Source: Mesostigma viride (Eukaryota; Streptophyta; Mesostigmatophyceae; Mesostigmatales; Mesostigmataceae). Taken from it: a stretch of 64,000 bases of DNA. The stretch is taken from positions 993,404-1,057,403 of the forward strand of contig RPFO01000891.1 in NCBI GenBank assembly GCA_009746045.1. Direction: 5' to 3'. Both the position numbers and the translations under genes were made by a program. Positions within the stretch are counted from its first letter, which is position 1. Each line of letters starts with the position of its first letter. Below the pieces are notes generated by a model. It saw only the letters and a program-made list of their open reading frames with translations, was not told where the DNA came from and did no database searches. This document shows positions 1 through 64,000 of this stretch, one piece after another.

Positions 1-850
1 TTGTGGGTGAGTACACCCTCCACATTGTTAGTTTTAATTATTACTATTATTCTGGACGGTCAACACCTGAAAACTCTAAATAAAACATAAAGAAATTCAA
101 ATAATTTATTCCCGAGTATGCTCTACTGTCTGTTTTCTAGCTACCAACCAACAAAAAAAAAAATGCAACTAAATATTCTTTGACAGTAAAATGTGCTTCT
201 TTAGCGGCAAAAAACAAAGAAATATGATAAATCTTTGGCTGAAAAATGTGCTTTACTGGCGGTAACGACAGTGCTGCTGGCTGGGTTACACCAAACAAAC
301 AAAAAATCATTAGCCGCGCAGTCAGTTCAACGGTTGTTCGGTAAACAAACAAAGAAACTAGAATTAATCAAATGGGCGGGCCCTGTGGTACTTCCAACCA
401 ATAAAACGTAATTATCTAACCCCGAAGGGCCTTTCGGCTGAACTGAATCAAAACTAACAATGCGGAGGGTGTACCTTTTTGGTTGTCTTGTCAATCATCA
501 CCAAGCAGGGAGAAGGGTCACTGGGGCCGGGATAAGAGTGCGGGGCTTGATGACACGGCGGGGAGAGGGAGGACCCAAATGTTGGATGAATTATTCAGAT
601 CACATGACTGCGTCGCGTGGGCAACCATGGACCCCTAATGCACATCGAGAGGAGAAGAGAGGGCGCCCAAGCTCCTCCCACTGCCTGGGGGCCAGGCCCC
701 AGAGACAAAACCTTGATGACAGGGAAGGGCGTGGTAAGGCAATAAGAGAGTACGGTTTATGGGGGTATACATACGGGCTTCTGGCGACGCAGTGGCCGCG
801 AGGGCGTGCTACAGCTGCTGGAGCTTACACGACCACCTTTTTTTTTTTTT
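1..850. other. AT-rich left edge, no gene recognised
   Basis: The first 450 bases are AT-rich with short A runs and contain no convincing coding frame. From 460 to 850 an open plus frame exists but it has no recognisable domain and ends in a T homopolymer. Further exons of the minus-strand helicase could lie here or beyond the left edge, but I could not identify any. Confidence 0.4.
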
Positions 851-947
851 TTCAACGCAGCCCGATTTGAGGTCCGCTTCGCAAGCACCGCGCGTGAAGG
901 GGGACCCACTCGGCAAGAAGTCCCATCCACCGTCCTTCCCTGCTCAC

Positions 948-3804
948 CTGTAGTAGTTGCGCAGCGACGCGCGGGCCTCGGTGCAGCCCACCACCAGCAC
1001 GCGCCCCTGCAGCGCCCACAGCCGCAACATGTGACCCAGCAGCGCCTCTGCCCACACCATCCCCTGTTGAATCGCCACCTCGTTCAGCGAACGCAGCGCG
1101 CCAAGCGCCGGGCCCGAGTCCAGGGCACCCTGCAGGGCGGCCAGCCACTGGGGGACGTGGGCGTGCTGCCCCGCGGCGATGCAGCGGGAGAATTCGGGCC
1201 ACAGCCGGTCCCTCAGGACGGCCAGCGCGGCGGCCAGGGAGTCCAGCAGGCGCTGCTCGTCGGGTGAGAGGGGCGCTCGGCGCCAATTCGAGGTCGGGCC
1301 GGTTTAGTGAACTCCTGTGTCGGGGGTTGTGAAGCAGTGGCGAGGAGGGAGACGACCAAGGGGCTGACGAGCTGAGGGGGAAGGTTTCTATCTCCCACAT
1401 CCAAGAGATGAAAAGTTTTCAACTCCCGCACTCAAGGAAAGAGGTGTGAGGACTGTGGTAACGACCGGGGCTGAAGGATGGCACGTGCAGGATGGTTGTG
1501 TGCACCCAACTAGTGCGCATGCCGTATCGGGAACACACTATGCTGGCGGAGGATACGTGCTCGCCGTCGTAGCGGAGATTTTGCAGGAAGCGCTGGCGAA
1601 CCCTGTGGATACATAGCAAGTGCTACCCCATGATCTTGCTCTTTCCTGTCTTGCGTATAGTACACCAGCCGCGCTGGCGTTACAAGGCCCGTTTTGTAAT
1701 CAAACTATCCAGTGATCGGTAACCATCTCGTGAACTGATCTCGGGCCCTCATGATCCAGTGACCTTGGCGATCCTTTCGTTATCTGGCCACACACGGGTC
1801 CCCAAAGGTCTGCAAAAAGAAAACCGCTGGCGCGACAGGTCTGGATTGGAGAGCTAGATTGAACCAATGCAAACTCCAACATGCGCGGGCCCCTGCGCAC
1901 CTGCATCTGGGGCATACGATGCCAAGGGAGGCAGACGTCCGCCTGGTATGCGCGGCAACGCAGAGCTCTTCGAGCCTAGCCTCGGTGGCGACCAGGGAGG
2001 CCTCCCCCGCGGGAGAGGCGCTCAATGCCAGCAGCAACGGCCGCACGTGGAGGGGGCAGCGTGCATAGTACTCGGAGAGGATCGTCCTGTACCCAGGAGC
2101 ACGGACACCAGGAGCAACCATAAGGAGAGCATGGGCGGGGAAACTATCTAGTGGCAGCATGCAGAAGCTAATGTTGCCAGGTGTTAGCATACATTGCAGT
2201 CTCGCACAGATGGAGGAGTTGCGAGATTCTCCCGAGTCTCTGCGTCACGGATGGGGAGTTTACCGCGAAAGCATGGTGAAAACATCTTGATGGACCCCCC
2301 AGCCATAATTAACATATAGCCATTTACACCACGGTGTACGTTACTAGGCTAAGAATATTCAGAAGCTTACTGGCATGTATACACTGAGTTCCCTAATAAA
2401 GTATGGCGCCCTTATATGTAGCCATGGACCTACAATGTACCAAAGCTTACTGGCATGTATACACTGAGTTCCCTAGTAAAGCTGCCCTGATATGTAGCCA
2501 TGGACCTACAATGTACTAAAGCTGCTGTACTAGCACTACACTAACATTCGGCCATGTAACCGCGTGCGGAGGCTTGACTATGACAGCGCCACACCGACAT
2601 GCTCGTGCAGCGCCACACCGACATGCTCGTGTAGCAGCATGGTTGCATACGACTAGAGAAGCATTTCAGCATTTCAGCATACTACTATCACAGCTGCCTT
2701 TGAAAGGCAATGAGAGAAGGGGGGGGGTCCCATACCACCTTCTTGCTGTGCATCAAACAGGTATGAAAGGTACCTACTCAAAAAGGTTGTGACTCTCCCA
2801 ATGGAGGCGCGTGAAAGAATGAATAGCAGCATATTTACATGTACGGGTGCGCCCCGCTCGCGTGATGCGCCTCATCAAACACCACCACACTGACATCATG
2901 CAGGCACAGCCGCCCCTCCGCCAGAACGTTCAGCAGCAACCCCGCGGTGGCTACCAGGACCTCACGCTCCCTCATCTGCCGATCCATGGCCTCTCTCGAC
3001 AGCATCATCTCGCCACACAGCGCCGCCACCTGGAGGCCCGTCTGCTCCCGCAGGTAATCCCCCTGCAGGGTGGTTGCAGAGAGCCCCCCCGGGCGGACCA
3101 CGATGGCAGCGCCGGGCCATGCAAGGGAGTAGTCATGCAAGGTAGTCGTCATGCAAGGAAGTCGTCATGCAACGAAGCAGTTATGCAAGGAAGTCGTCAT
3201 GCAAGGAGGTCATCGTGCAAGGAAGTCATCATGCAAGAAAATCGTAGTGCAACGTGGTCTCCTCATGGTAGCACAGTAACATCTCTTTATGAACGTTTCC
3301 CTCAGACGGTTTCCTGTAACGGCTTCCCTACGGTATCTCAGTGGCCACACGGTCGTCTCACGCGAATCCTGCAGCACCTCCCCTCCTGCACCCCCTTCCT
3401 CTCTCGTGCAGTATTCGCAAAGAATATTCAATATGGTATCGTACAATAAGCACAACTGAGAGATCCAGTGGCAAGGCATGCACGAGGGAATCGCCATTCT
3501 CCAATACCCCCACCTGCTGGTACAGCAGGGGCACGCGGTGCACCACGAACACCGCCTTCTTGTGCGGGTTCAGCTGGTGCATGCGTTTGACCAGCATGGT
3601 GGCCACCAGGGTCTTGCCGGCCCCGGTGGGCAGGAATATCACCATGTTGCGCTGCAAGGCTTGCAACAAGAGCTCGATTTGGTACCCGCGGGGCTTGCAT
3701 TTTGATAAGCTGAGGACGTCCAGCGGGGGGCCGTTAGAGTCCAGGATAATCGGCGATGGCAGTGCGCGGGGGGACGTGCGCTGCTGGTCAAATCCGCCCG
3801 AGGT
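948..3804 (-). CDS. Dicer-like DExH-box helicase, partial, multi-exon
   Basis: Four minus-strand exons can be assembled. Exon 3514 to about 3783 (upstream limit: in-frame stop at 3805-3807) carries a Q-like GYQIELL segment and the Walker A motif PTGAGKT, and ends in phase 0 at a CAG|GTGGGG donor. Exon 2839-3062 carries the motif II box DEAHHASGAHPY and ends in phase 2 at GTAAAT. Exon about 1935-2086 begins in matching phase and carries LLALSASP, the TASP-like motif III, preceded by an SEYY segment. Exon 948 to about 1275 is a helical segment ending at CAG|GTGAGC. The order Walker A, DEAHH-x-HPY, TASP is that of the N-terminal helicase of Dicer proteins; RIG-I and FANCM relatives share parts of it, but HH-x(4)-HPY favours Dicer. 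The HELICc, PAZ and RNase III parts are not in the window, so processing activity is inferred from family only. The 5' end and the exon 3/4 junction are unresolved. Confidence 0.8.
2361..2520. repeat. About 85-bp direct duplication
   Basis: A segment beginning with the AGCTTACTGGCATGTATAC motif and ending with a CATGGACCTACAATGTAC motif occurs twice in tandem with a few differences. It lies in the intron between the third and second readable helicase exons. Confidence 0.8.
3118..3255. repeat. 15-bp minisatellite in helicase intron
   Basis: About nine imperfect tandem copies of a 15-bp unit resembling GTCATGCAAGGAAGT occupy the intron between the Walker A exon and the DEAH exon of the helicase. 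The period is a multiple of three, which creates an apparent open plus frame that I do not consider coding. Confidence 0.85.
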
Positions 3805-4153
3805 TCACCATAGAAATTGGAGGGGTCGCGCCGCTGAATGTGGGGGTATTTGTCCATGAGCTCGCCCCGCTTTTCCTTGCAGTCGATGGGTGAACTTCCG
3901 TTTAGCACGACGCTGCGAGCCAAAGGGGGAAACGGCGGACACGAGGCAATCCTGTCAACAGTTACTCCTGACAACGGCAATCCTGGCATGCAACGTTGTT
4001 GACGTGCAGGATGCCAGAGGAAGTAATGGCAGGCAGCGCACGCCGGTGCGCCCTTGCTCGGTGTTGCTCCCGGCATAGGCGTGATTGGCATGTCATACGG
4101 CAAAGTTGTTACACACGCTTTTAAAGCAAACGGGTGAGATGATGCGAAAGAGC

Positions 4154-4495
4154 TTACCCTTTTAAGTCAAAGCATATTACGGGTCTATCATCGAGCCCGA
4201 CATGACACTCGTTGCCCATGTCGCAACGACTTGACGCGCACAAGACCTTGTGTGGTGACCACAAGCGGCGCTTCTCATTTGGGTGAGGAACTAGTTTAAT
4301 TCGGCTCGCGAGCTCTGTTACAAGGTTGTTTTCTGAGTCCTTCGCCAGCTCAGGTTTTATAATAATATGAAATCCTTCGTGAGGCGCCTTCGTAAAGAAA
4401 CACAGCATGTTATGGGGAATAATTGTCCTATGGCTGCAACGACACCGTAAATATTGGTCACGGGCAGCCATGTCACTGTGCCAGTCATTAAACAC
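4154..4495 (-). CDS. Hypothetical 113-aa open frame
   Basis: This open minus frame of 113 codons sits in moderately AT-rich DNA just upstream of the Dicer-like helicase. It contains several Cys and His residues and an EKRRLWSPHK segment and shows no signal peptide or repeat. I do not recognise it. It could be an upstream exon of the helicase gene, a fragment of a mobile element, or a chance frame. Confidence 0.2.
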   Translation of the reverse strand: MFNDWHSDMAARDQYLRCRCSHRTIIPHNMLCFFTKAPHEGFHIIIKPELAKDSENNLVTELASRIKLVPHPNEKRRLWSPHKVLCASSRCDMGNECHVGLDDRPVICFDLKG

Positions 4496-4859
4496 TTCTT
4501 TCTGGATAACAAATATCCAGCAATTCGCTGGGTTATCCAGCCGTAGGCAACAAAATTATTAATCGAACTCTAGGTCTGCGCGCTGTCAGCTGTGAACCCG
4601 AACGATGTACACCCGAACGAGTTGACCGATTCACAGGGGAATTCTAGATCGTACACTCCTCCACATCATTCCGAAAAGCCATTTTTCCACCCTGAAAATT
4701 ATTCTAGGATAGGCTAATGATTAGTTTGGCCTCAAATTTGGCACCAAGGTGCCTAATCAGATATCTTATGGTGGCATGTGGTCAAATAATTTTTTGGGAG
4801 TCGGCAGCATGGTAACATGGTGACATTTGCTAGCATAAAAATACCGAATTTTCAGCACT

Positions 4860-5762
4860 TTCTGGCATGTATGCGTATATAATGACATCAAATGAACTCA
4901 GTTGGGCCTGGAACTTTGCACATGTTATAAACACATCCCATGCAGCATGCCCACAAAGTTTCAGGCTGGTTGGATCACAAAATGGTGACAGATGCTAGCA
5001 TAAATACCCCCAAAATGCAGTTTTTCAGGGTTTTCCAAGGGTTTCATCACACATATGCATATATAATGACACCAAATGAACTCAGTTGGGCGTGGAACTT
5101 TGCATATGTTCTAAACACATCCCATGCAGCATGCCCACAAAGTTTCAGGCTGGTTGGATGACAAATTGGTGACAGATGCTAGCATAAACACCACAAAAAT
5201 GCAGTTTTTCAGGGTTTTCCAAGGGTTTCATCACACATTTGCATATATAATGACATCAAATGAACTCAGTTGGACCTGGGACTTGGCACATGTTCGAAAC
5301 ACATCCCATGCAGCATGCCCACAAAGTTTCAGGCTGGTTGGATCACAAAATGGTGACAGATGCTAGCATAAATACCCCCAAAATGCAGTTTTTCAGGGTT
5401 TTCCAAGGGTTTCATCACACATATGCATATATATAATGACACCAAATGAACTCAGTTGGGCGTGGAACTTTGCATATGTTCTAAACACATCCCATGCAGC
5501 ATGCCCACGAAGTTTCAGGCTGGTTGGATGACAAATTGGTGACAGATGCTAGCATAAACACCACAAAAATGCAGTTTTTCAGGGTTTTCCAAGGGTTTCA
5601 TCACACATGTGCATATATAATGACATCAAATGAACTCGGTTGGACCTGGACCTTGGCACATGTTCGAAACACATCCCATGCAGCCTGCCCACAAAGCTTC
5701 AGGCTGGTTGGATAGCAAATTGGTGACAAATGCTAGCATAAATACCACAGAAAAAGCAGCTT
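4860..5762. repeat. 184-bp satellite with alternating variants
   Basis: Nearly five tandem copies of a unit of about 184 bp. The shared word AATGAACTC starts at 4891, 5075, 5259, 5445 and 5629, giving spacings of 184, 184, 186 and 184. Two variants alternate: one with ACACCAAATG and TGGAACTTTGC, the other with ACATCAAATG and an ACTTGGCACATG or closely related segment. That suggests an older dimer of about 370 bp. The period is not a multiple of three, so the short open frames in each unit are not a repeat protein. Confidence 0.9.
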
Positions 5763-5878
5763 TCTATTGTTCTTCCAAGGATTTCATGGCAATCATTCCA
5801 CCTTGGTGTACAGAAGGTTCCAAACAACACATCATTACATTATGCATCATATTTACAATGCAGGAAGGCATACTTGGG

Positions 5879-5879
5879 G

Positions 5880-5950
<71 letters not shown>
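5879..5950. repeat. (ACGC)n microsatellite
   Basis: About 18 uninterrupted copies of a CACG/ACGC tetramer lie directly before the long pyrimidine tract. The alternating purine-pyrimidine composition is the kind that can adopt Z-DNA. Confidence 0.97.
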
Positions 5951-5954
5951 GTCA

Positions 5955-7792
5955 TACCCTCCCTCCCTCCTCCCCCTCCCTCCTCCTCCCTCCCTCCCTC
6001 CCTCCCTCCCTCCCTCCCTCCCTCCCTCCCTCCCTCCCTCCCTCCCTCCCTCCCTCCCTCCCTCCTCCCTCCCTCCCTCCCTCCCTCTCCCTCCCTCCCT
6101 CCTCCCTCCCTCCCTCCCTCCTCCCTCCCTCCCTCCTCCTCCCTCCCTCCCTCCCTCCTCCCTCCCTCCCTCCCTCCCTCTCCCTCCCTCCCTCCCTCCC
6201 TCCTCCCTCCCTCCCTCCCTCCCTCTCCCTCCTCCTCCCTCCCTCCCTCCCTCCCTCCTCTCCTCCCTCCCTCCCTCCCTCCCTCCCTCCCTCCCTCCCT
6301 CCCTCCCTCCCTCCCTCCCTCCCTCCTCCCTCCCTCCTCCCTCCCTCCCTCCCTCCCTCCTCCCTCCTCCTCCCTCCTCCCTCCCTCCCTCCCTCCCTCC
6401 CTCCCTCCTCCCTCCCTCCCTCCCTCCCTCCCTCCCTCCCTCCCTCCCTCCCTCCCTCCCTCCCTCCCTCCCTCCCTCCCTCCCTCCCTCCCTCCCTCCT
6501 CCCTCCCTCCCTCCCTCCTCCCTCCCCCTCCCTCCCTCCCTCCTCCCTCCCTCCCTCCCTCCCTCCCTCCCTCCCTCCCTCCCTCCCTCCCTCCCTCCCT
6601 CCCTCCCTCCCTCCTCCCTCCCTCCCTCCCTCCCTCCCTCCCTCCCTCCTCCCTCCCTCCCTCCCTCCCTCCCTCCCTCCCTCCCTCCCTCCCTCCCTCT
6701 CCCTCCCCCTCCCTCCCTCCCTCCCTCCCTCCCTCCTCCTCCTCCCTCCCTCCCTCCCTCCCTCCTCCCTCCCTCCTCCCTCCCTCCCTCCCTCCTCCCT
6801 CCCTCCCTCCTCCCTCCCTCCCTCCCTCCCTCCCTCCTCCTCCCTCCCTCCCTCCCTCCTCCCTCCCTCCCTCCCTCCTCCCTCCCTCCCTCCTCCCTCC
6901 TCCTCCCTCCCTCCCTCCTCCTCCCTCCCTCCCTCCCTCCCTCCTCCCTCCCTCCCTCCCTCCCTCCCTCCCTCCCTCCCTCCCTCCCTCCCTCCCTCCC
7001 TCCCTCCTCCCTCCTCCCTCCCTCCTCCCTCCCTCCCTCCCTCCCTCCCTCCCTCCCTCCCTCCCTCCCTCCCTCCCTCCCTCCCTCCCTCCCTCCCTCC
7101 CTCCCTCCCTCCCTCCCTCCCTCCCTCCTCCTCCTCCCTCCCTCCCTCCCTCCCTCCCTCCTCCTCCTCCCTCCCTCCCTCCCTCCCTCCCTCCCTCCCT
7201 CCCTCCCTCCCTCCCTCCCTCCCTCCCTCCCTCCCTCCCTCCCTCCCTCCCTCCTCCCTCCCTCCCTCCCTCCCTCCCTCCCTCCCTCCCTCCCTCCCTC
7301 CCTCCCCCTCCCTCCCTCCCTCCCTCCCTCCCTCCCTCCCTCCCTCCCTCCCTCCCTCCTCCCTCCCTCCCTCCCTCCCTCCCTCCCTCCTCCCTCCCTC
7401 CCTCCCTCCCTCCCTCCCTCCCTCCCTCCCTCCCTCCCTCCTCCTCCCTCCCTCCCTCCTCCCTCCCTCCTCCTCCCTCCCTCCCTCCCTCCCTCCCTCC
7501 CTCCCTCCCTCCTCCCTCCCTCCCTCCCTCCTCCCTCCCTCCCTCCCTCCCTCCCTCCCTCCCTCCCTCCCTCCCTCCCTCCCTCCCTCCCTCCCTCCTC
7601 CCTCCCTCCCTCCCTCCCTCCCTCCCTCCCTCCCTCCCTCCCTCCCTCCCTCCCTCCCTCCCTCCCTCCCTCCTCCCTCCCTCCCTCCCTCCCTCCCTCC
7701 CCTCCCTCCCTCCCTCCCTCCTCCCTCCCTCCCTCCCTCCTCCCTCCCTCCCTCCCTCCTCCCTCCCCCCTCCCTCCCTCCCCCCTCCCTCA
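5955..7792. repeat. 1.8-kb (CCCT)n/(CCT)n pyrimidine tract
   Basis: About 1.84 kb in which the plus strand contains only C and T. It is built of CCCT tetramers interrupted by CCT triplets and a few CCCCT units at irregular spacing. The interruptions shift the frame, so long Pro/Ser/Leu frames on plus and Arg/Gly/Glu frames on minus are artefacts of composition. The minus strand has hundreds of GGGA units, giving very high G-quadruplex and triplex (H-DNA) potential. Confidence 0.98.
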
Positions 7793-7799
7793 TTCATAC

Positions 7800-10330
7800 A
7801 CCCGTTCATTCATGCATGCAGCCGCTCATCATTAACACGCCTCCGTTGGGAAACTCACGGGGTATGAACTATGAAACGGGCGGTAAGAAAGGAAGAAGGA
7901 GCCGCCTCCCCAACATGCCGCCCGGCAAAGGCAGCGATGGGCCGTCTAGGAGGGAAACACTGCGCTTTGCCTTGTACGCCGGGGTGCGCAGGCGACATGC
8001 GGGCACTGTCGCGTGTAAATTTGCCTGCCCGCCCCAGTCCTTCTCGGAACGCCTCCCCAGAGCATGCCGTCATGGTAAGAGCTCTTTTCGCCCGTCGCCG
8101 GAAGCTTAAACCACAAGAATACGCCGGTTAATGACCAGAAAATGGGGGGTAATTGTCGACGTTATAAACCAGTAGCTGTGGTTTTTCCCGCACCCCGAGC
8201 CCACTCCGGACGGGGCCAGCAAGCCCCGCCCGCAGGATAAACACCGGGCGATGTTGCTGCGCCCAAGGGAAGTCATATAGCTGCAAGAAAAGACGTAAAA
8301 GCGATTAAAAGCACGACATGCAGTGGTGCCCCTGTCAGCGCTCCTATAATTCTCACTTTTTCGCGGAAGGGGCGTAAAAATCGGAAACGCAAAATTAAGG
8401 GAAATCCATCGCTGGGTTTCTTTGAAATGATGTTAGGAACTGGTAGAATGTGTTCATGACCGCCGAGAGCATGTTTTTCCTGTCTGTGTCTTACCTTGCA
8501 CACACACACGGGTCGGGCCGGTTGGTGTGCAAAACGCCCGCCTGCTGCCCACGTGCCCTCGCTGCAGAAAAAAAAGAAACTGTTTTTCAGGTTTTTTAAT
8601 CTACGATACTTTTCCTTATGTAATCAACGTCCGAACAAGCGAAATAACGTCCAAAATGGTTGCGTAATCAGCTCGCAATAATTTTTCGCGTCACCATAGC
8701 CGTGCACACCGAATTTCAGTCAACATTGCACGCGCGCACCGAATTTTGTCAACTTTCGCGCGGGAATAACCGGGGTGGTACCGGCGCTGCGCCGGACTGA
8801 TGTGTCGCCCGAGGACACATTGTCGACACGTGGCTACGACGCAATATTTAATTCCACGTGGGGGCGTGACCGTTGTTGCTGCACAAAAGTTGCAAGCGCA
8901 GATCCAGCTGATTCGAGCAGGCCACGGTCCACGGACATGACTTGTACGCCATGGATGATGGAGCTCAGCGGCATCACACCTAATTAAGGCCCATCAGCAC
9001 TCTCGTTTAAGCAGGATCGACGTCCTACCTGGCATCTGCACTCGTCGGCGAAGTCGGTTACATGCGGGGGAACTGAAGATGCGATTGGCCGGGCAGCGAC
9101 GCGCATGCATAACAGTAATACCTGAAATTGTGCCATAACACTTGCATGAATCGATCATTGTGGAGACCGCGGTGAGACGTTGACAGCTTTTGATAAACAT
9201 GACGCCTGCGAAGTCATGCTCCGCTAGTTGTCCTGCATATTGAACCGATAATAAGTGATACCACGGTCATCTAGCTGTGAGTGTCGTTAAATAATTGTCG
9301 CCCCCCTGCCGAGATCTGCATGTCTGGTTACCGCTGTGATTCTGCCCACTGAACTTCCGTTATACTGGGACGTCGGTCGAAACCTGCCTCACGCGCGGCC
9401 GGGGACGTTTTGCAGGTAAAAGATTACACACGTCAACAATCTACGTCGATGCCCTTCCATACATTCTGTCGCTTTGACAAAGCAGGTAATTGTGTATCGA
9501 TCCATGCGTCGCGTCCACCACACCATTTTAACTTGAGGTTGCCATGACGTGGTAGTTGATCATTCATTCATCACGCCGTCCCATAAATTGAGAGCCACGG
9601 AGCACAATCATCATACTACAAAAGTAATAATGAGCTTAAGTCCATCTCTGATGATCGCTACACAGCAGACTGGGGCAGAGGTCCACCCCAGCTTCCCGCA
9701 TTGATTGCCTGAATGAAAGGGTCCAAGCCACAGATCTGCAAATACGCAATTGTGAGCTTTACTCACAGGGGTCTCAGGCATCTACTGTGGGTGCAATAAG
9801 ACCCTACACACCGGACACTTATAGCCACAGATCTGACAGATATGCAGTTACCGACCTTGGGGGCACGCATCGGGCCCGACTGAATACATATCGACAAGAT
9901 CAGTGACAACTGTTTGCACTACTTGATATGTCAAGTCACCATGCTTGCATGCAAACAGTTTGCTCTCGGGGGGGAGCATAGTACTCTGTGGGCCCAGGCC
10001 GTCGAGGACAATGACCCGGCTCCATGCTGTGGGGAAGAAGCGTACTTGCACCTATGGGAAGAATGCCAGGAGCGACCGCTAGGGTCTGGCTTCATCTAGA
10101 GAGAATAGCTAGACCGGTGGGATCGTGTGCCCCCATCCGGCCATCCATCCATCCATCGGGGTAAATGCCCCGTGACCCCCCAACTGAACGGGAGCACGAC
10201 TTTCATTCAGTCATTTATTAATAGTACTCTGTGGCATGGCTAGACATTGCGCATGGTACGCAAGTACTAATTTGCTTACTTTGGGGAAAGCACGCATGCG
10301 CATGTGCATGTACTACTCGTGCGCTAGCTG
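7800..10330. other. Intergenic, no confident gene
   Basis: About 2.5 kb between the pyrimidine tract and the first LINE fragment. Several short open frames occur on both strands but none shows a domain, conserved motif or convincing splice pair. Around 9770-9805 is a GTGGGTGCAATAAGACC segment that recurs near 41490, 43600 and 44520, marking a dispersed repeat. Around 10190-10280 is another dispersed repeat shared with 58300-58360. Confidence 0.5.
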
Positions 10331-10334
10331 ATGG

Positions 10335-10845
10335 AACATGTGTCAAATGAGGATATTATTACAGCTGCATGGGTGCACATTTGTAGGACACCTTGCCCGC
10401 ACCAGCCAGGTCGACACCGCCACCCTTGGTCTGGCCGGCCCCCAGCGGCTTGGACAGCCAGGGCGGCACATTCTGACCTGGCCTGGCCCCAAGGACATTC
10501 CCAAAAGGGTAGGGAAACCTGTCACCAACTACGTTCAGATGTTGCTGGACGACCTAGTGGTCCCAGCCAAGTTTGAGCACCGCATGGATCCACTCTCTCT
10601 CCCGTCTTTGGACTGCCATGCAGGACAAGACGCGGTGGAAGAAGATTGTCAAGGCGCACACGCCCGACCCTGTGGGCAAGCCACCTCCCCCCAAGCGGAG
10701 GAGGCGTTTTGATGAGTAGTGTAGTTAGGATTTCCTAGATAGAGTTAGGATAGTTCGATCACGCGGCTTCCTCCACCCCATCCATCATGAAATATGTGCT
10801 ACATGACCTCCCCACGGAGGCATGTTATAATTTAATTTTTAATGG
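10335..10845 (+). mobile_element. LINE-type retrotransposon 3' end, degenerate
   Basis: A fragment of the C-terminal part of a non-LTR retrotransposon ORF2, beginning with the FVGHLARTSQVDT segment that recurs near 40080 and, on minus, near 46960. One frame runs to the LDCHAG region. After a frame change the typical tail MQDKTRWKKIVKAHTPDPVG follows, with the basic end PPPPKRRRRFDE and a stop near 10715. A 3' untranslated region ends in ATGTTATAATTTAATTTTT. Truncated at its 5' end and frameshifted, so inactive. Confidence 0.8.
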
Positions 10846-11404
10846 GTGCACACTGCACGTGCGCGAAGTCAAGCTCTCTTTACGAACACTTGCTAAGCAA
10901 CGTAAGAGCTAGGATCACTGACCATTTTTTGCAAATCATTTATGTAAACAAACGATGCCAACTCCTGCTGAATGGCAGGCCCGTCATCCTGCACGCTTCC
11001 AGACCCGGAATCAAAACGAATCTGGTACGAGCAGCTTTTGATTCAGCTATTCCGATAATATCATGCGATAGCCACCGGTCAAGCTACCCGTTCAACAGCC
11101 CATGAAGCAGCCCGGGTCGGCCATCTCCTTGGTAGAAGCAAACAGTTTGAAGGTTGCCTCAATTAAGTACAGAGCCGCGACCAACAGCTGATGACCATGA
11201 GGTCCCCATGCCATGTTATAGTGAGGTCCCCATGACAGGAGGTTGTGTCAAGGTTCCCATGGTGGGATCGATCATGCAATCGGCCACCATCGATGATACA
11301 ATGCAAGGCCGTGATGTTCCTCCGCTAGATCCCTGGGGCCCCACCACCGCATAACTTCCCACAATCAAGCGCTCCCTGACTATGCGAAGCCTGTTACCGA
11401 ATGC

Positions 11405-11811
11405 CTACATGCAGGTCAGCATGCCCGGGTGGCTCCCATGCTTGACCCAGGGCAACGGTTTGGTCGCCACCATCGTTTCCTCCACTAGGTCAGCATGGCA
11501 CAGCACGGCCAGCTCAGGGCTTGAGACGGCGGGCACCTCTGCCGCTAGGAGCCTGACATCTCCCTGGCACGCCGTGTGGTAAACGGCAGGGTCTACGTCT
11601 ACGGCCAAAGGCGAGACGGTATCCCCGGGGGGGTGCGGGCTATCCGCCGGTGGCAGGCACCCGGCATGCCCAGCACCACCCTCGATGCTGAAAGGGTGGG
11701 CCATGGATGGGCCATCTGCCCCAGCAGCGGCCACGGGGTCAAGGTTCTGGGCCGGCCCTGGCGGTGAGGATGCCTTGACGTCCCCACGTCGCCGTTTCCT
11801 CCCCGGTTTAG
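11405..11811 (-). CDS. Candidate last exon of the JmjC demethylase (alternative 3' end)
   Basis: A pyrimidine-rich acceptor (TTCTTCTCCGTTGCAG) precedes an open stretch of 135 codons including the stop. If the demethylase exon at 13078 is spliced at 12891 (AGAG|GTCAGG, phase 1) instead of being read to its stop at 12880, the frame joins exactly. The added tail starts KPGRKRRRGD, a possible nuclear localisation signal, and is otherwise Pro/Ala-rich. The product would then be 508 rather than 376 residues. The donor is weak, so this remains a hypothesis. Confidence 0.4.
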
Positions 11812-11912
11812 CTGCAACGGAGAAGAACAGCAGAGCACCAGGGAAGGCAGACAACAGCATGCTCAATCACGCAGGGCCCTGACTGGAAGTTATTCATGCC
11901 GCCACTCCCCGA

Positions 11913-12192
11913 CATGCCAAACTGCGTACTAGTTATTATGCCGTGGTAGCTCTAGTCCTATTCCTATACATGCACTTTACTGCATGCCAAACTGCGTACT
12001 AGTTATTATGCCGTGGTAGCACTAGTCCTATTCCTATACATGCACTTTACTGCATGCCAAACTGCGTACTAGTTATTATGCCGTGGTAGCACTAGTCCTA
12101 TTCCTATACATGCACTTTACTGCATGCCAAACTGCGTACTAGTTATTATGCCGTGGTAGCACTAGTCCTATTCCTATACATGCACTTTACTG
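11913..12192. repeat. 70-bp tandem repeat, four copies
   Basis: Four near-identical 70-bp units, each containing CATGCCAAACTGCGTACTAG, start at about 11913, 11983, 12053 and 12123. They differ by only a few bases, so the expansion is recent. They fall in the putative last intron of the demethylase gene, if the 11405-11811 exon is real. Confidence 0.95.
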
Positions 12193-12879
12193 AGAATTCC
12201 GCAAGTCCATGTCCATGGCTGTCCTTTGTCCTGTCCGTTGCCGTAAGACTGAGCGGCAGGAACATCGAAACACGACGCAACAAGAAACGAAACACTTGCC
12301 AAAACTGAAGCCCATGCACCCAGCTCAGATCAGCAACACAGGGTGCCAACAAAACACTCAAGGACACGGAACATGGGGAGCGCCGGTGCGCTGTAGGCTT
12401 GTTAACAATACCAAACCAGAAAGTATGTAGCGTAGGTGAAAATGGTAGAACCGTGGCCAATCGCATCTACGGTGCACCGGTGACTGGCAGCGACACGGGA
12501 CTTTGGCAACCAGTATAGGAATGCTTTGAGTTGCTTGCAATGCAGTCGCACGTGGCCACGTTTGCACGCGGCACCGCCTTTTGCCCTGAAAATCAATCAC
12601 AGAACCACCATCTAATTGGACATGTACAGTAGAGATCTGCCACTGCTCTTCCTGTCTGCAGGAAAATGTCAAAACTGGCCAGAACCAGGGACGCATGGTG
12701 CATGAAACGAGCAGGTGATGGTCACCATGTACGCAAGCAGCAGTTTCAAACCATGTACGCAAGCAGTACCTGTTGTGAACCATTTCCGCAGCACAGTACA
12801 AGTGGCCCAGAAAACTGATACGTTCACCCATAATCCCAAAAGGGTATACTCGAAATGCGAATCGACGCAAACAACCATG

Positions 12880-15793
12880 CTAGTCCTGACCTCTCTTGGG
12901 CGGCAGCGCCCCACCCGCAGCCGCATCTGCCTCTGCGCCAGCCGTCGTCGCCCCTGCCCCCTTGCGGGGAGCGGGCGTCCGTGGCAGCACCGGCTCCACG
13001 CCAAACGCCCTCACGTCGATGACGACACTGTCGGGATGGCAGTAGCACGCGCGCGCGAGCCGCCCCACCTGAGGCCATCTGCGTGGGGGCAAGTGCAGCA
13101 TTCCGGCGCCGCAATGTTGCCCCGAATGTAGCGCACAGGTGAAGATATGTACAGAAAAAATAAATGCAGAGGAATGGAGTTATCATAAGAGGTATGAAAC
13201 TGGCCCTATGTTCGGCAGAGGAATGGAGGTATCATAAGAGGTATGATACTGGCCCTATGTTCGGCAGAGGAATGGAGGTATCATAAGAGGTATGATACTG
13301 GCCCTATGTTCGGCAGAGGATGGAGGTGTCATTAGAGGTATGATACTGGCCCTATGTTCGGCAGAGGAATGGAGGTATCATAAGAGGTATGATACTGGCC
13401 CTATGTTCGGCAGAGGAATGGAGGTATCATAAGAGGTATGATACTGGCCCTATGTTCGGCAGAGGAATGGAGGTATCATAAGAGGTATGATACTGGCCCT
13501 ATGTTCGGCAGAGGATGGAGGTGTCATTAGAGGTATGATACTGGCCCTATGTTCGGCAGAGGAATGGAGGTATCATAAGAGGTATGATACTGGCCCTATG
13601 TTCGGCAGAGGAATGGAGGTATCATAAGAGGTATGATACTGGCCCTATGTTCGGCTGGAAGCCGGGACAGCCATCTTTTGCACCCGCACCACACTTCCAC
13701 AGCGTGCTGTGATGAATAACGGCCCCCCTCTATTTGAGAATTGCCACGGCCAATGTGCACCACCCAACAAGGCTTCACGAGAGCAAAACCCTCCTTCACA
13801 ATGGTCAAATGCCATAGTTCCAGTACATTGCCTAGCATATAGCCCAGTATGTTTCTCCTGCCTCAAGCTTTCAAGTGACCAAGCCCAAGTGCACCGGCAT
13901 AAGTGCGCCAGCGGCAATAAAAGTGCACCAGCATGTGCGCTCACCGGCTGGTGGCGAAGTTGGTGGACTCGGCGCCATTGAACCCGTGGTTGAAACCTGC
14001 GTGGTAGACGCCTGCAGGTATGGGACAATTATCAAAGCCCAGCCCAGCCCAGCCCGGCCCAGCCGAGCAGAGCAGAGCATACCAAAGCATGAAATGGAGC
14101 CGGATTCATGTTGAATCGGCATGTACTTCCTTGGGGTGACATGGAGCCCACTGTTGGAAAAGTTTCGAGCCCTGCTGCCGGCATGGCAGATCCATAGACT
14201 ACCCTTTGCCACTACGTACAGCAAGGCATGGCCGGAGGCTAGCAGCAAACCGGCGTTGATTGTGCCGACGACACGGAAAGGAGATGGCCAGCGAATTAAG
14301 GTCGATCACGTCAAGGAAAGGAACTGAAAGCTGAAATAGCAAACCTAGGCAACATAAGCAAGACCAGGAAGCAAGGCCATGATGATTGCAAACCTATTAC
14401 ATCGGGCGATCTATTAAGGCGACCTACTACATCAGGTGTTCTGAGTAACACGTCACACAAGTAGCTCTCACCATTGCCCCTGCCCCCCCATCACGCGGGT
14501 GTACAGCACTGATGAAGGCCTCCGGGGGAAGGTGGTGAGAGACTGGCAAGAGAAGGGCAAGAGAAGGGCTGAGACATGCATTGGGCCCCACAACGACCCA
14601 CGTCACAGGCAGATCACGCTGGGGGGCCGGGCAGCGATGGGATGGCTGGGAGCTGCGCCTGGAGGTGTGGTGGGAGCGGCCACCAGGCCATGCCAAGGGC
14701 ATACTGGGTGTTGGCCCTGGGTGTCATAATCCTGCCGAGACATCACATATGCTTCCTGCGGAATGGCTCCATCCCAAATGCATGCAAAAGCTACACAACT
14801 AACAGCAATGAAGTCTGTGACGGTGATGGAAAACGTCTACTACTATACAATTATACCGTTTTGGAACTACTATACAACTAGGCAGTTTTAAAACAACTTT
14901 ACGACGGTACAGTTTTAGAACTACTATACTATTATACAGTTTAAAAACAAATATACTACTATACAGTTTTAGAACTACCATACTACTATACTACTATACA
15001 ACTACACAACTATATTACTATACTACTATACAATTATACAATTACAGTTTTAGAAATGTATGCGACCACCGGCCACCCACCCGGGAAGCTGATGACCCCC
15101 CCCCTGCCTCTGCACCAGCGTTCACTCCTATGTACCGTTTATTATACTACCATATCATGATAAAAGCATATGCGTCTACCGGCCTGACACCCACCCGGGA
15201 AGCTGATGACAAAGTCCCCTTGCCTCTGCACGAGCCGGATGACGGGGATGCCGTGCTGCTTCAGCAGGCGAGGGGAGACGAGGGTCTCCTGGGACGCACC
15301 ACGGCCAGCCAGGGAGGCAACCGGGGAGGGTAGATATGTGTGTATGTGTGCGTGTGCGTGTGTGTGCGCGCGTGGGAGGGGGGGGGAGGGGGGGCAGCCA
15401 GGTAACCGCAGGAGGCAGCACAGAGCCGGTAAGACTGGAGATACCAAAGACGAGAATTAAATTCCAGCCATGAGAATTTGACAACTCGCTCTAAGCCGTT
15501 TTCAGGCCAGGCGCGAGGACAAGACCCAGCTGTGTGACAGGTCTGTCCGCTCCAACGCTGTCAAGATGCCCACCCCGTTACTCCTTCAGTGCTCCGGAAA
15601 AGTCCACAATAGAGGCAAATTTGGTGGGTACAGCGGACCACAGCCAGCCAGCATCACTTTTGCAAAACGAAAAGAGGTTTTCATGCAGGAAGTTGCGAAT
15701 GAAGTGCTTCACAAGTATGACAAGTGATTAGTGCATGCACGATCACATACACACACACGAGCACACAAGCACACACACACATACACACACACA

Positions 15794-15831
<38 letters not shown>

Positions 15832-18800
15832 AAACGCACCTTGTGCCGAAGGAATTCTGGGCATGCACGGAACGCTTCTGGCATCCTCCCTTTGACGAAC
15901 TCATTGAAGCGTGCGGTGTGGGATGGTGGAATGGCGTACCTGAAAACCCACAAACCCCATCCCCCACCCCCACCCGAAGTCAAACGCAAAGGCAAAGCAA
16001 GACCGCATGAGGCGTGCAACTGGCAGCCCAGCTCTTACGTGTACTCAAACTCACGCAGCAACACAGAGCGCAGGAATGGTGACGGCCACAGTTGCGTCGA
16101 AAAATGCATTCTCGTTTATTGTTACTCCAGGTCAAACACTTGGTGTTCCACCGTGCCAGGCACGCCCACCCCTTAAAAATGCCTTTGACATCAATATTTT
16201 CATAGTTCATAGCATGGGCCATGTCCCATGTGTTTGACAAAACCAGCCCTTTCATGGTCCGCCCCCCCACCCACCCCACCTGGCGACACCAACCAAAAGG
16301 AATGCCCCCGCTGACTGTGGCCAACGCTAGCTGCTAGTGCGCATGAAGCAGCTAGCGCCCCTGGCAGATACCTTTCCCAGCGGCTACATATTTCCGTAGG
16401 TTGCCTCCCTGGCCAGCCATGCTTTGCCAGCCATGGTTAGCTTGCACCAAAGGGACTCCAGCTCTGGACAACAGCAGAGCCGGTAGAACGAGGAAAGCGG
16501 TAGGGATGTGCCACAGCCCCGTCTCAGCTGCTCGGCCGTTTCTAGTGGCAGGAAGAATATGAACGTAGGCCCCCTCACGCCGTAGGTAGGCACCCTCGTG
16601 CGGCCGCACTGATCCCTCACAGGGTGCACGGCAGGCACGGGGGGGTTGCGTGCCACGGATGCAAAAGCCGGTTCATACTGCCAGGTTCACACTGATTTCC
16701 CGGCGACAAACAGTGCAAGCTAGGCACAGTTTGCTGGAGCGGAGCCCTGGCTACACAAGTAAATTGGAACAAAAGCCCTGCCATTGCCCCGGAATGTAAG
16801 AATTGCCCACGAGCACATCACAAACAATCAACTACCTAGCAATACACGGCCTGGACGGCAATACCTTTAGGGGCTCTGACTCACTGCTCACATTGGCAGC
16901 ACAGCACCACCAGCCTTGCAGCGAAGCCAGCTTGGCCTAGCATCTCGCAACAAACTTGGTATATTTGACAATGGACCAGGTCACTTTGACAAGGACTGAG
17001 CTTTGCTTTAATCTTTTGGCAAAGGCTCCACACACGCACACACACATACCAACGCCAAACAACCTCCACCGTAAGTCATGCTGCATGCTGATAGTCCGAT
17101 AAGCATTTTACAAAGCAAGTCATGGACCGTAAACGCATGTGGGAAGGCCAGCTGTGAAAGCTCCTGCAAACTAGGAGAGCGTATGCTAACACCCCATGTG
17201 CGCCACGGTACCAGGTCTTGGGCTGCCCAAAGTGGAGGTAGTTCACGCTGTGAAGGTCCATGTCCTCGGTGTGCCTGCGGCGGCCCGACAGGGGATGTGA
17301 ATATTGTGATGGCACGCCAGCGGTCATGACCACAAATCAATCAATGAATGTGCGCGTAGACTGCCTGATGTGAGCCAAGCAATTACCACAACGGAGGATG
17401 ATCTTCGCAGTCGAAGCAAAGAAAGCCTGATTGTGCTAATGTATACCCCTGCGGTCATCCAGCACACTGTTTAGTGCCACAGTCCGCATGCGGGCTGACC
17501 ACACTCCACAAACTGTTGTAAACTGTTGTAAAATGTTGTAAACTGTTGTATAGAACTACGCTACCAAACTACATACAATATACTGTACTACCGAGCACGT
17601 TACCAAACCACATTGCACTGGAAGCAGTACAGTCCGATTTGAAGGCGTAAATCCACATTTTGACCGCGGAGGAGGCCATGGTTGGCCAAGTCCGGACGTC
17701 CGGACTAGGCCAACCGATTCGGCAGGCGAGAGCAGGGCAAGAGCTTGCAGGTTGCCCACGATGACACAAACTACCCGATCGAACGAGTGTAAGCTTATGA
17801 CTCAGTCATCATGATTACCCATCTTGCCGAATGCACAAAGGGCCACAGCCGGCTGGTAATGAAGGGACCCGCTACACTGTGCAAAATTAAGGGTTCAAAC
17901 TCGGTTCAAACATAATATTTTGGCATAAAGTCATTGATAAATGCAGGCACCCGGCGGCCGGGTGTATACCTCACTGCCCGGCACCTGTCTCAGTCAAAAT
18001 ATCTGGCCTGAAAAAGGGTGGCTGGATCGGGCTTGACGAGAGCTGTTGATTGCCGCATAGAAGTCCGTCAGAGGAGGGGGTGGGCTGCTAGCCTAATTCT
18101 ACCGCTAAGCCTACGTCCCCGCGTTAAGTTATGACGCGGAGAATTTGGCGGCGATCGTAACTTAACGCGGGTATGACTGTACATGCATATCCACCAGCCA
18201 CCATGCAAACGTGCACATGCCAAAGTAGAGGGAGGGGGCATACAGCTGAAAATAATGCTACCACAACACCCACCCACCAGGCAAACGTGCTCTTCCACAT
18301 GCCAAAGTAGAGGTAGGAGCTCGTCACGCCCGGTATGCTGGCACCCGCCTCCTTGAGTGTGCGGCTGAGTAAGGTGTCGAGCTTGGACACGTTCCATCCC
18401 TGTTCTCGCGACATGCACGACAGGGGCAACAACAGAGCCATGTGCATAGCGGACACCATGCTACATGCTTACAAGAGGGGCCACACCCATAAGAGGTGCC
18501 CTACCGATAATGGAAGCTGCGGCCATAGCAGGAACCATGCCCATAGCGCATGCCATGCTGATAAGAGGGGCCATACCAATAGCCGCAGCCGTTGCAAAAG
18601 CCATGCTATCTAAAAAGGAAGGCCGTCTCCACCAGAACGAGCCAGGCCGATAACAGCTATGTTTGCGTTCCGGCACTTGTTGAAAAGGAGCCATCCTGCA
18701 CAGTCGGACTATGCACGCGCAAGCCGTGAGATGTGCCAGAAGCAGCCTTGATTTTAGAGAGACGACACAAGATTTGCAGGTTTGTGTGGCAGGAAAGGGG

Positions 18801-20951
18801 CAGGGACTGGCACGCTGCGGGGCCTGAGCATCTGGGGGGAAAACCAGGGCCCCGTGACTCGCCGCATTCGAGAGCGGTGTGCCTCATCAGTCTACAGGAG
18901 CATGCCAGCCTCGTCTCCTTACTACCAGCCCATCTGGCGATTCATGCCACCACATGACTGGCGGAAAGCCGCTTGGGTGCCCGAGAAATGCCAGTGCCAG
19001 CCCATTGTCCGGTGCGGGAGAGCGGCCAGGGAGAGAAGATGCAGCACCCCCGTCAGAAGGACGTGCCTGTGATCATCCCTCTGCTCCCCATGCACCTGCC
19101 TGAGTGAATCTCCCCCATCTACACATGTCTGCAGGACAGGTTGTGCCTGCACGACGATGCTTAGAGACTACTCTTGAGGCCTGCCCCCCAGGCAGTGACG
19201 AGATTTCATTGGTCTACATGTGACAGCCAGCGGTGTCACGATTGACGTCTGCTGCCCGACCAAGTAGACAATTATTGGGCACACTGAATGGGGCTGTGTC
19301 AGCCCCAATCACCTCCGCCAAAACCCATGTGGCCTGGCGAGCGCACGGGCACATGGCGGCAGGCATCCCTCGGTGCATCAGGTGCTTGTTTTCAAAACCA
19401 GGGCTTTCGTCCAAAACTGGGGCGAACGGGTGAATTCTGAAGACCGTGTTCTAAGCAGCAAGCAACGCCTTTCCTAGCAACACTTAGGTAGGGGAAAATT
19501 TGTCGCTTTCATCTAGGCAGGATAGCTTTCTCTTAAAGGGGTACGTCCCAGAAGGGGTGCGTCCCAGAGAGGGGAGTCAAGGAAAAACTTTGGTCATCCA
19601 AACACTACATGGCTGATGAAAAAGAAACAGGGCATATCTTGCTCTGATGTATATAGTAGCACGTGTCTTGCTCTGATATATATAGGGCGTGTCTTGCTCT
19701 GATATATAGGGCATATCTTGCTCTGATGTATATAGTAGCACGTGTCTTGCTCTGATATATATAGGGCGTGTCTTGCTCTGATATATAGGGCGTGTCTTGC
19801 TCTGATATATAGGGCGTGTCTTGCTCTGATATATATAGGGCGTGTCTTGCTCTGATATATAGGGCGTGTCTTGCTCTGATATATAGGGCGTGTCTTGCTC
19901 TGATATATATAGGGCGTGTCTTGCTCTGATATATATGTATAGGACGTGTCTTGCTCTGATATATATAGGGTGTGTCTTGCTCTGATATATAGGGCGTGTC
20001 TTGCTCTGATATATATAGGACGTGTCTTGCTCTGATATAAAGGAGCTAGGACGATGCTCATACAAGTATGAGTACGCAGGCTTGCATCCCATGCTCGTTC
20101 ATATATGTGTGAAAGACATATATACGGCTTCTTTGCCATGCAGGAAAGATCAAGGGTACAGGAAGAGAGGCAGGTTAACAAGAAAACAGTGGCTGACTCG
20201 TACCTCGACATCCGTGTCGAAGAGCGACCCTTCCATGTCAGCACCATACAGGGGAGCCTTATGCTGCACGGTGACACGGGCAAGGCAGTACCACACAGAT
20301 ACATCATGGTATGGTTGGCTCAGGGCAAATACTCGAGCAACCAGGCTCGAGCAGCACACGTCGTGATTTGAGAGCATCGGTGTATTCTCGGTCAAGTAGG
20401 GTTATTCGATGCCAACTTGCAGGCATCACCGTCAACAGCAGCGACTTTCGAGATGACCCCCTACAGGCGCTTGTCTGGGCGCGTGCGGCGCCCTCAATAG
20501 AAGTCTACCACAAACTCACCACGATGCCTTTCCAATACTCCCGCTCAACCGACTCTTCGTCAAAGCCGGGATCCCGCATCCGCGCAGGAGGAGCCATCTC
20601 GCCTTCGGCCTTTGCCTTAAAGGCGGCAACGCTCATCGGCTTCTGCTCTACAAGGGTAACGTCGTACATTCCGCTCCCGCCACTTCTGGAAGGATGGTGC
20701 ACTAATTGCTGCACAGGATGAGGGATTACGATGTTGCCTAAATCCTGGCTAGCTTCCGACTTGTCCACGGAAAAAGGGGACGAGAGCTCATAGCCATCAC
20801 GGTGTGCTGTCCACCCTGGCGGCGGTCTTATTCTGCAAATTCCAGTAGCCCACGTTTGCTCCTCAATTTTTTCGATAAACCGTTCAAAAGCCCGGGGACC
20901 CACCATATCCTCATGGGTTGCATGATAAAGCGGAGCCTCGCTGACAATCAT
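12880..20951 (-). CDS. JmjN-JmjC (KDM4-type) histone lysine demethylase
   Basis: Eight minus-strand exons: 20520-20951, 20204-20257, 18278-18399, 17212-17274, 15840-15939, 15195-15288, 13945-14011 and 12880-13078. All seven junctions keep phase with GT-AG borders, giving 1131 bases and 376 residues. Residues 5-45 form the JmjN domain; the JmjC domain follows from about 145. Fe(II) ligands are His204, Glu206 and His292; the 2-oxoglutarate site has Asn214 and Lys222. The spacing equals KDM4A residues 188/190/276/198/206. The KDM4-specific zinc site is also present (Cys250, His256, Cys322, Cys324). The family removes methyl groups from H3K9me3/H3K36me3 in the nucleus. No PHD or Tudor reader follows, so this is a catalytic-core protein. 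I chose the ATG at 20951 because [10 protein letters not shown] leads straight into JmjN; an acceptor just inside it (TTGTCAG) would allow an upstream exon. The last exon may instead splice to 11811. Confidence 0.93.
13165..13655. repeat. 49-bp minisatellite with internal hairpin
   Basis: Ten tandem copies of a 49-bp unit. Each unit has an inverted repeat, GTATCAT and ATGATAC flanking AAGAGGT, able to form a small hairpin. Copies 4 and 8 are 48-bp variants (GGATGGAGGTGTCATTAG), so a four-unit block was probably duplicated. The array lies in the last intron of the demethylase core gene, between the exons at 13078 and 13945. Confidence 0.95.
14815..15060. repeat. AT-rich degenerate TACTATACA tandem region
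   Basis: Degenerate copies of TACTACTATACA and CAGTTTTAGAACTAC alternate over about 240 bases in a demethylase intron. No fixed period could be set by eye. Confidence 0.75.
15068..15120 (-). repeat. Echo of demethylase exon 6 end and donor
   Basis: An imperfect copy of the last 30 or so bases of the exon at 15195-15288 plus its donor, sharing CCACCCGGGAAGCTGATGAC on the plus strand. It lies about 120 bases further into the following intron. The copy keeps a GGGTGGGTGG donor-like sequence but has a C-run in place of part of the coding sequence. Confidence 0.85.
15735..15830. repeat. (CA)n microsatellite next to a splice donor
   Basis: A CA/ACAC tract begins within ten bases of the 5' splice site of the demethylase exon 15840-15939. 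On the sense strand the intron therefore starts GTGCG, a T run and then (TG)n. Confidence 0.95.
18190..18240 (-). repeat. Echo of demethylase exon 3 end and donor
   Basis: A partial copy of the end of exon 18278-18399 with its donor. On the plus strand it shares GCAAACGTGC and ACATGCCAAAGTAGAGG in the same order as at 18281-18316, with a six-base loss between the two. The copied donor reads ATG|GTGGCTGG instead of CTG|GTGGGTGG. Confidence 0.88.
19632..20045. repeat. About 25-bp minisatellite, 16 copies
   Basis: Sixteen copies of a 23-31 bp unit containing CTTGCTCTGATATATA and GGGCGTGT. An 80-bp segment including the variants TGTATATAGTAGCACG is duplicated at the start of the array, showing a higher-order step. 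It occupies the 1.8-kb demethylase intron between 20204 and 18399. Confidence 0.95.
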
Positions 20952-21711
20952 CCTCTTCCACCGGATAAGCACACGCAATCAGCCTTATTCGTCAGCCATC
21001 TGGTGTTTGGAACCAATTGGAATCATCAGATGAGTTTGCTTCGGTCATAGTTGACCAAGTATGCACCTCGTTTGTCACGCCCGCCTCCACTCACGGCAGT
21101 GCAGGAACGAACGCTTTTCAGAGCCATGAAAATGCTGGAGTTGTAGCCCAGTAGGCATCCGACTCTGTGTGGGAACCTTGACACTTTTTCTGCTTCACAG
21201 CCTTTCACAGCTTTTGTGCAAGCCGTACCCACGTGCCCGGTGCCGATGCAACGCAACGCGCAACCGCAACGACCGGAAATTCGAACGTCTTTTGGCCAAT
21301 CGGCCGGGTTCCATACAGTGCGAATCCAATCACGTCATTTGAACCGGGATTGCCAACGGCTATATCATTCCTAAGTATGGACCAACAAATTGAGTTCGTC
21401 CCTGCTCAATAAGAAACCAAGGGTCCCAGACTTCCCCGGCGGCTTTCGTGCGCAATCTGTTTGATATTGCTGAGTCAAACTTCCCACCTCCATATCGTCA
21501 TCGCATGAATATCCTAGGCAGGGATATGGGGGTCAGATGAAAGACAGCAGTGGATATTTGGAGCACTAGACTAACTGGACATGATGAATAAAGACAATCA
21601 CATTGTTCGCAGGTGGTAGGAAGCCATTGAAAGGACAGCACATACACTGCCGAGATGCGGGAAGCGTAGCTGCTGGTGCGGCATCCGTGAGGTGCCGCAG
21701 CCCCGGCAAGA
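20952..21711. promoter_or_regulatory. Divergent promoter region, demethylase and FAM135-like gene
   Basis: The two start codons face away from each other 760 bp apart, so both promoters must lie here unless upstream non-coding exons exist. Visible candidate elements are CCAAT at 21296-21300, CCAAT at 21326-21330 followed at once by CACGTCA at 21331-21337 (a bZIP-type core), and an AACCAATTGG palindrome near 21011. No clear TATA box sits at a convincing distance from either start. The assignment is inference from gene orientation. Confidence 0.55.
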
Positions 21712-39174
<17,463 letters not shown>

Positions 39175-39600
39175 GACGTTCAATACGGACTCATGATGTG
39201 TTGAGCAATTGTACACAATAAGATGAGAGCAGCCCCTGGCAATTGTTTCTTGTGAGATGTCCAACCGGTGCCATCTTGATGATAAGAACATATCGACACT
39301 TTGCATGCTGGGGTCCGGGCCAATATTGTTGCATGTGAGAGACCTGGATATAATTTGCAAGTCTACTAAATTACCTGACGTAAGTAGCCATTGCATATGA
39401 ATTCCTTAACTCCTCCATCCATTCATTCATGCATTCGTTCATTTGTTCATATGCACCGCCTTTGGGGGATGGGTTTTAAAGTCCCCCTAATTGCATTAAT
39501 AAATTAACTAATGAAAAACGCTCTCCCGTTGGGCAGGGAATTGATCACGGAGCACAATAATCCGTCATCATTTGAAGTGCATTCAGACCTGGCTGGACTG
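39175..39600. other. 3' flank of the FAM135-like gene
   Basis: No gene. A dispersed-repeat segment with CTCTCCCGTTGGGCAGGGA and CACGGAGCACAATAAT lies at 39515-39565; related words occur near 9570, 42280 and 43440. An AATTAATAAATT stretch near 39490 could serve as an AT-rich polyadenylation context but no specific signal is assigned. Confidence 0.5.
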
Positions 39601-39619
39601 TCTAGGCTTAGAGGCGCGG

Positions 39620-40320
39620 GCGGTGGGGCTGGAGATTAGTGTACGTCAAAACTGAGGCGATGGTGATTGGGGCTACCAGCCGAGGCCCCGGCTGCCAGAC
39701 GGGACGGAGGTCCCGTTCCGTGATCGCTTCAAACTGCTGAAGAGCATGCATGCTCCCTGACACCGCCGACGATGTGGACATCCGCATCGGCCTTGCCTGG
39801 GCCAAGCTTCATTCGCTCAAAACCTACTGGCGCTCGAAGGGCCAGGGCAAGCACCGCAAAGCATGCTCCTCAAGGTCCTGGCCGGTCCTCACGGTGCTCA
39901 CCTATGGCGCCGAGGCATGGACGCTCACGGACACGCTGGCCACACGGCTGAACGGCATGGTAACCAGGATGCTCCGCCAGGCCCTGAACGGAGGGTTCTC
40001 CACACATACCTAGGCCTTTAGAATCTTTGTACCAGGGTATGCCTCGCATTTCGGACGAGATTAGACAGCGTAGGATAGCATTCGTAGGACATCTTGCTCG
40101 CACCAGTCAGGTAGACACCGACCTCGGTCTGGCCGGCCCCCAGCGGCTTGGCCAGCCAGGGCGGCATATCCTGACCTGGCCGACCTGGCCCCAAGGACGT
40201 ACATTCCTAAAAAGATAGGTAAACATGACATGACCTACCCACAGCTGTTGCTGGCCGACCTATAGTGGTCCCAGCCCGTTTGAACATCGCATTCACTCCC
40301 TCTCTCTTGCTTGGACTGCC
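39620..40320 (+). mobile_element. LINE ORF2 C-terminal fragment, frameshifted
   Basis: Reverse-transcriptase-downstream sequence of the same LINE family as the minus copy at 46.8-48.5 kb. Segments LLPDTADDVDIRIGLAWAK-like and VLTYGAEAWTLTDTLATRL are readable in one frame, and RISDEIRQRRIAFVGHLART in another. Stops and frame changes make it non-functional. It ends at GGACTGCCATGCAG, where it passes into ORF1-like sequence. Confidence 0.8.
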
Positions 40321-40992
40321 ATGCAGAACACCGAGGCCCTGGTCTCACAGGTCCCAAAGATAGTGGAGCAGACGGCCACCATCGCATCCCAGCAGCCACC
40401 CCGGCAGGATGCTGGCGACCCGTCCCGCCCCTCTCCTATGCGCGGACCTGCTGCAGACAGCGACCGCCTCCACCGGCACCGACGCCATCGCTGGGAAACT
40501 CCAGGAGCTTGAAGACCTTCGCCAGGCACAACAACGGGAGGCCACCGACCGCGCTCGCCGCGACTGCCGGGTGGTGCTGCGTCGTTTCCCCCAGAAGCCA
40601 GGTGAGACGTCAACCACCCTTGCCGACGAGCTCAAGGACCAGCTCCTTACCCTCATGGACCTGGTAGGTGAGGTAGAACCGACTGCGTGGGTGCCACCGC
40701 CTTCCCCACTCACGGGACAAGGCGGCTTCCCCACCAGTCCTGCTCACCTTCCCCTCCCGTGAGGACATTGAAGCAGCTGTTCCTCTCTCGTCGCAAGCGG
40801 TTGCACGACCTCACCTGGACGCTGGTCGCTGGACGACGACCTGACCCCCGCTTAGCAGCAGCAGCGCCGCGACCTAGCTGTGGCCGGCCGGAATACCTCC
40901 GCCACAAGCAGGACCCCCAGAAGCCCAAGGTGTACTGGAGGGGCAGGGACCTGATGACCAACCACAAGATGTGGACGCCCCCAGCGGGCTAG
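40321..40992 (+). pseudogene. LINE ORF1-like (nucleic-acid-binding) fragment
   Basis: Starts MQNTEALVSQVPKIVEQ in one frame and continues in others with a charged helical stretch (KLQELEDLRQAQQREATDRA), a VVLRRFPQKPGETSTTLADE segment, and the ending HKQDPQKPKVYWRGRDL. This order resembles the ORF1 protein of L1-like LINEs, in which a coiled coil is followed by an RNA-binding domain. Multiple frameshifts and a stop near 40853 make it a relic. Confidence 0.6.
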
Positions 40993-41204
40993 AATAGCTC
41001 GCATAATAGCCCAAGCTTGTATCCATTGGTAGTCACTGCCGCTATGGCAGCCATGCTTAGAAGGTTGGCCTAGCTGTGCCAACATACCACCTAGTCACGT
41101 GCACTGCTAACGCACGGTACATGCAACCAGCCGTAAGCTATGCGTCAGCCTACCTATGGTATTGCATGCACTGGTTGTATATTGCACCCACAGTGTTGCA
41201 CCCC

Positions 41205-41345
41205 GGCATGATGCACCATGCCGTGGAGAGAGCGCTCTGTGGCCTGCCCACTTGCGGCAGTGAGAGAAGCTAGGGCGCCCTCCCTCCTTCTCGCTGTGTA
41301 TATAGGGTTGAAGGTTCCTTTACTCTGTATTGGCACCCACGTGAC
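41205..41345. repeat. Dispersed repeat shared with 58060-58170
   Basis: The blocks CTCTGTGGCCTGCCC, GGCAGTGAGA, AAGCTA and GTGTATA-GGGTTGAAGG occur in the same order here and at 58074-58155. A preceding GTGTTGCACCC word also links it to the CACCCACAG repeat family. Confidence 0.75.
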
Positions 41346-41424
41346 GCAGTCACGTGCTTATTATTAATTAATCAATTTACCAGCCATACCCTAAGCTTAG
41401 TCCTTGTACAGCCATGCCTACGTC

Positions 41425-41630
41425 CTGGCTATGATCACTAGATTACTCGCCCACGCTCCTTGTTATAATATGCCATGCTCACATGGGTCTTATTGCACCC
41501 ACAGATTGCCGGATCGTTTACACGTGTACAGTTTAGCGTGTCCGAGTGCAGCTGTGGCATGGCAATTTGGTCTGAAGGAGAATGGGGGTCTCTGCCCTTT
41601 CTCCTGTTGTGCACACACATGGATGGTGTC
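41425..41630 (+). repeat. Left arm of a 2.2-kb inverted repeat
   Basis: This arm matches the reverse complement of 43485-43680. Shared ordered blocks on this strand include CTCACATGGGTCTTA, GCACCCACAGATTGCCGGAT, GCAGCTGTGGCATG, GGGGGTCTCTGCCC and CTCCTGTTGTGCACACACA. Several small indels show it is old. Confidence 0.85.
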
Positions 41631-42269
41631 TAACTCGATCGTTCCTAAAAGTAGTTACCAGTTGCACTTTGCGTTATAAAGTCCACAAGCCAACCTAATA
41701 ACAATTTTACCATCCACATTGAGACCAAAGCACACACGCATATTGAGTTACTTGGTGGCCATGTTGGTGGTCATGTTGCAATGTCCTATGGGTACATTTT
41801 AATAAGGACCCCCCCCACCAGGGGGGTCCGCTGGGTGCGAGACATGATACACCTAAAATGCATTTTATGTACGTGGTTTAAACAACTATATTGGACCTGG
41901 GCTTGGAAAGGCAGTTAGATTGGTAGCCATGCATCGCTTCTGAACACTCACATCACTGGTTGTCCCAGGGACCCAGCTGTACTTAGTATCTAAAAATAAC
42001 TGGAAGATGACAAGCTAAAAATGAGTTGCAGCTGTGCACCAGGGTACCCCCCTGTACTGTAACCGTTTTAAATTAGTCCCTGCGAACTTGGTCTGAACAT
42101 AGTGATGTCCGGTATCAGGGTGTACTACACATCTAGCTCTAGCAGCAGACCTAAAAATATCACGGAAATATCTACTGGCATTCGCGCCAGCTCGTTTCTA
42201 AAACTGGTTGCGATTTGTAGTTACGAGTAAAACTGGTAACTAGAAATTGGTACCAGTACCATCCAAGGG

Positions 42270-42400
42270 TTGATTAAAAGCACTTCGGTGCTCCGTGACT
42301 CCCAAACGAGAGCACGTGTTTAATTAATTAATTAATTAATTAATTAATTAATTAATTAATTAATTAATTAATTAATTAATTAATTAATTAACTGCAGAAC
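42270..42400. repeat. Inverted-repeat block and (TTAA)n tract
   Basis: Contains GATTAAAAGCACTTCGGTGC and CTCCGTGACTCCC, which recur inverted at 43430-43480, followed by a (TTAA)n run of about 75 bases. The tract is of the kind found at LINE/SINE tails in this window. Confidence 0.85.
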
Positions 42401-42404
42401 AAGA

Positions 42405-42632
42405 AGAGGTGGGCAGAAGAGGTGGGCAGAAGAGGTGGGCAGAACACGACCCTGTGGGCAAGCCCCCTCCCCCCAAGCGGAGGCGGCGCGAGTGTAGTTA
42501 GGATTTTCTAGACTAGATAGCTTAGAGTTAGGGTAGTTCGATTACGCGGCTTCCTCCACCCCATCCATCATGGAATATGTGCTACATGATCTCCCAACGG
42601 AGGCATGTTATAATTTAATTTAATTTAATTTA
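42405..42632 (+). mobile_element. LINE 3' end, truncated copy
   Basis: Begins with three copies of AAGAGGTGGGCAG, then the ORF2 tail (CCTGTGGGCAAGCC), stop region, TTCGATTACGCGGCTTCCTC and a tail ATGTTATAATTTAATTTAAT. Same family as 10335-10845. Confidence 0.8.
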
Positions 42633-42960
42633 AGAAGAGGTGGAAGACGGTTGTCCAGGCTCACACGCCAGCGCGCCCCCTGTGGCCGGGCAAGCCCCCC
42701 CCCCCCCCCCCCCCCCCAAGAGGAAGGGGCGCTTTGCCTGAGTAGAATAGTTAGAGTTTTCTAGATTAGATTTGCTGAGAGTTAGATTAGTTCGGTTTCG
42801 CGGCTTCGCCCACCGCTATCCATCCAGCAAGGGAATATGTGCTACATGATCTTCCAACGCCGGACGGACGGGAGTCATGTTATAATTATATTTAATTTAA
42901 TTTAATTTTGAAGTGCTTTTATTAAAAAATTAAAATTAAATTGGAACTGTCATATCTGCA
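42633..42960 (+). mobile_element. Second LINE 3' end with inverted partner
   Basis: Another tail copy (AAGAGGTGGAAGACGGTTGT to ATGTTATAATTATATTTAAT) with an internal C run of about 20. It is followed by AAAATTAAATT and then, at about 42960-42995, the inverted words GAGAACATGTAGCACATAT. So two 3' ends meet tail to tail. Confidence 0.75.
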
Positions 42961-43484
42961 TTGGGAGAACATGTAGCACATATCCCTGAGAAGGGTCATA
43001 TATATATTAGCTGGGCGTTTGCTTTGGTTTGAGTGATTTCACTCTGCTGTAAGTAATTATATTTTTAATATATATATATGGCTTTTAATACATTCCGGCT
43101 GGGCTACTTCCTGCATGCAAGGGTAGCTGGTGTAGATCACTACACCTGCTCGGGCCGGTGCACTGACAAAGTGCACCTGCACCACTGCATGCACAATGTA
43201 TTCCAGCAGCTAAGGTGCGGACATATAGGGTGGAAGATCATGGCACATGGCTAAATAATTTGGCTAGGGCTGCCATGGCGTCTCAGCAGACTAGTAGCTC
43301 CGTCTGCATAGGCAAAGTTTGGCTAAAGGCATCATATTTGGGGAGTCCCATCCGATCAGAGGCGCACGTGCGCATATAGTTGTGGGACACGTACATGCTA
43401 AGCTAACTAACTAATTAATTAAACTCGTGCTCCCGTTGGGGAGTCACGGAGCACCGAAGTGCTTTTAATCCCTGTGTGTGCACA

Positions 43485-43680
43485 ACAGGAGAATTTAGGG
43501 CAGAGACCCCCAGTCTCCTTCATGGCTAAGGCATGCCACAGCTGCATTCGGGCGCGCTAGCTAAACGGACACGCTAACGATCCGGCAATCTGTGGGTGCA
43601 GTAAGACCCATGTGAGCGTGGCATAACATGCATGGAGCGTGGGCAAGGAAATGCTAAGCTAAGCCTTAGTAGCTGACTAA
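43485..43680 (-). repeat. Right arm of a 2.2-kb inverted repeat
   Basis: Reverse-complement partner of 41425-41630. Here the block related to 42270-42340 lies directly next to it (43405-43480), whereas on the left about 640 bases separate the two blocks. One side has gained or lost that segment. Confidence 0.85.
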
Positions 43681-44620
43681 TCTACACTACTGTTATACAT
43701 TCCCTAGATCGACTGGGGTTGCTGGGGTGGCAGGGGGCGCCTGCCAGGGCTTGTGGTCGATCGTGGATGACCGCCCCCCTCCAGGATACCGGCCGGCTTC
43801 CCCCCTGCGAACTGCCGGAGCTGGTCAGGTAGGTCAGCCAAAGCTCCCGTCGCCGTGCGTTGTTGCTGCGCGCCAGGGCCCCTTGAGTCAAGTCATCTTC
43901 CAGCGTGTAAGAAACCTCCTCGCGAGCTTCTTGCCGCTTGCGGACGACAATGATGCAGCTTAATAATCCGCCATGTAATCAAAGGTGAGGAGCAGGGGAG
44001 CCGGGCCAGCCTTGACCCACGCGCGGGGAAGGCGGACGCCGGCCGACATCCGCAGCTCACCGATGAGGCCCATGCATCATGGGGGTAAGGATGTCGCGCA
44101 TAAATGCGCGCGATGGCAAGAGACTAGGAGTCCTCACCTGCTAGCCGGCTGGTCACCAAGTGCTTGACCGAATGACGTTATGGCAAGCGCTTGGTGATGT
44201 CGGCCTCCTGCCCTCCTCGCGGAGGTCGAGCGTTTGTTGCTTAAGCTGTGCTGTGATGGTGGAGCGGCATGCAGTGGCGGTGGAGGTGGTGTGGTGCTTA
44301 ATTCAGCATGTCCGCCCAGGTCTGGGTGGGAGGAGCATCGTCGGCCGCAGGGCCAGTGGTGCTCCTTTTATAATGATCCGGCCCTGTGCTTTTATAATCC
44401 CTGGTAATTGCTACATAGCAAGGAGGGCAGAGAGTCTGACCCATCCATCCGGCCACAGCTCTTTGGTTATATACTCTGGCCGGTGATCAAGGAGTGCGGA
44501 CCGCTAGGCATCCACTGTGGGTGCAATAAGACCTGAGCTGTCAGCGGACACGTACTTTGGGGAACATAACTCCGTTGGGAGCTTATTATGTAACACATAG
44601 CGGCTGAGAGGGGGCATATT
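43681..44620. other. Repeat-derived DNA, no gene assigned
   Basis: Short open frames on both strands. A minus frame at 43682-43891 (RRRELWLTYL, then SWRGAVIHDRPQ) is faintly reminiscent of a LINE endonuclease-type region but too short to call. A GTGGGTGCAATAAGACCT word at 44518 again marks the dispersed repeat family. Confidence 0.4.
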
Positions 44621-44621
44621 T

Positions 44622-45013
44622 TAAATTAAATTAAATTATATTATATTATATTATATTATATTATATTATATTATATTATATTATATTATATTATAACATG
44701 ACTCAGTTGGGAGATCATGCAGCACATATTCCCTTGCTTGATGCATATGGAGGTGGGCAGAGCCGCGAAACCGTACTATAATCTAACTCTAATATAATCT
44801 ATTATCTAGAAAACCCTACCTACTACATCAGTGCTATACTCAGCAAAGCGCCCCTTCCGCTTGGGGGGAGGGCGCTTGCCCACGTACAGGGGCGGGCGTA
44901 TGAGCCTGGACAATGGTCTTCCACCTCGCTTCTTGTCCGGCATCGAGAGTTGGAGTGAATGCGATGTTCAAACTGGGCTGGGACCCGCCACTACATAGGT
45001 CGCCCAGCAACTG
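44622..45013 (-). mobile_element. LINE 3' end (right part of an interrupted element)
   Basis: Read on minus: the ORF2 tail from CAGTTGCTGGGCGACCTA through GAAGACCATTGTCCAGGCTC, a stop, TACGGTTTCGCGGCTCTGCC, and a (TATAATATAA) tail at 44625-44695. It continues the reading of 46806-48522; the two parts are split by a transposon. Confidence 0.85.
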
Positions 45014-45017
45014 CTGT

Positions 45018-46801
45018 TGTCTAATCACCAAGAAAATGTCCTCAAATGAGGACATTTTTAAGCATGGATACCATTTGTAATAACTAACACATGTCAACGT
45101 ACATCCATGGATACGGTATGGAACCATGTTCATTTATGATAGGTTCAAGAGTTGCAATGCTTAACATCCATGAAATATGCTCATTGTATAATTGTTTACG
45201 ATTTATGAATGTAGGGGGGTCGCTACGCGAGTGACCAAATAGCACTCAAGTCAACAATATGCCAAGAAAGAAGGCATGGCCAGGTCATGGCTGGCCCTGA
45301 AAATGCACCCAGGGTGCCCACAACATGTCTATGTTACACCCTCGCAGTCCTAGACCCTGCAGCCTGCCAGGGTGGGGGGACAAAATGTAACTGGCAACCA
45401 GGGACCATGGTGCAGGCCATACAGCAGGTGTAAAGCTAGCTCAGTCCAACGAGTGAAATATGAAGCAAATACTTGCCAAGTTTAGGTCCATGATCGTTGG
45501 TAGAGGCTCGGCTGCCACCACGGTGCTAAACCATGATGCTGAACCCTTACGTTATATATGAAACATATACTGCAAAGAGGCACAAGTTGTAACACAAGCA
45601 CAATGTAAACATGACAAGCTCAAGTTTCCAAGCCAGTCTTGATCACTTGGACATGAGTTGAAGCATTAGAAACATATGGGCAACATACCAGCAAGCCTTG
45701 AAAAACTTCTCAGCAACAAGGCAGTATATGTGTTGAATCAAACTACCACATCGCAATTAAGCACAGCGACTTCTAGTCGCTGCTGTTTTGATAACGCAAG
45801 GCCGTTTACCTTTTCAGTGACGCAGCGGGAAAAGAAAGTACTGCCCAGCAAACTTCCGTTATTCCCCGGACATAAACGTAATCAAAACCACGAAGTTGGG
45901 CATTGAAAGCAACCGGAATTATCACGTCTGCGAGAGTTATAGGTTACAATCCGCTTAACACGCTTACTTAGAACGATGCGGTTGAGAATGACAGTCGGAA
46001 CCTTGCTCTTGACGTGCGCGCGCCCAGGCCGCCAGCTGCGCAGGCCAGCTCAAGAAATATATATTAAAGGACGGTGACGCGTGGGAAGCACCCAGCCTTG
46101 CGGCAAAAGAAAAATATGGCTCGCGCTCGCCCTGGTTTTCGCCAGGCGCGACTGCGACATTACGACGAAAAAATAGAGACTCTTTGACGCATGCAACTGC
46201 CCAGGTCCCTCTTCTCCCCATGTCGCCCATAAGCCCAGAAGCGTACCATAACCCATACTCGCGATATCCGCAGCGCCTGGTCGGAAAAAGAAGTTGTAAA
46301 ACCGAACTGCGAACTGACCGCTATCATGCGCGGCTATCATGCGATCTACGTACGTAGCTCTCAGATTTTCTTCAACAATGCCAAAATCCGTTCATGAACA
46401 AAATTTTCGACATATACAAAGCACCTGCACGTGAAGAATAGCATCTTCGAAATCACTAGATTACGATCTAAAATGCTGTCTTCGTCCGGGGCAAAATAAT
46501 GCCCTATAACATTCAGGCAAGCCTCGGAACTGGCACGACCCCATAGCCGCCACTCGACAAAACACTCGATTGCATTGCGATGTTCTTGCTATTGTAGGTA
46601 CTTTTCGTCGCCTCATATTTTCCAGGTACGGTCGACCCCTGTCGACCCCAGGGGCTTGGCGCGCTCAGTACCTATCCCAGTTTCGCGCCAAAACCCACCA
46701 AGTGACCCTAGGACCAAATTTGGCGCCAAAACCGCGCCCCTGACCCCCCCCGTCTCAAACGAGGACTATGTCCTCAAATGAGGACATTTGGTTTTTGGAC
46801 A
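45018..46801. mobile_element. 1.78-kb terminal-inverted-repeat element, non-autonomous
   Basis: The left end reads TGTCTAATCACCAAG and the right end, reverse-complemented, TGTCCAAAAACCAAA. Both are followed within a few bases by the near-palindrome ATGTCCTCAnnTGAGGACAT (about 45037-45056 and 46769-46788). CTGT flanks both ends (45014-45017 and 46802-46805), consistent with a 4-bp target duplication; intact LINE relatives near 10530 and 40240 have no such insertion. Internal frames are short and I recognise no transposase, so it is probably non-autonomous. Superfamily not assigned. Confidence 0.75.
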
Positions 46802-46805
46802 CTGT

Positions 46806-48522
46806 GGGTAGGTCGTGGCATGTTTGCCTACCTTCTTAGGTATGTCCTTGGGGCCAGGCCAGACCTGTCAGGCCATATGCCGTCCTGGCTGGCCAAGCCG
46901 CTGGGGGCCGGCCAGACCGAGGTCGCGGTGTCTACCTGGCTGGTGCGAGCAAGATGTCCTACGAATGCTATCCTACGCTGTCTAATCTCGTCCGAAATGC
47001 GAGCCGGGCATGCCCTGGTACAAAGATTCTAATGACCTATGCGTGGTAAACCCTACATTCAGGGCCTGACGTAGCATCCTGGTTACCGCGTGCCGTCTAG
47101 CTTGGCCGCCAGCGTGTCCATGAGCGTCCATGCCTCGGCGCCATATAGGTGAGCACCGTGAGGACCAGGCAGGACCTTGACGAGCATGGGCTTGCGGGGC
47201 TCGCTGAGGGCCTTCGAGTGCCAGTAGGTTTTAAAGCGAGCGATGCCTTAGTAGCTAACCCAGGCCACTGAGGCCGATGCGGGTCATCCACATCGTCGGC
47301 GGTGTCGGGGAGCATGCTCCCCAGCAGTTTGAAGCGATCACGAAACGGGACCTCCGTCCCGTCTAGCAGCCGCGGCAGCGGCGGGCGACTGTAAGCCCCA
47401 ATCACCATCGCCTCAGTTTCAACACTAATCTCCAGCCCCACCGCCCTCCCCTCCAAGCCCAGAGTCAGTCCAGCCAGGTCCGGAATGTGCTCGGGGCGCG
47501 CGATCGTGAGGGTGGTGTCATCCGCATAAATCAGGTCGGACAGGCGGTAGCCCGCCGGGTCAACGCCGCCGTGTTCGCGCGATGTCCAAGCCCGGCTGGC
47601 TCGAACCCCGTTAAGAGCAGTAAAGCGTGCACGTGCCCGGCGCATGACATGATCCACGACAATAATGAACAGATCATGGGGACAGGACACAGCCTTGCCA
47701 TACCCCGTGGTGAAGGGGGAATGGTGGGCGGTGTTGCCTTCCGCAGTCCGCACTACTGCCTAGCTGTGAGCCCTCATACAGTCGATGAATGGCAGCAATA
47801 AATGCTGGTGGTACCCGATCCAGAGCTAGGATGGCCCAAAAAGCCTCCCAGAGGACCGTGTGAAAGGCCTTAATTGATATAGTCAACAAAAATGAAGACT
47901 AGCGGCAAACTGTCAGGGCAAAGGCGACGCACCTCCTCCATCAACCGGCGCGCGACAAACACAGCCATGACAGTGTTACGACCACGACGGAAACCCATCT
48001 GAGACTCACCCAGGTGTGGGTCCAGCGCGGCGCGGAGCCGGTGCAGCATCATGCGCATGAAGACCTTCAGCGCGGCGCTCTGGAGGCAGACACCCCGATA
48101 GTTACCGGGGTCAGCAGCAGAGCCCTTCTTGTACAGCATGACTCGGATGGCCGTCTGCCACTCAGCAGGCGGAGGCTCATCAGAGCTAGAGCAGGACACG
48201 GTTGCTGAACGCCAGCACTCAGCAGAAGCTCCCTTACCGCCAGGTCAGGGGTCTTCAGCAGCTCAGCAGAAAGGTGGTCGGCACCGACCGCTGCGTCGTA
48301 CCGCAGGCGAGCAAGGGCGCCGTCCAATTCCTTCAAAGTGAAGGGGTGGACGACGTCGTTGGTGCCAAGGCAGCCCTCCTGCAAGGCGGGGACTTGGTAT
48401 AGTCCGCGGCCGAGGAGGGGGGCGCCGGCGGCGGCGGGGGTCCTGCAACACCGAGACGGACGGCCGTCTCGGGGTGAAGCGGCGGGGGGGGGGGCGCGAG
48501 CCCCACCTGTACCAAGGTTCAA
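46806..48522 (-). pseudogene. LINE reverse transcriptase, frameshifted
   Basis: Minus-strand ORF2 remnant of a non-LTR retrotransposon. In order: FTLKELDGALARLRYDAAVG near 48330, the finger segment KKGSAADPGNYRGVCLQSAA near 48110, QMGFRRGRNT, FVDYIN/KAFHTVLWEAFW (palm), then LSDLIYADDTTLTIARPEHI with the catalytic YADD near 47520, and the downstream FLGSMLPDTADD-type segment. At least three frame changes and stops break it. The endonuclease part is not present upstream. It is interrupted at its 3' side by the terminal-inverted-repeat element. Confidence 0.88.
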
Positions 48523-50025
48523 ACATTGTGGGCCAACCAGCGGTCAAGGCTGACCGGCGCCGTGCCGTCCCCCGTGTGCTCCGGGGGCATATAATATATG
48601 CCGTTTGTAATGCATTCTGATCTACAACCTGCAGGTGGGGGGGTGTAAACCGCCGTGGACCTACACTGGGTGCACAAGGTGCACCTGCATGCACCACTGA
48701 CGTGCCATGATGTATCATATATACCTAAAAGGCCTGGCATGAGGTGGAAGATGATTGTGGCTAGGCAAGAGCTAGGGCATGACATATCAGCAGATCGACG
48801 GTTGTCTCTTTGAGATCGAGTCGAGAGTAATTAACTCGGTGCATGGGCAAAGCCATGGATGATGCAATTCAGCCAAGCTCGGTGCATGGGCAAAGCCATG
48901 GATGATGCAATTTAGCCAAGCTCTGCCTATGCAGAGAGTCACTCTCTGCTGAGAAGCCATGCGCAGGCGATGCCGAGGGCGAGGCCGCAGGAGGAGCCGA
49001 GTAGACTGGTCACGAACACTTGGTTAGTGTCACCGCTGCCTTGTAGGCCGGAGGGCGGAACTGCAGCCGGAGCTGCAGGCGCGTGTTTGCATAGCTCATT
49101 GCAGCGCCATCAAACTGGGTTGCGTCGTGGAGCATTTGCTCGCGTCATAATATTACCTAATAGCTTCGGGAAATATATCAGCGTGTGCGTCTTGTAGAAA
49201 GACGAAGCGATTGTGATAGTCGCGGCAAAATTTGGAGCCCAGACGTAAAAGTTATGAGCTCCGCCGTCAGCCATGGCAATAATGTATATGCACTAATTGC
49301 GACGGGCAACTTTCATGCTCCCGGTGTCAACCTATAGAGCTAAAACACGTCGAAGGAACATGGAGTAGAACATGTGTTCAGAAATGCCCGTGCCATTGAC
49401 TGGCCGACAGCCGCATGCAACTCAGACTGATAGGGACATGTTTTCATTCAGGAAATCAAGCAACAAGACGCACCTCGGCCCACCCAATGAGCCAGGCATC
49501 GCCAGAAAAACAGCATGTGCCCCTCACATATGCACACGACATGGGCAACTGAGGGTACAGACCAGCTCGGGAGAATGGCTGGTTCTCTCATTGAGTTCTG
49601 GTAAGTACTGCATTGTCAGCCACAGGACACACAGCCAGGTCCCACCGAGTACAAATCCAGCAGTGTTTCCGACTGCAAGTCCACCATCTTCCCATCACGC
49701 TCCGTGTCTCCACCACAGGGACATGTGTAAAGTCGATTTCCTGGACAGCCCCCCAATAGGTTCCTCACTGGTTTGTCACTGGTTCCCCACTGGGCATTGC
49801 CCCGGTTTGTTGGTTTGTTCCAGTAAGCCCAGGGGCAACCCCAATACATCCTCACTGGTGTATCCCTCGTCGCGAGCTCTACATTAACTCGCACCGAGTC
49901 CCTCACTTCTCCCTCACCAGCTATTCCTCCTTGGTCCATAGCTCCCTAGTTCCTCCCTGGCTCCTAGTCCCTCCCTAGTTGTTCACAGGCTCCTTGGACA
50001 CAGATCCTCCGCAGGTCCAGCCCCC
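48523..50025. other. Intergenic between LINE and repeat-protein gene
   Basis: No confident gene. A 44-bp direct duplication lies at 48835-48925 (CTCGGTGCATGGGCAAAGCC twice). Direct CCCTAGTTCCTCC-type words cluster at 49940-50000 near the 3' end of the minus-strand gene. Confidence 0.5.
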
Positions 50026-53000
50026 CTAGTTCCGCGTCTCCTCCGCGACGCTCGAGCGGATGCGCCGCTTCCTCAAATCCCCCTCCAGCCGCGCCATGAA
50101 GTCGGCTGTCAGCTCCTTGCTCGCAGCCGACGTGCGCGGCGCGCTGCGCGGCCTCACTCGCACCAACAAATTCGCGGCGATCTCCGCCACCTTGCGCTCC
50201 CTCGCCGCGGCCGCATTCGCCTGCTTGGCCAGGAACTGCTGGTTGCGGATTGCACGGTACACAAACAGCAGCTTGCGGTCACCTTTACGGCGCAGCAGCG
50301 TCTCCAGGTCGCGAGGGAGCACCCTGGAGAGGAGGCCCAGGGTCTCTTCCAGCCCTGGACCGGAGAGGAGCACGTGGCTGCTGTCCGCCCGCTGCTGCTT
50401 CTCGTCCAGCGCGGGCAAGTCCCCGTCCTCCTCCTCGTCCTCCTCGTCATAATCCACGACCTGCCCGGCAGCACCACCGCCACCCCTGGCCCCCTCCGCT
50501 CCTCCCCCTCGGCGCTCCCGCCACTCGCCGACGATGCTGCTCCGTTGGCGTCAGCGCCGCCCCCTCGACCGGTGCTCGCACTCGCGCGCTGTGCCCACTG
50601 CTTTGCCTGCGCGGATATCGACGCGGTGATCGCGTCCGCCTTGGCCTGCTGCGTGGTGCCCCCCCCACCGCTGGTATTTCCCCCCCCGGCGGCAGCCCTT
50701 GCTCGTGCCATGTCGAGTGCCGCGAGCAGCAACGCGTCGAGCCGCTCGTTCTGCAGCCGCACGCGCGCACCCTCGCGGTGGGCCTCCAGTGCGCGCTCGA
50801 TCGCCCGCCGCTCCTCCGCCGCCTCCGACTGCATGCGCGCCACCTCCTGCCGCTGCGCCTCCACCTGCTTCTGCCGACGCAACAACTGGGCACGCTTCGC
50901 GTCCGCGGCCTCCCTCTCCCCCTCCTGGCCCCCTCACCTGTGCCCCCGCCCCCGCCTCCCTCGTCCTCCCCTGCCTCTGCCCTCGCCTGCAGCGCAGCGT
51001 CCTCATCGGCTTGCTCCCGCGCCAACGCCAGAAGCTTGGCGTCGGCGTCGTCCAGCTCTGCCAGCGCCGCCCGCGCCTGTGCCTCTGCCTCCTTGGCCGC
51101 GTGCAGCCGCTCCTGCAGCTCCGGCTCCCCCTTGACAACCGCCGATGTGCGTGCTTTCAACTCCCTGTCCGCCCCTGGCGCAGGCCACCCGAGCTGGGAC
51201 TCAAAATGCCGCAACGCCTCCGCGCGCTCCTCGCGCGCACGCTCCCTGGCCACAGGGACACCCGAGGGGCCCTCCAGGGTACGGGTGAGCGCCTCCTTGC
51301 TGGCCTCTCTCGCGCGCAGGCTCGTCTCAAAGCGGCGCAGGAACTCGTTTGTCTTGAGGCAGAGGATGAGGAACTCCTTGCGCTTGAACTTGAGCAGCGT
51401 CGACCGCTGCTCCGACGCGAGGCCAAAGCTCGCGCGCTGGCTGGCCTCGATCCGGTCCAGCCGCGCGGCCTGCTCGGGCGACAGCTTCAGTGCATCCCTC
51501 TTCCCGACCTCGATTCGCCCCAGCTCCTCTCGCTGCTCCGCCGTGAGCCCCAGCGCCTCCACTTTGTTGATGTCCGCCGCGACCAGCGCCGCCTTCTGCT
51601 TTCCCGACAGCCCCAGCTTGTCCCACTTGGTGCCCTCGGCGCGCAGGAGCGCGTCACGCTGCGACGGGGACAAGTTCAGCTTGTCCCACTTGCCCGCCTC
51701 CGCGCGCGCAAGCCGTTCCCTCTGGTCACTCGTGAGCTTGACCACGTCCCATTTCGTCGCGTCCACGCGGCCCAGCTTCTCCCTCTGCTCCCGCGAGAGT
51801 GCTAGATCGTGCCACTTGGCGGCCTCGAGACCGCCCAGCTTCTCCCGCTGGCCCGGCGTGAGCTCCAGCGCGTCTGCCGCGCCCGCCTCCGCCAGGATTA
51901 ACATCTCCTTGACATCTGGGGCCAGCTCGAGCGCTTTCCACTGCCCCGCCTGGATGCGCTTGAGCTTGTCCTCCTGCTCCATGCTGAGCTCCAGCCCGCC
52001 CCATTTCGTCTCCTCAAAGCGCGCCAGCTTGGCGCGCTGGCCAGGCGTCAAGTCCAGGTGGTCCTGCTTGCTCGCCTGGATCGCGTGGAGCGCATTCCTC
52101 TGTTCTTGCGTCAGCTGCAAGTGCTCACCATGGGCCGCCTCCACCCCCGCCAGCGCATCCACTTGCTCTCTCGTCAGCCCCAGCTTGACCCGCTTGGACC
52201 ACTCAAACTCCACCAGCGCCTCCTGCTGCTCGGGCGTCAGGTTCAGCGCCTCCCATTTCCCAGCGTCGATGCGCCCCAGTCGCTCTTTCTGGTCCGCACT
52301 CAGCCCGAGTTGGCCCCACTTCTTGGCTTCGAACGCCGCAAACTTGGCCTTTTGGTCGGCGTTCAGCCCCAGGTCGTCCCACTTGCCCGCCTCGAATCGC
52401 TCGATCTTGGCTTTTTGGAGCAGGCTCAGGTCGGGGATCTTGTCCAGCTTTGTCCCCCCCAGCTTGCGCTGCTTCTCCTTCTGCTCCCCGCTCAGCTTCA
52501 ACTCCTCGAGCAAGCTGGCCTCGGCTCTGGCCAGCTTGGCCTTCTGGTCGCCGCTCAACCCGAGCGCGTCCGCCTTGCCGGCTTCCATCGTGGCGAGTTT
52601 CTGCTTTTGCTCCGGGGTCAAGTTGAGCGACGTCGCCTTGCTGGAGTCCACCCGAGCCAGCGTGTCGCGCTGCTGCGCCGAGAGGCCCAATGCATCCGCC
52701 TTCCCGGCCTCGATTGCCACCAGCTTGTCCCGCTGGCTCTGTGACAAGTCACAGGCGTCCCATTTAGCTGCCTCGAGCCACGCCAGCTGCTGCTGCTGCT
52801 CCTGCGATAACCCGAGTCGCTTCCACTTGCCGGCCTCCAGGTCCTCCAACGCCTCCAACTGCTCGGGCATCAAGTCCAGGGTGTCCCATTTCCCGGCCTC
52901 CAGTCGAGCCAGCGCCCCTTTCTGATCCTCCGACAACTCCAGGCAAGCGTACAGGCTCTGCCGCATGCCGGCCTCAAGCGCGGCCCTCTTGTCCCGCTGC

Positions 53001-56000
53001 GCGTGCGTCAGGTTCAAAGCCACCCAGTGGCCCGCCTCTGCGTCGCACAGCTGCTCCCGCTGCGCCACCGTCAGGCCCAGCTTGTCCCACTTCCCGGCCT
53101 CAAACTTGGCCAGCCGCTCCTTCTGCTCCGGCTTGAGCGCCAGGGCATCCCGTTTACCGCCCTCGATCTCCGCCAACGTCTCCCGCTGCTCCGGACCCAG
53201 ATCCAGCGCCCACCACTTCCCCAACTCGACCGCCCCAAGCTTCTCCTTCTGCTCTGCTGTCAAGCCCAGCCCGGCCGCTGTGCCCGCTTCCATCCCCCGC
53301 AACGTCTCCTGCTGCTCGGGAGTCAGCCCGAGTCGGCCCCACTTGCTCGCGTCCACCCAGCCCAGCTCCTCCCTCTGCGGGCCAGTCAGCCCGACCCCCG
53401 ACCACTTGGCCGCCTCGAGCCGGCCCAGAATCTCTCGCTGCTCCCGCGAGAGCTCCACCTTTTCCCATTTCGTCGCCTCCACCCGCCGCTGCACGTCCAC
53501 CTGCTCCCGCGTGAGCGTCAGCGACTCCCAGCGGGCCGACTCGACCCGCCGCAGCTTCCGCTTCTGTTCCGGCGTCAGGTTCAGCGCGTCCGCGCGCCCA
53601 GCATCAATCGCGTCCAGCTTTGCCTTCTGCTCCGGCAACAGGCCCAGCTGGCGCCACTTGGTGGCCTCAAACCACGCCAGCGCGTCGCGCTGCTCCTGGC
53701 TCAGCTGCAGCGTGTCGACCATCGACGACTCCATGCGCGCCCACGTGTCGGTCTGTGCGGGCGTCAACTTGACCTGCTCCCACACCTCTGCGTCCGCCCG
53801 CGCCAGCGCATCTCGCTGCTCCGGGGTCAACCCAACCTCATCCCATTTGGACACCTCGAGCCAGGCCAGCCTCTCCCTCTGTGCCGCGTTCAGGCCCAAT
53901 GCCTTGCGCTTGCCGACCTCCATCCTCGCGAGCCTCTCCTTCTGCTGGCTGCTCAGCTTGACCGCGTCAACCACGCCCACCTCCAGCATGGCCAGCTGTC
54001 GCCGCTGCTCCAGGGATAGACCCAGGGTCTCCACCACCGCTGCAGGAACCACCCCCACGATACCCTCCGATGCCCCCACCTCCTGCCCCCCTGGCTCCCC
54101 CCCCCCAGCCCCAAGCTTCTCCCTCTGCTCGGGCGATAGCTCCAACTGCTGCCACTTGGCGGCCTCTGCACGCGCCAGCCGTTCCTGCTGCCGCGGCGTC
54201 AGCCCCACCGCCTTCCACCGGCCCGCGTCCACTTTCCCCAGCCTCTCCCGCTGCTTAACCGTGAGCCCCAGCTCATCCCACTTGACCACCTCCTGCCACG
54301 CCAACACCTCCCTCTGCTCCTGTGTTAATGCCAACGCCGCCACCTTTCCGGCCTCCGCCCCCTCGTATGCCTCCTCCTGCGTCGTGCTTAGGCCCAGCAC
54401 GTAGCGGCGGCCGCCCTGGGACCCTGCCAGACGCTCCCGCTGCTCCCTCGTCAGGTCAAGCGCGGCCGCCCACTTGGTCGCCTCCAGCACCACGAGCCGC
54501 GACCGCTGCTCGTGCGAGAGGCCCAGCGCCTCCCTCTTGCCCCCCTCAATCTTGGCCAGCTTCTCCTTCTGATCGGGGGACAGGTTCAGCGCCGCCCACT
54601 TGACCGCCTCCGCCGTGTCTAGCGCCCGCCGCTGCTCTGGGGACAGCGTCAGCCGGCTCCACTTCTTGGCCTCGGCACGCCGGAGGGCTGACTGCTGCTC
54701 GCCGCTCAGCTCCAGCGGCTCCCACCGCGCTGCCTCCACGCGCGCTAGCTTGTCTTTCTGCTCCGCGTTCAAGCCCAGCCGCTCCCGCAGGTCGTTGCAG
54801 AGGAACTCAACCAGCTGCTCAACGGACATGGCCTTGAGGTTGGGTTGGTGAATGGGACCACCAGGAACGCCACCAGCAGCGTTGTTGTTGTTGCTGTCGG
54901 ACGACACGGCACGGCTGGCGACGTCGCGCAGGAACCGCTCGTCCTTGGCACGCGTCGCGATCTCGTTCTCGACCCCCCCCATCTCGACGCGCGCGTAGTG
55001 CCGGCTCTTCTCCTTGGCGTTGGCCTGGCGCATCTTGAGGTCGTTGTGCACGCGCTCGGTGAACGTCATCGCCTCGCCCGCGCTCTGGGCCATGCGCAGC
55101 GACGCGCGGTTGAGCCGCGGCTTGAAAGTGAGCTGGCTCAGCTCCGCCTGCGCCAGCGAGGGCACCTTCTCGTGCATAGCCATCGTGCTCGGTGGGCGCC
55201 AGTGCGGGCGCTGATCCAACGGCTCGGGGGGGGCCCCCGGCACCGCCCCCGACTGCCCCTGCTCCTCCTTCAACAAAGCCGTGAGCTCCCGCTGGACACG
55301 GGCCACGAGGGCCACCGCAAACTTGTGGTTGTCCTGCGCTTTCTCCAGCTCAGCACGCGCGGTGCCCTCCCGCTTCGTGGCACGGATCAGCTCCTTCTCG
55401 AGCCGGGCTTTGCGGGCAGCGAGAACCGCCTCCCGGTTGGCCGAGATGATCTCTTCTGCGGAACGTTTCTGCTGGTCACCGGCGCCATCGCCGCCGCCGC
55501 TCGTCTGGTGCTCCTGGACTTTGCTCACAATGTCCTGGCGGTGGCCCAGCGAGCTGATGCCCAGTTCCGACTTGAGCGTGGCCAGGGTGAGCCGCTGGAG
55601 AAGCTTGCCGTCCACGCGGTGGTGGATGAACGCCTGGCGGTACTGGGGGAAGTCGATGAGGACCATCCACGTGGCGACCTCGCGCGAGCTCCACGCGTCC
55701 ATTGGCAGCTCTTGAACTTTGCGCAGGGATTGGTCGTGGATGGAGACGCTGAAGGGGCGGGGCTGCTTGCCTTGCTTCTTCCTCGAGGGCGTCTCGTTAG
55801 GCCCGGGCGTGCGCACGTTCTCTCCGGAGCCGTCCGAGCGCTCGGCCTCCCACTCGCGCTGCGACTGTTTTGCCGCCCGCAGCGTGGCTTCGAGGGCCGC
55901 CTTGCTCCCGCGTGCAGGGCCGCTGTCGTCGTAATCATCGTCGACATCCTCGTCTGACTCTTCCACTGCCCGCGCGGGGGCTGGCTTAGATGCCGCACCG

Positions 56001-56368
56001 CCGCCCTTGCTCCCACGGGCTGGCGGGGCGGGCTGCGACCGTTGTGTCCTGCCAACGCTGGGTTCGTCGGGCTCCGAGTCATCCTCGATATCCTCGTCTA
56101 AAAATTCCTCCGCCCCGTCCTCCGAGCCCTGATCTGATACCGCCGCTGCACCCTTGTTCCCACCAGCTGATGATGCAAACCGCGATCGACCCGTCCTTCC
56201 ACCATTTTGCTCGGCAACCCCGGAACCGTTTTTCCTCTCACTTCTCTCCTTGGCTGCCTGAAGGGCGGCCTGCACTGCCGCAGAGCGCTCAAACGACTGC
56301 TCAAAACTGTCGTCCGCTAGGTCTTCATCTATGCCATCGTCTGATATGGACTCGCCATCGGTACTCAT
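50026..56368 (-). CDS. Giant SAM-domain protein with about 53 tandem 21-aa repeats
   Basis: I do not recognise a named orthologue. From the first ATG (56368, MSTDGES; the open frame extends 26 codons further without an ATG): residues 1-205 are acidic and Ser/Gly-rich, 222-287 form a SAM domain (AWSSREVATWMVLIDFPQYR), 303-370 a charged coiled coil, and about 410-490 a conserved-looking LTFKPRLNRASLRMAQSAGE segment. About 531-1668 (54778-51364) is an array of about 53 repeats with pattern L-x-L-[ST]-x-E-Q-[RK]-x-x-L-x-x-x-E-[AG]-x-K-W. After it come further coiled coils. One frame runs from the start to about 50930. The reading then shifts twice, both in G-rich runs (about 50920 and 50490), to reach MDYDEEDEEEDGD and a stop at 50026, about 2110 residues in all. 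SAM domains mediate protein or RNA binding and self-assembly; a scaffold role is inference. No introns are needed in the main part, unlike its neighbours. Confidence 0.85.
51364..54778 (-). repeat. 63-bp coding tandem array
   Basis: About 53 diverged copies of a 63-bp unit inside the giant gene, encoding the 21-residue repeat. Spacing is almost always exactly 21 residues. Exceptions are two 22-residue units, one enlarged unit of about 26 residues, and one with a Gly/Glu/Val-rich insertion of about 20 residues near 54060-54130. Copies differ strongly at DNA level, so the array is old and kept by selection rather than a fresh expansion. Confidence 0.93.
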
Positions 56369-58929
56369 TCTTCTCGATTTGTAGTCTGTCGGAAATACGA
56401 ATCGCTGGTTACCCCCCCGATTGGACGAATCCACCCATACTACCAAACAAACCGCGTCATGGGAATGCGATCAGAATATCGGTAAGTGCCTGTTGATGCC
56501 GAAGCAACATTAATTACAGCTTTCTTTCCATGACAGCAATGAATTACGTCTTCAGTGCTCGGGCAGTGCACATTATTTTGCCAAATTTATCTGCACGCAG
56601 GCATTTTAACTCGGTAATCCTGACGTTCACGCTGCAGCTCAACGATCTGATGCTCAACGAATAAACATGATGTTCAGGATGTCTACTATAAGGCGCAGTG
56701 CGGACCCCTATTTGCCGCTTACAGAATCGGACGTACTTGATTTAATACATCGATTACATTTTATGAACCTCAAGTTGACAGGATGTGATGAAGACCCTCT
56801 TCTTATTGACAGATACTTATTATAGTTGAACTCTAGACCTTTTTCTGGGTCAGACTTCAGACTTGTCTGCGCGCGCTGCATTTTATGTTTTTTGAATCAT
56901 GCTGAGGATCATTTGGGGAGGAATTTGCGATGTGCCCGATAGAGATGCCCGCGCGCTACACCTATACCTCCCGTGCCTAGTACTCTAGGCAGTGAATTTA
57001 GCAGTCACGAGACCCTAACGGTACAATATGGTATCTTCCCTCTTTCGCCGATGACGCCTTGTAAATCAGGCGCCGTTATCGTGAAGCTACTGTAGGCATC
57101 TTATTTTGAACATGGAAGCTAGGCCTTCTATCAAGTACCTACCTCAACAAAACCTAACTTGTAAGGTAAGGTTTTGTTATACGCGGATCGCGCGGGACCT
57201 CGGTACTTGCTGGAAGGGCGTATGATGATATCTACTCTGGTAGATATATGCGCTATTTTCGTTTTTCAGACGGTACGCTTACCAAGCCGGCAATCCTCAT
57301 ATAGGATTCGACCATCCTGGTGCGTTGCAGGCATGCACGCAAGACACGCGTTGACATTCGATGTTGACTTGGGAAATGATTGTGACGCAATAGGTGATTC
57401 AGCTTCTTGCTACCAGTGTCGCAAGTTGCCGAAGGCTGCAGCTACGCGTGTCACGACTGCTTTGGCCGCGACCATATTGCATGCGAGGGCATGCAACACG
57501 AATATTGACGCTTGGGCGGGGCCGAGGGCTTGAAGGGGCTGTAATCCTCAATCGTGGGACCGTGATTAGTTAGAAACACTAGCTAGCCGGCCTAGCTATG
57601 GTAAGATTCATTACCTGCGAACCCAGCTTGTGCAAGGGTGCCTCTTGAGTATATAGGTTACTGTGGCCTTCCCTTGGCGACTAGCGCTTCAAACTTTTTG
57701 GCAGTGGCGCGCGGTCCCCCCTCCACGGCCGGCGGACGGCATCAACTGACCTGCATCCGCCAGGCGTGGGCACGGCACTCCACTGCCTGGAGAGATTCTG
57801 GACATGCCACCGCCGTACCTGAGTGAGCGACGCAAATTAACGGCACATGTTGTGCAAGGCCCTAGTGTCCAATCATGCGCATCCGCTACAAAAGGAGGAA
57901 TGCTTAGCTAACAAAAGGAGGCTTAACAAGGGCCATTGCGTGGGCCGCCATGCCCGGGCGCTGACTAACTTGCTCGCCACGCAGTTCCTAGGCTCAAGTG
58001 GACCATGAACAGGTGCTGAACGCGCAGCTTGTTGTCCAGCGATCACGACATGTGGGCATCTCCCACAAGAGTCCTCTGTGGCCTGCCCTCTTGAGGCAGT
58101 GAGACAAGCTACGGCACCCTGAGCCCTCCTTGTTGTGTATAGGGGTTGAAGGCTCATCTAGCTGTCGGTGCCCATTTGGTGCATGCACCACTTCATTTAA
58201 CTACAGCAAAAATGATATGTCACAAGAAGACAGGCTGTCTAGGTGCACATGCGAACCGATGTATATACTAAATTCAATCACGGACGATTGTTTTTCTAAT
58301 GAGATTAGCATAGTACTCCGTGGCATGCCTTTGCGCATGACACGCAAGTACTTACTTACTTATCACGAACGTTAAAGCCAGCCATGCATGATTTTTGAAG
58401 TGCGTATACCACGGCCGCACCACACATTGATTTAAACCTCCATTTAATTCCTGATATAATCCTGAACGGTTGGACAAACAACGATAAGATACCATGGCAT
58501 GGGCTTGAGCTATATGTACCATGGTCCGGATTCTCCTGCAGATTTCTGGCCGCCCTGCACTAGCTTGTTGTCTCATTGATATTGATCAGCAGGACTGCCA
58601 TGCTCATGAACCTTTATTCTTATTAGAAAAAGCAATGGAGAACTAAAAGGCGATAGCCTGCTGCTTAAGATCAGCACACGCAATGCAGCGTCTCATGCTA
58701 GTCCGGCTGTGCCGGACACTTCCCACAAGTGTGTCATGATGTTCAGAGTTCATCGTGGGTTTGTTGCTAAACGACTGCGTGCGCAACATTGCCTGCATCG
58801 CTCATAGGGCGACCAGCGAGCACATGTAATGCACAGCGCAGCTGCCTACAGGCTCACATTCTCCAAACTCATTACCAAACTTAACAGTGCCTAAATAAAA
58901 AAATCGTCCCAGAATCAGCCCAGGGGGGA
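56369..58929. other. Intergenic, promoter side of the giant gene
   Basis: About 2.5 kb with no confident gene; the part from 56480 to 57200 is AT-richer. A plus frame at 57174-57533 lacks recognisable motifs. Dispersed repeats are at 58060-58170 (shared with 41205-41345) and 58300-58360 (shared with 10225-10275: TAGTACTC-GTGGCATG, then GCGCATG and ACGCAAGTACT). Confidence 0.5.
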
Positions 58930-61900
58930 TCAAACGAGCTTGCCCAGCTCCGACTTCTTGTACAACTTGTAGCCAGCATACAGCATCGAGTCCAAAATTC
59001 CAGCCACCTGCAATAATCCAGAAGCATGGACAGTAAGAACAACAATGCAGGCATGAGTGAGACATGACATTGCAATTGCGCCTGTAGTCTGGGTGTCTGC
59101 CACAAGGATGCCTGCCAACAAAACACAGTTACTTGATCATCCATTGCCATAAATGAATTGTGTCCAAGGGAGTACACATTCCTTATCCTGTCAACCTCAC
59201 TGTCATTCATATAGCATGCACCCACCAAGTCAGACAGACATCTACCACCCCTCATGGCTTATACCAGCCTCGTCAAGGAAGAACCAGAAACCTAGATGTC
59301 ACGCAGCCATGTGCTTGAAACTGGCCAAGCCCTAGGGTCAGAATCTGCCTGATGGGCCATCAACGATTGTAACTACTGATGTAGTCAGATCGTTTCCGGC
59401 TGCCCGTGGAGAAATCCTCTCGTTTGGGGAATGCCATGCCTCCATGGGGTGAAAGCATCCATTAGCACTCTCCCAACTCAAATCAATCGCTCACGCTAGT
59501 AGAAACCAAGTGTAGGAGGGGACTAACGGAGCAGGCAAGCCAGCAGGCACAGAGCACGCACAGCAAGCAAGCACAGGCGGCCAAGTGGCGGTCGGCGGCA
59601 CCCACCGTGAACACTCCCCCGATGATTGCACACAGTTGCGTGAGGAAGTGTGACAGTGAGCGGTGATCTTCAGCGATGACGATCTGCAAAACGTGGCGGA
59701 TGCAAGGCGGGGAACCAGACGGTACATGTCAGCAAGAGATCTGCGAACCAGAGGCACGGCCAGAAAATGTGGTGGGGGGCTGTGGCGGATGCAAGCACCG
59801 TGGCTGATGCTGGGACAATGGCGCTTGCCAGGGGGGGGCAACCCGGGATTAGACCTTAACAACAGCACTTGCCCGTACCCCAAAATTACAGTGCGCTCAT
59901 AGCAGCGGCACAACAGGCTGGTTGCAGATGTGGTGGGAATTCAGGCAACATTTGATGGGCATATTGGCATATCACTTGAAAAAATACTTGCAATTTTTAG
60001 AAATATCATCAATGAGACAACCAGCACTAAATGTGTGAGGATGGCTGGCTCTTGAAAGATATATTCCAAAGCAAACCGAGCCAACAGCATCCTGAAGGTG
60101 CAAGTAGAGAAGATCGTGTCCACTCCAGAGGGGGGGGGGGGAACGGGGAGGGGGGGGGGGGGGAAGAGCTGGAGATGTGGGCGGAGTTGGAAATACAGAG
60201 CAGCATTGTAACCCGCCACATACCACCGTGCACAGATCAAGCGATTATACCGTAACATTTACGTCCGCATCAGCTCCTTCCACCCCATCACTGTTATGCC
60301 ATTATGGCAGCCTGTTGCGCTGGCAGGGTTAAGGATTCCCCTTATTACTGATACTCTGAGAGAAGTCGCAACGCCAAGGCCAATTGTAGGGAAGACGCGC
60401 GGCCACCCCCATGGCCACCCACCTGCATCAGTGACAGGTTCAAAATCCACCTGCGCCGGTGATGGGTTCTGGCGTCCTAACCCACCTGCATATGTGACGG
60501 GGTCTGATGTCCTAACACACCTGCATACGGTGACACCATACGGTGACACCACTAAACTGCATGGGTGGCGGTCGCAAAATGTGAACCCACCTGCATCGGT
60601 GACGGGTCATAGCTGAACTTGGCCATGGGCATCAGCGACGTCTTGAACGCGTGGCTGTGGTGCGTGTACTCGTACATGTTGATGCGGCGGCCGTCACGGG
60701 GCTCCACTGTGGTGAGCACCACTTGCAAGTAGTGCTCGTGCTGAGGGCCGGCACGCCCGGCGGAAGGTGGGATGGAGGGGTCATGAGGGTGGGACCAAAA
60801 AGGGTAGGGTGGGATCAAGGGGGTTGACGGGTGAGATGGACATGGGCGGGGCGGATACGGAATAAGGTAATATTGATAGGGGTTGAGATCGGAGAGAAGG
60901 TGTGGTGTGGGTGGTGGTGTGGGTGGTGGTGTGGTGGGTGGTGGGTGGTGGGTGGTGTGGGGGTGGGTGGGTGGGTGGGGGTGTGGTGGGTGGTGGGGTG
61001 GTGGGTGGTGGGTGGTGGGTGGTGTGGGGTGGGTGGGTGGGTGGGGTGTGGTGGGTGGTGGGGTGGTGGGTGGTGGGTGGTGGGTGGTGTGGTGGGTGGG
61101 TGGGTGGGGGTGTGGTGGGTGGTGGGGTGGTGGGTGGGTGGGTGGGTGGGTGGGTGGGTGGGTGGGTGGGTGGGTGGGTGGGTGGAGGTGTTGGGGGGGG
61201 GGGGGGGGGGGGCGGGAAGCGGCGAAGGCACACCACGGTCAGCATGGCCACATGCGGAGAAAGTAATCCGCACAAAGGTATTGACGTCCTTGGCCCTCCA
61301 CGGCAAATGTGTGTACTTGTTTGTGCAAGGAAGCGGCGGGGTGAAGCACAGGCACAGGGTGAGAAGGGGAAGGGGGGGGGGGGGGGGAGCAAGCAGGACA
61401 CACTAGGGGACCAGCATACGTTAAGTTTATATTGACGAGGCGAATCGCCTACTGGCCCAGCACGGATCAGGCACAATGGGCATGTTGACTCACCGTAATG
61501 TTGACTCACCGTGGGCCTTACTCACCATGATGATGGGGTCACCCTGAGGATCTATCAAGGAGAGAACCGATGGATTCATCACCGCAATGCTCAACTCGCC
61601 AAACAGATTGGCTCGCCATCATGTTGGCCTCAGATTGACTCGCCGTCCTGTTGGCCTCACACCCACATTCGCCTCGCCGTGATGTCCTACTAGCATCTGC
61701 ACCAGAGTAGTATTCTCTCGGGGATGTTGGGCTCACCCTACGGAAATAAAGGAGGAAACCAGCGCAGGCCAGAAATCTGGAGAATATGTCCATCATGGCG
61801 CAGAACTCACCACGATGTTGGACTCACCCAAATAATACGGATACGTACATCATTATGCAGAACTCTGGTGAAGTTGGACTCGCCCAAATAGCATCCTCAA

Positions 61901-63249
61901 AATCATTGTATTGAACTCCATCACGGTCCCTAGACGCACCGTGATGTTGGACTCCTGCGAGATGTACTGCGTGTTGTCCATCCGGTTGTCCCACAGCGGG
62001 TGCTCCTTGTCGATGCCCATCATGCCCTGCACCACCGACAGCTTGCTCTCGCTGGATATCCATCGATGGGGCGTGGCATGGATGATGTCATGCCATGAAA
62101 CACGGTCGTAACGGACACACGCAGCACGGCGTGGCGGTGGGAGGGTCGGGGTGAGGGCAAAGAGGGCGGCATGGAGGGCTATAAGAGGGGGGATGCCACC
62201 CAGGAGCCCAGATCAACATGCCGAAAGCTGGCTACATGCTTGAGCTATTGTACCAGCTGGATAGACGCTATAGCGGGCATATGAGCCAAAACGACATAAT
62301 ACAACAAGCCAAACCGTTATACCTGCCAAACCTAGTTATACATCAAACAGTTCCATGGCAGCAGACTGGACTTACTATCCCACAGCTGCCGAGAAATGGC
62401 CACAATACAACCATGAGATTCCGAGTACCCTGTGCTAGTCCTGTCCATTCGCATCTCATACTGCCCGCCTCCAGTCGGCTTTCTACCCCACACCTTCAGA
62501 ATCCTTATCTACACTAGCCCTCTACCCCGCACCTTCAGAATCCTTATCTACACCAGCCATCTACCCCACACCTTCAGAATCCTTATCTACACTAGCCCTC
62601 TACCCCACACCATCAGAATCCTTATCTACACTACCCCTCTACCCCACACCTTCAGAATCCTTATCTACACTAGCCCTCTTCACGCCTACGATCCCGTGCA
62701 CCCATGATCAAACTCATAGAAAAGCCTTTTCCATCATCACCCTTCCCCTGGCTCCCCGTCCTGCACCGCCACTCAGCCCTCCGCACTGTCCCTCCTGCCC
62801 CTCCTGCCCCTGCCACCCTCGTACCCTGGCTGCCGCTACTGTACCTGCTTCCCGCGTACGATGCTGTCATCCCCTCGTACGACGCTGCCATCGTTTCTGT
62901 CGGTCTCACTTTTTGTGCAGCGCACACACACCTAATCCACTCACGGGAGCCCTTGTTGCCAGAGAAAACAAACATCAACGTCCGTCAATACTTACATCTG
63001 TTCATGCAGCGCTAGTGTCCATACCACCCTATTATCTATGCCCTACCACCCTATGCCTCTTCCAAACCACCCTGTGCCTCCTCCCTACCACCCTACTGTC
63101 TAATCCACACCACCCGATGACTCCCGCTACTGCGCGCCCGACTCACGGCAGCTTGCGGCCAAAGGAGAGGTGGTGGACCAGGTGGGACACGTTCATCGAC
63201 GAATAGTCAAAGGAGAAGCCGTGCGCGTGCGCTGAGATGTGCATGTTCC
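58930..63249 (-). CDS. ERGIC/Erv41-46 family protein, PDI-C (PDIL5-4)-like, 3' part
   Basis: Five phase-consistent minus-strand exons: 63147-63249, 61940-62051, 60591-60740, 59606-59683 and 58930-59007 (stop at 58930-58932). The first begins in mid-codon, so the gene continues past the right edge or into unread exons. In order: NMHISAHAHGFSFDYSSMNV, HLSFGRKLP, then HEHYLQVV, YEYTHHS, FSYDPSPM, the HRSLSHFLTQLCAIIGGVFT membrane segment and VAGILDSMLY, ending KKSELGKLV. This is the lumenal and second-membrane part of ERGIC proteins, which act as cargo receptors between ER and Golgi. HEHYLQVV plus YEYTHHS and PMQIVI resemble plant PDI-C proteins, which carry a thioredoxin domain inserted between two ERGIC halves. 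That domain would lie outside the window, so a plain ERGIC protein is possible. Confidence 0.88.
59820..60165. other. Intron of the ERGIC-like gene with G runs
   Basis: Part of the intron between exons 60591-60740 and 59606-59683. Contains GGGGGGGGGG runs at about 60129 and 60149. No coding signal seen. Confidence 0.6.
60410..60560 (-). repeat. Four echoes of the ERGIC-like exon 60591-60740 donor
   Basis: On the minus strand the true junction reads CACCGATGCAG|GTGGGTT at 60591. Copies with intact GCAG|GTG junctions lie at 60521 (GTATGCAG|GTGTGTTAGG), 60486 (CATATGCAG|GTGGGTTAGG), 60451 (CCGGCGCAG|GTGGATTTTG) and 60423 (CTGATGCAG|GTGGGTGG). Spacings are about 28-35 bases plus 70 to the true exon. 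Each copy also keeps a GTCAC-type block before the junction. Confidence 0.92.
60898..61215. repeat. (GGGT)n/(GGTGT)n tract ending in poly-G
   Basis: About 300 bases of GGGTGGTG and GGGT units with G, T and single C interruptions, then a run of about 20 G. It lies in an ERGIC-like gene intron. The Trp/Val/Gly and His/Pro/Thr frames across it are artefacts. Confidence 0.96.
61478..61900 (-). repeat. Multiple echoes of the ERGIC-like exon 61940-62051 donor
   Basis: The true exon end on minus is GTCCAACATCACG|GTGCGTC. The intron holds degenerate copies in the same orientation: GAGTCCAACATCGTG|GTGAGT at about 61806-61823, GTCCAACTTCACC near 61865-61880, ACATTACG|GTGAGTCAACATG at about 61482-61500, and several CAACATGATGGCGAG or GACGGCGAGTC versions between 61575 and 61685. 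Some carry a better GTGAGT donor than the true one. Confidence 0.85.
62489..62692. repeat. 39-bp tandem repeat, five copies
   Basis: Five copies of a 38-39-bp unit with CTACCCCACACC and CAGAATCCTTATCTACACTA in the ERGIC-like intron 62052-63146. Nearby 63015-63115 has looser CCACCCTA-type repeats. Confidence 0.93.
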
Positions 63250-64000
63250 CTGGGACCTGGCGGCCGCAACGACAAGGACAAGGACACGCGAAAAGAGCAG
63301 TGAGAGCACCGCCGAACCACGATACAAGCAGCAACCGTGGAAGCAGTGATGACGATGATGTGGCCATGAGAAGTTAGTAGGGGGCTCTGCTAGGAGAACA
63401 TGGTTAAGTTAACTAGGAGAAGGGGCCGCCCTCGCGAAGCCTAGAATGCAAAGGAAACATACATGAAGCATGGCAGTATCAACGAAAAACAGGAAAAAGA
63501 ATGCAATAAAAAGAGACTGCAAGAAGCGTTAAGCTAGGCAGCCACTTGCTAGGTTGCGCTGTGACGATATGAGCAGCGGGCAGAGTGTAAAAAGGACATG
63601 TTCGTGATGCCAGCGAATAATCAATCATCCCGTAGGCTGCGTCAAACAAGGGTGTTGCACGGCCAGCAATACACTTGGCACAGCAGCTAGGCAGCATGGA
63701 TGGTCCAGCCATGGAAAAGTCAGCACCGTGTCAGCCTCCGCACCATGTTAGCCTCCGTGGGCCCCTGGCATCATCTAGCAGCACAAGTCTCCAGCCACCC
63801 AACGGTTGCATGGCTTGCCTAGCCGTGTGGCCATCATGAAGCGGGCAATGGCAGCCACGCACGCGCACATGTTGGGGTGCACGCCTCGCACGCCCCTGGA
63901 CGCAGGCATTTGCGCAGATTCAAGACCGTATTGGGCCACGCAAGCACATCATGCCCATGCTCTGACAATGGGAACACTCGCGAAGAATGACAGCACAAAA
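63250..64000. other. Right edge, no exon recognised
   Basis: Upstream of the first readable ERGIC-like exon. An open minus frame starts with MATSSSSLLPRLLLVSWFGG at 63367 and reads into that exon, which could be mistaken for a signal peptide and start. The family needs several hundred more N-terminal residues, and an acceptor CCCAG sits at the conserved point, so I treat it as intron. No other coding segment was seen. Confidence 0.45.

Follow-up and report, generated by a model that had tools for sequence, protein, structure and literature searches.

A SAM-domain protein of Mesostigma viride with a tandem array of 21-residue, putatively one-helix units

A minus-strand gene in the 64,000-nucleotide stretch of Mesostigma viride DNA analysed here (the window) encodes a protein in which a SAM domain is followed by 52 tandem units of 21 residues, an array that we could not convincingly match to a known repeat family. 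Our best reading, held with moderate confidence, is a solenoid-like scaffold with one helix per unit and a SAM head, and the protein is probably a stiff structural scaffold. If each unit does form one equivalent helix, this would be a minimal natural alpha-solenoid in which copy number alone sets length. Such an arrangement would help in understanding how cells measure or brace structures and would offer a module for protein design.

Gene layout and repeat array

The gene (50029..56368, - strand) was delimited by the open frame from the ATG at 56368, with start codon and 3' end predicted from the frames. The main frame runs through the array to ~50930, and coding-like sequence in two further frames reaches the stop near 50029. 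The N-terminus is acidic, unlike a chloroplast transit peptide, and is followed by the SAM domain (55505..55699, -; Pfam SAM_2 E 4.6e-15, SAM_1 1e-13) that the first-pass annotation had placed in the same protein as the repeats. This was a full-domain match (PF07647/PF00536; 56 bits against a curated cut-off of 20.5, profile positions 2-66 of 66 covered) and its best PDB match was SARM1 (E 6.9e-8). No Pfam family was detected from the SAM domain to the array (54779-55516). C-terminal to the SAM domain lies a charged stretch, possibly a coiled coil (55259..55462, -), with weak heptad contrast (0.67 versus 0.50 +/- 0.11 shuffled, on the overlapping stretch 55301-55507). A Phe-Lys-Pro-x-x-Asn-x-x-Ser motif block, which may resemble motifs in protist cytoskeletal proteins, and then a basic stretch (together 54995..55138, -) were without a family match. 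Beyond the array, a second charged stretch and possible coiled coil (50960..51118, -) again gave weak heptad contrast (0.62 versus 0.47 +/- 0.09 shuffled, on 50867-51139, which extends beyond the frame change). Coding-like sequence then continues in two other frames (50029..50933, -; 50157-50933, then 50029-50550, read by eye), and both frame changes, also read by eye, seem to fall in G-rich tracts. Pfam returned no family for 50029-50550 and one weak row, under its cut-off, for 50157-50933 (E 0.059). The PDB search gave no match for 50029-50550 and three rows, none with a passing stretch, for the C-terminal stretch 50951-51427 (E 0.011-0.012).

Position-specific scoring of the open frame identified the 52 non-overlapping units (51428..54778, -, read from 54778 to 51428), with a lowest score of 23.2 under a model trained on the same units that it scores; when the whole protein was shuffled 50 times, no unit scored above 6.6. 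Together with a degenerate 53rd unit (51365..51427, -), this bears out both the number (~53) and the coordinates (51364..54778) proposed at first reading. The unit consensus is LGL[ST]PEQREKLARxEAGKWDA. Spacing, described earlier as near-perfect, was exactly 21 residues in 47 of the 51 steps, the others being 22, 40, 25 and 22, and lag-21 identity was 0.364, whereas 200 shuffles reached 0.103 at most. The array is interrupted by 19 Gly/Val-rich residues C-terminal to a degenerate unit (54026..54082, -). Units concealed by a frameshift in the 40-residue interval were ruled out, as none was readable there in the other two frames. A six-frame scan of the window gave 52 matches scoring above 8 in the array frame and 0 elsewhere. 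Units bearing Trp showed no clear clustering along the array (23 switches versus 25.6 +/- 3.5 expected).

Tandem Repeats Finder (score >=50, 48000-58000) reported four rows, none within the array, which is therefore not a young minisatellite, in agreement with the first reading. Between-unit identity at codon positions 1 and 2 (0.561 and 0.573) was well above expectation (0.309 and 0.264), whereas that at position 3 was close to it (0.513 versus 0.476). Synonymous sites between units are thus near-saturated while the amino acids are preserved, and the protein was therefore under selection. This agrees with the earlier view of old, diverged units maintained at the protein level.

A putative helix in each unit and its packing

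Leu occupies unit position 3 in all 52 units and Gln position 7 in 51; [ST]4 occurs in 44/52, each time together with Gln7. Position 2 is [GNDK] in 38/52 units (Gly in 21), Pro5 is found in 19/52 and Trp in position 19 of 29/52, and Lys18 and Glu15 are common. The conservation moment was maximal at 95 degrees per residue; six variants gave permutation p-values between 0.0004 and 0.013. Passages of PMC4515027 deal with the capping box and the C' Gly/Schellman motif. From its sequence, each unit reads as one alpha-helix with a Ser/Thr N-cap and often Gly at the break; the capping-residue counts and the conservation moment both support the original suggestion that an L-[ST]-x-E-Q turn caps one helix. 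Residues 4-7 ([ST]-x-E-Q) would cap the helix start, the exact caps being predicted, and the helix would extend to about residue 1 of the following unit. A left-handed residue at position 2 would then terminate it, with Leu3 packing back onto position 19. Hydrophobicity alone was not amphipathic at 100 degrees (moment maximal at 132 degrees; p for 90-110 = 0.9995). Opposite-charge i,i+3/4 pairs were not clearly enriched (112 versus 105.6 +/- 8.3) and like-charge pairs were somewhat few (76 versus 89.9 +/- 7.8). Odd and even units did not differ (modulus 2, p about 0.80) and are in this unlike the A and B helices of two-helix repeats. A modulus 3 periodicity gave p 0.08.

With a break of just two or three residues and a spacing that almost never varies, adjacent helices would most likely pack on each other. 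Packed in this way, they would form a stiff, solenoid-like rod of 25-35 nm by rough geometry, with the SAM domain as its putative tether or oligomerisation module. The packing between units, the rod shape, a role as scaffold and a possible connection with cilia are all inferred; the protein may, as first proposed, be a self-assembling scaffold or ruler. More tentatively, the array could represent a distinct natural class of alpha-solenoid, with a chemically equivalent helix per 21-residue unit, a near two-fold screw and more than 50 units. It would then be a molecular ruler or a strut for a ciliated alga.

Sampling of the link torsions tried 35597 chains and kept 1057 (no clash, mean >4 neighbours). 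The 60 most compact, picked for that compactness, had a rotation of 166-179 degrees and a rise of 4.8-6.7 A per unit (5th-95th percentile), whilst clash-free chains were typically open, with a median crossing angle of 87 degrees. In these models a compact solenoid appears sterically possible. Burial in the 60 compact models tracked neither conservation (Spearman 0.18, p 0.44) nor hydrophobicity (Spearman 0.08, p 0.72), so packing is unsupported by the burial test, and covariation between units at lags 1-4 showed nothing clearly over the null. A ligand-binding face could also account for the near-invariant Gln7 and for how often Lys18 and Glu15 occur.

The absence of a signal of unit-unit contact in covariation and burial also fits the main alternative, somewhat unlikely in our view, in which some 53 independent helical stickers each bind one subunit of a regular partner (filament, lattice or condensate) and that partner sets the 21-residue spacing. 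Gln7 and the frequent Lys18-Trp19 are part of a face that is conserved and partly polar, which speaks for this reading. A precedent exists in CsLinker (PF24429), the Chlorella Rubisco linker: it too is a green-algal protein built of short helices in repeat, and in the extracts of PMC11570498 it binds Rubisco through them. Green-type light-harvesting genes are present in the M. viride genome and, with its radial-spoke genes, point to a ciliated, probably green alga. At E <= 1 the CSLinker profile matched 17/41 three-unit windows, the strongest at E 0.0011. However, its scores in the 4/10 pieces that listed it were 11.6-16.1 bits, short of the cut-off of 27, and searching with the entire array gave no CSLinker row at E <= 1. 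CsLinker helices are ~10 residues long and without stable tertiary structure (PMC11570498, same extracts). In the array there is no space for a disordered spacer between helices, and the spacing is almost invariant. The acidic N-terminus also counts against stickers and, with the sub-cut-off CSLinker scores, led us to reject a pyrenoid linker.

A further alternative is one long alpha-helical coiled coil, 1100 residues in length and containing stutters, to which the period of 21 (3 x 7, or three heptads) and the charged, helix-prone sequence would lend themselves. We consider this improbable. Heptad contrast of the array was not above that of 60 shuffles (0.56 versus 0.59 +/- 0.03), the best register over unit columns reached only 0.28, and Pro5 and Gly2 recur in 37% and 40% of units. 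As the hydrophobic a/d heptad pattern is lacking, a continuous coiled coil was rejected.

Partial matches to known families

Like the alpha-solenoids (TPR, PPR, HEAT, ARM), the array is a long head-to-tail series of short, here putative, helices in which hydrophobic and turn positions are conserved. HEAT repeats have ~40 residues and two helices, ARM repeats 42 residues and three helices, and PPR repeats 31-36 residues (excerpts of PMC11514114), whereas the array unit has 21 residues and one putative helix, with no odd/even difference. TPR, HEAT, ARM and PPR gave no Pfam row for the whole array (E <= 1) or its thirds (E <= 0.1); TPR, HEAT, ankyrin, pentapeptide and spectrin repeats, none of which had been matched at first reading, were likewise absent from the Pfam rows listed. 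The PDB profile search and the windowed Pfam search used an alignment of 41 of the 42 three-unit windows, 54083-54271 being excluded as it ends in a degenerate unit.

Two families did exceed their Pfam cut-offs, which qualifies the earlier statement that the array was unmatched. LTXXQ (PF07813) scored a summed 32 bits on the whole array (cut-off 24.3), passed in two of three array thirds (37.9 and 31.5; 20.1 in the other) and was matched in 26/41 three-unit windows at E <= 1. The Spy/CpxP LTXXQ family and the array share the L-[ST]-x-x-Q helix-start motif. The profile has 100 positions, however, and no stretch passed alone in the whole array (E <= 1) or in the three thirds (E <= 0.1); in 63-residue pieces up to two stretches passed at E <= 1, the best-scoring covering 20-46 of the 100 positions. 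SAM_SMF (the SMF/DprA SAM, PF25317) scored 36 bits on the whole array (cut-off 27) and passed in one of three thirds (33.6). Its best stretch covered profile positions 26-62 (37/65), leaving the full domain unmatched, and such a partial match might be what a helix-turn-helix gives; the array, moreover, consists of equal units repeated many times over. Because these matches are partial and fall on the helix-start motif, we discounted them and did not assign the array to either family. They illustrate that tandem repeats can push a short motif past family cut-offs. Against PHROGs the array drew three weak, partial rows (best E 0.0039) and the N-terminal part none; in NCBIfam a single row came up for the array (E 0.42) and another for the N-terminal part (E 0.076).

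Other partial matches bear on readings less probable than the coiled coil. A TAL- or PPR-like array reading nucleic acid is slightly more doubtful than the coiled coil. TAL repeat structures came up in the PDB profile search with E-values of 0.00029-0.0084, built up from numerous weak stretches, and the sequence that opens the helix is of the same kind in TAL effector repeats and in the array. The TAL effector repeat is a 34-residue two-helix unit, whereas the array has a period of 21, and the shared parts span about 6-18 residues with none passing alone. Charge is about balanced over the 1117 residues of the array (180 K+R, 186 D+E) and no column pair was obvious by eye as a variable reading pair. 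Very unlikely is a eukaryotic expansion of the Spy/CpxP chaperone motif, Spy/CpxP being a bacterial periplasmic protein. The LTXXQ scores over cut-off and the Spy chains in the PDB profile search (E 0.38-1.5) point towards it, but most of what the two share is the helix-start motif, and no locus, not even the array itself, reached E <= 0.001 in a genome search with PF07813 (E-values scaled to the whole genome). Although the best PDB profile match was a mating factor alpha-1 chain (7aft_H; E 1.3e-5, two stretches), a multi-copy peptide precursor cleaved at basic sites is scarcely credible and was rejected, as dibasic pairs occur in only 16/52 units at scattered positions, and the acidic N-terminus leads into a SAM domain.

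Relatives in other collections and in the genome

The collections searched outside the M. viride genome hold prokaryotic or viral sequence, and a lack of relatives in them is therefore hardly informative for algae. Array peptide patterns found 3 and 22 stretches in IMG/VR and GTDB contigs, respectively, 0 of which were confirmed by tblastn. A degenerate DNA pattern across parts of two units hit 4 viral and 23 genome stretches with one match each, and no unit scored above 8 in these 27 loci (203,630 bases). A tblastn search of phages and plasmids with a 336-residue part of the array gave no match at E <= 0.01. In the open-licence literature (titles and abstract starts) we found no 21-residue or single-helix tandem repeat and no SAM protein with repeats of this kind. 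The papers found included work on the fungal HET-s fold, a beta-solenoid.

Within the genome itself (439,911,974 bases, 2243 contigs), the array protein had one match, itself, among the best 7 candidates scored. The N-terminal part had two among the best 50 candidates, itself and another SAM at 33% identity, and no unit scored above 5 in the 3.2 kb around that second SAM. Among these candidates there was thus neither a paralogue nor a second haplotype of the array from which dN/dS might be computed. Besides the light-harvesting genes, the genome contains radial-spoke genes.

A tandem array within a SAM-domain protein

A single open frame of 2007 codons (50450-56470, minus strand; ATG at 56368) encoded, in order, an acidic N-terminus, a SAM domain, a charged stretch, a block unmatched by any family, the array and a second charged stretch at the C-terminal side. 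The SAM domain (55505-55699, minus strand; Pfam SAM_2, E 4.6e-15), whose closest solved relative in the PDB is SARM1, lies in the same protein as the array, as the first-pass annotation had claimed. Its estimate of about 53 tandem 21-residue repeats also held, as a position-specific model detected 52 units (51428-54778, minus strand) besides a degenerate 53rd (51365-51427). Spacing was exactly 21 residues in 47/51 steps, the remaining steps being 22, 40, 25 and 22. With a model trained on these same units, the weakest unit scored 23.2, whereas no score above 6.6 arose in 50 shuffles, and no unit scoring >8 occurred elsewhere or in any other frame of the window. Identity at lag 21 was 0.364, compared to ≤0.103 in 200 shuffles. 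The consensus, LGL[ST]PEQREKLARxEAGKWDA, was nearly equal among the first, middle and last thirds of the array.

Beyond ~50930, coding-like sequence continued in two further frames to a stop near 50029. By eye, the two frame changes (within 50029-50960) apparently fall in G-rich tracts and may represent introns, assembly indel errors or a genuine lesion or shift.

Age, selection and genomic context

Residue identity between units was 37-40% at all separations from 1 to 16, and there is therefore hardly any trace of recent local duplication. Third-base identity at shared four-fold codon boxes (all unit pairs, 4943 comparisons) was 0.466, compared to 0.423 expected if saturated, and ranged from 0.45 to 0.50 at the five separations shown. 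Identity at codon positions 1 and 2 (0.561 and 0.573) was above that expected from composition (0.309 and 0.264, respectively), and the invariant Leu3 was encoded by five different codons. The amino-acid pattern has nearly outlasted the synonymous sites, the pattern expected from selection on the protein, which had been proposed from the sequence alone. The array had no second match anywhere in its own genome (440 Mb, 2243 contigs; the window is C1802:993404-1057403). In this SAM protein, the one-helix units form an array that is real, old and selected and was found once in the genome.

Judged by its matches, the genome carries green-type antennae and cilium genes, including radial spoke protein 3 and 33 chlorophyll a/b-binding matches. 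These point to a photosynthetic eukaryote, in all likelihood a green alga and less probably a member of a different lineage with a green-type plastid, for instance the euglenids. Among the best 60 of 182 PDB rows for one of the latter (L035), which resembles green-lineage LHCII, the top two were long chains of entry 9vfj (LHCI-2 with 620 and LHCI-11 with 1048 residues). Third came 6kac, a Chlamydomonas structure and the highest-ranking match of ordinary length. Four equal-scoring chlorophyll a/b-binding matches (L036-L039) were located on G000:C1457 (2.34-2.88 Mb), and a fifth match on C1459.

Likeness to known families

The claim that the array matches no known family stood in part. In the Pfam scan (51434-54778), LTXXQ (PF07813; 32 vs 24.3 bits) and SAM_SMF (PF25317; 36 vs 27 bits) passed their cut-offs on the whole array, but these matches were partial. 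When the array was cut in thirds, LTXXQ passed in 2/3 and SAM_SMF in 1/3. No individual LTXXQ stretch passed by itself, in the whole array or its thirds, and SAM_SMF gave one match spanning 37/65 profile positions. A genome-wide LTXXQ search returned no matches at E ≤ 0.001 (E-values scaled to the genome), whilst 4/14 control genomes did contain matches. We judge both families to be probable echoes of a short helix-turn-helix-start motif; tandem repeats can push short motifs past thresholds that apply to whole proteins, as seen here with PF07813 and PF25317. All CSLinker (PF24429) matches shown fell under the cut-off.

In the PDB profile search (33 rows at E ≤ 10), the best hit, at E 1.3e-5, was a chain named mating factor alpha-1. 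TAL repeats followed at E 0.00029-0.0084; various proteins, designed ones among them, had E above 0.05, and Spy had E 0.38-1.5. The array sequence itself retrieved nothing from the PDB at E ≤ 1. Across the libraries and literature searched, the array does not convincingly resemble any described repeat.

A probable helix per unit and possible packing between units

Conservation within the 52 units was concentrated at [LV]1 (50), [GNDK]2 (38; Gly in 21), L3 (52), [ST]4 (44), [DE]6 (36), Q7 (51), [KR]8 (40), L11 (45), hydrophobic or Ala at 14 (49), [DE]15 (47) and [KR]18 (40), with P5 in 19 and W19 in 29. Trp19 and Leu3 presumably form a matching hydrophobic pair. [ST]4 and Q7 read as a putative capping box at the start of a helix, and Gly at position 2 would occupy the site expected for the Schellman C' residue; both motifs are described in PMC4515027. 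Conservation had a periodicity of 95 degrees per residue (permutation p 0.0004 to 0.013 across six variants), as expected of an alpha-helix conserved along a single face, in keeping with the capped helix per unit suggested earlier. Hydrophobicity by itself lacked helical periodicity, its moment peaking at 132 degrees; Leu, Gln, Lys and Glu occur together on the conserved face.

The array most likely acts as a stiff scaffold or spacer; the chief competing view is that of a row of independent binding helices. Two-helix solenoids have A and B helices, whereas in the array odd units did not differ in type from even ones (p 0.80 for modulus 2 and 0.08 for modulus 3). When link backbone torsions were sampled between ideal helices, 1620/1852 modelled chains of a first run had no clashes; these were typically open, with a median crossing angle of 87 degrees. 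A second run yielded 1057/35597 clash-free chains that averaged >4 neighbours, and the 60 most compact of them were near two-fold-screw solenoids, with a rotation of 166-179 degrees and a rise of 4.8-6.7 Å per unit (5th-95th percentile); at this rise, 52 units would extend 25-35 nm. Burial in the compact models did not correlate with conservation (Spearman 0.18, p 0.44), nor did adjacent units show any covariation that stood out. Packing of the units on one another is thus no more than possible. Heptad analysis speaks against a single long coiled coil.

Elsewhere in the window, a DEAD-box helicase fragment (2838-3164, minus strand; Pfam DEAD E 4.7e-6, 26.9 vs cut-off 26 bits) is presumably a piece of a Dicer-like gene. 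Fragments at 47100-47759 (minus strand) and 39741-40010 (plus strand) share a common stretch and, from a YADD-like motif read by eye, look like retroelement remains; neither matched a Pfam family at E ≤ 0.1. Tandem arrays were numerous (4870-7791, 13166-13655, 19629-20043, 28253-28568 and 29931-30365), the first comprising a 184-base repeat (4870-5787) adjoining 477 copies of a 4-base unit (5957-7791).
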